A stretch of 64,000 nucleotides of DNA from Pristionchus mayeri (lineage: Eukaryota; Nematoda; Chromadorea; Rhabditida; Neodiplogasteridae). The position numbers and the translations under genes are program-made. Positions 1 to 64,000 of this stretch are shown here, piece after piece. The stretch spans positions 992,001-1,056,000 of the forward strand of contig BTRK01000004.1 in the NCBI GenBank assembly GCA_036245805.1, written 5' to 3'. The notes below the pieces were generated by a model. That model was given only the letters and a program-made list of their open reading frames with translations, searched no databases and was not told where the DNA came from. Each line of letters starts with the position of its first letter. The stretch's first letter is position 1.

Positions 1-594
1 CACTATTTTTCCCGCGCTCGACGTAAGATCGTTTCGATATAAACCAATGATTGTGGCACATCTATGCTGCCTCAAATAATACCGGAATAGTTTTTGGATC
101 AAGTAAAGCAATTACGAGAAAACTTCTAAAATACCTTGTAAAGAAACTTTTGCACCAACCTAATAATAAAAGTTTATAACAGTAATACGGAAGTACAGTC
201 AAAATAACTGATTCGTCGAATGCACTCGAATACTTCCTCCGCCAGTGTTTTGCATCGTTTTCGCATACAGAGCCAAAATATCGTGACAAAATACGGAATC
301 GAAATATATCAAAAGACATGTGAATAGGAATAATAAATAAGGGGACAAATTGTAATCGTTAAACGTGACATCGAGAGAGGCAGGAGCCGGCGGCAATCAT
401 CTGCTTCTCTCGAAAGTACGTGCTCTCTCGCACTGTCAGACAGGCGAGAGAGCGTGTAGAATTAAGAGAGTCTGGCAGTTGCTCAAACGCCGAGGAATAG
501 CTCGTCTTGCACCTGATCCCTCGTCTTTCCCGTGCAGGACCACGGTACCTGGCCTCGAGCCGTGAGCAGCAGATGGTCTACGTGCAATAATGTA
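1..594. other. No recognised gene
   Basis: I see no coding region with splice and start support here. The segment from about 365 to 560 is GC-richer, with short inverted pieces around the motif CTCTCTCG. The short open frames look random. Confidence 0.4.
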
Positions 595-1260
595 TTATTT
601 TCAATTCAATTCAATTTATTTATCCGCCATGGTAGGGTGCAATATAATGAGTGAATATTCGTTAGTTGATGGCAGATTTCCGACGTCTTGTTGACTCGGT
701 TGGAGGGTGGGGCCTTGGGAGGGGCAGCAGTTTGGTAAATATATTAAAGACGCAGAAGCGAATCAGAAGTAAAAGAGATAGAGGGAAATGAGAGAATATG
801 CGAACGGAAGCGATTTGGTGAGCTGTTCGCAATTTCAGCAGGAAGCGCATTCCATCTATCAATAACTCTAGTCACAAAGCTGGAGTGAGACTTGGGAGGG
901 ACAAATGGTAAAGAGATGCGCATCGTATGGGCATTTCGAAGACTACGCAGGAGTGGGGATAGCTTATATAGATTGGCGTGGTCATATGAATAGAAACCGT
1001 GCATGGACTTATGAAGAAAAAGAAGATCAGATATAATTCTTCTATTTTCAAGTGATTGAAGGGAAAGGTGAGACAATCTCTCGGGATACAATGAATAGGG
1101 AATGTTGCAACGGGCAAAGAGGCGGCGCGTAAAATTGCGCTGTACATTTTCGATGCTCTTAGCAAGGGTGATAGTGTGAGGAGACCATACCACTGAGCAA
1201 TACTCAAGCAAAGGTCTGATGAAGGAGGAAAAGGCACGGCAATACAGTGCAGGGTCAGAT
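595..1260 (-). mobile_element. 3' end of a CR1/Jockey-type LINE (5'-truncated)
   Basis: Reading leftwards from about 1260 the translation gives AFSSFIRPLLEYCSVVWSP, followed by IENVQRNFTRRLF. This is the characteristic region just after the reverse-transcriptase core in CR1/Jockey-group non-LTR retrotransposons. The frame stays open to about 744. The 3' end near 595-620 carries short GAATT-type repeats (AATTGAATTGAATTG on the minus strand), which is typical of this group's tails. The endonuclease and RT catalytic core are absent, so this is a dead-on-arrival 5'-truncated copy. A different CR1-like fragment lies at 58.0-59.2 kb. Confidence 0.8.
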
Positions 1261-2040
1261 GAAAAGAAATTTATTTTTTATTTTTTAAAAAAAATCAGAT
1301 GCTCCTTATGAGAGACTTTTTGACTCAGTGAACATATTTGTAGATACCCTTGCAAAGTGCGAAAATTCGAAATCGCCCTAAATGTACCCACGTGTAGTAC
1401 TCGTCGAGCGTAGCTCGGGTACCACATACGGAGTGTTCTAGATCACTCTCCGCAAAATAGGACACACTTGTTTCATAGAATCCAAATTTCGAAGTTTGCC
1501 AATTCCGATCCGATTTGAATGACTAATGTCTCTGTCTGACTAACGTCAGCTACAAGTCAACCTTGGGACGAAATTATGGGAAAAATCATTATTTTTTTTT
1601 AATTATGAAATTAATAATTTTATAAAATTGGTAAACAGATGGTCCAGGATTGTTCTCCTGGAAATTCTGTTCAGAACGATCCCCTTGTCATATCATCAGC
1701 ATCAATATAAGCTGAGATATGAGGCTCCGAATAAGTGAAATTTCGGCTCTGAGAAAGTTCGACGACGTCTGACGTCATCGAAATCGAAATTTCGGAACAA
1801 AGCTCGACGCTATCTTGTGAGGGACCATAAGGACTGCCGAAAAATGGATTTAACTCAAAATTGAATTTTCCGATGTGCCTGCGTTTATAAGATTTTAATG
1901 CGACACGCGTGATATTTAATAAAACCCACCTGCAGGACACGGTAGGGTGGGGGGGGGGGGCGAGGGAGCATCATCGTTCAAAATTTAAAGCAATTGTATT
2001 TATGATAATTAGTTGAGATCTGTAAATGAATGTCTGAAAT
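1261..2040. other. No gene seen
   Basis: AT-rich non-coding sequence with a G homopolymer at about 1950-1960. The open frame on the minus strand at 1671-1940 has no homology that I recognise and no splice-supported neighbours. Confidence 0.4.
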
Positions 2041-2045
2041 CGGCA

Positions 2046-2137
2046 TCGGTTGAGAACTACGGCGTCATGCCGACTTTGATGCATCAAAGGCTGCATGACG
2101 TCATAGTCCTCATCCGACCGCGTGCCCTGAAATCAAA
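2046..2137. repeat. Hairpin MITE copy, degenerate (GGCACTAGGTCGGATGA family)
   Basis: A short palindrome is centred on TTTGATGCATCAAAG. It is flanked by ATGACGTCAT-like arms and by TCATCCGACC on the right, followed by a GTGCC-like end. The layout matches the better preserved copy at 9287-9371, so this is an older member of the same family. Confidence 0.65.
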
Positions 2138-2139
2138 AG

Positions 2140-3180
2140 TGCGTCGTACCTACAGCTGAGCTTGAACCAGCTGCTTTCTCTAATTATTTTTTGGTGCATT
2201 TGCATCAACAAAAATAGGTAGGGGATACAGAAAGAGACGGTCAGCAAAGAAAATCCAGTCTGAAATGGGGCATTCATCGAAAGAATGAATCGAAATTCTT
2301 GTATCGTCCGATAATATTCATCCCCTCATTCTCCCTCTTCCCATATCTTCCCCAATCACTCGGTTTTGTGCAGAGAGATGACGTATGAAGCTAGCACCTT
2401 CCTCTCAACCACCGAAAGTCTCACTAATAGAATCCTGGGCGAGATGTCTCCATTGCAGAGGATACCCGTACATGCAAATACAGGGTAGGGTAATAGGCTG
2501 TACAATTGATAGAGTGAGCAGCTGTAGACGTCGAAGATGCCCAGAAAAACCTGAACAAAACAATAAAATCTATATCTTAGATTGGTCTCACACTGTGAAC
2601 GACGAGCGCAATTTTAAAGTCGCGATCCATGGTCGTTTTGCGAATGAGAACAAAGAGCACGAGGGGAAGTAAGAAAAAGACGGAAAACGGCCAGTAAGCA
2701 CGACGAATTCTGAAGTAAGTTAACCATTATTTTCTATCCGGAAACAAGTAGTTTGTGCCGAATTCGCCAAGAAATCTTATAAATATCATAGTTTGTAATT
2801 CGGGCAAGTTTCCTTCATTTGCGCACTCACCCGACCGAGAGAATTTGGGGTGCGAATTGACGATTACCCGAATTGCGAACGAAGGAAACCATGAAGATAG
2901 AATAGGAATGATCGATATGAGAAATGCTTACGCTGCAGCTAACCGCATCAGCTGATCTCTGTCCAAGTCGAGGCCGTAATCGAGGGAATTCTCCATCACT
3001 CTATTGGGCCAAATTCCTCTTGCAATTTGTAGTTGCTGCAAAGTGCTATCATATTAGAAGCTACAGGCAATGCTCGAAATAATATTGCTCGAACACAACG
3101 AAGTGCATACATTTTGTATCTGTTAGCAAAATCATACCAGCAAAAGAAGCGAGTTTTTATAAAATTCAGTGTGTATCTTG
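2140..3180. other. No supported gene
   Basis: An open frame on the plus strand (2385-2672, Cys/Arg-rich) is not recognised and has no supporting exons. Around 2755-2890 the sequence holds several copies of words such as AATTACCCGAATT and TTGCGAACG, which recur near 7050-7210. This suggests an uncharacterised interspersed repeat. Confidence 0.35.
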
Positions 3181-3183
3181 GGA

Positions 3184-3340
3184 CCGGCACTAAGTCGGGT
3201 GATCACCGTCGGATAACCATTATTAGTGTCCTTCTCCATTATGGTCATAGTAGGTTCCTTACGTGTCAAAATGATTCTATGAACGTTCTGTAGAAGGCTA
3301 TCTTCCGGAAGGTTGTCATCAGACGGTGATTTCCTAACGT
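3184..3340. repeat. Degenerate hairpin MITE (same family as 20350-20541)
   Basis: Begins GGCACTAAGTCGGGTGATCA and continues with CACCGTCGGATAACC. The right side has the imperfect inverse (GGTTGTCATCAGACGGTGAT). It resembles the longer MITE subtype at 20350-20541 that carries GATGATAACC words. Its ends are eroded and the boundaries are approximate. Confidence 0.55.
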
Positions 3341-3399
3341 TCTTGGGGTATCTGAATCTATTAGGCAGTTGAGAAGCCTTTGTCGGTATAAATATCCTT

Positions 3400-4140
3400 T
3401 CTGAATAGAGCAATTACGGACTCAATAAATGCGACCAAATTACAATAGAATCATTGTTAAAAACGAATTCACCTGTGTTCTGACACGTTCTCTCTCAAAT
3501 CAATTAACTATAGCAGTAAATAATAAAAGGTGAAGTTATTGCGGTCAACAGCATATTTTTCATGATGTTGAGCATCTGTCATGGCTGTCACCCAGAGGTC
3601 AGCCTTAACCCGTCTCTTTTTTCAACGATACTTCAAATTGGACAAGGATTGGTGAGCCTACTGAGATGATCGTATTGCGGAAGAGATTCGAACTCACGGC
3701 AAAATCACGCTCAGCCAGCCACTTCCAGCTGTATGCCTACATGTGGGAGAAGTTGTGCTGGCAAATAACTACTACGTTTCGGATTTGTTCGCATTTTTGT
3801 CTCTTGGTATTACATTTGTCGTGTTCAATGCGTATTTCATCCTTTCAAATTGAAAAAAAATAGGCTATCACAAAAAATACGAAAAGTTCCGATAATGCTT
3901 TGCAGTGTTGCGACAAAGTCCTAGCTGTAGGAAGGGATGCATTGCATGTGCTGATTATTGTTGTTGTTTTTATTTTATTTTCGTTTTTCTTGTATTATTG
4001 CTTAAGCGCACCGAGGTCTAACTGCCAAGAATGGTAACAGTACTAATTCATTGCAATAATAAGGAAGTAACAATGTCCACATATGCTTCCTCAATCAGAG
4101 TTAATTTATGACTATAAGTTCTTTAGAATGGACAAATGCA
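3400..4140. other. No gene seen
   Basis: AT-rich intergenic sequence to the right of the hairpin repeat and downstream of the minus-strand DUF148 gene. I find no convincing exon. Confidence 0.4.
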
Positions 4141-6014
4141 CTACAACTCTGATTTATTAGCTGTCTTTGGCTTTGGCGCCTTCTTGTTTTTGTTTTGATC
4201 CTTTTCGTTTCGCTTTCTCCCTTCTCGAGATACTGCTCGCGACATTTCGAAAATGGTGTCAACTGCTAGGCGGGCACCTGAAATGTCAAACTATTAGCAA
4301 GGAAAAATGGAAGATGACATGGATGAGGCTTCTGTTAAATGCACAATGATGTCGTCATCATCAATATTTTCGAAATGACGTACCCTCATCCTTCTCCTTC
4401 TCCAGCATCTCAGAGTATTTCTTGCCATTTTCATCGATTGTCGAGCTCTCATTTCGAATCGATTCAATCAAGTTTTCTAGCATTCGAGGAATCTAAAAAG
4501 GAGTTTCCCTAGAAAAAATGCTCAATTGATCACTCAAAATCTGCTATTTTTCTGTTATTAATTTTGTTGGCAAACCTTCGACAGCGACCTCGTCGTTCTC
4601 TTCAGAATCAAATCCTGAAACGAAGCCGAAAACGCGGCGAAATGAGTTACGTGCTTCTGGATAAGGCGTATGGATAAGAAATTATCACTAAGCTCGAAAA
4701 CATAACGACAGTGTCAACTATTAATGGCACAACTGTCTCTGAAATCCTGATTGGCTGAGTCTCCATGTAGGTCTCATCATTGTAAATATGACCAGATAGG
4801 TCCGGTTTTCTATGAAGAAGGTGATGATTTCTACTTTGATGTCGTCCTTCGAAGCAGGTTGCTGGTCGAAGTCGTATGCACGGCGATGCTCCTCCATCAC
4901 CTTGCGTATGACGACAGCGGGGCCGGTACGGGTCTGGAATGATCTTTGATCTGTCACTTCCTTCTCTTCCTTCTACGTCACAGTGGGAAACTCTCAAAAC
5001 TAAAATTTAACTCATGTTCCAATGAAGTAAGTAAGCAAAATGTGGGCAATCGTGGGGAAAAAATAACTTTAAAAAAACAAGGAAATCTTGGTTGAAAACT
5101 AGTGCTCGAGAAGCGAAACCACAGTCTCTCCATTGTATGCACACTCTCACCGCTCGATCTTTAGAATGAAGGGTGGTATTATCGTTTCTCGAACTGTAGT
5201 TACGAACATCGAAGATGTGCTCGACGCTCTTCTCGATCTCCTGTCTGCTCAACTTCGAGTCCCTCATCGACTCCTCGATTTCCTCAAATGTTGACACAAT
5301 CCCGAATTGGAAGTTCTGCAGGTGGCTGCAATGTCATTTCTGCACGTTAATGTATTTCCACTTCTTTTTTTTCTGTATCTTGGCATCCTATTTTGGATAA
5401 CTGCAGAGTCAGGTACTTCTATTTCTGGAGCGATTGCATTGTGAGAGTGCGTATAGAATGAAAATCACATTCTCGAACTTTAGCGTGCTTTTTAAAACGA
5501 GATAATCGAGACTATTTGAAATGGCCTCACCGCAGCAGAACACTCTTCTCCCTCCGCTTCCAGTCGCGTTCCATTGCCCATTCCTTCTGAATTAGAACTT
5601 ATCAGAGATTCCTGCTAAATTTCCATGTTTTTTATTTCGAAATGACTAACCTTTTCAATATCCAGTAGAGTTTGATAAAGCTACGTCACACCATTCAACT
5701 CTCGCCACTCCGCCGGTTGACCCGAACAATTCACCTCGAGTCCCTTCTGCTTCGCCCACACTCCGATGTTCTCCATCAACTGCCTCTCCGAAACGTCCTT
5801 CTCACGATTCAGCTTCATGAACTCTTCCCGGTCTTTGGGAGACAGATCACGCACGAAATCTGCCTGAGATAAAGATTTATGATTTTCTATTGCTCTTCAC
5901 AAGTCGCTGACAAAGTTGCAACATTTCCATATTTATAAAAGTAAAGGTAAAATGTCTACAAACCTTCACGCATTGTAGTATTATCGAAATCAGAACGATG
6001 GTTTGGACGATCAT
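4141..6014 (-). CDS. Secreted DUF148 (SXP/RAL-2-like) protein
   Basis: Eight exons on the minus strand fit in phase: 5964-6014, 5735-5863, 5531-5586, 5151-5325, 4793-4933, 4576-4614, 4384-4492, 4141-4277. Together they give about 278 aa. Exon 1 is a classic signal peptide (MIVQTIVLISIILQCVK). Exons 2-4 hold the alpha-helical DUF148 pattern: LSPKDREEF, then SERQLMENIGVWAKQKGLEKEW, then LSRQEIEKSVEHIF. This is the nematode family of secreted SXP/RAL-2 proteins, some of which are antigens in parasites; the molecular role is poorly known. The exon 2 donor is chosen at GAG|GTGAAT. Reading on to the next donor (5650) would meet an in-frame TAG, whereas the chosen donor keeps phase and joins GLE to KEW as in the family. 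The C-terminal exons are charged and Lys-rich (ending KPKTANKSEL) and are not recognised. The last exons are less certain than exons 1-4. Confidence 0.72.
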
Positions 6015-6051
6015 TTCAGCTATCGAAAAGAGCTGCTGTGATTCGTTCCTC

Positions 6052-6062
6052 GTTGTTATATA
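6052..6062 (-). promoter_or_regulatory. TATA-like box of the DUF148 gene
   Basis: The minus strand reads GTATATATAAC about 40-50 nt upstream of the start codon at 6014. The distance and sequence suit a core promoter; there is no experimental support. Confidence 0.4.
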
Positions 6063-6066
6063 TACG

Positions 6067-7224
6067 CCTCGTGGGAATCGTGACGTGTCCATTCTCCGAT
6101 GTGATTCCCCAATTCGTTCTTCCTGACTCCATCGTTTTCTAATCGAATGCGATGTGAACATCATCTTCCATGAGCAAATTTTCGAGTAACAACATTTTTA
6201 CGAAATACAGCTTTTACACGAAAGGTTGGGAATCATAATGAGATACGCATGAGTGATTGCAACAATTCTGCATCATCGGCGAGCTATCCGGCCATGGTGT
6301 ATGTCTGCACCTCCTCTTCTACCCACACGGTGACATCCGGAAGAAAAATGACGATTTTACTGGTGAATTTACCGAAACATTTTTCAACGGTGAGGAGCAG
6401 ATGAGGCAAACGCGTTGTGAGGAGGCCGTTTGATTAGCGAGAGATCGGTACGGAAGTAGGGAAAATGAGAAGTTTGCGCACTAATTCGACCCAATTATGT
6501 GAACGAGATGTGTGACCGAGAAGGACAAGATCACGTTCACGAATCAGTTGTGGAGATTGTACATTATGTTTGCAAATGTAAATAAAGTGAGGCATATTTG
6601 CATTCATTCCAATTTCGTTGGAGAATATCTGTTCTTCAATTATTTTTTTTTTTGTTCTACAGTTTCATTTATTTTCATTTTCACTATAGGTAACTAAATA
6701 TAATTCACCGTTCTATAACTGCTTGTAAATTCATCGCTAACGCATACACAATTTACAATAGAATTCGAAATTAAGATCAGTTATTTTGTTCGGTCGATGT
6801 TCGGTCCACGTGAAATGGAGAGCATCACACAGATCCTCTTTGGTTTGTTGCAGTGCGAATGGTCGAGATTTGATGTGTCTGCGGCGTCATACTAACTCGA
6901 TGAGTTGTCGAATCGAGAATCCGTTTCGGCATCACAAAAGCGAGTACTGCCCTCCTGGAAGACATTATAATGCCAATGACACAGGAGAACAGGCGTAATG
7001 GCTCTTGTAGTAGTTTTGGTATTTCGGAAGAAGCTAGTCTCAAACATCGTTCAAAGTAGGATGAGGGCAAATTGGGGCAAATCGAAAAAGGGAAGCACAA
7101 ATTGCGAACGTTAATTCGAAGAAAGCATCCTATACGATTGAGTTCGAAATTAGGGCAATAGTCACTTCATTTGCGACATACATTCATCGAAGAGCGAATT
7201 ACCCGAATTTAAACTCGAGTAAAC
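6067..7224. other. Intergenic, no supported gene
   Basis: Unrecognised sequence between the DUF148 gene and the first receptor. Around 7050-7210 lie words such as AATTGCGAACG and AATTACCCGAATTT, shared with 2755-2890. I found no exon chain on either strand. Confidence 0.35.
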
Positions 7225-9771
7225 CTACCGATAGCTGCGAACTCCGTCGATGACGATGATTGCATCGAGCAAGGGGAAAATCGTCAGCGAGAAGGAGACC
7301 AGGTTGGGGAAGACGTTGAGACCTGCAGGTTATATCAATCCACAGAAATTTACCTTTTCGGGTAATTCCTGCTGGACTCAGTTTATGACCTACGAGGTCC
7401 ACACATTGCGAGTCGACAAGGATGTGTAGGACTAGTTGTTATCTTACTCACAGGCTCTCATGTCTACTTCGACTGACAACAATTACCCGTGTGCGCCATG
7501 GGGATGGAGATTATGCCCGCGCAGGGCGTGTACACAAACAGCATAGGAACAGCCATCTGCAACGATTCGTGCAAATAGTTCGATAAAATATGTCATTTTG
7601 TTTCAATCGGCCGCCACTTGACCTATGGGACTGTGACTCGATTTTGGGTCTCTATTACTGTACTTATTCGGCAAATTTTGGGCAATCGTATAGATGTTTC
7701 CCCTTGATACGACTCTGAACCCTCCTAAATGTGTCTCTTTTTCACATCTACACTAGCTTTCCTTTTCTCGCTATTTCTGCGATTCAACGAACGTGTGCTC
7801 ATAAGTGATAACTGAGCGAAGTGCGTGCATTTTTCCAGTGTATTTCGATCTCCTATCGAGAGTTCATCAAGCCTTCCCAGTATCAATAACGTGAGATGAG
7901 AATAGCAATCAAAAATCAAATGACGAGAAGACGTGAGTATAGAAAGAAGCACGTCTAGAGTTCCAATTTATCTTAAGCTGAGTGAGTACATTTTAGGAAT
8001 AAAATCGTCTTTACAACATTGGATATTACTGACTTGCAACGTTTTACATAAAATGAAGGTAATTTGCATTAGGCCAATGATCTTCCTGCACTATGAGTAT
8101 GTGAAACAGCTGCCGCTGCATGTTCCTCGTTTTAACGCTCCAGTTAGTTGTGACCTCCCTGGATCTTTATCGATTGACAATTCAGAATCTTTTTGTATTG
8201 ACATCATCATTTGAGCTGCCTCTATGGAATGTAGAATTTGTCAATGTTCAAGTCTCACTCGAAATGCTTGAAAATCGCTGCCGAGCAGTAGATGATAACC
8301 ACCAGGAAAGCGCCCAGAAAAGCATCGAAGGAGAGAGTAATCAATGCCTTGCTCACTCGGAATTGATCACCAATCTAGAAGAAGGGATGATTTGTGATAT
8401 TTAGTCCCTCCATGTTACATTCTCTAAGCGTACTGTGATTAAAGTATATGGCCCATACAATACAATATTTATTCCATCTTCGAGTGTTGTGCCTGTTGAA
8501 TGATGCAGGTTTCCACAAAAGTTTGTGGTCATGGAACGGAAATGCTCCTCACCCAGTACAGCTGAGCGAGGTATTCGAAGCCGGCGAAGTCACCGACGAA
8601 GAAGGGTTTCAGATACTCCCTAGCATCGTCGTCTGGCATGTAGCCAAAGTAGGAACCCCAGCACCTGCGAGAATCGTATTTTCATAATTAATTTTTACTT
8701 ATCGCAGACTAAAGCACATCAATCGTAATGGACTATGAAGCGCTTAACGAAGGCAAATACAGATCACTTGCCTACCAGATATTACTCTCGACGACCACTG
8801 TTCCCAGCATGAGCGCTGCCGTATGGACAGGGGTGTAGAACGAGATCTTCTGAGGCCTGTGGACATAATTTTCCTCATTTTTTCCATACTTCCCAAGAAT
8901 AGAGGTAGTCATCACAAAACATATCAGCCTCACCTTTTCATGGCAAAATATCGGTATATAAAGAGATGCATCAGTAGTGGCATCGTTTGCGAGAACGTCG
9001 CCGCGTAGTAGGATATCGATATCTAAAGTGTGTATCATATTGGAGTAGTCACTCGGTGCAGGTGCACCGAACAGATCGAAGATTTTTCACACCGAACATT
9101 TCAACCGATGTATTTCGTAACCTGAGAGCTCCAGAAGCCAGTCGCGAAGATGACGAAGGCATCACCGTACGTGCAGGCGATCTGAAGAGGATAATTAGAA
9201 ATGCGACCAACCGTCTCCCCATTTTTGCAACCTCTCGCCACCCGACGGCTTAGTGAACGTTGGAAGTGAAGAAACTGGCACTTGTTCGGATGAGAACTAT
9301 GACGTCATACAGCCTTTGATATATCATATCAAAGGCGGAATGACGTCATTGTTCTCATCCGACCTAGTGCCGAAAATACTATTGCCAAAATTTCAATCTG
9401 CTGGAGTGGTTTACATCGCCATGTTCATTCAGGCAATCATTTTATTCCTAAGTCGGTCGTCAGTGGAGAGGGATGTGAATTCCCAAGAAGCATTCACCGG
9501 AAGCGTCATTGAATGTACCGCGGTGAAGAATATGTCGTTGACGACGAATCCGAAGAGCAGCAATCGATAATTGCCCATATCCTTAGACCGACGAAGGATG
9601 AGCAAGAGAAGGATGAGGTTGACGAGTAGAGCGATGCCTTGAACAGACATAATTCGACATCGTTTTTATAAGAATTGTGTTTTTGATTAGTATTCTAAAT
9701 GAATTTGGCTCACCGAGGTTAACTCTCTCTGCACTAGCGAGCACACGGTACAGCGTCGGATTTGAGTCCAT
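7225..9771 (-). CDS. Str-type chemosensory 7TM receptor A (one splice donor lost)
   Basis: Ten exons on the minus strand keep phase: 9714-9771, 9498-9637, 9122-9181, 8934-9022, 8776-8856, 8553-8664, 8259-8374, 8086-8158, 7487-7556, 7225-7322, for about 298 aa. Family landmarks: the start MDSNPTLYRVLASAERVNLG; TM1 and first loop with SKDMGNYRLLLFGFVVND; FIYRYFAMK in TM3; KTRNMQRQLFHILIVQ before TM6; and the C-terminal FPLLDAIIVIDGVRSYR. These match nematode Str/Srj receptors, which sit in sensory cilia and couple to G proteins. One defect stands out. Exon 8 ends CAG followed by GA instead of GT (8085-8084), while the paralogue at 12166 has CAG|GTAGAT. Either a cryptic site is used or the gene is a recent pseudogene. 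An MITE lies in intron 2. Confidence 0.78.
9287..9371. repeat. Hairpin MITE in receptor A intron 2
   Basis: 85-bp near-perfect palindrome from GGCACTTGTTCGGATGAGAAC to GTTCTCATCCGACCTAGTGCC, with ATGACGTCAT in both arms and a centre rich in TTTGATATATCATATCAAA. It lies between exons 3 and 2 of receptor A. Confidence 0.8.
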
Positions 9772-10615
9772 CACTACTCGCTTAACTATATCGAGAATAT
9801 GCGAGGATAATGGTTGCTCAAATAAAGAGGGAAAATAATAGATTTCGTAAGCTACAAAACTGATTGCGTTCAGTACATACAGATTTCCCTTCAAAAGCAA
9901 TTCGTTTTGACCTAACAAGTCTCATCACGATACTTGCGAGTGCACAGGTTCTCAGACGGAAAACACCAGCGAAACCATTGGGATTGTGGGAATGAATCAT
10001 ACGAAAAAGCGGAGGTATATCAGGAACCGAATAAGATGAATTCATCAGCGAATTCTAGATATTGCCCAGGGAGAGAAGGGAGGGGGGAATCGGCCTATTC
10101 TCGGATCCTCACACTGACGAGATGAAGCGGATTAACGCGTGATGTGTGGCAATGCATGAAAACAACTCCTCCGTTTCACGACATTGCTCACAGTTTCAGT
10201 TTCCACCTTAGTTGGATAGGAACGAAGACTTAAACAGAATTGTGATTTGGATATAAAAAGTGATCGATACATGTTCTGTATTACCGTAAATGAGATTTAC
10301 AATTCGAAAATCGACGAAAATGAAAATTTTCTGAAATTGTATTGCCGGAGTTGTTATTTCCCGGCTTTTGAATGTTTGCTGTATGCTACTGGTCCTTGGG
10401 CTCATCTATCACGCACGCCTGGTCGAGATCGCAGCAATTTGAGCAGTTCATGAACGCCTGCGATCTAACAAAATAACTTTTGGTATTTGTTGATGATCAG
10501 CCACTCTGACGACGTGCATGCACAGTATACATTCTGAATTGTTCACTGATGTCAAAACGGGCGAAAAAGGAGACAATTGCATATACATTACATTTATAAT
10601 TTAGGATTTACAATT
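9772..10615. other. Upstream region of receptor A
   Basis: No exon seen. Around 10130-10195 there is a stretch (GATTAACGCGTGATGTG, then AACTCCTCC) that is partly conserved upstream of receptor B (17870-17930: GATTAACGGGTGGTGTG, then ACCTCCTCC). It could be a shared promoter element or an untranslated exon. Confidence 0.4.
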
Positions 10616-11604
10616 TAGGATTTATTGAATCCCATAATGTCGAAAAGCCTGTTTACGGACGTCAGTTGTACAGGGTACATCACGCTGATACTCTATGGTT
10701 GATATTGGTTGACATTTGAACTGTGTTCTTGGGCGTCAGCACGACCGTTGAGTCAATAATCCGCTTCGGCATTGAAAGCTCAGCAAAGGGGTGAAACACA
10801 AAGTTCCTTCCTCCAGAGCCGTGCTGTCAATCGGTTCCCCGATTGAGTGTAGTAAATCCCGGTCTTCCCTTGTGGACAAACTCGCGAGTTTATGGGTTGT
10901 GCCGTTCTTTATTACGATCTAAACGAGGTAAATTAGACATAGATACGCGGAACTAATTACTAGCACGCAAACAAACATAAATACGACTGGAAACTAGAGG
11001 AAAATAGGAGAAAATAGAGAGAAACTAGAATTGTGAGCATGGCTGACAAATTACAGCATTGGGCGATAAATATAGGGAAAATTCAAATGCCTAATTTACG
11101 GATACCGGTTACAAATCACGAACTATATTTAAATTACGATAATTTTTTTACAGACGAATTATGATACGATTAATTATTTCTTCCTTTCATATCTTCCTTC
11201 TCTCGATCATAGGCCGATTCCCTTACAGCATCACGAAAGAGATCACAGCTCTCCTGAGAAAAACGTATATTTTTTGTCTGTTCTCTTAGGCGAACACCAC
11301 TGATAATTCTATTACTACGACAAGTCCAATGATAAAGATTGAGTCCTGCTAAAAGCTGGCATTCTTTTCGGTGCTAGTTCGGGTGTTAGCCTAATTACAA
11401 CTGAAAACCTACATGTAGGTAAGCAAATAATACATTATTCGCCGGTATGTTCACAGAGAGTCGTGAGAAGGAGAGAGTGGGGGACAATTACCCGAGTAAA
11501 CGGCGCCGGATGAGAACCAAAAAAAGAACTCTTCTGTAGGACTGTTACAAAAGCAGTTTTGAGACTTGGGAACCTCATGCTGGAGAAGGGTACTTTTTCT
11601 GGTT
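10616..11604. repeat. Segmental duplication, copy 1 (with solo LTR)
   Basis: This segment is nearly identical to 12252-16505, apart from the internal part of the LTR element present there. It starts TAGGATTTATTGAATCCC and runs to the hairpin MITE ending TTTTTCTGGTT. It lies directly downstream of receptor pseudogene B. Confidence 0.85.
10773..11227 (-). mobile_element. Solo LTR
   Basis: 455 bp, reading TGAAAGC...CCCTTACA on the plus strand, so TG...CA termini in either orientation. It is flanked by the 4-bp repeat GCAT (10769-10772 and 11228-11231). It is nearly identical to the two LTRs at 12409-12860 and 15674-16128 and has the same flanks, so it occupies the same ancestral insertion site. 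Confidence 0.88.
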
Positions 11605-11621
11605 CTCATCCGACCTAGTAC
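11506..11621. repeat. Hairpin MITE next to the receptor B stop codon
   Basis: Arms CCGGATGAGAACC and GGTTCTCATCCGACCTAGTAC enclose about 85 bp, including AGTTTTGAGACTTGGGAACC. This is the longer subtype also seen at 20350-20541. The left terminus has lost its GGCACTAGG end. A truncated twin is at 16402-16505. Confidence 0.7.
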
Positions 11622-12408
11622 GTAGTAAAAAAACTACCGATAGCTGCGCACTCCGACGATGACGATAATTGCATCGAGTAAGGGGAAGATCGTCAGCGAC
11701 AAGGAGACCAGGTTGGGGAAGACATTCAGTCCTCAATTACTTTCTCAGTCCAGAAATTTCGTTTCTTTTCGAGGTCTTACTAGGTCGGCTTAGACTTTGT
11801 TAGAGAACCTTTCATTTGTAAAATTTTCGTTCACTGCATTATGAGAAACCATTGGCGAAAATTCGGTCGATCGCACCCGTGTGCGCCATGGGGATGGAGA
11901 TAATGCCCGCGCAGGGAGTGTACACGAACAGCATCGGGATAGCCATCTGAAGAAATTACTGGATGTATTTTTTAAAAAGTGATTTGGGGTGTATATTTGG
12001 GTGGGTAGGATACCAGAAAAAGGATCGGGTGACTAAATTAGCAGTTGATTAGTTCTTGCTAATTTTTGAACATGTCTATAGCAATATTTTATGGCAATCT
12101 CTGAATATCTGCGCTATTATTAGTCCAATTAAGATAGATTAGCCTACAGTAATCTAGTGATCTACCTGGGCGATCAGTGTGTGAAAGAGTTGCCGCTGCA
12201 TGTTCCCTGTCTTGACACTCCATGTAGTCGTGACTTCCCTGGATCATTATCTAGGATTTATTGAATCCCATAATGTCGAAAAGCCTGTTTACGGACGTCA
12301 GTTGTACAGGGTACATCACGCTGATACTCTATGGTTGATATTGGTTGACATTTGAACTGTGTTCTTGGGCGTCAGCACGACCGTTGAGTCAATAATCCGT
12401 TTCGGCAT

Positions 12409-15400
12409 TGAAAGCCCAGCAAAGGGGTGAAACACAAAGTTCCTTCCTCCAGAGCCGTGCTGTCAATCGGTTCCCCGATTGAGTGTAGTAAATCCCCGTC
12501 TTCCCTTGTGAACAAACTCGCGAGTTTATGGGTTGAGCCGTTCTTTATTACGATCTAAACGAGGTAAATTAGACATAGATACGCGGAACTAATTACTAGC
12601 ACGCAAACAAACATAAATACGACTGGAAACTAGAGGAAATTAGGAGAAAATAGAGAGAAACTAGAATTGTGAGCATGGCTGACAAATTACAGCATTGGGC
12701 GATAAATATAGGGAAAATTCAAATGCCTAATTTACGGATACCGGTTACAAATCACGAACTATATTTAAATTACGATAATTTTACAGATGAATTATGAAAC
12801 GATTAATTATTTCTTCCTTTCATATCTTCCTTCTCTCGATCATAGGCCGATTCCCTTACATCTCCCCCGTCTTTCGAATTAGAGGCGTCCTCGTCTCTAT
12901 GCTCTCCTCCTCTTCTTCTTCCATCTTTCTCTCTTCTACTCCTTCCAGGTCCACCGTTGCTCGAGCCGTAGTCCTTCTCAGGACAATCCATGGCCATATG
13001 ATCTTTCGATCTGCACACGAAACACTTCCTCTTTCTCTTCCTCCTCTTCCTTTTCCTTGGTGTTCCCTCATTCTCATAAGAGCCGTTGTTCATTTCCAAC
13101 TTCAGCTCATCTGCTCCCTTGGGATCATCCTTCCAATCCATCAGATCCTCGATCAGATTAACATTTTCATTCCTCATATTGATGGGTGCATTTCCATCTT
13201 CAGACAATGCACAACTCCTCCATCTTCCAACTGACTGATGTCTCTCTAACACCAGCTCCTTATCGGTAGTATTCACCACCACAATCGGAACAACCGATTC
13301 ATCCACTGAGATCCCCTCGACGACTCCGTATATCGATGAATCCAGTCTCACAGTGCTTCCGGGCACTCCATTGATCCACACCGTTTCCGTTTTTCCTTTG
13401 GGGATCACACAGTATCTCAGCACTTTAGCCTCCACTGGATCCTCCACAGTTTCTTGTTTCATTTCGACCGTCTTGTCTGAAGCGGCCTTCTTCTCTTCTG
13501 GTGCAGTCGACGTGCTCTCTTTTTCCATTGGCAGAGCCGTCGCACTCACTTTATCTTCTGATCGAACCGTCGTGCTCTCTCGAAGCTCCACTCCGATGGC
13601 ATCCAATCCGGCTCCTCCAATTATGACACCGACTCGAATTCGTGTCACATAGAATCCTATCTTAGCCTTCCTTCCGATCTGCAGCTTAATTTCCAGCTCT
13701 GCCTTCCCACTCACATAGATGGGTCTTTGATTGGCATCGCGAAGTACTGTCTGATCATCTCTCATAATCTCGACTCCTCTCATCCCTCTGAGCAACCTCT
13801 CTTCAATGAGCGATACTTCAGCTCCCGTATCCAACATCACATTCCTCTCATGTCCATTGATAACTCCCTTCACTGTTCGAGACTTCTTGACAGCGAAGAT
13901 ACTCTCTCTGTTCTCCTTAGACTGTCCTTCGACCCTGTTCACTCCACCACTCGAATTCCCTTCCAGCATATTCTCCGAGTTTGGAGCCGTAAATGCAGCA
14001 GCGTCTGGATCCAGATGTTTCTTATGCCGAGTGGGAAATCCAACTAAGAAGTAACAGTTAGCCGTGGTATGGCCAGACTTTCTGCACCGCTCACACCATC
14101 TTGCTACCGTATCCCTCGACTCGTAAGATTGCTGCTCCATGCATCTACTTCCATCGTCCCTCCTGATTCCCTCGAGGTACTCTATCTGTATCAGCTTTTC
14201 TTTCATCTTCTCGTATGATTTGCCTTCTGCATACATCGAGATTAGTTTCTCATGCTGCTCCATTCCTTCATAGATGAGGATGAGATGGTTCCTTCTCATC
14301 GATTCCTTCTTGTCCTTATCCGACTCTAACTTCCTTGTGATTCTCTCCAGCTCATTGCACACAGTAGCAACTTTCTGTCCTTGAGCCTGAATCCTTCCCA
14401 ACTTCCTCGTGTCCTCTATCGACTCGAAAGGTGTTTCTTCAGAGAGCCGTACTTTCATCCATTCCATGACTTTGTCTAGTCCAGCTTTCTTGACCGTCTT
14501 GGGAATGTCCCAGAATGTCTCGGCAGCTTTGCCCGTGACGACCTCTCCCATCATGCATATAGCCATATCATCGTCATAGCAATCGTAGCGTAGCATGCAA
14601 CTATTGTAGAAACGGTCCCAATCCTCCTTTTTGCCTCCATACTTGTCCATCTCTGGAAGGCTACTAGCCATGAGCCGTCTCTCTTCCATGTAGCTCTCCC
14701 CATCCTTACTCCTCCTCTGCCCATTTCCACGATTACTAGAATCTGCGGGTGCACTCTGGCACTCGAGCCGTGAAATGCTTGCTCGCTTCTCCTTACATGC
14801 GCTTCCACTTTCACATGATTTCCTCCATTCTTGCAACTCTGCTACTTGGCGCATGATCTCCTTGCTATCGAATTCTTTCCTTGTGCTCTCTTGCTGCTTG
14901 GTTCCCTTTCCATCACGAGAGTCTCCATTTTCCGACTTCATTCTATTGAGGGTTTCCTCCCTCTCAGCGAGCCGTGAAGTCAACTCGGAGATCTTCTGGT
15001 CCCTCTCAGCGAGCCGTGCTTCCAACTGCAATTTCAGCGTTTCTGCCTCATCCATCTCACTTTTCCATTCCATCCTTTCAGACGCTACTCTCTTCCTTTC
15101 TTCCACTAGCTTCAATAAAAGATCGGGCAGTGACTCCACTCCTTCTCTCTCTTCTACCGTCCTAATCAATATTCGCATTCCCGAGTTCTGCTTCTCCAAC
15201 TCCTTATTAGCAGCTTCCAGCCTCTCGATCTTTTGAGCCGGAGTCTCCTCCATTTCCTCCACTTATCGATCCGTTCGTGTCTTCCTCCAAAACGTGTCGA
15301 AACGTGTCAACCACAACGCGCGTACGCAACGCGTGGGCAGTCAACAGCCGTCTGTTTTCGACTCAGTTGAGAAAACTAGCAGCACTTTGCCACCTATTTT

Positions 15401-16128
15401 CCAACTAAATCGCAAACAGCGGTGTGAATCACGAGTAACAACGAGCCTCTGCCCGATACAGTCACAAGCGATGCGAGTCACAGCGACAACGAACCTCTGC
15501 CCGATTCAGTCACTGTGAGACAAGAAACGCAACTGCAGGTTTATCGAGCTCTCGCCCAACACCGCCTGAGTCACAACGAAAACAGCTGACGAAATAGCAA
15601 GAAAAACCAGGATTTCTCCTAGTTTCGCTTACTTGTTTCGGTGGCGTCCTCTAGCACTGGCTCTCAGCCCCCATGAAAGCCCAGCAAAGGGGTGAAACAC
15701 AAAGTTCCTTCCTCCAGAGCCGTGCTGTCAATCGGTTCCCCGATTGAGTGTAGTAAATCCCGGTCTTCCCTTGTGGACAAACTCGCGAGTTTATGGGTTG
15801 AGCCGTTCTTTATTACGATCTAAACGAGGTAAATTAGACATAGATACGCGGAACTAATTACTAGCACGCAAACAAACATAAATACGACTGGAAACTAGAG
15901 GAAAATAGGAGAAAATAGAGAGAAACTAGAATTGTGAGCATGGCTGACAAATTACAGCATTGGGCGATAAATATAGGGAAAATTCAAATGCCTAATTTAC
16001 GAATACCGGTTACAAATCACGAACTATATTTAAATTACGATAATTTTTTTACAGACGAATTATGATACGATTAATTATTTCTTCCTTTCATATCTTCCTT
16101 CTCTCGATCATAGGCCGATTCCCTTACA
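12409..16128 (-). mobile_element. Non-autonomous LTR retrotransposon (gag-protease only)
   Basis: Two near-identical LTRs (12409-12860 and 15674-16128) flank 2.8 kb of internal sequence. Target duplication GCAT is at 12405-12408 and 16129-16132. In the minus orientation the 5' LTR is on the right. Directly inside it is TGGGGGCTGAGAGCC, a plausible primer binding site that begins TGG as expected for a tRNA CCA end. Directly before the 3' LTR lies a purine tract (GACGGGGGAGA). The only long frame is the gag-protease polyprotein; no reverse transcriptase, RNase H or integrase fits in the space. The element must have relied on enzymes from another copy. The superfamily cannot be fixed without a polymerase. 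Confidence 0.85.
12803..15262 (-). CDS. Gag-protease polyprotein of the LTR element
   Basis: 819 aa, uninterrupted. The N-terminal ~130 residues are coiled-coil-like (heptads such as KIERLEAANKELEKQ). Residues about 205-370 look like a helical Gag capsid region. A CCHC zinc knuckle (CERCRKSGHTTANC) is at about 388. A retropepsin-type aspartic protease has the active site LDTGAEVSLI near 477 and the later IIGGAGLDAIG motif. A second CCHC knuckle (CFVCRSKDHMAMDC) is near 745, followed by a basic tail. A knuckle downstream of the protease is unusual. The intact frame and near-identical LTRs point to recent activity. The start is the first Met of the open frame (MEEMEETPAQ). Confidence 0.85.
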   Translation of the reverse strand: MEEMEETPAQKIERLEAANKELEKQNSGMRILIRTVEEREGVESLPDLLLKLVEERKRVASERMEWKSEMDEAETLKLQLEARLAERDQKISELTSRLAEREETLNRMKSENGDSRDGKGTKQQESTRKEFDSKEIMRQVAELQEWRKSCESGSACKEKRASISRLECQSAPADSSNRGNGQRRSKDGESYMEERRLMASSLPEMDKYGGKKEDWDRFYNSCMLRYDCYDDDMAICMMGEVVTGKAAETFWDIPKTVKKAGLDKVMEWMKVRLSEETPFESIEDTRKLGRIQAQGQKVATVCNELERITRKLESDKDKKESMRRNHLILIYEGMEQHEKLISMYAEGKSYEKMKEKLIQIEYLEGIRRDDGSRCMEQQSYESRDTVARWCERCRKSGHTTANCYFLVGFPTRHKKHLDPDAAAFTAPNSENMLEGNSSGGVNRVEGQSKENRESIFAVKKSRTVKGVINGHERNVMLDTGAEVSLIEERLLRGMRGVEIMRDDQTVLRDANQRPIYVSGKAELEIKLQIGRKAKIGFYVTRIRVGVIIGGAGLDAIGVELRESTTVRSEDKVSATALPMEKESTSTAPEEKKAASDKTVEMKQETVEDPVEAKVLRYCVIPKGKTETVWINGVPGSTVRLDSSIYGVVEGISVDESVVPIVVVNTTDKELVLERHQSVGRWRSCALSEDGNAPINMRNENVNLIEDLMDWKDDPKGADELKLEMNNGSYENEGTPRKRKRRKRKRKCFVCRSKDHMAMDCPEKDYGSSNGGPGRSRREKDGRRRGGEHRDEDASNSKDGGDVRESAYDREKEDMKGRNN

Positions 16129-16401
16129 GCATCACGAAAGAGATCACAGCTCTCCTGAGAAAAACGTATATTTTTTGTCTGTTCTCTTAGGCGAACACCA
16201 CTGATAATTCTATTACTACGACAAGTCCAATGATAAAGATTGAGTCCTGCTAAAAGCTGGCATTCTTTTCGGTGCTAGTTCGGGTGTTAGCCTAATTACA
16301 ACTGAAAACCTACATGTAGGTAAGCAAATAATACATTATTCGCCGGTATGTTCACAGAGAGTCGTGAGAAGGAGAGAGTGGGGGACAATTACCCGAGTAA
16401 A

Positions 16402-16505
16402 CGGCGCCGGATGAGAACCAAAAAAAGAACTCTTCTGTAGGACTGTTACAAAAGCAGTTTTGAGACTTGGGAACCTCATGCTGGAGAAGGGTACTTTTTC
16501 TGGTT
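16402..16505. repeat. Truncated hairpin MITE (twin of 11506-11621)
   Basis: Same internal sequence as the MITE at 11506-11621, but it ends abruptly at TTTTTCTGGTT, the right breakpoint of the duplicated segment. Confidence 0.7.
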
Positions 16506-17624
16506 TCTTTTCAGTCTTTAACGCCAAATAAACGTTGTTGACCGCAAAAAAATGAATGGTAGTTCACCCAGTACAGCTGAGCTAGGTATTCGAACCCGGC
16601 GAAGTCACCGATGAAGAATTGTTTTAGATACTCCCTGGCCTCTACGTCGGGCATGTAGAGGAAGTAGGAGCCCCAATACCTGCTCGCATATGATTCGTAT
16701 CATTATTTTGCAATATCGATGACGTGTAATCTCAGATATCACAATGTATCATGAAGAACTGTAAAATTAACTCGATTCACTCACCAAATATTGCTTTCGA
16801 CGAGCACTATTCCCAATAAGAGCATGGCCGTATTTATTGGGGTATAGAAAGAGGTCCTTTGAGACCTTCCGAAATATTTTTTGTATAATTGTCGACTTGC
16901 CACCCTTGTGGAATTCTCTTATTTAAGACAATTTTTCAAAACACAATCTTCCCATATTTTCATGACAAAGTACCTGTAGATAAACAGGTGCATGAGCAGT
17001 GGCATCGTCTGCGAGAAAGTCGCCGCATAGTAGGCTATTGATAACTGAGAAGTAGATGTTTTTTTCGAAATTTGACGGATTCCTCAACCTGCGAATTCCA
17101 GGTTCCGCTGGCAAAAATGACGAATGCATCGCCGAACGTGCAGGCGATCTAGAGACAAGAAAAGTTATTTTTGTTAAATGAAAAGGCGTTTTTCTTAGTG
17201 TTCACGTGATCAATATGCAAATTCGAATCAACGATTTACAGTCCATGGAGGAGTTTTTCGTGCTTATTCACAACGCATAATGCCGAGCCTACCGGGAGTG
17301 TGAGCGAGTGGATAAGTGTAAAGTAGATGTCGTTGACGACGAAGGCGAAGAGCAGAAATCGATAATTGCCCATGTCATTGGACCGACGAACGACGAGAAA
17401 GAGGACGAGGAGATTGACGAGTAGAGAGATGCCTTGAACAGGCACAAATCAATCGTCTCAATAATGTGATAATGTCCGATTAATTAGCTTGTCTTACTAA
17501 TTAACTAACTAATTAACTAATTATCTAATTAACTAACTAACTGATAATTAGCATAGTCTAGCTCACCGAGATTCGCTCTCTCCGCTGTGGCGAGTGCACG
17601 GAATAGCACCGGATCCGAGTCCAT

Positions 17625-18190
17625 CACCGATGGTGGAACTATCTCGAGTAAGCTAAGAGTCGACGGCACGTATTTCCTGCAGATGTATACCGTGCACCGT
17701 AAGCATCAAACGTGCAAGCGGGCTTAACGAGCCGGGTAGTACTCAATTATGTGGAAACATCATGAGCATGTATTTTGCGAGAAAGCGAGGGAAGATGTAT
17801 GGGCGTGGCAGTGAGCAGTATCAAGGAATCTGCCAATTTATGGATCTCTGAAACTGATCGACGATTAACGGGTGGTGTGCCTGAATGATAAGCACCTCCT
17901 CCTCTGTACAGCTGCACATTCTCAGAACCCCTGGGCAATTTCCTAAGCTGAATATAACTCAGAACACGGCAGTTTCTACCGCATAATTATCCAGCAGCTG
18001 AATTTCCATATGTAAACAAATGGATAGTATATGATTACCTAAGTAACGAACATATACCAATGGCAGACCGACCACGATTGATTCGATATTCGCAATTTGC
18101 ATGAGCATTCACGCTGTTAGTAAGATCAACTTGTACAAAAGTGGAAGGTAATCGGTAAAACATTAGCATATTTATAAAATGCATCGCCGT
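17625..18190. other. Upstream region of receptor B
   Basis: No exon found. It contains the stretch GATTAACGGGTGGTGTG at about 17868-17885, similar to the region upstream of receptor A. Confidence 0.35.
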
Positions 18191-18191
18191 A

Positions 18192-18292
18192 CAACTAAAT
18201 CTGTTTTTACTCGTTCTCATCCTTCGTTGATCCAAAGTCACAGGACATTATCGAATCTTGCTCTTCGACTTCGTAGTCAGCGACATCTGAAA
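18192..18292 (+). pseudogene. Relic exon of an Str receptor (plus strand)
   Basis: The plus strand translates as LFLLVLILR, a stop, then SKVTGHYRILLFDFVVSDI. This lines up with exon 2 of receptors A and B (LLLLILRRSKDMGNYRLLLFGFVVNDI). It has an in-frame TGA and no flanking exons that I could recover, so it is an old fragment of a third family member in opposite orientation. Confidence 0.6.
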
Positions 18293-18299
18293 CAGAATT

Positions 18300-19555
18300 A
18301 GAATTTTAATTTTAAAAAATGATCAATGAAAGCAGCCAGTTGCACAACATACACATGTAAAATAAAGAATGGCAATTGATCGCAATATGTTTGATTTATT
18401 GTATGTTACCCATGAGATATATCGGAAATTGTTCCTATCAGAAATATTCGCAAATCGCTCTGGGAATTTGCTTCCCAATCGTGCGCCCTTCAACGATCAA
18501 GCCTTGCACAGATGCTTCCACTACTACAGTGGTATAGTTAAATCCTGTTTGGCTCCTATAATGTCGAAATGCAATTTTACGAATGCTGAATATGCAGTTT
18601 TTCGCGTATCTTCGCGCTGTCGCTCTGGCAAATTGATTAGTGCCCATTAGTGATGACAGTGTCCGTAACCGCATTTTAGGTAATGCCCATAGCCCGGCCC
18701 TGAGAATTTCAACGAAATAGGATCAGTTTGAGTATGTGTGAAACAGGACGACTGGCTGCAGTTTACTGCAAGATGACTGGTTGCAGTTACTTCCTTACGC
18801 GTGTTTACTCCTGCTGCGCGATAATGAGCTTGCTCGGTTGTTCTCATCTGCATTAACTCCGCATCGTAATCTCTAGCTGCATCCTTCTGCCTATTTTCAC
18901 CCCCCTCATTTCTCGCCCACTGCATTTCTATCACTCCTCACTGGTTGTCAAGTCAAACAATTTGCGTGTTTCTCAAAGCGTCCACTTTGATTATCATCGT
19001 CCTATTTTCAGCCCAGTAATCTCAGTAGTCTTATTGGAGTGCGTACGTCCAAAAGCAATAGGGGGGAAGAAGATAACCCAGATTATGGCCGCTTTTATGT
19101 TATATGCGTGTTACAAGAAGGGTTTCTCTGCCTGAAATAGCCTACCGGAATGCCATGCAAGGGATCAAAGTAAAACAACAGGGAGGAAGCCCATTCCCGA
19201 CAATCCACTGCAAAACAGAAGCCCATTCCAGACGATCCACAGAATCGCAGCACTCGATGTATCTTATTATTCGCTGACTCGCGAAAATAAACTTCCAAGA
19301 GAAACGCTCGTATATCGACAATTCCGACGATTTTGTAATAATTAGGAGATAGGGGGGCAATGCGTATAAGAACGTAAGTGATCTCGGTTAATGGTAGGGC
19401 ATTTACTGGGACTATCACTATCCCTCGTCCGTTCATTTTGCTCGCGGAGGGAAAGTATTTCGCGAATTGTTGCATTGTAAACTCTATTCAACCAAAAGTG
19501 GTCTCTCTATTTCTGGAATTGGTATTTGAGAGCGCTCTTATTTTTTATTTGTAGC
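18300..19555. other. Intergenic, no supported gene
   Basis: Open frames occur on the minus strand (18647-18934 and 19095-19475), but I recognise no family and see no consistent exon chain. The first is hydrophilic (MIEMQWARNEGGENRQKD...) and could be an exon of an unknown gene. Confidence 0.3.
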
Positions 19556-19558
19556 ATC

Positions 19559-21957
19559 ATGAATTCGAGAGAGCTCGCGGCGCTACTCGTGGACATACAT
19601 CTTGGTAAGAATGATGAAAAAAAGTAGGAAAATTTACTTACAAATTTAACTAAATTTATTTTTATCAAAATATATTATTTATTATCTAAAATTTAAATGT
19701 ATTCTCACAGCTGCTGGACTATTCATAAATGCACTACTTCTCTACGCCATTCACACGTTCTCCCGAAGGTCGATGGGCACCTACAAATACTTGCTGGCCG
19801 TATTTGCCGGCTTTGATGTTCTGCTCACCATATTTCACATGATAACGAATCCGGTGAGAGAATTATCCGAAGTGCCAACTCTATAAGACACAAGCAATCG
19901 TGAAAATGCAGTACGACACTTTCCAGGCGATGATCATAGTCGACTCGATCTTTGGTGTAGTCACGGATGCTCTCCTTCAAAACACGGTTCGTAATAATGC
20001 CTTTTTGTGTGCTTTATTCAATAAGTGACAATGCATTCAGAATTGGGCTATTATTGACGCATAAAATGGAAATTGTTGATGTTTCAGTACATCACCATTC
20101 TTTACTGCTCATGCGTCACCGTTCCGTTCGCGCTGATGAACATTCATTTCATCTATCGATACTGGGCGATTTGCGAGCCTCATTTGATCGCACTCTTCTC
20201 AAATAAGAGATTCATCGCTATAATTTCGGCGTGGCCTATCGTCGTATGCGCTGCATGGTGATCGAATTTATTGTTTTTTTAAAGCTGAAATGTATTATGA
20301 TTGCATAGCGTTTAGAGTTCGATAAAAGATACCTGGGTCGCATTATTCGCCACTAGGTCGGATGATCACCATCGGATGATAACCTACTGGATGATAACCA
20401 AAAAATGGACACTTCTGCAGAATTTTCGGAGAATTATTTTTGAGACTTTGGGAACCTACTGTGAAAGTTCTGCAGAAGGGTCCATTTTTTGGTTATCATC
20501 CAGTAGGTTATCATCCGACGGTGATCATCCGAGCTAGTGCCCCTCATTCCATGCAAACTTTTGCCACTTGAAGGGTCAAAAGGGTGTGTAGAATGGCGAA
20601 AAATTTATCGATGGAGCTCATTCGTGCCTTTTTGACAGAAGGTATCACGCTCTCCGGGTCCTTTAATGAATCGAGTGCATTGCATTGCATTCACTTATCA
20701 GTCCCCGTGCATTTCCCTAGAATTATCCACAGCTTCGATGCGGTAACTTCAGGTTTTCGCTGGTAAACCTCGGCATGTCGGGCGAATCGACTGACACGGG
20801 CGCTATGATTCTTCAAGATGAATATCAGCTGAGATATGGAAAGCGGATACCTGACTCCTGGATCGTCGTCGACTTTTGGGTGGTGCGCATTTTTCACATA
20901 GTTCTTTCAGGTCCTAGAGAGCTCCTCGTTACCTCACTCTTTTGTCCTCGCTATTGGAATTCCGGAATCAATTCCATCAAGGGAACCCTAGTAATAAAGC
21001 TCTCAAAAAACGTTCAAAAAACGAAGAAATTCGAATGATATGCGTCCTAAATGCAATTTCAGGATGACAAGTTGAACTTGCGAGCATTCTCGATGATGAT
21101 GGGGTGCAATGTGATCATGCTGGTTTCCTTCTGCATAGCGTCGACCTTAGCCTGCCTTACGTACCTCTCCATCTCATGGTCTGAGCTGATCTCGACCAAA
21201 ACGCGCAAGGGTCACCTCAAGTTGCTCTATGCCGTTTGCGCGCAGGTAATTTGTAAACAACTAGCGTGAGTTGTGCCCTAGAATGCCATCTTCTGGTTCA
21301 GGATGGTACGCTTTGTTGATGTATGCAGCCTAGTTACGCGGCATACAACATAATAACATAGAGCACTAATTGAAGCAATATCTCAGACGCTTGTTCCTCT
21401 TGTATACATACCGTACTTCTGCGTGAATCAACTGGCCTTTCTTCGTCTTCCGGCCTACTCGATCGATAGGTAAAAACAACTATATTTTGTCCATAGTCTT
21501 CCCGTCCTCAGGCTTTACTTATTATTATTTGAGAATTACCTTAATCGGTTCCCAGTACTTACAATTTTCAAGTCGTCCTTGCACAGGGGCAATCTTCTCT
21601 GTATTTTTTTCAATTTTAGCATGTTCATATGGAATGAACCAATACACAAATTACTTCCATTCGTGATTTTAAAAATCGCGAAAGTAAAATCCCCCACCAC
21701 ATGCACACAAGACGGGCATGTAGCCAAACGCATAGGTAACTGATAACCTCAGGACAGACTTTTGGCGCGTGGGTGGTAGAGCACGCTTTGTCTTGATAGC
21801 CGTATGCTACCTTCGTTTCGTTCCCAGGGCGTGCATGCAACTCACGGCGTGCTTCCCTGCTTGGGACGCGCTCGTCGTCATTACACTCATTCGAGACTAT
21901 CGCGTCGGCATGCAGAGATTGGTCTGGAGGAGAACCAATCAGGTGATGAGACACTAG
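19559..21957 (+). CDS. Str-type chemosensory 7TM receptor D, apparently complete
   Basis: Eight exons: 19559-19604, 19711-19853, 19912-19986, 20088-20257, 20753-20879, 21063-21245, 21387-21469, 21828-21957; 318 aa with all phases matching. Family features: MNSRELAALLVDIHLAAG start; FSRRSMGTYKYLLAVFAGFD in TM1/loop; HFIYRYWAICEPHLIALFS in TM3; a TM5 exon followed by SELISTKTRKGHLKLLYAVC; and ACFPAWDALVVITLIRDYR in TM7. It is transcribed away from receptors A and B and converges on the Srv-like receptor. Two MITEs touch the gene. One fills much of intron 4 (20350-20541). The other begins at 21952, and its first bases (CACTAG) supply the TAG stop codon, so the C-terminus was set by a transposon insertion. 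A likely G-protein-coupled odorant or ascaroside-type receptor; the ligand is unknown. Confidence 0.85.
20350..20541. repeat. Long-subtype hairpin MITE in receptor D intron 4
   Basis: About 190 bp, from CACTAGGTCGGATGATCACC to GGTGATCATCCGAGCTAGTG. Long arms contain GGATGATAACC and TTCTGCAGAA words around a centre AGACTTTGGGAACC. Near-complete palindrome. Confidence 0.82.
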
Positions 21958-22047
21958 GTCGGATGAGAATCACTAGGTCATTTTGCCTTTTCCATAGAGA
22001 AATGCGTATATCAAAGGCGGCATGACGTTCTCATCCGACCTAGTGCC
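21952..22047. repeat. Hairpin MITE overlapping the receptor D stop codon
   Basis: Starts CACTAGGTCGGATGAGAA and ends TTCTCATCCGACCTAGTGCC. The CACTAG at the left end includes the TAG that terminates receptor D. Confidence 0.8.
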
Positions 22048-22533
22048 GGTAATGATCAATCAACCATAAACCGAAATGCCATGTTCAGGTCCATTCGAAA
22101 TCTCGATCATCTACATATGCGCCATGATACTGCACTATTTATCATGGGATTCAGTTGGCATCCTTCCAATTGATTGCAAATTTTTGGAGTGATAAATGTG
22201 CATAAATCGAAGGTCACAAGCACAGTTCAACCGTACGCATGAAAATTGTCCAATTTGACAAATGTTGATTATCACGAATATTATAAACTCTCAGTTGTTC
22301 CATCATGACTGTCATCAACCCAAATACAACGACAAAACTCAGTTTTCAATTATCTCCTGAAATGGAACATAATAAAAGAAAACCGGAAACGCATACAAGA
22401 AAGGAGAAAATCGACAAACTTGGTGCAACTCATGCACGATATGACATAAAATGTATGAATACACTGAACTCCAACGAAGGAAGCATGCCCTATTTGCCCA
22501 AAATTAGATGTCGAATCTGCAATTTCAATTTCG
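22048..22533. other. Short intergenic gap between convergent receptor genes
   Basis: A 78-codon frame on the plus strand (22305-22541) runs into the 3' end of the Srv-like gene and has no recognised homology. Nothing else is seen. Confidence 0.35.
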
Positions 22534-23971
22534 TCAAGTAGCAATCTTGAAAGAAGAGTTTGCCTTTGGATAGAAGGCAATCATCGCCCATGGTGCCACT
22601 GCGTTTTTGTACGCATTACTTAGTTTGAATACGGCGTAAAACATTTCGTCCCTATAACAGACCTTGAAATTTTTTGTAAGCTTTGGAGAATCGAACCTCC
22701 ATAATGGATATCCGAACAATCTAGTAGAGACAATATCCGGGTAAACTACAGCGACTACGAATATACCTCCTGAAATTATAGTTCAAATTTTGGGAAATTG
22801 TCTCTTTATTTCCGACGCATTTCAGCAGACGAAATGCAGAGACAAATACCAAACTTTTGACCTCTATTCGACGGTCACTAACCAGTTGAAACTACGATTG
22901 CAGAAATGGTGATTGTGATTGTGGACTGGGGAAGATTCTGAATGAATGGTTGACAGGCCGGTTTCCACACGGAAATTTCAACGATGAAGCCGGCTTAGAG
23001 CGTTATCCAATCCGGTTTACCAAGTCCTTTTTGCCATCAATTCTATTTACACCTTTAGCCTGCTCATACGCACTCCAACGAATGTGTAAACAAGGACAGT
23101 GGCAATCTCCATAGCTGCACCTAATTCCAATACGATTTCCTGAGAAGATTTATTTTTGAGAGTTTTTACAGTAATTTAGAAACAACATGCCTGATAAATC
23201 GTCTTTAGATGATCCCGTTCTAGTCCAAATTCCACTCCGACAGTGCGAATTGGCGATCGAAATTCATAATAGGTGCCCTACAATTGCTAGGGATACAAAG
23301 AATCGTGTGCGTTGGTACACCTTGAAAGGATAGACAAACAGAATACACTGTGCCAGTGTCAAGATCCAGATCACTATGAGAATTCGCCTTACACGTTCCT
23401 CCGTCCAGACATGAAATGATCTCATTATATGAAAGCAACGGTCTAGAGATAGCGTTGCAAGAAATGGATGTCTTCATTCTCCGTTCATTTCATAGACTCC
23501 ACTTGAGATTTCAATGGAGCTATTACCGTTAGGTGACCCATGGGATGGATCAGAGCACTCAAACGATTGATGGCGATGAGTACATGGAGAATGGCTGTGA
23601 TGAGGGTGAGGGGAAGTGATTGAACTCCAGTCAATCGCCCCAGCCACCACGCGTTACTCTTGAAAGTATTGGAAAATATTGAGAACTTCCAATTTTACCC
23701 GGAAGAAATCCGAGAATAGTCCGTAAGCAGCCGGTTCTTGAACGAAAACAAATATGATTGAATACAGAAGATTCGCAAAGACTGAAAAGGAAAAATTCTT
23801 GGCAAGTTCAGAGCGATTTAGGCAACTGATATTGGAAAGTGAAGCACTGTAGGTGTACTCGAGAGAGGCAATTCGGGCGTATTTGCTGTACATCACGACG
23901 AGATATCGACAGTGAAGGGGCAGGGTGAGCAGGATTATCGAGTCAGCGATGATGGTGAGAGCCGTGTCCAT
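22534..23971 (-). CDS. Srv-like (Srv/Srxa group) chemosensory 7TM receptor
   Basis: Seven exons on the minus strand fit in phase: 23699-23971, 23538-23658, 23321-23442, 23191-23277, 23070-23139, 22883-22993, 22534-22769; about 339 aa. Features: TM1 LTIIADSIILLTLPLHCRYL; TM2 FSFSVFANLLYSIIFVF; TM3 QSLPLTLITAILHVLIAINR followed by LSALIHPMDRCFHIMRSF; TM4 RILIVIWILTLAQCILFVYP; and the C-terminal NAYKNAVAPWAMIAFYP, like the SLNPW-type ends of Srv/Srg-related receptors. The intron after 23191 appears to use a GC donor (CAG|GCATGT). The exon 5 donor was taken at C|GTATGA to keep phase; an alternative donor at 23053 breaks it. The third loop is short under this model and least certain. Family assignment is by pattern only. 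Confidence 0.68.
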
Positions 23972-24419
23972 GATCTTTGATCTGTGATCTTTGTTCACAG
24001 ATACGCTGTTGAGGATGAAGGAAAAGAAGGAAATGGGGAAATTGACAACATCTACTTTCCGCGTACCCGATAATCATCTTACGCAGCATGTGTTTCTTCT
24101 CGAGTCCGAAAGGCGAAAGACCGAGACAATTTTGCGCGGAATTCAGTGAGCGCGTGAAAGGCGATATGATTGGTAATGCAGGAATCAAGGCAACACATCC
24201 AATATTTGATGCTTGCTTGAATGATCGAACTCGAAAAGTAGTTTGCAACTCGTGAGCAGCGCGTTAAAAGCCGCTTAAATGTATGGAGATACTACACGAG
24301 CTCAACGACGATTTTAGCTAGCGTTCGACAAGGAGCCATTTCTTCATCAGGTGACGATAATGAGCATGAAATGCCAAAGTACATATTTATCCAAATTAGT
24401 GAGGAGTTAAAAAAGTGCT
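23972..24419. other. Intergenic, no gene seen
   Basis: Lies between the Srv-like receptor start and the 3' end of the Gln-rich gene. It has the repeated word GATCTTTGATCTGTGATC near 23972 but no supported exon. Confidence 0.4.
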
Positions 24420-26503
24420 CTAGAATCTTCCAGTTTGGCCCTGGTGCATGCTCAAGTGTTGAGGTCCTCCTTGCTGAAATGACGAAGTTTTGACACGGAT
24501 TAGTGAAATTACGAATGCATTCGGTGAATTTCGTCCGTTCAACTTGACACAATTACTGGAAGAATGCAATCGCTGCTCTTTTTCACCACTCGCGCACTAA
24601 ATTTTCCCCTCCATCACGATCACCTGGAAGCCCTCCGACGGTCCTTCGATGACGAGCACTCCATGCTGGCCGGGAATGATCATCCGATGGGGCTCGCCTG
24701 GCATGCCTCCCTTCAACAAATAATAAGTCCCCACTGTATTTCTGACTGTCTATTTTGCATGCAATAAAACGGGCGCGAAAATGTTATTCGCATTGCGCAA
24801 TTGAACGTTCGATCAGCACTCACGGGCATTCCCTGATGGTGATGTATCGGGCAGCCAGAATTCTGCTGTTGCTGATGTTGTTGTCCCCCCATCATCGGAC
24901 CAGCCCCGAATCCCATTGGCATCTCAGAAAAAAACGGGATCTTTTGCGAAGCTCTCCTCTTCGTGAGGAAACGTGAGGAAAAGTGAGGAACGTAATCAAA
25001 TAAAGCAATCAAATAATGAGAACGACACTTGCCTAGTTCACAATACGAGCATTGCTTTAGCAGCATTATTAATCAACGAACTTGCTGCTGTCCTGGGAAG
25101 CCTCCCTGCTGCATCATTCCAGGATGTCCTCCAAAACCCATTTGCGGTCCCGGAAATCCGCCCTGCTGCATCATGCCACCGTCTTGGTGCTGCATCTGCT
25201 GCATCGGACCGCCCATACCCTGCTGCATCTGTTGCTGCTGTCCCATCGGGAAGCCTTGCCAGGGCTGTTGCTGCTGCTGAGGGTGCTGCAATTTATTGGG
25301 GTGTTCCAAAAGTTCCTGGAATTTTTTTCTGAATTTATTTTCTCACGCATCATAAGTTAATGAAATAAATCATCCCTCATATATATTATAGATCGACCTG
25401 AAATATATTTTGCGAAGGCTATTTCTTTAAATGATTACCTAGTGATGATGAAATAGTAACAAATGCGCCTTTTTTGGCCCATGTTTGAAAAATTTATAAC
25501 GTCCTTTTCTTTGAATTTCAAAACGCTGGTTTATTGTAAATTAGAGGAACCAATAGACCTTTCAATTGAACCTTTAAAATTGCATATTTCTTTAACGACC
25601 GCCGAAAAACATCACTTTAATCTTGCCGAAGGAAGGTCATTTTCGGAATTTTTCAAATTTTCATGGTTGTTTGCTAATCAATCGCTCTAAATTTGCAATG
25701 CAAATTCGTTATAAATTATTTATTGTCGTTTAGAACACTTGTTGGTATCAAAATCGATGAAAATTTTAAAATCACGTTGAAAATCTTGTAATAAATGTAC
25801 AGCGCGATTCAGAGGGCCAGGATAGTGTCCAGTAAGCTAGTTGGCAACTACCAAGTAACTAGGCATTATCACATAAGTTCTGTCTTTTCATAGGAAAGAA
25901 TTTGACGTTTTGTCATTTTTGAGTCACAACTTCGGAATCGCACTATTCTTGTGAACCTCGAAATTGTTTATCCATGTAACGCGGAAATTGAAGAGCACCG
26001 ATTGCCCTACTCAATGATATGTACTATTAGTCAGTGAGCTTCATCTCTTCAAATAAATAAATTTTTGAAAACAAATTCCAGGAACTTTTGGAACACCCCA
26101 ATAGATAGTGTATCAACAAATATTTCGAAAAATAGGAAACTGGACAGGATGGAGAGCTCATAGGAGATTAAGGTACGATGCAAATTATGAGATTCATAAA
26201 ACCACTAACTCCCCATTGGCTGGAGCCGGTGCCGGTGTAGTCGATCGGGATTTGATACGCTTCCTAGAAAACACCATGATTAGCTTGGTACAAGAGCAGA
26301 TCTCGAAAATTTGAAAACGGAGAAAATTTTTCATCTTGAAGCGGGAATATGTTTACCAGAAAGCAATGCTTTTTCATAGATTTCAAATTTCTCAAATTCT
26401 AGCTCAAAATAGGTTCTAAACATACTCTGGAGGGGTAAATGATATGCACGGGCGGGGTCTGGTCGTAGTCGTGTCCGTGAAAGATTCGATTGAGGAAGGC
26501 CAT
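24420..26503 (-). CDS. Gln/Gly/Met-rich low-complexity protein
   Basis: Six exons, all phase 0, on the minus strand: 26426-26503, 26210-26263, 25082-25285, 24824-24922, 24624-24710, 24420-24473; 191 aa. It starts MAFLNRIFHGHDYDQTPPVH, a charged N-terminus without a clear signal peptide. The middle is made of PQQQQQPWQGFPMGQQQQ and GGMMQQGGFPG-type repeats, then NSGCPIHHHQGMP, and it ends QGGPQHLSMHQGQTGRF. The exon 5 donor CAG|GTGATC is chosen; reading through instead gives a stop after VIVMEGKI, a possible alternative C-terminus. The composition is prion-like or scaffold-like, so a condensate or adhesive role is conceivable, but I recognise no domain. Intron 2 is almost filled by a mariner-type element whose end lies about 10 nt from the exon 3 acceptor. 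GA-rich promoter-like sequence lies upstream. Confidence 0.7.
25296..26101. mobile_element. Non-autonomous mariner-type DNA transposon
   Basis: Perfect terminal inverted repeats of about 27 bp (TTGGGGTGTTCCAAAAGTTC at the left, its inverse at the right) flanked by TA duplications at 25294-25295 and 26102-26103, as for Tc1/mariner. The 806-bp body has no transposase motif that I can recognise. Inserted in intron 2 of the Gln-rich gene. Confidence 0.85.
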
Positions 26504-27087
26504 CGCTTCGTGTGACTGAGCGAAAGTACTAGTCATCAACCGATTCCCCCTCGCTTCTAAACTCGATGCCGATCATTGAGAGAGAGAGAGAGAGAGAGTT
26601 TGTCTCTCACTTTCCCACTCTCTCTCACCTTTCTGTGACCTTCATAAAGTAGCACGAAGCTACCGATTCGGTGCACTATTTGTTTTTTTCCGAGAGCGAG
26701 AGAGAGTGCACGGAAGGGAGAGAGCGTCTTCTCTACGCTCAATCCTTTGTTTGCACTGACTTCATTAAGTGTCTCATCTCTGCCGCTCGATTTCCCCACA
26801 GTTCAGGAGCAAGTTCGGCGGATGATCAAACAATCAAACGCCCAGAATACTGACGAGTCAACCGATTAGCGATCTGATATCCAATGTTTATCAAAAATAA
26901 ATATAATAAATCGGGACAAACTGTTTTGTAAAGTTCAAAATTTAAAATATTAAGCCGTTCACATAATAAGCACACAGTGAACTGTGATAAATTGTACAAA
27001 TAAATATTCTAATCGTGTTCTTCATTATTTATTGGAAGCTTTTCGTAGTGGAAAACAACGACGAAAGCGTTCAGGCAACCTGCGTTG
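26504..27087. other. GA/CT-rich upstream region of the Gln-rich gene
   Basis: It has a (GA)n run at about 26580-26600 and further GAGAGAG tracts at 26690-26720, which are typical of nematode promoters. The rest, up to the 3' end of the next receptor, is AT-rich with no exon found. Confidence 0.4.
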
Positions 27088-29135
27088 CTACGCTCGAGGC
27101 GATATTGGCATTGTAGTACAGTCTATTGAGAGCTGCTTAACGTGGGTTATTTTCGGTGCTTTACCGCACTTGCACGTTAAAACTTTGATCAGATCCCTTC
27201 GGTAATCGGCCATTGATATGAGCACAGCGAGGGAGTCGAGGGGAAGGAAGGCGCTGTTGAAAAGTGGAGTTATTCGACTGATCAGATGCAGTTTCACGCC
27301 AAGCAGAGGCAGAATAATGCCGATGCAGCACGGGGAGTAGATGCACACGAGTGGAATTACGGTCTGAAAGTTACAATTTAAACACGGTACACGATGCGAT
27401 TTATACGACAGCAATTGCGGGAATTCAGATCTCATTATATTTTTTTGGGAAAGTCTCGCTGATAACTAATTCGTCTTTCCTGATTCTATGCGCCCTTTCC
27501 AGAGAACTGATAAGGTATTAATAATTCTGAATTTGTCACTTTTCACAATTCTCAATAAATACGTGTCAAAATAACATACCTGCAAACAGAGCGTAACGAA
27601 TAATTGTCGTTGTAGTCGAATCGTTTTGTCCGACATTATCGTGGCATTGCGTAAATATGAGAAGATGCCGATAAAGGCATGAACCATAAAGCCGAAGCAG
27701 AAGGACATCAGTGTGCACAAGATGAGAACTCCAGCAAGAGTTCGCAGATTGAGAGAGCCATCCTCCTGTAATTCAAGATCTTTCACTCCGTTCGGCACCG
27801 ATATGAACACAGCGAGCGAATCTAGCGGAAGGAAGACGCTGTTGAAAGGGGATTGCGCACAGAAAATTGTGTGCAATACAACGGAGACGATTCACTAGAA
27901 CTCAATCGGCAACTAAAATGGGATCTTCCAACTGACCAGGAAGTAATCGCCCATGATTATAGTGTGATTAGCTGGAACGATGGCCAATTCTAGAGACATG
28001 TTCCCTTGCATTCGAGAGCGTCCGGACTCCGTGGGCGCAAATAAGAAGTATGTGTCCAGAAACCTCAACAATCAAATTAAATGCTTTTCTATGAGATCCG
28101 GATCTTACCCTGCAATCACCACCATAAGTCCCGTAGCGAATAGCAGAGATATGAACGAAGGTTTACTAAACAACTGAATGCGCGAGGGTCTGTAAAAACA
28201 ATTAAGATTTTAAGCTTTCATCAATATTTTTCGATGTGAACCATACAAGGAACTTGTGTGGGAATATTGCCTTACGATGGAGTGAGAAATAAACTAATAA
28301 CTAAGGAAAAATACGAATTATTTTTCACTATCGTGAGGAAAAAACGGACGATGGGAAAAGGGGACAAGAGAGGATGACGCACGAGCCTAAAGAGCCCGAG
28401 TGAGTAAAATACTCTTGGAAACCTGTGCGACCACTTGTTATAAAATTCAAAAAAGAAGCTCGGCGAAACACCCAAATTTCAATTATATAAACACAAAAAT
28501 TTACGACTTCACTGCCCATAATCGATACAAAAAGCTGTAGACAACCATAACGAATGTGAGGCTGTACAACCCGAGATACGCGCTGAGAAGTTCCTCAAAT
28601 AGTGCATTACAGTATATTTTCAAAAGCCATATTGAAATGTTATTTCTCACCCTACTGATGTGGTAGTGACTTGTTGGAATTAGAACAAACATTCCCTCTG
28701 TTGTGGCAATTTTCTGAAATAAATTGTCGTTCTCGACCTGTCGATAATGTGTGTAGAATTATGGTATCGGTTCTAAGTTATTCAAATAAGTCACCTCTTT
28801 GATGAACATTTGTGCGGTTGTGTAGATAGCGTCTACTGATGCCATTGCAATCTGAATGAATTAGAATGGAATGGTTTACCATTCGAAAACATACCTGCAG
28901 ATGTCGGTATGATCCTAGATTCGCTCTTGTGCGAAACAGTAAACAGAATAGCAAAATGAAATATAAAATGAGGCCAAAAACTGAAACAAGAGAAATGCTC
29001 AATTTCGGACCATCAATTGGAATGAATTCAATATTTAAGAATATTTAATTTAAAGAAATAACATTTATATGTAAACAGTGATGGCATACCATAATTTATC
29101 TCCTCCAATGTACTGAAAAGAGTAGCCTGTACCAT
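27088..29135 (-). CDS. Str-type chemosensory 7TM receptor F1
   Basis: Nine exons on the minus strand, all in phase: 29090-29135, 28895-28980, 28795-28851, 28651-28713, 28505-28593, 28109-28189, 27937-28063, 27580-27765, 27088-27363; 336 aa. Landmarks: MVQATLFSTLEEINYG start; FRTRANLGSYRHLQ in the first loop; FLYRLWAVKSPSRIQLF after TM3; a loop with TYFLFAPTESGRSRMQG; TIRLQRQLFVTLCLQ before TM6; and FLPLDSLAVLISMADYRRDL at TM7. F2 (45.9 kb) and F3 (55.5 kb) share exactly the same exon structure, and a decayed F4 lies at the window edge. Intron 7 contains a relic of a second TM7 exon. The gene looks intact. Likely located in sensory cilia; the ligand is unknown. Confidence 0.86.
27788..27862 (-). 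pseudogene. Relic TM7 exon inside receptor F1 intron 7
   Basis: The minus strand reads PFNSVFLPLDSLAVFISVPN, nearly the same as the real TM7 of F1 (LFNSAFLPLDSLAVLISMAD). It lies in the intron just upstream of the TM5 exon. It looks like the stump of a tandem duplicate or a misplaced gene-conversion tract. Confidence 0.7.
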
Positions 29136-30712
29136 TTCGATGGGCGACTGTTGACTGCGCAAAATAGTAAGCTGTAATTGTTCGTTGTTTGGATAAGTAA
29201 GACTCAACTCAATCAGCACAACGTTTAACTATGAATTACAAAATAAATGCAATCGTGCATGCTGAAAACCAAGGTAGGCATGAGTAAAGCATCGAAACAA
29301 GAGCATGATGAAGACAAATATTACGATACAAAAGAGCTTGGTTGATAATGGATAGCAAAATACATGACTTCAACTGTGTAGATTCTCATGCACAATTCGT
29401 GAGAATTGTATCTACGTTGTTTTTGTAGGGAATATATACTTCATTTAAGTTCGTAGGCGTAACGGAATACGATTAATTAATGTTGATCTATGACAAATAT
29501 TGTCATGGCTGTCCTCACATCGAGGACAAACGAATTCGAGGAGAAAGGGGGGAGGGCAGAAAATTCGAGGGTCATTTCGATAGGTCTCATCCTTCTTTTG
29601 ATCTGATGTGATGCCGGTGTCGGGTCGAGCTAAAAAAACAGTACTCCGAAAAGCGTAAGATATACATCTAAAGGAATTATGTTGTGAATGAGTTGAACGA
29701 GATATGGGAAGGCCGAAACTGGTGAGAGATTGCGCGTATGGTCACGAAAATCTTTACAGTAGCTGTTTTTTGAACAAGATGATCCTCTTCTTTCATTTAT
29801 TAGAATTTTTTAAAAAAATTCTAAAACTCACTGGTAGTTTAGTTGGCAAGGTACAATTCCCTCGGTACAATTCCCAGAGGTGTTTAAAATTAAGAATTTC
29901 TGATTGGAAAACAACTGGATTTTCCTCTCTATCCTTCCCTGACGAGCACCGTATCCACGATCCTATAGCAAGGAACACGGCAGGGGATTGGAGAGCGAGC
30001 AAAGAGGAGCGAGGGATAGGGGCGATAAGAGAGCCGGACACTTCCAATCTTTGGTATATCGCCCTCCCTTATGCCGTGTAGATAAATCCGGGAAGGAGAA
30101 ATAATGTGTTTAAAAAAACAATAAAGATGGAGATGGACCGTATCAGATGTTGCAATAACAGCGGACATTTTTTTCTTAAAATACACGAATTATGGGGTGT
30201 CAAAAAGGCAGCAATCGAGACATTGAAGCGTCAGTTATCCCTTCGCCTTGTGCTTTGTGTACAATTAGAATCAGCAACACTGACCAGGTGCGATAATGGT
30301 GGTAGCTATTATCATGCTGACTGCTGGTACAGTGACACAGCACCACCTGCTCCCTCTGTGATGAGGTCTAGATAGACAGACATTAGGTATTCACTAGGGA
30401 TGGCGAATGAAGAATTTTGTGACAAATGAAGAGACGATTTTTCCCTCCCTGTCATTTTCTCTTCATGAAGAACTGCGCGGTCGTTCCCGTTCTTCATGAA
30501 GAACGAATTTCACGAAAGATGATATAACTGGAGAACGGATGAACATTTTTGTTTCAAAATCAAGCATTTACATATTTATGCTGCATATTACAAGCTGTTC
30601 TTTTGCATCGTTGATTCCCTTAAACTGTTCACTGAATGCTTGAGTAATGGAATTTTGATCAATGTCCCCATGATCTACTTCTGTCTGGATCGAAACTAAC
30701 ATGATCCAGAAC
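29136..30712. other. Upstream region of receptor F1; otherwise no gene
   Basis: 29390-29445 contains CAATTCGTGAGAATTGTATC and GGGAATATAT words, also found upstream of F2 (about 49497-49545). The polypurine area at 29540-29570 has counterparts upstream of F3. Open frames between 29700 and 30500 are not recognised. A short palindrome TTCATGAAGAAC occurs twice near 30462-30505. Confidence 0.4.
29390..29445 (-). promoter_or_regulatory. Candidate conserved upstream element of receptor F1
   Basis: CAATTCGTGAGAATTGTATC followed by GGGAATATAT is closely matched upstream of F2 (CAATTCGTGAGATTTGTATC, then GGGAATATAT, about 49497-49545). Both lie about 260-330 bp upstream of their start codons. Shared ancestry alone could explain this, but the surroundings are less similar. 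Confidence 0.35.
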
Positions 30713-31200
30713 ATTCTGACCTTGAAGTTCGTATTGTTGAGAAACCCGGCCCTAACCTCCTCAATTTATTGTCGAGAAATCGATATCTTGATTCACCTGT
30801 CTGCAAATTGCGTAACCGTTGTTTCTTCTGCCCTACTGGTGGAATCGGTTGTTGTCATACTGTAGGTGTCGTATATCTCATCAAATGCTCTCTTTGTTCT
30901 CAATCTTACGTCGGTGAGACTGGTAGACCTCTCCATCTCAGAGCTTACGACCACTATAAGTCAGCTCGAAACCCAACTTGTATTAGCTATAGCCACAACG
31001 CTTTTGCAATCCATTCTAAGAGTGATCATAACAGAGCCCCAATTTCACTAACTGGTTCCATTCTCCATCGTGAATCTAATACTTGTCGTCGTAAGATTGC
31101 TGAGGCTATGTACATTGTCAAATTAGATCCTGCTTTGAATAACAGAGTAGAACTCTCCAAGGATAGTGCCCCTATTACCCTTCAAACTCTTAACATCTAA
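30713..31200 (+). mobile_element. Penelope-like element fragment with GIY-YIG endonuclease
   Basis: The frame starts within HSDLEVRIVEKPGPNLLNLL and continues through CPTGGIGCC to VVYLIKCSLC and SYVGETGRPLHLRAYDHYKS, then to a stop at 31200. These are the two signature segments and the conserved Arg of the GIY-YIG domain found at the C-terminus of Penelope-like retroelements. The reverse transcriptase that should precede it is missing, so the copy is 5'-truncated. It is followed by a CT-rich 3' region and a hammerhead-like motif. Confidence 0.82.
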
Positions 31201-31463
31201 TCCATTCTCTCTTCTCACTCACCTTCTCACCCTCTTCCCTTCTCCTCCCTTGCCTTGCTTCCCCCCTTCCTCTCTCCTCCCTCTCTTTCTCTCTGCCCTC
31301 TCTAATTCACACACTCTCTCTCTCTTTACCCCTTCCTCTTCGCGATTCCCCATTCACTCTACTAGTTGTCTATTTCTCACACTTCTTTATTGATTAGCGC
31401 TCTTTCTCGATATATCGATTGACGATTGTCCACTCCTAATAGTTCTCTTTTCATGTGATTTTA

Positions 31464-31500
31464 CTGACTGATGATGGGCTGTGGCCCGAAACGTCTCGCC
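31464..31500 (+). ncRNA. Hammerhead ribozyme-like motif (Penelope element tail)
   Basis: Contains CTGATGA (31468-31474), then a stem-loop GGGC-TGTG-GCCC (stem II), then GAAAC followed by GTC. This is the conserved core arrangement of the minimal hammerhead ribozymes known in Penelope-like elements. Its position just downstream of the GIY-YIG frame fits. Stem I pairing was not established and activity is inferred only from the core. Confidence 0.6.
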
Positions 31501-32190
31501 GATAAATGCTGACGCGCTTCCCCTCTCCTGTCCCCCATTTCGGCTTTACGAAGATTTCAAGCAGTATTTCTACGCCATGACAGGAATCACCGAGTATCCT
31601 GAGTTTGAATGGGTATCGATACCCTACCCTCTTCTTTTTTCTCAAAATGTATTGTTTTCAATTTCGAGTCCGAAACTTTCCTTACCTTTTTACCTGAAAT
31701 TTTGCGCGGTCCACGAATATCATTCAAGTGAGAAACATACTACTTGAAACCTACCTGAAAACGACACAAAATTAATTTGACACACGAGAAAAATTTGATT
31801 ACGACTAGTGTATCTCGCTCTGTGTTGTGATGTTCCCAGACCGGAATGATCTGTTTTCAATGAGAGCATGAGTACCGAGAAAACTGTTTCAGTGATCGCA
31901 CTCCCTCAGTGATCTTTCTCACTGGGTCTCTCTCTCTGTCAATCGATATTTATCATGTGATTTTTTTATCGCTTCATAAGAGGGGCCATCCTCATCCCTT
32001 CAAAATATTTGCACTATTTAATCTTTTATCCTTCATTTCAATGTAGACGCATCTTATCCGTCTCTAAAATGCTCTATACAATTTGATATCACCCATTGCA
32101 CCGTAATATATATCATGGTATGCTAACTTCGAAATGATGCAAGCGTTTATTCGGCATGTTTATGATATGTTACTGCATAAAGACATATCG
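31501..32190. other. Region partly duplicated at 35.2-35.5 kb
   Basis: 31630-31950 shares several blocks with 35270-35510, including GTTTTCAATGAGAGCA and GAGTACCGAGAAAACT. A frame on the plus strand (LYEDFKQYFYAMTGITEYPEFE, 31549-31614) looks protein-like, but I do not recognise it. Confidence 0.35.
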
Positions 32191-32191
32191 T

Positions 32192-32232
32192 AACGTCTGT
32201 CTGTCTGTCTGTCTGTCCCTTTGTCTGTCTGT
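32192..32232. repeat. (TCTG)n microsatellite
   Basis: Tandem GTCTGTCTGTCTG run with two interruptions, immediately left of the satellite array. Confidence 0.85.
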
Positions 32233-32329
32233 CACACTTTTTCTTCAAATCGCTCTAATTCGCTTGCAAATCATCCTATGTGTATGGGACCTTGACCATA
32301 TTATCTCCCTTGACGAGCGCTTTCAAAAT

Positions 32330-33430
32330 TTGATCTTTGATCTTTGTAGTTTGTAGTTTGATCTTTTTCTTCAAATCGCTATAACTTGGTTCAAACGTAT
32401 CCGTGCGACTTCGGACCTTGACTATTGGCATCCCCGCGATGAACACTTTCAAAATTTGACACTTGATCTTTGATCTCTTTCTTCAAATCGTTCTAACTCG
32501 GCTCAAAATCATCCTACAGCGCTACGACCTTGACCGTTGGCATCCCCACGATGAGCACTTCCAAAATTTTAAACTTGATCTTTGATCTTTGATCTTTTTC
32601 TTCAAATCGCTCTAGCTTTGCTCAAACACGTCCGTGTGACGTCGGACCTTGACCATTGGTATTCCCACGTCGAGCGCTTTTAAAGTTTGATCTTTGATCT
32701 TTGATCTTTGTAGTTTGATCTTTTTCTTCAAATCGCTCTAACTCGCTTCAAAATCATCGTAGAAGGTTAGGACCTTGACCGTTGGCATCCCCACGTCGAG
32801 CGCTTTTAAAGTTTGATCTTTGATCTTTGTAGTTTGTAGTTTGATCTTTTTCTTCAAATGGCTCTAACTCGCTTCAAAATCATCGTAGAAGGATAGGACC
32901 TTGACCGCTGGCATCCCCATGGCGAGCGATTTTAAAGTTTGATCTTTGATCTTTGTAGTTTGTAGTTTGATCTTTTTCTTCAAATGGCTCTAACTCGCTT
33001 CAAAATCATCGTAGAAGGATAGGACCTTGACCGTTCGCATCCCATGCTGAACGCTTTTAAAGTTTGATCTTTGATCTTTGTAGTTTGTAGTTTGATCTTT
33101 TTCTTCAAATGGCTCTAACTCGCTTCAATATCATCGTAGAAGGATAGGACCTTGACCGTTCGCATCCCCATGCTGAACGCTTTTAAAGTTTGATCTTTGA
33201 TCTTTATAGTTTGATCTTTTTCTTCAAATGGCTCTAACTCGCTTCAAAATCATCGTAGAAGGATAGGACCTTGACCGCTGGCATCCCCATGGCGAGCGCT
33301 TTTAAAATATGAAACGTGATCTTTGATCTTTGATCTCTTTTCTTCAAATCGCTCTAACCTGGCTCAAACACGTCCGTGTGACGTCGGACCTTGACCGTTA
33401 GCATCCTCACGACGAGCACTTTCAGCACAC
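32330..33430. repeat. Satellite array, ~122-126 bp unit
   Basis: About nine units of a sequence containing TTTGATCTTTTTCTTCAAAT, then GGCTCTAACTCGCTTCAAAA, then AGGACCTTGACCGTT and GCATCCCCA. Units diverge at the edges and are most alike in the middle (about 32700-33300), as expected for homogenisation by unequal exchange. Confidence 0.85.
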
Positions 33431-33532
33431 CACACAACATGGTGCATTTTACCAAATCGCAGAAAACTCAAATCACCCCGTGCACCACCCGCCATACCAT
33501 CCCAACCTGCTCGCACTCCCCGCAGCGTAAGC

Positions 33533-33643
33533 GTTGTGAAAGGCTCGTGAGGCCGAGGGTGATTCGAAAAAGTTGGGATGGGCGAAGCCCCATCCCAACT
33601 TTTTCGAATTGCCCGAGGCCTCACGAGCCTTTTACAACGTTTT
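33533..33643. repeat. Foldback (hairpin) repeat
   Basis: The left arm GTTGTGAAAGGCTCGTGAGG...AAAAAGTTGGGATGGG and the right arm CCCATCCCAACTTTTT...CCTCACGAGCCTTTTACAAC pair almost completely around the centre CGAAGC. Likely a small MITE. Confidence 0.75.
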
Positions 33644-33831
33644 AAGCAGGCTCTCACCAGTCGCGTCCAATTGTTATCCTTAAAACACAATTAAGATAGG
33701 AACATTTTTTCTAATATTTTCGTGTGAGATTTTGAAACATACTCGAAAAAAATGTACGAATAGGAGAATCACAGCGACTGTGAGAAGCACAGAATCATTT
33801 AGCAGTGGTGCATGCCATGATTGAATTCTCA

Positions 33832-34007
33832 TTAAAGACGAGCGAGTTGATCGTCTCCAACGGCCTGGCGATGAGGAGGAGCGCTGAAACACACAACATG
33901 AGATCATTTTTAAAAATATTTAAATGTTATATTTTGTTCAAAATGCAAACGCACCGAGCGAAGGCGACGGCGAGAAGGAGAAGGGCGATGAGGAAGAAGC
34001 GGAACAT
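33832..34007 (-). CDS. Small secreted peptide, 34 aa
   Basis: Two exons on the minus strand: 33955-34007 and 33832-33883, joined in phase 2. The product is a near-ideal signal peptide (MFRFFLIALLLLAVAFA) followed by RAPPHRQAVGDDQLARL and a stop. The splice junctions are CG|GTGCGT and TTTCAG|CGC. A TATATAA-like box lies about 35 nt upstream. The predicted mature part is 16-17 residues with a few basic residues but no dibasic site, so it could be a neuropeptide-like or antimicrobial-type peptide. I recognise no family. Because it is so short the call rests on the signal peptide, splice phase and promoter together. Confidence 0.5.
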
Positions 34008-34035
34008 GGCTCGATACATTCCTGCCCCATACCGA

Positions 34036-34046
34036 GCATTATATAC
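34036..34046 (-). promoter_or_regulatory. TATA-like box of the small secreted peptide gene
   Basis: The minus strand reads GTATATAATG about 30-40 nt upstream of the ATG at 34007, a reasonable core promoter position. Confidence 0.4.
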
Positions 34047-34059
34047 ACCTTAGAGAATG

Positions 34060-34559
34060 ACCCTCGTTCGGTGCATACAGTACTAGACAGCGATTAAAGC
34101 GATATAGATAGAGAGAAAGAAAGAGAGAAACATTCTGTTTGTGTGTCCTCTTAAAAAGTTTTCTCTGCACTCGTGATGCTTTCATTGTAAACAGCTCACT
34201 TTGATCTGCAAAGTGAAATCAAATTGTTGATATCAGAGAGCGATGACGTATTCAGAACAGAGAGGATTAGCGAATGACCAGTCTGAGCCCCTCGTGTCCG
34301 AAAAAAGTTAGTAAACATTCTCAGGAGAGTGAGTCCAAGAAATAAAGTGTCGTCTCATTTGTGGAATCTGTCTCAATAAATTTTAACTTGGGGTGCGGTA
34401 AGAGTGGGTAACAGTTCACTTTTCAGGACTTTCAGCCGAACACGAATTGTTCGTATTTCAATGCAAATATAATAGGCCATGAATAGGGAGGGGTTCATGG
34501 GTGCAAAGTGCTTGTCATATCACGCATATTCTGACAGAATGTACGAATTCCATAACATA
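34060..34559. other. No gene seen
   Basis: Intergenic DNA upstream of the small peptide gene, with GA-rich runs near 34110-34130 and no supported exon. Confidence 0.35.
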
Positions 34560-35134
34560 TGGGAACAACAAAATCAAACTGCTCTAATCTTATCGACACA
34601 ATATCAGTTGATGCATACGTTGTCGTAGACTTTTATAATTATGTTGTGAAGCCGTAAATTCGAAACTACCTAAAAGCCGGCTCTCGGCATTTCAAAAGTT
34701 CAAAAAATCACAACATTCTTCAAAGTTGAGCTGGAAAGTCGTTCAAAAAAGCAAACTGACCGCCTCGACGAGTTCTTCAATTCATCTGTTGAGGACCTTT
34801 TTGAGGACTCAACTTAAAATATAGATAAGTTGGAAAAAGCCCAGACCCAGTAATGCTACTTACAGCCAATAGAACCACTTCTCAACCATCAGTATAAAAA
34901 TGGCAAATCATTGAACTTTTCGAATTTTCGAAAAACAGCAGGTTTTCCGGTGTTTCCAACGTTGAAACTTCCCGGGAAAAAGTTGAAAAAATCTGAAAAA
35001 ATTGGGAAATCGTGGAAAACATTTTCAGGGTAACAACATATTAGAGCCCACAATTCGCTTTTTCCAACTTATCTATATTTTAAGTTGAGTCCTCAAAAAA
35101 GTCCTATTAGAGCAGTTTGATTTTGTTGTTCCCA
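34560..35134. repeat. Foldback element
   Basis: Terminal arms TGGGAACAACAAAATCAAAC (left) and its inverse (right). A second inverted pair is internal: GACTCAACTTAAAATATAGA, then TAAGTTGGAAAAAG, against CTTTTTCCAACTTATC at 35055 onward. The middle does not pair. A non-autonomous DNA element. Confidence 0.7.
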
Positions 35135-35399
35135 TGCACCTGCGTTCTCTCAGAATATCTGTGATATCATATCTGCCGCCAGTGTTGGTAACTATGATAT
35201 TAGCCAATCCGAAATGCTTGAGTGGCTCATTCCACTCATCCTCCACTTTTCCTGACATTTCTACGCTCTCTGGTCTCAATACCTTTTTTTCCTCTTTTGG
35301 CGCAAAATATGTTGTTTTCAAATTCGAGTCCGTATCTTTTTTACCTTTTTCTGTTTGAGTAGAGTTTGTGCGTTTATTTTTTTCGTGAAATGGCGCCAT
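35130..35399 (-). CDS. Hypothetical exon with conserved upstream region
   Basis: Starts MAPFHEKNKRTNSTQTEKGK and continues through EDEWNEPLKHFGLANIIVTN into the foldback element at its right end. Basic-acidic, no recognised domain. The 5' flank and the first part are partly repeated at 31630-31950, where the frame is decayed. Probably a small gene or exon whose 3' side was cut by the foldback insertion. No other exon was found. Confidence 0.3.
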
Positions 35400-36293
35400 C
35401 TCTTACTGTGTTGTGTTCCCAGATCGGAATTTGTTTTCAATGAGAGCACGAGTACCGAGAAAACTTGTTCAATGATAGCTCTCACTCTCTCTCTCTGTCT
35501 ATCACATCGAAAGAAATTTATTGTTGTGAACAAGTCGAGAGGCTGCTAAACGAACAAAACGACCAAATAGAGGCCAGGTTGGCGCTGTGGTCATGCGCCC
35601 TACTTGCGATCGAAGGTCAACGAGCCCGACCCCCGCCCGCGTCCTCAGATCCACCCACACCAAGGGGGTTGAGAAATGTTGGTAGTGACTCAAAAATCGC
35701 GAAATTTAAATTCCCCACCACCTCACTTTTAAGAGACCCTCCACCAGAGAACGGAACAGGTCCACGGATGACGAAAAATTCGATAATCCCCAAACTTTTT
35801 TTCCAAAGTGTAGGCCCCGAGTGCTGATTGACGGCCGCAATCACTAATGCTGGGGGTCGATTTTGAAAAAGTTTCGGGTACCCCCCAATTTTTTGGGTCG
35901 AAAAAGTCGATATGTCAGAATTAGATGGAAAGTATATATTCAGACGTATTTTCACTCGTAGAAAACGAATTTCGATATTAGAATGACAGAAAATGTGAAA
36001 TAAAAAAGTGTAGGTCGAAAAACCACTTTTCCGGTCATATTTTGCTCGATTGTAAAAAATCGAAACATTTCGGAGTTTTCTAGCTATGATTTTCAGAATC
36101 TACATGTAAAATAATACTTAGCCTCAAAATATCAAAATTTTAAAATCATGTATATTTGATGAAATTTAGGTCCAAATTGCGTCATAACCGTCAAAATGCC
36201 GTATAGGTCGTCACGCAATTTCGATTTTCGTGCCAATAGAAGTTTACATAGACTACGAAACAAATTGAAACGTCACCTCCAAGCATTTACGTA

Positions 36294-37465
36294 TTAGGTT
36301 GAACAGAAAGTCTTTATAAACTGTTTTGCTCGATCACTGCTCAGTGCACGAGACCTTTGGTGTTCCCTCGCCTCTAGTGAATAACACATGACAAAGGGAC
36401 TATGTGGTCAACAACTCCCCATTCCACGCCTTTCATTCTGCCACTAGTAAGACCACGATGTTTGTTCCCACGGCCTTGCACATCCGCAACGTTCCGTTAT
36501 TCGTATTCCTCTCTCACACTACAATGAAGGAATAGGAACGTCAGTTGGCTGAAGTGTACGATTCATATGCCACTCACTACCAGACCATGCGCAATTGGTA
36601 CCAACTCTTCGAGAAGGGGGACTTTTCCATGGATGATCATGACCGGTCTGGGAGGCCACCCGAGCTGGATTTGGATGCGCTACGGATCGTAGTGGAATTG
36701 GATCCTTTCCAAATACCCGCGACATGGCAGCCACACTTGGGGTTTCGCAAAGCACCATCGTAAAATGATTGGTCTCCATTGGCAAGAAGAAGAAGCTAGG
36801 CCGTTTCATACCCCACAAATTGACCCAAGACCAGTTTGACCACCGTGTCGACGATTCCCTTTCTCTACTCACTCATCACGCTGGAGATCGATGGTTGGAC
36901 CGTCTCATAACAGGGGTCGAGAAGTGGTTCTGCTATGAGAATCACCATAGGAGGGCACAGTGGGTGGATGCCAATGAGACCCCACAGGACGTCGCAAAGC
37001 CTGACCTTCACCCTATGAAAATCTTGCTCTCTGCCTGGTGGGGAGTGGATGGCCCGATTTACTGGGAGCTCCTACCCGAGAAGCGGATAATTACTGGATA
37101 TGTCTACACTAAACAACTACGGAATCTCAAGAAGAAATTCGCACAATCTGCCCTGAACGGCAAGAAAGTGCACTATCAACACGATAACGCCCGACCCCAT
37201 GTTGCACGGCAGGTCAAGCAGGAGCTGTCCAAATACGGCTGGATGGTTCTCCCTCATGCACCGTATTCTCCTGGCTTGGCCCCTTCGGATTATTGGTTGT
37301 TCTCGGATCTGACCCGTCATCTCGATCAGAGATCCTTCACTTCCCGTGGGGTGATCGAGGCCGCACTCAAGCAATACAATGGTGCATACGTTTGATTTCG
37401 CTCTTGCGCTTTATTGTCAGAAGAAGGGATATAAAAAGTTTATAAAGACTTTCTGTTCAACCTAA
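36294..37465 (+). mobile_element. Inactive mariner transposon nested in foldback element 1
   Basis: Terminal inverted repeats TTAGGTTGAACAGAAAGTCT and its inverse, TA on both sides, 1172 bp. The internal gene is a mariner transposase: DRSGRPPELD-type helix-turn-helix linker, QHDNARPHVA, and HAPYSPGLAPSDYWLF. It is broken by a frameshift near 36700-36715, an in-frame TGA just before 36769, and a change of the first catalytic Asp (TGVEKWF where TGDEKW is expected). Confidence 0.9.
36545..37395 (+). pseudogene. Mariner transposase, broken
   Basis: A cut-and-paste DDD/DD34D transposase of the mariner group. The N-terminal DNA-binding part is open at 36545-36763 in one frame. The catalytic part is open at 36769-37395 in another. 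The second and third catalytic Asp (QHDNARPH, APSDYW) remain; the first is Val (ITGVEKWF). The start region before 36545 has a stop in frame with the first Met. Not functional. Confidence 0.88.
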
Positions 37466-38734
37466 TATAATAAAAAGGAGGGAGAAGTTCAAAAACTTGA
37501 ATTTACTAAAATTCATATTTTCCAGTCCTTTGCTCATTTGATCAATATTTGAAAAATAATTGTATGTAAACTAACCGTTTATGAAACTAATCATGTCTCA
37601 TAACTTATTTACTGTGGCATGTAGTACCTAAAAATGTCGAACCGAATGACTCAAGTTGTACATATTTTCCTTATTACTTCCAAAATGACGTCATTTTGAC
37701 CAAAAAAACACGGTTTTTTGAGTCCAGTGGCGTGCAATCACATTTTCGTGGAGAATGGCCTCGAAAATCGTGTTCTACGGTTGAAAATACACTGAAAACA
37801 TCTTTTCATTAGGACACTTCGACTTTTTGACATCCCCACAGCCAACTGAAAATGAGTTTTGGAAAATTTTTAATTCAAGTGTATTGTTAAGCAGATGGAC
37901 ACTGGAAATTTTCATAGATGATGTTTTAAAGTGTTTCCAAGGCAATATAAACTTCTATTGGCACGAAAATCGAAATTGCGTGACGACCTATACGGCATTT
38001 TGACGGTTATGACGCAATTTCGACCTAAATTTCATCAAATATACATGATTTTAAAATTCTGATATTTTGAGGCTAAGTATTATTTAACACGTAGATTCTT
38101 AAAATCATAGCTAGAATACTCCGAAATTTTTCAATTTTTTACAATCGAGCAAAATATGACCGGAAAAGTGGTTTTTCGACCAAACCTTTTTGTTTCGCAT
38201 TTTCTGGCATTCTAATATCGAAATTTGTTTTCTATGAGTGAAAATACGTCAGAATATATACTTTCCATCTAATTCTGAGATATCGACTTTTTCGACCCCA
38301 AAAATTAGGGGTGCCCTAAACTTTTTCAAAATCGGTCCCCAGCCTTAGTTATAGCGGCCGTCAATCAGCACTCGGGGCCTACACTTTAAAAAAAATAAGG
38401 GAATCATCGAATTTTTGGCCATCCGTGGACCCCTGCACAGTTGTTACGTTCTCTCGTGGAGGGTCTCTTAAGATATGAGATTAAAATATGACCGGTAAGC
38501 CAAACGCAAGGCAGATTGAACAAGACAGACTGAACTCTGAATTGGCGCGTGGGGCGAAAGTTCACACCTTGTCGTGATAGTCGTACACTTTATACTTAAT
38601 CTTTTTAAAATCTAATATTAATATGTATACATCTAGAGGAAACACCGCTTGAAAAACAATAGATCATGAGCGTCAGCTTTAGTAATTCGGGTAATTGCAT
38701 TTTCTTACTCAATCAATCGACCTTTATCACTTAA

Positions 38735-39639
38735 GAGACCCTCCTCGAGAAAACGTAACAACTGTGCAGGGGTCCACGGATGGCTAAAAATTAGATAATT
38801 CGCATACTTTTTTCTGAGGTGTAGGCCCCGAGTGCTGATTGACGGCCGCAATAACTAAGGTTTAGGGTCGATTTTTGAAAAAGTTTCAGGTACCCCCCAC
38901 TTTGGGGGTCGAAAAATTCGATATCTCAGAATTATGCGAGATATAGATATTCTGGTGTATTTTCACTCGTAGATAACGAATTTTGATATCACAATGCTAG
39001 AAAATGCGAAATTAAAAAATTTTTCGATTTTTTTAACGAATTTCGATTTTTAATTGCTACCACTGCACATAGGAAGATGCAAATGATTATACTAGTCATA
39101 AGAAAGTGTTTCCAGATCAATAAATATACATTCAGTGAAAATTCAGCGTTCTGTATGGCGGAATATTTGCCGATTTACCCCAAAAATCGAAGTTTGGATC
39201 AAAATATCTCAAAAATATGTCATTTTAAAATTCTGATTTTCTCAGTTTAGGGCCAACTTTTTATGGTGATTTCAAAAATCGTATCGAGAGCCTGCGCAGA
39301 AAATTTTAAAATATCGATTATTCGCAATAATTGACCGAAAAAGTGGTTTTTTGATGTTATCTTTTTCATTTCGTATTTTCTAGAATCGTGATATCAAAAT
39401 TCGTTATCTACGACTAAAAACACACCAGAATATCTATATCTCGTCTAATTCTGAGATATCGAATTTTTCGACCCCCAAAGTGCCTGAAACTACCTGAAAC
39501 TTTTTCAAAATCGACCCTAAACCTTAGTTATTGCGGCCGTCAATCAGCACTCGGGGCCTACAGTTCAGAAAAAAAAGTATGGTAATTATCTAATTTTTAG
39601 CCATCCGTGACCCTATTACGTTCTCTGGTGGAGGGTCTC
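38735..39639. mobile_element. Foldback DNA element 2 (TTAA target)
   Basis: 905 bp, flanked by TTAA at 38731-38734 and 39640-39643. Starts GAGACCCTCCTCGAG and ends TGGTGGAGGGTCTC. It has the same end sequences as element 1, and the arms fold back over most of the length. Confidence 0.8.
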
Positions 39640-39939
39640 TTAAAGCACTTATCGCATGGCAAAAATGGTCTCAATATACTCATCTCAAAATATGATCAAT
39701 ATGTATTGTTTGCCATTTCAATGTAGATGTATATAAATAATTTGCATGCGATCTTGATTACTACATTAGGTTGCGTCACGATACGGTGGCCATGACCGAT
39801 GCTTTAAGCGTGAATCTCGTGCACTTAAATTTGTTCAAAACAGAGAAGTCAAAAGAGATAGCATGGAGGCGGGGCAATTTCGAGAGATCCGGTTCGGAGC
39901 ATACAAAAGGTGGTGTTACAGTGAGATGGTTAGCCCAGA
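39640..39939. promoter_or_regulatory. Upstream region of the peptide-array gene
   Basis: About 300 bp between foldback element 2 and the start codon at 39940. A TATA-like TACAAAA at 39902-39908 lies 32 bp upstream of the ATG. Nothing else is recognised. Confidence 0.4.
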
Positions 39940-41877
39940 ATGAAGGCTCTCACAGTGTGTTTCGCACTCCTGGCGATCATCGCCTCTGTTCTGTAAGTTA
40001 ATTTTCGAATATACTTGCTGATACGTTAATATCCAGAGCCGGCGGGCGTACGATCGGTCTGGCCTCTCCTGACATGGTATGAATGGTTCTGTTTTTTCCT
40101 TCATCCTTTCTTCTTTAGGCCACATTCGAGGCAGTTGCCGACAAACGAGTGAAGAGACGTACGGTCGACGGGCGTAACCTCATCTCTCCTGACATGGTAT
40201 GAATGGTTCTGTTTTTTCCTTCATCCTTTCTTCTTTAGGCCACATTCGAGGCAGTTGCCGACAAACGACTGAAGAGACGTACGGTCGACGGGCGTAATCT
40301 CGTCTCTCCTGACATGGTATGAATGGTCCTGTTTTTTTTCTTTTCTTCCTTAGGCCACATTCGAGGCAGTTGCCGACAAACGAGTGAAGAGACGTACGGT
40401 CGACGGGCGTAACCTCATCTCTCCTGACATGGTATGAATGGTTCTGTTTTTTCCTTCATCCTTTCTTCTTTAGGCCACATTCGAGGCAGTTGCCGACAAA
40501 CGACTGAAGAGACGTACGGTCGACGGGCGTAATCTCGTCTCTCCTGACATGGTATGAATGGTCCTGTTTTTTCCTTCATCTTTTCTTCTTTAGGCCACAT
40601 TCGAGACAGTTGCCGACAAACGAGTGAAGAGACGTACGGTCGACGGGCGTAATCTCGTCTCTCCTGACATGGTATGAATGGTCCTGTTTTTTCCTTCATC
40701 TTTTCTTCTTTAGGCCACATTCGAGGCAGTTGCCGACAAACGAGTGAAGAGACGTACGGTCGACGGGCGTAACCTCGTCTCTCCTGACATGGTATGAATG
40801 GTCCTGTTTTTTCCTTCATCTTTTCTTCTTTAGGCCACATTCGAGGCAGTTGCCGACAAACGAGGGAAGAGACGTACGGTCGACGGGCGTAACCTCGTCT
40901 CTCCTGACATGGTATGAATGGTCCTGTTTTTTCCTTCATCTTTTCTTCTTTAGGCCACATTCGAGGCAGTTGCCGACAAACGAGTGAAGAGACGTACGGT
41001 CGACGGGCGTAACCTCGTCTCTCCTGACATGGTATGAATAGTCCTGTTTTTTCCTTCATCTTTTCTTCTTTAGGCCACATTCGAGGCAGTTGCCGACAAA
41101 CGAGTGAAGAGACGTACGGTCGACGGGCGTAACCTCGTCTCTCCTGACATGGTATGAATGGTCCTGTTTTTTCCTTCATCTTTTCTTCTTTAGGCCACAT
41201 TCGAGGCAGTTGCCGAGAAACGAGTGAAGAGACGTACGGTCGACGGGCGTAACCTCGTCTCTCCTGACATGGTATGAATGGTCCTGTTTTTTCCTTCATC
41301 TTTTCTTCTTTAGGCCACATTCGAGGCAGTTGCCGACAAACGAGTGAAGAAACGTACGGTCGACGGGCGTAACCTCGTCTCTCCTGACATGGTATGAATG
41401 GTCCTGTTTTTTCCTTCATCTTTTCTTCTTTAGGCCACATTCGAGGCAGTTGCCGACAAACGAGTGAAGAGACGTACGGTCGACGGGCGTAACCTCGTCT
41501 CTCCTGACATGGTATGAATGGTCCTGTTTTTTCCTTCATCTTTTCTTCTTTAGGCCACATTCGAGGCAGTTGCCGACAAACGAGTGAAGAGACGTACGGT
41601 CGACGGGCGTAACCTCGTCTCTCCTGACATGGTATGAATGGTCCTGTTTTTTCCTTCATCTTTTCTTCCTTAGGCCACATTCGAGGCAGTTGCCGACAAA
41701 CGAGTGAAGAGACGTACGGTCGACGGGCGTAACCTCGTCTCTCCTGACATGGTATGAATGGTCCTGTTTTTTCCTTCATCTTTTCTTCTTTAGGCCACAT
41801 TCGAGGCAGTTGCCGACAAACGAGTGAAGAGACGTACGGTCGACGGGCGTAGCCTCGTCTCTCCTGACATGGTATGA
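39940..41877 (+). CDS. Multi-copy secreted peptide precursor built from tandem 78-nt exons
   Basis: Exon 1 (39940-39992) encodes a signal peptide (MKALTVCFALLAIIASVL). Exon 2 (40037-40076) encodes a partial repeat ending SPDM. Fifteen 78-nt exons follow, starting at 40119, 40239, 40354, then every 120 bp from 40474 to 41794. Each encodes 26 aa: ATFEAVAD, KR-V-KRR, TVDGRNLVSPDM. The introns are about 42 nt (one is 37), start GTATGA and end TTTAG; all are phase 0. Cleavage at the two basic sites would release TVDGRNLVSPDMATFEAVAD, with the junction residue V (sometimes L or G) lost. The last exon has no acceptor after it, so it reads into GTATGA and stops (SPDMV); total about 422 aa. Variants (E for D before KR, KKR for KRR, T for A) keep the basic sites. 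Neuropeptide-type precursors share this architecture, but I do not recognise the peptide. The opposite-strand open frame is a periodicity artefact. Confidence 0.85.
40119..41871 (+). repeat. Tandem exon-intron repeat, 120-bp unit, 15 copies
   Basis: Each unit is one 78-nt exon plus one 42-nt intron, almost identical in both parts; the second intron is 5 bp shorter. Units 1-2 and 3-4 share paired variants (V then L at the KR-x-KRR position, I then V in NLxSPDM). This suggests that a two-unit block was duplicated. Confidence 0.92.
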
Positions 41878-42021
41878 ATGGTCCTGTTTTGCGTTTCCCC
41901 TCTACCCCCTCGCGTCCATGCTAAGTACCGGTTAGCCGTTCTTTCGTCGTTCGTGCCAGCAACACGTGTTGATGGTCTTCCCCGTTTCGTTGTATTTTTG
42001 TCTCGTGGAGCTAAGGTTCGT

Positions 42022-42027
42022 AATAAA
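42022..42027 (+). terminator. Poly(A) signal of the peptide-array gene
   Basis: AATAAA lies about 145 nt downstream of the stop codon at 41875-41877, in non-repetitive sequence. Confidence 0.55.
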
Positions 42028-42143
42028 GGTTCTTTTTGATATCCTAGCATTATCTTAATACACTGTATACGTGGGATAAGGGATCAATTGGTATCTCAGG
42101 TGTACTGTAATCGTAGAATCACTTGGCCCTAGTGCTATCTTAT

Positions 42144-43075
42144 GAGACCGTCCACCAGAAAACGGAAAAGGGTCACGGTTTGTCAAAAAATGGATTTCCT
42201 CTATACTTTTTTCCTGAAGTAAGGGACCAAAGTTAGGAATGCAGGCACCATTGGCTAAGGTCTGGGGTCACTTTTGAAAAAGATACCGTAACCCCTCATT
42301 TTTAGGGGTGAAAAAAATTTCCACGAAAAGTTTCGTTTTAATTGTTTTTCTGGTGTATTTTTTCAAGTAGATACCGAATTTCTATGTCAAAGTGGTTCAA
42401 AGTGAGAAATAAAAAAGTTAGAGCCAAAAAATCGATTTTCGCGATCCAAAATCCCACATAAACGGTCAAAACTTTCTTTAAAAAAATAATACTTTGGGTG
42501 ATTAGCATTTTTCGAAAGTTCATCATATGATACGTCTATGAGAATTTTTGCAGAATTTTAAAAATGGCCATTCATGCTCAAATTTCGGCCCGAAATTGGA
42601 TCTATGGCTAAAAATTGTGAAAAAGACTTGATATTTTTGAACGTAGATACTGTTTCCGGCCTCCAGTCACCTTCAAATTCGGAATACATGTCTTTCTAGA
42701 TCATATACACGTGTTCATAAGCAAAAAATATCAAAATTGAAAATTTTAAAAATTTCGATTTTTTCGGTGAAAATGGTCGAAAAATCGAAATTTTAAAAAT
42801 TTTCCATTTTGACAATTGTTGCATGTGGACACGTTTATATGATCTAGAAAGACATGTATTCCAGATTTTAAGATGATTGGAGGTCGGAAACGGTATCTAC
42901 ATTCTAAAATATCAAGCCTTTTTCACGATTTTTAGCCATAGTCCAATTTCGGGCCGACATTTGAGCATGAATAGCCATTTTTAAAATTCTGCAAAAATTC
43001 TCGTAGACGTATCATATGATGAACTTTCGAAAAATGCTAACTTTCGAAAAATGCAAAAATGTAATTCAATTAGCG
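42144..43075. mobile_element. Foldback DNA element 3, right end lost
   Basis: Begins GAGACCGTCCACCAGAAAAC after TTAT. The inner arms fold back (TTCATCATATGATACGTCTA against its inverse at about 43010). The outer left arm (42144 to about 42480) has no partner on the right, so the element is truncated near 43075. Confidence 0.65.
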
Positions 43076-43304
43076 CTACCTCGCAGACCGGTGACTTTTG
43101 CACATTTTTGGACAACCCTCACTGTGAAATTATTATTAGTATTATTATTAACTGATCATTAATGGAACAATAAATATGTGAATCATAAATGTAACCATTG
43201 CAAAAAATGTCACGAACCTACATATAATATTATAATTGGTCGACAAAGCATTACATGCTTGTATTTAGTCTTCATACTATACAGTATTACAATTATATAT
43301 TTAT

Positions 43305-45171
43305 GAGAGACTTTCTGAGAGAACTGAGCAATTTTACCTATAAGCCGTACAGCAAAACATGAAATTTCTCCTAAAATTATCCCTAGGGGTAACTTTTCAT
43401 GTAGAGTTCGAAAATCGACCTTAGAAAGCCGTATCTCCAACCCCTCATTTCCTGTGTTGCACTGCATCTGAGCGGTCGGTTTTTGTAAATCGTGAACGGT
43501 AGCTCCAAACTCCATACATGTATAGTAATTCTTAAAGATCTCGACGAGATAAGCATTTTTCTTGTTGTAAGTGAAGGGCTAGCTCATCTGTGAAAAAAGA
43601 TCTGACCGTTTGAATGTTGAAAAAAATCATCATAAATTTGGATGCCGTAATTATTCGCTTTTTTATTCTTACATTCGATTCCTCGATGAAAACTACCCCT
43701 AGGGTTTTATTTTCATGGAAAATTTCGTTCCTGTAAAGGGTCCGCCAAGATGCCGAAATAAGACGCTTTCCATGTTTTGCCAATATATGCAGTTCTCAGC
43801 CGCGCCGATGTGAACCACGATTAAATCTACCTGTCGTATGACTATACTAAGCTAGGGCAATAATATCCCGAAGAGAAAATTACGTTATCTCAATTTTGAA
43901 AAAAATCGATTTTTTCCTTGTCGATTTTGCCCATGTTTAGGCGCATTCAACTTTTCCTTTTCAATCCTAATTCCTAATTTTCTTAGCAAATCTAGTAGTA
44001 CGCATGGATGTAAGTCAGAAAATATTAAATATAGGGCCATCAGCAATAAGTAAGTTAGGCATGAGTTTGTTTAAAAATGTAATATTGAGAGCATCGGAAA
44101 AGAACAAAATTAAATTTCAAGCGCTGTTTCGCGCGAATGTGTCACATTTTAGCATAATAATTCTTCGCAAAGCCAAACTAATCGGCTTGTACGTATTATT
44201 GCGAAATATCAGTCGTTTTCGAAAAAATATATATTTTCATGTGTCCAAAAAATTATTTTTTTAAAAAGATGAAGGTAGGAGTCATTTTCAATGTATATTT
44301 TAGTTGTGCGACGTTGTAACCATTGCATTGTGTAACAATTTAAGCACTATTCCCGTAAAATTATCTTATTAGAATTTAAAATATTTTATTTTACCACGCG
44401 ACATTGCATTTTCATGCAAATTTATGCCTAACTTACTTATTGCTGATGGTCCTATATTTAATATTTTCTGACTTACATCCATGCGTACTACTAGATTTGC
44501 TAAGAAAATTAGGAATTAGGATTGAAAAGGAAAAGTTGAATGCGCCTAAACATGGGCAAAATCGACATGAAAAAAATCGATTTTTTTCAAAATTGAGATA
44601 ACGTAATTTTCTCTTCGGGATATTATTGCCCTAGCTTAGTATAGTCATACGACAGGTAGATTTAATCGTGGTTCACATCGGCGCGGCTTAGAACTGCATA
44701 TATTGGCAAAACATGGAAAGCGTCTTATTTCGGCATCTTGGCGGACCCTTTACAGGAACGAAATTTTCCATGAAAATAAAACCCTAGGGGTAGTTTTCAT
44801 CGAGGAATCGAATGTAAGAATAAAAAAGCGAATAATTACGGCATCCAAATTTATGATGATTTTTTTCAACATTCAAACGGTCAGATCTTTTTTCACAGAT
44901 GAGCTAGCCCTTCACTTACAACAAGAAAAATGCTTATCTCGTCGAGATCTTTAAGAATTACTATACATGTATGGAGTTTGGAGCGACCGTTCACGATTTA
45001 CAAAAACCGACCGCTCAGATGCAGTGCAACACAGGAAATGAGGGGTTGGAGATACGGCTTTCTAAGGTCGATTTTCGAACTCTACATGAAAAGTTACCCC
45101 AAGGGACAATTTTATTGGAAATTTCATTTTTTGCTGTACGGCCTCTTCTAAATTTTCTCAGACGGTCTCTC
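43305..45171. mobile_element. Large foldback DNA element 4 (TTAT duplication)
   Basis: 1867 bp, flanked by TTAT at 43301-43304 and 45172-45175. The left end GAGAGACTTTCTGAGAGA is the inverse of the right end TCTCAGACGGTCTCTC, imperfectly. Arms of about 760 bp enclose a loop of about 350 bp (44065-44410). The arms are nearly identical, so the same 83-codon frame appears inverted at 43532-43783 and 44703-44954. I consider that frame a by-product, not a gene. Confidence 0.8.
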
Positions 45172-45234
45172 TTATTTCAATAAATAAATCCAATTCTACA
45201 ATTCCACCATCCTATTGCATATGTTCATCTTTTT

Positions 45235-45640
45235 TTCGAATAGACCCCGATTATTTTGGGACCCGATTTTTCGAATGTGCAAAATGTTGAGGGACCCCGG
45301 TAATCTGAAATGCTGAAAAAAACGGGGTCCCAAAAAATGTGGGACCCCGATGTTGATGGGACCTCTATTTTTCGATGAATATTTAAGTTATCATAAAATT
45401 CGAAAAAATTTCGGGGTCCCGGAAAAAAGTTGGGACCCCGAACCTTATGGGTCCTTTATTTATCGGGGTCCCGGAAAAAAGTTGGGACCCTGAAGCTTAT
45501 GGGTCCCTGATTTATCGGGGTCCCGGAAAAAAGTTGGGACCCCGAACCTTATGGGTCCCTGATTTATCGGGGTCCCGGAAAAAAAGTGGGACCACACATT
45601 TTCCGGGGTCCCACCATGGGACCCCTCTACTACTACAGAG
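45235..45640. repeat. GGGACCCC-rich tandem and inverted repeat
   Basis: Repeats of GGGGTCCCGGAAAAAAGTTG, then GGACCCCGAA and TTATGGGTCCCTGATTTATC, with a unit near 57 bp, plus more degenerate copies to the left. GGGGTCCC and GGGACCCC are inverse words, so the array can fold in many ways. Confidence 0.75.
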
Positions 45641-45942
45641 CCAAAAGTTCTCAGGGGAGAGTTATCTCGGAAGATTGTTAGAATTGGATCATTGGAAACA
45701 ACGCCTCTTCATTTATCAAACGGCGAGATATTCTCACACTATATTCTCGAGATATTATCGAAATGAATATAAATTCCAATTGAGATCTCAGATTACTTGA
45801 GAATTTTGAGAACAAATTTCAAGAAAATATTCAACAAATACAATGTTTATTCATGCGACGAAACAAATAAGGCATTTACCCGTGCATTCGAATAGTCTTC
45901 ATCAACTATTTGTTATCACTAATCAATCCTGTGATACTATTC

Positions 45943-48900
45943 CTAGGGCAGCATTGTAGTACAGTCAATTGAGGGCTGGACTTGGGTAATTTTACGTTCC
46001 TTTCCGCACTTGCACGTGATAATCCTGATCAGATCCCTTCGGTAATCAGCCATTGATATGAGCACAGCGAGTGAATCTAGCGGAAGGAAGGCGCTGTTGA
46101 GAAGAGGCGTGTAACGATTGATCAGATGCAGTTCGAGGCCGAGCAGAGGTAGAATGATCCCGATACAAGGCGGGCTGTAGATACACACAAGCGGGATGAC
46201 GGTCTGAGCAGAATAATATTATGATGAGAATCAGTATACGGTATGAAAACTAGACTCGTTTCGAAGTATTCCAAGGCACAACAGGAATTTAATGAACTCA
46301 ATTGTAGGATGGAAAAGTGAAAAAGGTGAAAGTATTAACCTGGCTTTTTAACAGAAAAACTTTTGATTTGAATTCACACAAACTAGTGGGCAACTACGCC
46401 TCTCTAAACGTTGGAAGTTGTTACTGGTAAATTTTGAAAATATTTCACCGGCGTTATAAGCACATAATCGACGTTTTCTATCGATTCTCTAACGAAATCA
46501 TGAATCTGACCCGATGTCTGACCCATGGCCACGGGTTACGGTAGCCTTCGGTTACGGTACTCGTAAACTATTGACGTTTTGATTTCATCCTCTGATGAAA
46601 TCATGAGTCTGACACACCATCTGACCCAACGCCACTCAACAGGTTACGGTATGCACAGACGAACACCATATTTGTGGTCGTAAAAAAATTTCTTCTGGAA
46701 ATTTTGGAAATCTTTTTCGTGTAATGATCTTGTATTTTGATTCCACACAAACTAACAAAATATCGATCGAGACGAAAGCGCCAAACACAAAAAGCTTTCA
46801 GTTTATGGTAAGGGTTGTAACTAGCGGGGAACTACGTTCTGTTACAGGCGGGGAACTATGATAATGGGCTTAAAATAACGGACTCGTGACTTGGATACAC
46901 TTCTGTGAATATTCGAAAAAAGGTACAAATTCGACAGTCATATGTGCGACCCATCGAATATTATCTGACCCATCGCTAATTTTGACCTACCGCAATCATA
47001 AATTATTTTCCCCACCATTCCCTGGTTTTTTCGAAGCATGTCAAAACGTTTTGACGCCGACGGGCACCGAACCCCCAACTTCGTGTTTGCCAGTCCATCT
47101 CTTTAACCACTCGGCTGTGACAAAATACAAAAATACTTTCAAAAATTTTCAGTTAATAGGACGGTCATTATTTACCAAAGAAACAATTTAATTGCTGCGT
47201 TTTTGAAAAAGTCATGAATTCGCAACTTGGAATAATAGATGACCCACCGGACTTTTAGGGTTTACGGTACTCGATCGATTCGTGTTTTGGGGAAAATGGT
47301 TTGGTGGGCCAACGAAGTTAAATCGCATTTTCAGGTTGCGGGATAGCTGCGTAGTTTTGGTGAAAATTGCGTGCAAAGGTAACACACGGAATCACGGACT
47401 TTTTTTGGAATCCTGAAAATTTTGCCGAGGGGACCAAAGCTGCACTTGTGCGTAATGGGCAAGTGCCCCCACTCCCACATCCCCACAAACCCTCCAGCAA
47501 AAAAGCTTACGGGTTACTGGTAATATAGCAATAGCAATAGCAATATTGAGTTTCTTCTGTCCTCGGCTTTTCTCACATTCAAATGAAAATTAGAATCAAA
47601 CAAAAATACGGAGTGTCATACGCAGCAATTACAGGAATTCACATCTCATGAATTTTTCCGGAAAAGTCTCGATCAAAACTAGCACGACTTTCATAATTCA
47701 GCGCGCCTTTTCCAGAGAACTGACAAGGTGTAAACAAAATTTGTATCTCACTATTTTGGTAATAAGTAGCAAAAAAATAGGATACCTGCAAGCAAAGCGT
47801 AATGAACAATTGTCGCTGCAGACGAATCGTTTTGTCCGACTTGAGATTTGCCTTTCGCAAATAGGAGAAAATGCCGATAAAAGCATGGATCATGAAGCCC
47901 AAACATAAGGACATCAGAGCGCACAAGATGAGCACTCCAGTAAGAGTCCTCAGATTGAGCGAGCCGTCCTCCTTAATTGATCATTTTATTTCGGGAAACG
48001 GTCCTTGGTTTGCTCATCTTTTCCTCCGTTCGACCTTAAATAATGTGCACAATATAACGGAGGTCAAGCAATATAACCACCCCATCGGCAATAAAGATTC
48101 GGGTTTTACAACTGACCAGGAAATATTCGCCCATTACTATAGTGTGATTATCTGGATTAATGTTCAAGTCTCGAGCCATTTTTCCATGCATGCGACGGCG
48201 TCCGAACTCTGTGGGCGCGAACATGAAGTACGTGGCAAGAAATCTCAAAGAACATAAACAAATTAGATTTATTTTTGTCTAATCCTAGTTCATACCCGGC
48301 AACCACAACCATTAGGCCAACAGCGAGTAGCAGAAATATGAACGAAGGTTTTCTAAACAGTTGGATGCGTGACGGCCTGAACAATTAAATATATTTCATA
48401 AATAATTTTCGCTGTGCACTCAACACGGAACTTGCGTGGGCAGCTTGTCGTACGGTTTTTGGGGTGAGAAATAACAATTAAATACGATGAAAAATACGAG
48501 TCATTCATTATCTAGGAACTGCTATGGGAAAAACAAAAGACGATGGGAAGAGGGACATTGCAGAGAACCCTGGTTAGCACCGAGTGGACTAACCCAACAA
48601 AACGCCATTTGTTTAGATATCGAAAAAACTGACGACTTCACTGCCCATAATCGATACAAAAAGCTGTAGACAACCATAACAAATGTGAGGCTGTACAACC
48701 CGAGATAAGTGCAGAGAATTTCCTCAAAAATATATTCATTACTCAGGATTATATTTGCATTTATCACCCTAGTAATACCGTAGTCACTTGTTGGAATTAA
48801 AAGAAACATTCCTTCGGTTGTTGCTATTTTCTGAAAGAAATTTAAAAGTGATTTCTTAAAATGGACAGGTAACCTCTTGGATGAACATTTGAGCGGTCGT

Positions 48901-49217
48901 GTAGATAGCGTCTACTGATGCCATGGTAATCTGAATCAGTAAACTTTCATGGTTTACCATTCGATAACGCACCTGCAGATGCCGGTATGATCCTAGATTC
49001 GCTTTTGTGCGAAAAAGTAAACAGAATAGCAAAATGGAGTAAAAAATTATTCCAAGCGCTGAAATTGGATAAATTTACAATTTCGATCGATGGAATTGGA
49101 ATGAATGTCTAATTGTATGTTTTTGAATTTGTATTTTAAATATGTATTATTTATAAATAGTAGCTTCTTGCCAAAATTTATTTTCTCCAAGTAACTGGAA
49201 AGACCAGCTCGAGTCAT
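45943..49217 (-). CDS. Str-type chemosensory 7TM receptor F2
   Basis: Nine exons, same structure as F1: 49172-49217, 48973-49058, 48874-48930, 48768-48830, 48634-48722, 48296-48376, 48117-48243, 47786-47971, 45943-46203; 331 aa in phase. Landmarks: MTRAGLSSYLEKINFG start; FRTKANLGSYRHLQ; FLYRLWAVKSPSRIQLF; ATYFMFAPTEFGRRRMHG; TIRLQRQLFITLCLQ; and FLPLDSLAVLISMADYRRDL. The first intron starts with GC (TTTG|GCAAGA) where F1 has GT. Intron 8 is long (1.58 kb) and contains a tRNA-like relic. Appears functional if the GC donor works. Confidence 0.83.
47051..47121 (-). pseudogene. tRNA-like relic (Ser/Leu-type)
   Basis: The minus strand has a good A box (GCCGAGTGGTTAAAGAG) and a B-box-like GGGTTCGGTGCCC. 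The anticodon and acceptor stems pair poorly and the long variable arm is missing. Probably a tRNA pseudogene or tRNA-derived SINE head, inside intron 8 of receptor F2. Confidence 0.45.
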
Positions 49218-50905
49218 ATTGGTGGGACTGTTGATTCCGAATTTCCTAGAAAACAATGGCATAAAAAACAATTATAGTTTATAATTCTTCATTATCATGC
49301 AAGAAAATGTTCTGCTAAATCACATCGATGTTATTAAGTGCATTACAAAACTCAATCAAATCGTGAATTTCTAAAGGGCATGAACAAGCATCGACAGAAG
49401 AACAAAATAAAGCTGAATGGTTACAGTACGATTGAGGTTGTGGATAAGGGAACAAGGTATACATGACTCCACTCGTCTAAGCTATTGTCACATGAGCAAT
49501 TCGTGAGATTTGTATCTTAATCTTTGGTTGGGAATATATCTTTAATCCAAAGTTGTACGAGCAAAGAAAACGATTACTTTAAGTTTTATAATTATATAGA
49601 ATATTATTGTTCTCCTCAGACGATAAATGAAGACGTATTCGTGGTAGATCAGGTAGACTCTGCATCAGGTAGACTCTGTTATGATCTCTTCGCGTTGGGG
49701 AGGGTGAAAAGTGGAAGAGAGATGGGAAATACTGGATATTCGCCGAATTATGAAGAATATTATTCAAAGAAAACATTAATGCAACGAAAGTTTTTATAAG
49801 ATCTTCTCATAAAGTGCAATGCTGCTAGACAATACCGTATAGCTAGCGAGCGGTCGCTGCGTGGTCAGCGGAATTGTGTGTTACGCTGCGGGGATGTGTG
49901 GAGGTCGCTACAAAATTTACCCCTAAATGCGTAATGCGCTGAGTCGTGTGCAGAGTGTAGTTCACGTTTCTGAGAGTTCGTTTAACACACCATGGTGTTT
50001 CGTGTGCGAGGTGATGCACATGGTGCATTTGAATTTTGTGAGATTTAGTAAACATGCGTGGTGTGTATTAATATTTATCGATTTTTTGAAGTACCGCTTG
50101 AGGGCCAACTTTGTACTTGCGACGACGCGATAATTTTGAAGCGAATTTTTACAGTCAGATGCTTTATTATCTTGGCGTTTTGATTCTTTGTCGATTCCCA
50201 GACACTGTTGATTCCTTTTATTCTAAGCCAATTGATTCTGAGAATAAAATTGGTTCCCTAGAGCATAACTTCAATGAAGTAAATTTGTTTCAATTTTTCT
50301 AGCATATTACCCAGCGATTGCGCATCGAATCTGTTAAGTTTTCGTGAGATCAAAGTGTTTTGACAATTGACAATGCGAAGGCCGCGAAGACACAACACAA
50401 AATAATAAAGAACTACTGACGTATAATATAACAAGATTGCAAACAAATTTGGTAATAGATCACAGACTCAAATCACAGAAACAGTTTTGATAATCAATGA
50501 TTCTCTAGAGAAAATGAGAGAGAATCATTCGATACTATTCAAAATGACGAGGGCCGAGTATAGAATTATTCCGCTGTTTAATTTTCAAAAGAATGTGGTC
50601 GCAAAGGATCAAAACGCCGACACTACTCAGGAATCAAACATCCTATCAACTCTTCGAACATTGTACATTTGGTATTAGAGACCACAAGGCGATCTGTCAA
50701 AATAACCACACAAAGCTATTCTTGTGCCTGAAGTATCCCTAAGAGTCTGAATAACATCATGCTTTTTGATTTAAGTCGATATCTCAACTCTGCGCCGAAT
50801 TATTTCATGAAAACCTTTCGTTCGCTCTCAATGGAAAATGGCTCGAAATCGGGACGTATAGAGAATATTTTCTTCGGAAAGATCATACATGAGTTCCTAT
50901 CCGCC
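49218..50905. other. Upstream region of receptor F2; otherwise no gene
   Basis: 49497-49545 holds the CAATTCGTGAGA...GGGAATATAT element shared with F1. 49645-49680 has a duplicated AGGTAGACTCTG. Further right, short open frames are unrecognised. Confidence 0.35.
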
Positions 50906-50909
50906 CAAA

Positions 50910-50998
50910 GCAAGTGTTCGCTCGGTGTAGTGGTAATGCGTTTGCTCTATCACGCGCAAGTTGCGGGGTCAAATCCTATCGGATGCTACGTCTTGCAT
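50910..50998 (+). other. tRNA-like sequence, low confidence
   Basis: It has an A-box-like GCTCGGTGTAGTGGTAATGC and a B-box-like GGGTCAAATCC at tRNA spacing, with GCAAG and CTTGC as possible stem ends. The cloverleaf is poor. Possibly a degenerate tRNA or a SINE promoter. Confidence 0.25.
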
Positions 50999-51031
50999 TT
51001 TTTTGCATTTTTTTGATTAATTTCTAAATAA

Positions 51032-53930
51032 GAGGCGAATCGCGAGAGAATCGACCATTTGAGGGGGATGAGCGGCGGTAGGAAAAAAGTTTGTCCTATC
51101 TTGAAACAAATTTGATGGCAAGTACTTCAAATGATGCTCTTTCAAACTGCGTCGTCAGAATTTCGATATCTGACGTCATCGTCGAGATTCAGAAGTCCAA
51201 ACATGGTACTTTCACTTTTCGACAGTCAAATCGCGCTCACTAAAATGATCATAAAATCGTTTAAAATAACGATAGAAAGTCGTTCTTTTGTTAGAAAGAA
51301 AGCTGATAACATGCGCTACAACTTTCCTGTTGGAATGATCATTCTTGGTGCTCATCCTGGTGCGGAGCGGTCCTGTGAACCAAAAATGATATAACTTTGG
51401 AAATCGGAAATTCCTTTTTGAGTTTTCATGCTTAAGTTGTAGTACATGTATGTGCCTCACTTCTCCCCAAAAATTAGGAAAATCGGAGTATAGAAAAAAA
51501 AAGCGGGCTCAATATGGTGAAGTGCCCTCAAAATGAGTTCCGGACAAGAGTACTTCCGTATCTTCAATTTACATCATTTAGGCTCAAAATCATCTAAAAA
51601 GACCCAAAACAACATTTGACTTTGTTTCCCCCCATGTTATTGCACTTTCATTAGTCATAAATGGTCTTGCGACCGAAAACTTGAAAATCGATATTTTGAC
51701 CTTTTTCAAGTTGCTGGATGGGCTCTGTTGCGCTAAAGTTATTTCAAATAATGTAAAAACATCCCTCGAAACGACTCTCAAAAAGCGGGCACCTGGAAAT
51801 GCGAAATTCAATCTGAGGATTCCGATGAAAGGCGCTAGAATGTATGTCAGGTCAAACCAGAGACAGCGACCTGATTCATGGCTAGAAATGTAGGTCTCGA
51901 CGAGTTGAACATTTTATCTGTTGAAAGTGAGTTTCTATCTTTTCATTGAAGCGCGCTAGAGAGCCTGGAAGTTGGCCAGAAGAAGGCTAGAATCCCCCGA
52001 GAAGAAGGCTAGAATCCCCCGAGCGCAAGTTTTCGGTCGCAAGACCATTTATGACTAATGAAAGTGCAATAAAATGGGGGGAAACAAAGTCAAATGCTGT
52101 TTTGGGTCTTTTTAGATGATTTTGAGCCTAAATGAGGTAAATTGAAGATACGGAAGTACTCTTGTCCGGAACTCATTTTGAGGTCACTTCACCATATTGA
52201 GCCCGCTTTTTTTTCTATACTCCGATTTTCCTAATTTTTGGGGAGAAGTGAGGCACATACAAGTACTATCAGGTTGATGCATAAGTTTTGTCGCGTCCTA
52301 TCTCTTATGCATTATAACCTCCGAAATTCTTTGAATTAGTTCTAACTAAATTTCGTTATTCTTATTCATTGAGGGCCTTCATACCTTTTCTTACCCACCT
52401 TGCTTCATTCCTGTCAAGACAGTTTGGGAGCCACCGTAGGCAGGCAAAGTTGTAGTGAGAACAAGATTACATCTCAATTTAATGCACCAGTGCTTATTGA
52501 AAAGGAGGAATTATGTCGATTTAGTGTGATATGCGTAAAGTACTGTATATGGGCATAATTTTGAACCACTCGTGGATAATGGCAAATGAAAAGCGTTCTA
52601 GAAATTTAGACGAGTTTGCATAATGTTGGTGATACGGGACGGTCGGGAAAACTTTTGTAAGCCGAATGTTCTTCTCAATAGATATCGAGATTCAAATTGT
52701 TGTGGAATATAATTCACCCAATGAGATCAGTATACAATTACAGTTTGGAGTCCATTGGGTTCTGTTGAGATAAGTTGCTTCATACAGAACCAGGGAATGC
52801 AAGTCAAACTGCTGAAATTTGCACTTTGTTCAAATTCCTACCTCACACACATGTTCAATATCTGATTTATTGTGACTACTCGAACCATCAATCATTCCCT
52901 TACCAATATATGTTTGGGATATTTTTACAAATCAATAGCTTTTGAATGGCAATTTTGAATTCGAAACACGTAAACTTGCATTTTTGGCCCAATTGTGCCC
53001 GAATATAATTTATGCAAAATTTAAATTTCCCGCAAGAAGAGAGTTATCTATCTCACATGTCCAATGTTAAATTATACCCCCTTGAGTGGTTGAAACGCAC
53101 TTATGTTAGGCCCAGTTGTTATAATTCTGAAATCATGAGAGTTGGTCAAGTTGACTACGAATCAGCGGCTAGATTTAAATTCAGTGCACTATATCTTTGG
53201 TTCCGTTCAACCTAGCACCATATCTGGCATATATTTAGAAAGAGCCTTGACGCGGCATATCAACATGCTGCAGGCGTTTGCTTCATTATTCTTCTCTGCG
53301 AACTAGCACCCGGCTAAACAATTTCATAAAATTTGCACAAAATTCAAATTAGTTCATATTAGTATTTTTAGCTTAGCCGGCATGAACAGCTCAGCTATAC
53401 CCTATGGTTTTAATGAGCATGCCTACCCGTAACATATACTAGAAGGGCAGGCAACTGAAATATTTGAGACCTATCCTTTACGGAAATATTGCGGACCTCC
53501 GAAATGCGACAAAACTTATGCATCAACCTAATACAACCTAAGCATGAAAACTCAAAAGGAATTTCCGATTTCCAAAGTTATATCATTTTTGGTTCACACG
53601 ACCGCTCCGCACGAGGATGAGCACCAAGAATGATCATTCCAACAGGAAAGTTGTAGCGCATGTTATCAGCTTTCTTTCTAACAAAAGAACGACTTTCTAT
53701 CGTTATTTTAAACGATTTTATGATCATTTTAGTGAGCGCGATTTGACTGTCGAAAAGTGAAAGTATCATGTTTGGCCTTCTGAATCTCGAAGATGACGTC
53801 AGATATCGAAATTCTGACGACGCAATTTGAAAGAGCATCATTTGAAGTACTTGCCATCAAATTTGTTTCAAGCTAGGACAAACTTTTTTCCTACCGCCGC
53901 GGCGTGGTCGATTCTCTCGCGATTCCTCTC
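51032..53930. mobile_element. Large foldback DNA element 5 (ATAA duplication), hosting a mariner
   Basis: Left end GAGGCGAATCGCGAGAGAAT, right end the inverse, with ATAA on both sides (51028-51031 and 53931-53934). Arms of about 650 bp are interrupted on the right by another element at 52269-53531. Removing it leaves about 1.6 kb. The arms are so alike that an 87-codon frame appears twice in inverted form (51131-51394 and 53578-53841). Confidence 0.8.
52269..53531. mobile_element. Mariner-type element nested in foldback element 5
   Basis: Terminal inverted repeats AGGTTGATGCATAAGTTTTG plus TCGC, flanked by TA on both sides. The foldback arm resumes exactly after the second TA. Internal frames are broken and no intact transposase is seen. 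Confidence 0.82.
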
Positions 53931-53934
53931 ATAA

Positions 53935-55499
53935 ATTACTCACAAATCAGAAAAAGATCCTAAAATTTTAAAATTTTTTTTACAGTATCTTATCGATGGG
54001 AACTATCATAATTGAATGGAGCAGCTATATACGAGCACCCGAACCCATTTAACTCCAAAACCTGAATTTAAATATCGTATGTCAACCTAATTAGAGTTGC
54101 CTGATCAACCTGCTCTACTGGTCATTTGTGGAGGATGGCAAGAGCTACCGAAATCCCTTTTGGTTGACCGTTTTGGTGGAGAATTCGAGGCATGAGTGCA
54201 ATTGCGTATTTTGAGGGAATTCAGTATTCTCGAAAGGGCGTGGCTTGCGGTCTCTAGGTATTCTCACTGTGGGGTTATCATGTTATCATATTTGGATGTT
54301 TGTCTAGGGCGAGCAACCAAGATATATGTATATTTAGTGTGATTAGCATTAGTCAAATTTGGATATGATAAAGAAAAAGTGAAATAGCTCTCCTCCACCG
54401 CGCGGCGTGAACTGAACATGAGGAAGGATAATAGGATAAAAGGATCCGGCGCTTCTGCACATCCCCGGACAAACTTCAGCATCGTCATTACAAATATGTG
54501 ATAATTCCTACTAGGGTACTAATCCATGTATCCTAATGACTGTCTTAACCCAGGTTGTGCAGGTTTTGATTGTGCAGAAGCGCCAAGAATCCATATCCGT
54601 GCGCAAGAATTGCATTGAAAAAATATTTTCTTACGTTTAAAACGCGTTCTCTGTAAGAATGTGATGGTCCACTGTAGGGGGTGGCACAAGACTATAAAAT
54701 GATCGCATCGACTTGAACTTTGGGGGTGTCATACCTATGGGTAGGGTATGCTCCCATATGATTTTTGTGTCCCTTCCTCAATATTTTGACCTACAAAATT
54801 TGAAAAATGAAACTGAATATCCAAGGGCAGGATTCCTTCAAATCATTCCTCAACGTTTATAGACCATTAGTCGCACTAAAGAAGCCGTATTTTTGGCGCA
54901 AGCCAATCATTCGATAGCCCTCGCTAAGTTGCATCCATTGCTAAAATTTGAGCTGCATCTTTACATACATTTTTGAGAAAGTTGATTTGCAAAGTATCAC
55001 TGTTAAAATCGACATTCAGAGAAAATGAACTACATAGATCGATAGAGCTCATAAAATGAGTAGGGGTCGCTCAGGGGTCAATTTTACTCTATCTGTCAAT
55101 GTAATCGAGATATTTGCTCTCAAAGTGAGAACCGTCGACATGATGCCCGGCGTAGACAGCTCCAAAATGACGTATGCACATTGAGACTTTGGGGGAGTTT
55201 TAGGCATGCCTCAGGACGTCCAAATCCAGATAAAACTCATTTCACGATTTCCCTTCCACTAACCAGATTGTCGATTCTAGCTCGATTCTCTGGTGAGAGG
55301 CGTGATAAACAATTTATCGGATGTTTCTACAGTGAGGATGAAGGGATTAGAGGGAGCAGGGGGGACTCTGTAGGTGTCAATTGGCTATGAGGGTAGATAC
55401 AACCTCAACTGGCAAAATATCATCGGTGTGCGCTCGACTGTAGTTCGCTTGGGAGTCGTACAAACAACTTGGGAATTGTGACATTATTATCAGCATGTA
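53935..55499. other. No supported gene
   Basis: Intergenic DNA between foldback element 5 and receptor F3. A frame on the minus strand (54264-54488) and one on the plus strand (55181-55390) are not recognised. Confidence 0.35.
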
Positions 55500-57491
55500 C
55501 TACAATGACAATCTCGCATGGGGCGAAACAGTCATTGTGGTACAGTCAACTGAAGGCTGTATGTGGGTTATTTTTGGTGTTTTGATGCACTTGCACGTGA
55601 TAATCCTGATCAGATCCCTGCGGTAATCAGCCATTGAGATGAGGACAGCGAGAGAATCTAGCGGAAGGAAGGCGCTGTTTAGAAGGGGAGTGAATCGACA
55701 GAGCTGGAGCAGCTCGACTCGAAATATCGGGGAGAGAATCCCGAAGCCGCACGGGGTGTACAGACACAGAAGGGGAACGATCGTCTGAAAATTCAATATA
55801 TTTAGAAATTACATGTTTTGTCTTCTAGTGCAAGGAATATCAAATTTTTTTTAACAATTATTCAACGAAAAAAACGGTCGCCTTCATTTTTCTTCTCATT
55901 ATTTTAGCAAAATATTTGTCAAAACAAGGGCAATCATACCTGCCAGCAGAGCGTGACGAACAACTGCCGCTGGAGTCGAATAGTAACGTCAGACATGAGC
56001 CTGGCCTTGTGCAAGTACGAGAAAATACCGACGAACGCATAAATCATGAACCCGAAACAGCTGGCCATCACTATGCATAGAATAATTACTGCAGCGATAG
56101 GCTTCGGATTGAGTGAACCGTCCTCCTCAATTGTTCAGTTGATGTTTGACCAGCTGATTCCGAGAAGCCGTTCGAACGATCACCCGGAATGTGTTCAAAA
56201 ATCTCACACAGCGAACACTTGATTATTTAAAAACATTTTTTTTATTACTTACCAGGTAGTAATCTCCCATTATCATCGTCTGATTAATAACGTCAATGCC
56301 CAACTCTTCAGCCGCGTTTGGACGCAATCGTCGGAGCCCACTCGCAGTAGGCGCATAAAAGAATAAGCAAACGGCAAACCTCAAAGTGTCAACGTTCGAA
56401 GATCTATAGGGACTGTTTATCTTAGTCCATCCAAAAAGGTTCATGACACGGAAGGCGGAGTTGACTCCGTCTCCCCCGTATCATGAGTCATTAGGGTCCG
56501 ATCTATGGCAAAAGATCAAAGATCATATTACCATATTCTCGGCGTGTTACAAAACTATTAGCTCACCATGTAATTACTTGACTCATTGCAATAGCAAACA
56601 GTAGAAAGATGAACCAAGGTTTTGAAAACAATACGCTGTGGGTGGGTCTGAAAAATTAGTCCATGTTGCGTTAATAAATTGTAAAAAATAAGCGAAAAAC
56701 TAACGACTTCACAGCCCATAATCGATACAAAAAACTGAAGTCAATCATTGCGAAAGTGAGGTTGTACAAGGCGAGATAGGCACAGAGAACTTCCTGAAAA
56801 GGTCCAATTCTCCGGTTCATCCCTAAATGAATATGTTAACTTCATCCGGGAAATACAAGGAACTGTACAATACCTCTCCAGTTCTACATGACAACTCGTT
56901 TTAAAAATGCATTTTCTCATGGGCATAAAAAGTAATGAATAATTTCTCACCATGCTGATATTGTATCGACTTGTTGGCATTAGCGCGAACAAACCCTCAA
57001 CTAAAGCCATCCTCTGAAAATCTTTTATTAGTTTTAGTTCCAAGTTTCGATCTTTTACTAGACATCAAGCAAGTACAAAAGGCAGTAAATAACGAGGAAT
57101 AGTTTCGTACGGATATATCTCATATATGCCCGATTCTCTCGCGATTCATGCCTTTTTTATATGAATAAGTAACCTCTTGCATGAAGATTTGTGCTATGGT
57201 GTATGCAGCGTCGACAGATACCATGGTAATCTGAAGCAAATATAATATCTTCATATGTCATTCGAAAACGTGCCTGTAGATATCGGTATGTTCCCAGATT
57301 TGCTCGCGTGCGAAAGAGTAAGCAGAAGAGCAAAATGCAGTATAAAAGAAGGCCGAGTACTGAAATGAGGTTCAACTTCCGAGGCCACAATATCGGTGCA
57401 AGGGCTGGAAAACATCAAGACTAATAATTTATAAAAAGATCATGCCATAATTTATTTCCTCAATGTGGTTGAACAGAGTAGGTCGTGCCAT
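55500..57491 (-). CDS. Str-type chemosensory 7TM receptor F3
   Basis: Nine exons, same structure as F1 and F2: 57446-57491, 57274-57359, 57174-57230, 56951-57013, 56705-56793, 56567-56647, 56253-56379, 55940-56125, 55500-55784; 339 aa in phase. Landmarks: MARPTLFNHIEEINYG start; FRTRANLGTYRYLQ; FLYRLWAVKS; LFFYAPTASGLRRLRP; TIRLQRQLFVTLCWQ; and FLPLDSLAVLISMADYRRDL. Introns 1 and 2 both start with GC (ATG|GCATGA and CAG|GCACGT). Exon 1 and its upstream region are duplicated at 59231-59495. Confidence 0.83.
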
Positions 57492-57694
57492 GCCGGGGAG
57501 GTTGTTGAATCTGTCTTCGTAATAGCAAACTATAATTAGTCTCTATTTGGCTAATTAATTAATATTCTAACAAACGGAATGCTTAGCTTTCTAGAAGATA
57601 TCTAGATGGAACATGGGGAACGCATCGAATACGAAAACAAAGACAAATAGCTACAGTTGGAATATGCTTGTTAGATAAGGTTACCAGGATATAT
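57430..57694. repeat. Duplicated block (left copy): receptor F3 exon 1 and upstream
   Basis: About 265 bp, nearly identical to 59231-59495 (one mismatch noticed: CTAGAAGATATC versus CTAGATGATATC). Contains the first exon, start codon and proximal promoter of F3. Confidence 0.9.
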
Positions 57695-58020
57695 ATTATA
57701 TATTTATCTACGCTCGGCGGCGCAACGAAAGACGAATAATTACTTATGTGTTATGATACAAGAGAGTTGACTCTCCTCACACTGAGGTCGAATACGATAG
57801 GAAGGGGGGAATGGGGGGGAAGGAGGTGCAATCGTAAAATGCGAAGATCCAATCGGCTGGTCTCATCTGTCTTCGTCTGTTCTGATGGGGAGTTTTATCG
57901 AGGAGGAGGCACTCGAGGTAGACCAGGTAGACTATGCTCCGAGATCCAGCGTCAGGGGATCTCTAAAGGGGGGAGGGGGTGAGAATGAAGGAATGTGGTA
58001 AGGTAGTGGAAGGAGGGAAT
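57695..58020. other. G-rich region between duplicate and LINE fragment
   Basis: A polypurine run GGAAGGGGGGAATGGGGGGG is at 57800-57830, and the AGGTAGACCAGGTAGAC motif near 57915-57935 is also seen upstream of F2. No gene. Confidence 0.35.
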
Positions 58021-58021
58021 A

Positions 58022-59246
58022 CTATTGGAAAATATATTTCCGAAAATCAAATTCTAGAGTTATCAATCTCTTCTTGAAGACAGGGATGCTGGGGGATGAC
58101 AATACATGGGTGGGGAGAGCGTTTAAAATCCTAGCAACTCTACGAGAAAAACAATGATATCGAGGTGTGGATCTGGTTTTCTCAATATAGATTCCAAAGT
58201 TGTTGGTCCTTTCTCTTAGGGGAGCAAACAGGAAAAATTTACTTCTATCGAGTATGGTGTCTCCATACATGATCCTACGGGCCAGGACTAGATCATAAGT
58301 GACTCTCCTCTCAAAAAGCGCTTGAAGACCGAGGAAGGACAGACGTTGAGAGTAGGAGGGAAGACCAAGAGGATATGATGGAGATGGAAAGCATCTATAG
58401 TATAGAATACGAGTGAATTTATCTTGTATTTTCTCAAGCTTCTGACTCTGTTTCTTGATATGAGGGTTCCAGAAGGGGCAAGCGAATTCAATGTGAGGGA
58501 GAACATATGTTTTAAAGCATTTGATAAGGATAGTGGGATCATTAACGGATACAGCACGAAGCATAATATGCATGACAGTGGTGGCTTTTTTTACACGATC
58601 ATCAATACTGGCAGAGTTATTTAGGGTGGGCAGTACTTGGACGCCGAGATCGCGTTGTTGAGGGACTTGCTCGAGGATAACATTATTAATGAGATAATGA
58701 GGAGCAAGAGAAGAACCTATGTGGAGATGTGTGCATTTAGATTCGGAGAGAGATAATTGATTGGATACAGTCCATCAATAGATAGCATCTAGGGCATACT
58801 GTAATTGGGCAGTGCGAGAGGCTTTATTTTACTGGAATAGGAAACATAAATCTTAATGTCATCTGCATATGCTTTCACAAACACATCGGGGAAGGGAGCA
58901 ATGACATATGTAATATCAGATATATAAAGAGAGAATAGAATAGGCCCTAGTACAGATCCTTGTGGTACGCCGGAGAGAACAGGGAAGGACTTAGATACGG
59001 TAGTACCTAACCTTACGGAGAAGTGCCTATCCGTTACAAAATCAGAGATCCAATTTAGAAGGTTACCATTAATACCATAATGCAAGCATTTAGAGATAAG
59101 CTTGGGAAAGGGGACGGTGTCAAATGCACGAGAGAAGTCGAGGTAAATAACATCAGTTTGCTCTTTACGGGAATGAGCGAAGGTCCAGTCATTTTCACAG
59201 TCTACGAGGTTGGTAAGAACAGATATAAAATATAAAAAGATCATGC
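58022..59246 (-). mobile_element. CR1-type LINE fragment (reverse transcriptase to C-terminus)
   Basis: Reading leftwards: VIYLDFSRAFDTVPFPKLIS, then VLSGVPQGSVLGPILFSLYI, then FVKAYADDIKIYVSYSSK. These are RT motifs with the YADD active site. After a stop and frame disturbance near 58789-58840 the C-terminal region continues (YVLPHIEFACPFWNPH, then LEKIQDKFTRILYYRCFPSP) to 58022. The endonuclease and first RT motifs are missing. Its 5' side is joined directly to a copy of receptor F3 exon 1. Confidence 0.85.
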
Positions 59247-59292
59247 CATAATTTATTTCCTCAATGTGGTTGAACAGAGTAGGTCGTGCCAT
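58789..59292 (-). pseudogene. Chimeric frame: receptor F3 exon 1 fused to LINE reverse transcriptase
   Basis: The frame starts with the receptor start MARPTLFNHIEEINYG at 59292. It runs through the former splice donor and continues in frame into the LINE RT core, up to a stop just after YADD. About 167 aa. The copied upstream DNA could act as a receptor-type promoter. The RT part is too short to be an active enzyme. Confidence 0.6.
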
Positions 59293-59495
59293 GCCGGGGA
59301 GGTTGTTGAATCTGTCTTCGTAATAGCAAACTATAATTAGTCTCTATTTGGCTAATTAATTAATATTCTAACAAACGGAATGCTTAGCTTTCTAGATGAT
59401 ATCTAGATGGAACATGGGGAACGCATCGAATACGAAAACAAAGACAAATAGCTACAGTTGGAATATGCTTGTTAGATAAGGTTACCAGGATATAT
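59231..59495. repeat. Duplicated block (right copy): receptor F3 exon 1 and upstream
   Basis: Copy of 57430-57694; see the left copy. Together they flank the LINE fragment in direct orientation. Confidence 0.9.
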
Positions 59496-59757
59496 CTGGC
59501 TTTTATTGCTGAGATTTTCTCTGAAGCTATATTCATGAGAATATGGTTGCATCTTTGATTTCTTGTAACACGATCACAATGTACAACTGTAATACACAAT
59601 CCAGCGATCATAGAATATTAGAAGAGGAAATATGCATTAAGTTCCTTCCAGCAGCGTCAGCACAACCATTTTTCAGGAGGTACGACAGAACCGCTACGAC
59701 AAAAGCGCAACTACGATTTTAACACATTTATCTAGAGGTCATTAGATTCTCGGGAGA

Positions 59758-62673
59758 TCAGGCGAGAGCTCTGATGTGCATGGTGTTCCAGTTAGAGCTT
59801 CGTGCTTGATTGAGAAAATTTGGGCCTGTTGCTTTGCGGAAAGAGTCGCTCCATCTCGTGATTGGGCGGCCACGGCTCCTCTTTCTCCGCGGAATCCATT
59901 CGATCACAGATCGGCTCCACTTCCGGCAATCATCATTCGCGATCTTATGCAACCAAAACCATTTCCTTTTCTGAGCAGTGCGAACGAAGTCCTGAACTCT
60001 AGTTGAATCTCGCAACCTCTCATTAGAGACATGATCGAGCACAGTACAGCCAACCATCCAACGTTCCATTTTTCTTTGAGCCACCGATAATCGATTCATT
60101 CGTGCTTTGGTCAGCGCCCAACATTCACAACCGTAAACCACAGCGGGAAGTATGCAGCCGTTGAAAAGCCGACGTTTATGTGCCATTGGAATACCCTTGT
60201 TGATAAGAAAAGTGCGGTGTTTGTGGAAAGCACCAAAACCAGCTTGAATGCGTCGGGTGATTTCACAGTCATCATTTCCGCTGACTGCGATTGCGCTTCC
60301 CAAGTAGACCACCTTATCTTGCAATTTTACTACTTTTCCTCCTATTCTTACATCCCTTGGATCAGGCTTGGAACTCATTCCGACAGTTTTATCGCCATTG
60401 AGACCCAATCCCACTGTAGCAAGTACACGCTCTAATTCCCTTCCCATCGTCTGAATCTGTCGTTCATCGTGAGAAATGAGAACGGCATCATCAGCAAAAA
60501 GAATATGGGACAGAAACCGACCATTGATACTTACTCCCTTATTTGCCCAATTTAGCCGACGGAATGCCATATCTAGAACCGCAGTGAATAGCCTAGGTGA
60601 CAAACAATCACCTTGTCGCACACCCCTTCCCACCTTTATGTTGACCTCCTTGCCATTAACCACCACCACATTTCTACTTTCCTGGGAAAGGCTTGCGAGG
60701 AAAGAAACGACTTCCGAGGGAATCCCTTCTAACTCTATCGCCTTAAACACCGCTTCCGTGTATACACTGTCAAAGGCCTTCGAAATGTCTACAAAAAGCA
60801 GATAGATCGGTAGCCTATAGTCGACACAGTGAGCAATGACAGACTTTAGAGTGTGGATAGCGTCAACTGTGGAATGACCACGTCTGAATCCCATTTGTTC
60901 CCAGCTTCTATTTCCATCCAGTACCGATCCATACCTCTTGTTGAGCAACCCAGTTAGCGCTTTCTGCAAAACAGGAAGCAGACTAATAGGTCTGTAGTTT
61001 TTTGTAAGAGTTGGATCCCCAGATTTTGGTAGAAGAATTGTGCGAGATTCCCCAAATCCCAGAGGAATAGAACCCAAAATGATGTTGTTAAAGTGATTGG
61101 TGAGAGTGGGAACTAACTGATCTACCCCCACTCGGAGCATTTCACCTGTGATACCATCCCTTCCCGGAGCTTTGCCTGATTTGAAATACCGAAGTATTTG
61201 AACGACTTCGGCTTCTACGATGGGAACGAAAGGATCCCTTGCTATCTCCTCGCGGTATCCAACCCCTCCATCCCCACTATAGAGAGCATTGTAGAAAGAT
61301 TTGAATGCCTCCTCTATGCCCGTTTGAGTGAAGACTAAGTTCCCATTACCGTCCCTAATGCGTGAAATGCTATCCCTCCCAATTGCTAAATTTCTAGTTG
61401 CCCTTTTGTAACTTTTCCCAAGCGCAATGGCCTCGTCTACGTAGGAAAGGAGGGATTTATCCCGGTCGTTTTTAAACGACTCCCTAAGCGCCCTGTTGAT
61501 AAGTAACCATTCCTCTCGAGGAACCCCCACCGCGTCCATTTTTAGTTCCCTCCTACGAATCAACAAATCCCTGGTCTTTTGGGATAACCTACTGCCCGGC
61601 GGTCTGAACGATGTTGAAATTCTCCCCGCTTCTTGCACTGCCGAGACCACGTTACCGTAATCCAAGCTCGCACCTCTGCGCTTCAATTCTATGCCTAAGC
61701 TGAATTTAAATAAATCGTTGTTGAGGTGCGAGTCCCCCCTTGCCGGTCTATTGCAACCACGACGAAATCTGAATGAGAATGATATGGTAGATCTAACCAA
61801 TCGATGATCGGACGAGAAGTCGAACCGATTAACCACTCCCACATCCAGCACCCGAAGACCCTTTGGGAACAGAATGTAGTCTATCTCGTTCTTAGTGCGC
61901 CCATTGGGTGAAACCCATGTGAATTTTCTAGTACCCCGTTTTTGAAAGAAACTGTTACCAACCCGTAGTTGCAACCTCTCGCAGAGATCCACAACCATTT
62001 GGCCCTTTACATTTCTATTCCCATATCCAAACTTCCCCACTGCACTTTCTCCTGGCTCGCAGTAACCCACTTTCCCATTGAAATCGCCCAGGATGACCTT
62101 ATGCACGAATCGATACCGGTGACTGCCTGAGACTGGTCCGTTGAATCCTCTTTCAACCTCATGGATGAAGTTACTGTACTCGACCACGTCATCGCAGGCG
62201 GGTGCGTAGATCTGGAATAAGCGAATCAGGACCTTATCCGACACCGCTACATCAAGGAAACAGATCCTGGGAGTTAGAACTCAAAATCCGACTACCTTCT
62301 GCTTTACCTCCCCACTCACGATGAAACCAACTCCAGCAGTACGGTTAGGAAGGCGCGATGAATGATAGAGTCTTCCATTGCTCCACGTGAGATCCTTCTC
62401 TTCTTCTGTCGATCTTCGAACTTCAGAGAGTCCAACGATGTCCGCCTTGATCTTGCTTAGGGCGTTCTCCAATTCCACGATACGAGCATCCTTGCATAGC
62501 GTTAGGCAGTTGAGCGTAGCCAGCGATAAAACAGCCATGAGCATGGTCATACAATGCCACGGTGACCACTCCGGCTTGGCAAGGGATTCAAAAATGACGG
62601 AGCGCAAAGCGAACCGACCGGCAGGGAATTCAGCGCCGACTGAGAACTTAGTTGCGCCGACTGAGAAGCGCAA
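59758..62673 (-). mobile_element. RTE-type LINE, nearly full length, one in-frame stop
   Basis: The endonuclease N-terminus (LATLNCLTLCKDARIVELEN, then DIVGLSEVRR) is open at 62284-62673 and stops at a single TGA (62281-62283). The same frame then runs unbroken from 62280 to 59758. It includes the rest of the AP-type endonuclease (YAPACDD, VILGDFNGKVG, NEIDYILFP, SSDHRLV) and an RT with YLLFVDISKAFDSVY, GVRQGDCLSPRLF and HILFADDAVLIS. It ends with WTLTKA-like WALTKARMNRLSVAQRKMER. This is the RTE clade. Apart from the stop it looks intact, so it is a young copy. The 5' side carries small direct repeats (GCGCCGACTGAGAA). Confidence 0.88.
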
Positions 62674-63230
62674 CTAAGTTTTAAAAATCGCCAGCGACAA
62701 AATATAGTAGTACATAGCGGTGATAGAACTTCGTGGTTGGTGTCAATTAATGAATAATGATAAATACTATCTGCCTGAGGGCTTATGAATGACGTCACGG
62801 AAATAAGTAAGATCACTTTTTTCAGACGTATAGAAGACGGTCATGGTAAAAAAGGTTTAAAATGTAATTAGGTCATGGTAAAACATCGCGATAGGAGTTT
62901 GTATTGAATCTAGACAAGCTACCAAAGCCCACACATTCTACGAAACTCCCTCTATAATTTATCGGCTACCGTATCCCACCATAAACTAGCTGACGTAGGC
63001 TCATAAGTTGATGGAAAACGATCATGTTGTCTCGACCAAATATCAGCTGGATTAGGGTGTATCGAGATACGGTAACGGATAAATTTAACTGGGGATACCG
63101 TAAATACTTCGTCTATATCCAACACAAACTCGATTGTTACCCTATACGTCTAAAACAAGTAACACCACTTTTTTTCAGTGACGTCATTAATATGCCCACA
63201 TAATTAGCAGGCACTGCTAATTATGTATCA
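62674..63230. other. 5' flank of the RTE element; no gene
   Basis: No exon seen. It carries a duplicated AGGTCATGGTAAAA-like word near 62840-62885 and A/T-rich unique sequence. Confidence 0.35.
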
Positions 63231-63235
63231 ATCGC

Positions 63236-63292
63236 GAAGCTGAAATGGTATCAATCACGAAGCTGAAATGGTATCAATCACGAAGCTGAATC
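63236..63292. repeat. 23-bp tandem repeat, about 2.5 copies
   Basis: GAAGCTGAAATGGTATCAAT followed by CAC (or CGC) is repeated in tandem. Further right, 63310-63390, is a looser series of CGCTTTTGTCG words. Confidence 0.8.
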
Positions 63293-63667
63293 TCCACTCT
63301 AGACTGAGATATTTCGAGTTTAGATTTTGTCGTTTTCGCTTTTGTCGCTTGCGCTTTTGTAGTATTTGGCGCTTTACGCTTTTGTCGTTGCGGTTCTATC
63401 ATACCCCTATTTTCCATCCTACTTGGAACTTATTGGAAACAAACGACTATTAAGCGTCTGCTAAAATATGCACATTCAGCATGTATTGAGCGATTTGGGA
63501 AAAGGGTTTGGAAAGGTTCAGTAATTTTGGGATTCTCAAATACTGTTGTGACTATATTCATTTTCAATACAACATCAAACTGAATCTGGGTGTTAAATAT
63601 TTGGTACTAGACTGGGCTTGGGCAATTGTAGATGCTTTGCGGAAATTATTGCTCCTGATTAATTTGA

Positions 63668-63815
63668 TCAAATCCCTCGAAAATCCTTCGTAGACAGGAG
63701 GACGGAGAGTGAGCCGAGAGGAAGGAAGACGCTGTTAGTCACAAGAAGGAGGTTTTTGTAATCGGCAGAAGAATTGAGCAGCCACATTGGGGTGTATAGG
63801 CACAATTCGATTTTC
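63668..63815 (-). pseudogene. Receptor F4, decayed C-terminal exon
   Basis: The minus strand gives CLYTPMWLL and NSVFLPLGSLSVLLSTKDF, similar to the last exon of F1-F3 (CLYTPCGFG, NSAFLPLDSLAVLISMADY). A frameshift precedes the conserved RRDLI, so the frame ends early at 63668-63670. Exons further upstream would lie beyond the window. Probably a fourth copy in the cluster, damaged at least here. Confidence 0.65.
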
Positions 63816-64000
63816 GTGAAGTGTGGCACCCTATAAATTGACTTCATGCTCCCAATTGTATACTTTACATTAAATCACAATGCTTAACTATTTCAATTTG
63901 TTCATTGTAAATGGTCTGCTCCTAAACAGAACACGCATAAAGTGCCTTGAGTAGAAGATCATCGATGGTGTTCTCCCATGTGTATTTTTCTTCAGAATTA

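Follow-up and report, generated by a model that had tools for sequence, protein, structure and literature searches.

A predicted seventeen-exon array gene in Pristionchus mayeri as a candidate source of multicopy secreted peptides

The predicted array gene and its genomic setting

The window, i.e., the whole stretch of 64,000 nucleotides analysed here, corresponds to C4:992001-1056000 in a Pristionchus mayeri assembly of 290.8 Mb and 73 contigs, six of which measure 39.7, 44.6, 46.5, 48.8, 50.3 and 57.3 Mb. Str-type chemoreceptor Pfam matches above the curated score were obtained for 3 out of 10 scanned window proteins (9432-9665, minus strand; 19650-19883, plus strand; 27469-27891, minus strand), and a weak one, below that score, is located at 57160-57414 (minus strand). 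Str being a nematode family, these matches led us to take the window as nematode DNA. Further inhabitants of the window include an 840-residue open frame (59761-62280, minus strand) matching reverse transcriptases (E 9.6e-29) and, below threshold, endonucleases; an 819-residue open frame (12806-15262, minus strand), perhaps a retroelement gag-like piece, with matches to gag-type aspartyl proteases and zinc knuckles that are both sub-threshold; and a transposase piece (36769-37392, plus strand; Transposase_1, E 4.5e-26). A U6 snRNA match at 21541-21639 (minus strand) barely exceeds the Rfam gathering score (48 vs 44 bits). A tandem array at 32237-33422, made of 9.7 copies of 126 bp that are 81% alike, is broken by stops in all six translations and displays no visible peptide-like pattern.

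The predicted array gene that is the subject of this study lies on the plus strand, with foldback elements on both sides, at 38182-39609 and at 42502-43040 and 43344-45142. The last of these is an inverted repeat of 740 bp that is 98% complementary, has a spacer of 319 nt and probably represents a young foldback element. A location of the array inside one foldback element was rejected, as the array is enclosed by none of the nine inverted-repeat pairs identified between 37500 and 46000.

According to TRF, positions 40064-41890 contain 15.3 copies of a 120-bp unit, with 97% matching. A plus-strand splice model through this repeat remains open for 422 codons over 17 exons, with GT/AG at all 16 introns, the lengths of which range from 37 to 44 nt. 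Exon 1 (39940-39992, 53 nt) begins with the ATG at 39940, encodes the putative signal-peptide sequence MKALTVCFALLAIIASV(L), and ends in phase 2 at GTAAGT; it harbours an early basic residue and a hydrophobic core scoring 2.98 in a simple Kyte-Doolittle scan. After intron 1 (44 nt, phase 2), exon 2 (40037-40076, 40 nt) is a partial repeat that, joined to exon 3, encodes the first 20-mer, GGRTIGLASPDM before the junction and ATFEAVAD after it. Intron 2 (40077-40118, 42 nt) runs from GTATGA to TTTAG and, if retained, would present an in-frame TGA stop as its second codon. The array proper, exons 3 to 17, consists of 15 units of 78 nt (40119-41871) separated by 14 introns (13 of 42 nt and one of 37 nt), and its commonest unit is ATFEAVADKRVKRRTVDGRNLVSPDM. 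The 15 introns following exon 2 are all in phase 0, share an identical GTATGA start and end with TTAG; intron 4 (40317-40353), the sole array intron of 37 nt, has a shorter pyrimidine tract and may be spliced poorly. Neither stop, frameshift nor loss of a splice dinucleotide was found in the 15 units. In every one of them, the GTATGA donor reads in frame as Val followed by a stop, so whole peptides need splicing. The 422-residue precursor itself terminates as ...SPDMV at the donor-like GTATGA of the last unit (41872-41877), which likewise reads V and stop and has no unit downstream.

Upstream of the ATG, two elements were recognised by eye on the plus strand, namely, a TATA-like sequence TATATAAATA at 39730-39739, a candidate promoter element, and, directly before the ATG at 39936-39939, a CAG followed by a, which may be an acceptor for trans-splicing or splicing. 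Much of this anatomy had been described in the original prediction. The signal-like exon, the partial repeat exon and the fifteen tandem exon-like units of exactly 78 nt are indeed present; the intron length of 42 nt given there applies to 14 of the 15 array introns, and the uniform phase 0 to these 15 introns, intron 1 being in phase 2 owing to the 53 nt of exon 1.

A long repeat will copy any accidental feature fifteen times, and the array could in principle be a noncoding satellite that resembles exons by accident. Controls for this reading were made with criteria chosen after the gene had been seen. When the 120-nt unit was dinucleotide-shuffled 5000 times and both strands were read, 1.12% of the shuffles allowed any frame-preserving exon/intron solution, a proportion that falls to 0.08% if a furin motif is required and to 0.04% if two or more dibasic sites are required as well. 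Signal-peptide-like ATG exons ending at a donor occur twice in the 128,000 strand-bases of the window, one being that of the array gene, and are absent from 265,440 strand-bases at 21 other loci of this genome, which are rich in transposons and mostly repeat-bearing. These rates, together with relatives that share the 5' region and carry excess silent change (see below), make a chance origin of the exon-like anatomy unlikely, and we give the satellite reading next to no credence. Coding by the minus strand, where a frame made of 40-residue repeats is open for 501 codons (40418-41920), deserves very little more. One open 120-nt unit stays open on repetition, and a random frame of 40 codons has a chance of about 15% of being open (0.147, assuming equal codon use); a stop in exon 5 (40415-40417) closes the minus-strand frame, which has no adjacent signal-exon candidate, the sole one on the minus strand being at 33832. 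The minus-strand frame was therefore rejected as a chance opening.

Predicted peptides and variation among the units

Within each 78-nt exon, a basic linker separates the C-terminal portion of one peptide from the N-terminal portion of its successor, and each predicted 20-mer is split by an intron between TVDGRNLVSPDM and ATFEAVAD. Each 20-mer is encoded across two exons and not as a module within one, a point missed in the original prediction. The repeated peptides are flanked by 15 linkers of the form KR-x-K(R/K)R. The KR-x-KRR motif, at first attributed to every 26-residue module, is found in 14 of the 15 units, whereas exon 13 carries KR-V-KKR, which lacks the furin-type motif R-x-KR and offers only dibasic pairs. 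Apart from this R to K change, the linkers vary at position x alone (V, L or G). Cutting at KR-x-K(R/K)R would release 14 internal 20-mers, a 39-residue N-terminal piece and a 13-residue tail. The internal peptides comprise ten exact copies of TVDGRNLVSPDMATFEAVAD and four single-residue variants (two with I, one with T and one with E). The calculated monoisotopic MH+ values are 2107.996 for the common 20-mer, 2122.012 for the variants with I or E, 2138.007 for the one with T, 1978.954 for the N-terminal 20-mer described below and 1375.689 for the 13-residue tail. The 20-mer is acidic (charge -3) and contains one proline; the predicted peptides end with VAD or VAE, and neither an amidation glycine nor an RF motif is present in them. 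According to the (-3,-1) rule of signal peptidase, the signal peptide is probably cut after ...SVLA, which would leave an N-terminal GGRTIGLASPDMATFEAVAD of 20 residues, like the internal peptides.

The regular 26-residue repeat behind a signal peptide would also suit an acidic/basic repeat protein that is itself the product, secreted or structural, and remains uncut, the basic linkers then being charge clusters instead of cleavage sites. This is improbable in our view, given that 14 of the 15 linkers combine R-x-KR with another basic pair, that only x varies among the linkers apart from the one R to K, and that the first segment is also 20 residues long.

With regard to variation within the array, about 13 variant events were counted, corresponding to 8 exon types, 4 intron types and one deletion. 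Among the eight exon variant types, seven change the encoded residue, against an expected nonsynonymous fraction of about 0.73, and diversity amounts to 0.019 in the exons and 0.024 in the introns, the latter value being drawn from the fourteen 42-nt introns with the 37-nt one excluded. Since nonsynonymous types prevail and exon diversity is near intron diversity, no present constraint is visible, and the variation among units looks neutral. The array is young, and its 120-bp unit has probably been multiplied by unequal exchange.

Decayed relatives, the 3' end and homologue searches

An in-register search of the whole genome with the module gave 15 matches, all in the array, and nothing else at E values up to 10; in its assembly, the array is genuine and present as a single copy. 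When a 27-base exon pattern was searched with up to three mismatches, 17 places were retrieved, i.e., the 15 units together with C1:34083738 and C6:42866184, and the backward control of this pattern gave 0 matches. A DNA search of the genome matched the array 15 times and three places outside it, 18 matches in all, thereby adding a unit at C1:34089241. These decayed relatives, L035 and L036 at C1:34083616-34089330 and L034 at C6:42866062-42866219, keep ATFEAVADKRVKR-like codons as well as the 5' region, which by DNA comparison is 88% alike between them and the window (39797-39860, plus strand). The two C1 pieces lie about 5.5 kb apart, and the intervening sequence is, in our reading, LINE-like with an ATG-repeat tail. 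The C6 copy is part of a block whose longest pieces show 97.7-99.0% identity with the C1 locus; L034 and L035 are thus near-duplicates and do not constitute independent tests. The signal exon was not found at the C1 and C6 relics, and a genome search with it retrieved only the array gene and a chance-level C1 match (E 2.1, 34% identity).

The relics carry a stop or have lost an acceptor. Over stretches picked by hand, silent changes relative to the array consensus, with an expected fraction of 0.236, account for 8 out of 17 in L034 with L036 (P 0.029) and 9 out of 18 in L035 with L036 (P 0.013), both counts including the L036 stop codon; without it, they become 8/16 (P 0.019) and 9/17 (P 0.008). 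In the first relic unit, the exon has diverged less than the intron, both in L034 (5/51 vs 15/39, P 0.001) and in L035 (6/51 vs 14/40, P 0.008), while in the second unit exon and intron divergence do not differ (13/52 vs 9/42, P 0.74). The excess of silent change and the exon conservation in the first unit argue for an origin from a gene, and suggest protein-level selection on the ancestral gene.

The 3' end of the array gene has another source. The AATAAA poly(A) signal of the original prediction is present at 42022-42027 (plus strand) and lies, together with the 3' region, in an old LTR fragment, the 3' part of a dispersed LTR of about 390 bp (41898-42140 at the longest match, plus strand); the hexamer is also found in the LTR copy L047. 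The 3' region of the window has a match at all 18 dispersed places compared, some of the matches starting only at about 42014. When L047 was compared with the other 17 copies, 12 shared 389-399 bp and five 258-368 bp. Two pairs of copies on C5, 22598926/22607088 and 16760915/16769079, are in the same orientation about 8.2 kb apart, a spacing as expected for retrotransposon LTRs. When L047 served as query, no significant counterpart of the first 170 bp or so of the LTR was found in the window, and the tandem array stops at 41890, a few bases short of the longest LTR match; for these reasons, the original 3' end seems to have given way to the LTR fragment, which could supply polyadenylation.

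The main rival to a functional peptide gene is a remnant of one. The array may be a recent 120-bp minisatellite within a dying secreted-peptide gene, which lost its 3' end to the LTR insertion and then expanded neutrally as a remnant with little or no product now. The neutral-looking 7:1 ratio of nonsynonymous to synonymous variant types, the similar exon and intron diversities, the 3' end in an LTR fragment, the decay already reached by the C1 and C6 relatives, and the foldback elements on both sides are all in keeping with it. The 15 units devoid of stop, frameshift and splice-dinucleotide loss, and the basic residues kept in every linker, count against it, weakly in view of the approximately 13 variant events. 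We consider this scenario possible, if doubtful.

A search of the module against nematode proteomes had been proposed as a check. In the protein database used, the nematode coverage of which is uncertain, a precursor shortened to 240 residues gave one meaningless match (E 6.7) among the best 7996 candidates by shared words, and an 84-residue version found no match in its 151 candidates, both searches covering proteins of up to about 420 residues. As a control, the 840-residue reverse transcriptase of the window found a 78% identical relative in the same database and at least 87 matches, most of them without organism name, with no nematode protein among the named ones. The absence of homologues is consequently weak evidence, and the same holds for the lack of a described NLP homologue in these protein searches. 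No homologue of the precursor was found in the PDB, tblastn on phage records gave no match, and Pfam returned for the shortened precursor only unrelated matches that fell short of the curated score (Mesothelin, E 0.00011; HC2; DUF7686). Four peptide strings were absent from the 5.39 million open papers searched and, among the papers listed for tandem-exon or micro-exon peptide genes, none described anything resembling the array gene, judging by title and the start of the abstract.

Proposed reading and comparison with known systems

Taken together, the anatomy is best read as a lineage-restricted multicopy secreted-peptide gene, with an apidaecin-like layout and a processing similar to that of nematode polyproteins or neuropeptides, to which we assign a probability of about 0.6. 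The open 422-codon splice model with its shuffle and signal-exon controls, the segment of exactly 20 residues behind the predicted signal-peptide cleavage site, the K/R-X-K/R-R site in 14 of the 15 linkers, and the decayed relatives with their excess of silent change argue for it. The neutral-looking array variation, the second relic unit without exon/intron difference, the apparent loss of the original 3' end to the LTR, the missing homologues, the lack of an amidation glycine, a common neuropeptide feature, and the exon 13 linker argue against it. The secreted, convertase-processed multicopy precursor of the original prediction is therefore retained as the best reading of the anatomy, while the active hormone or effector that it also put forward stays hypothetical, in view of the neutral-looking unit variation and of the homologue searches that found nothing.

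According to the secreted-peptide reading, the transcript would start with the signal-peptide exon, and sixteen very short introns would be spliced out. The 422-residue precursor would then enter the secretory pathway, where signal peptidase would probably cut at the predicted site, convertases cleave at KR-x-KRR and carboxypeptidases remove the basic residues. Up to 14 copies of the 20-mer or a one-residue variant would be produced along with the N-terminal peptide and a short tail, and these acidic, non-amidated peptides may be put to a signalling-type use. The 3' end now consists of an intron donor with a stop as its second codon, followed by the LTR fragment. Since every 20-mer is interrupted by an intron, and an in-frame stop stands at the start of each of the 15 array introns, we can also propose, as an unlikely elaboration, that the array is splice-gated. 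Each unit would act as a switch, splicing adding a 20-mer and retention ending the precursor with the alternative 13-mer TVDGRNLVSPDMV; how many introns are spliced would thereby determine the amount of peptide and the proportion in which a single gene makes its two products.

The combination of many near-identical mini-exons, intron-straddling peptides, a stop-bearing donor in each unit and an LTR-derived 3' end is unusual. If the gene is expressed, its peptide yield would hang on the splicing of many minimal introns, providing a natural test of splicing fidelity across near-identical introns, and it would show a peptide signal born, amplified and re-ended by a transposon in one lineage.

Apidaecins are insect antibacterial peptides, proline-rich and cationic. 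The honeybee apidaecin gene is described as having several exons, each encoding a peptide, so that separate exons bring the copies of a multicopy precursor (PMC3415428), which makes it the closest precedent found for the exon layout. The array gene differs in that its 20-mer is acidic, with one proline in 20 residues, a comparison made by description, and in that each of its peptides is split over two exons. With regard to nematode FLP and NLP precursors, the likeness resides in the signal peptide, the repeats between basic pairs, and the processing by convertase and carboxypeptidase (PMC4196577). Unlike them, the array gene lacks the amidation glycine and the RF motif; FLPs are recognised by a C-terminal RF-glycine before the basic site, whereas the array peptides end with VAD or VAE. 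For the C. elegans flp genes, exon numbers of 2-6 and precursor lengths of 66-184 residues are given (PMC4196577), and with 17 exons and 422 residues, the array gene would, if expressed, represent an extreme multicopy nematode peptide gene.

The reported cleavage site of nematode polyproteins, K/R-X-K/R-R (PMC3079579), recalls the array linkers, 14 out of 15 of which carry R-x-KR, that of exon 13 excepted. The units of the tandem NPA/ABA-1 polyprotein are, however, folded helical lipid-binding proteins, whereas that of the array gene has 26 residues, and Pfam gave no match to the NPA profile in the shortened precursor. For the KEX2-processed repeat proteins (KEP) of fungi, the opening lines of the abstracts mention no tandem mini-exon structure. 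In schistosome micro-exon genes (MEG), secreted products likewise derive from numerous very small exons that are symmetrical (PMC4350168; PMC10526429), as are the 78-nt exons of the array, but the introns of MEG are long and reach up to 5 kbp (PMC10526429), while those of the array gene measure 37-44 nt and its exons are nearly identical. If the gene is expressed, these introns would likewise stand apart from those of one-to-one orthologues in other nematodes, for which mean lengths of 340 bp (C. elegans) and 633 bp (Haemonchus contortus) are given (PMC4054779).
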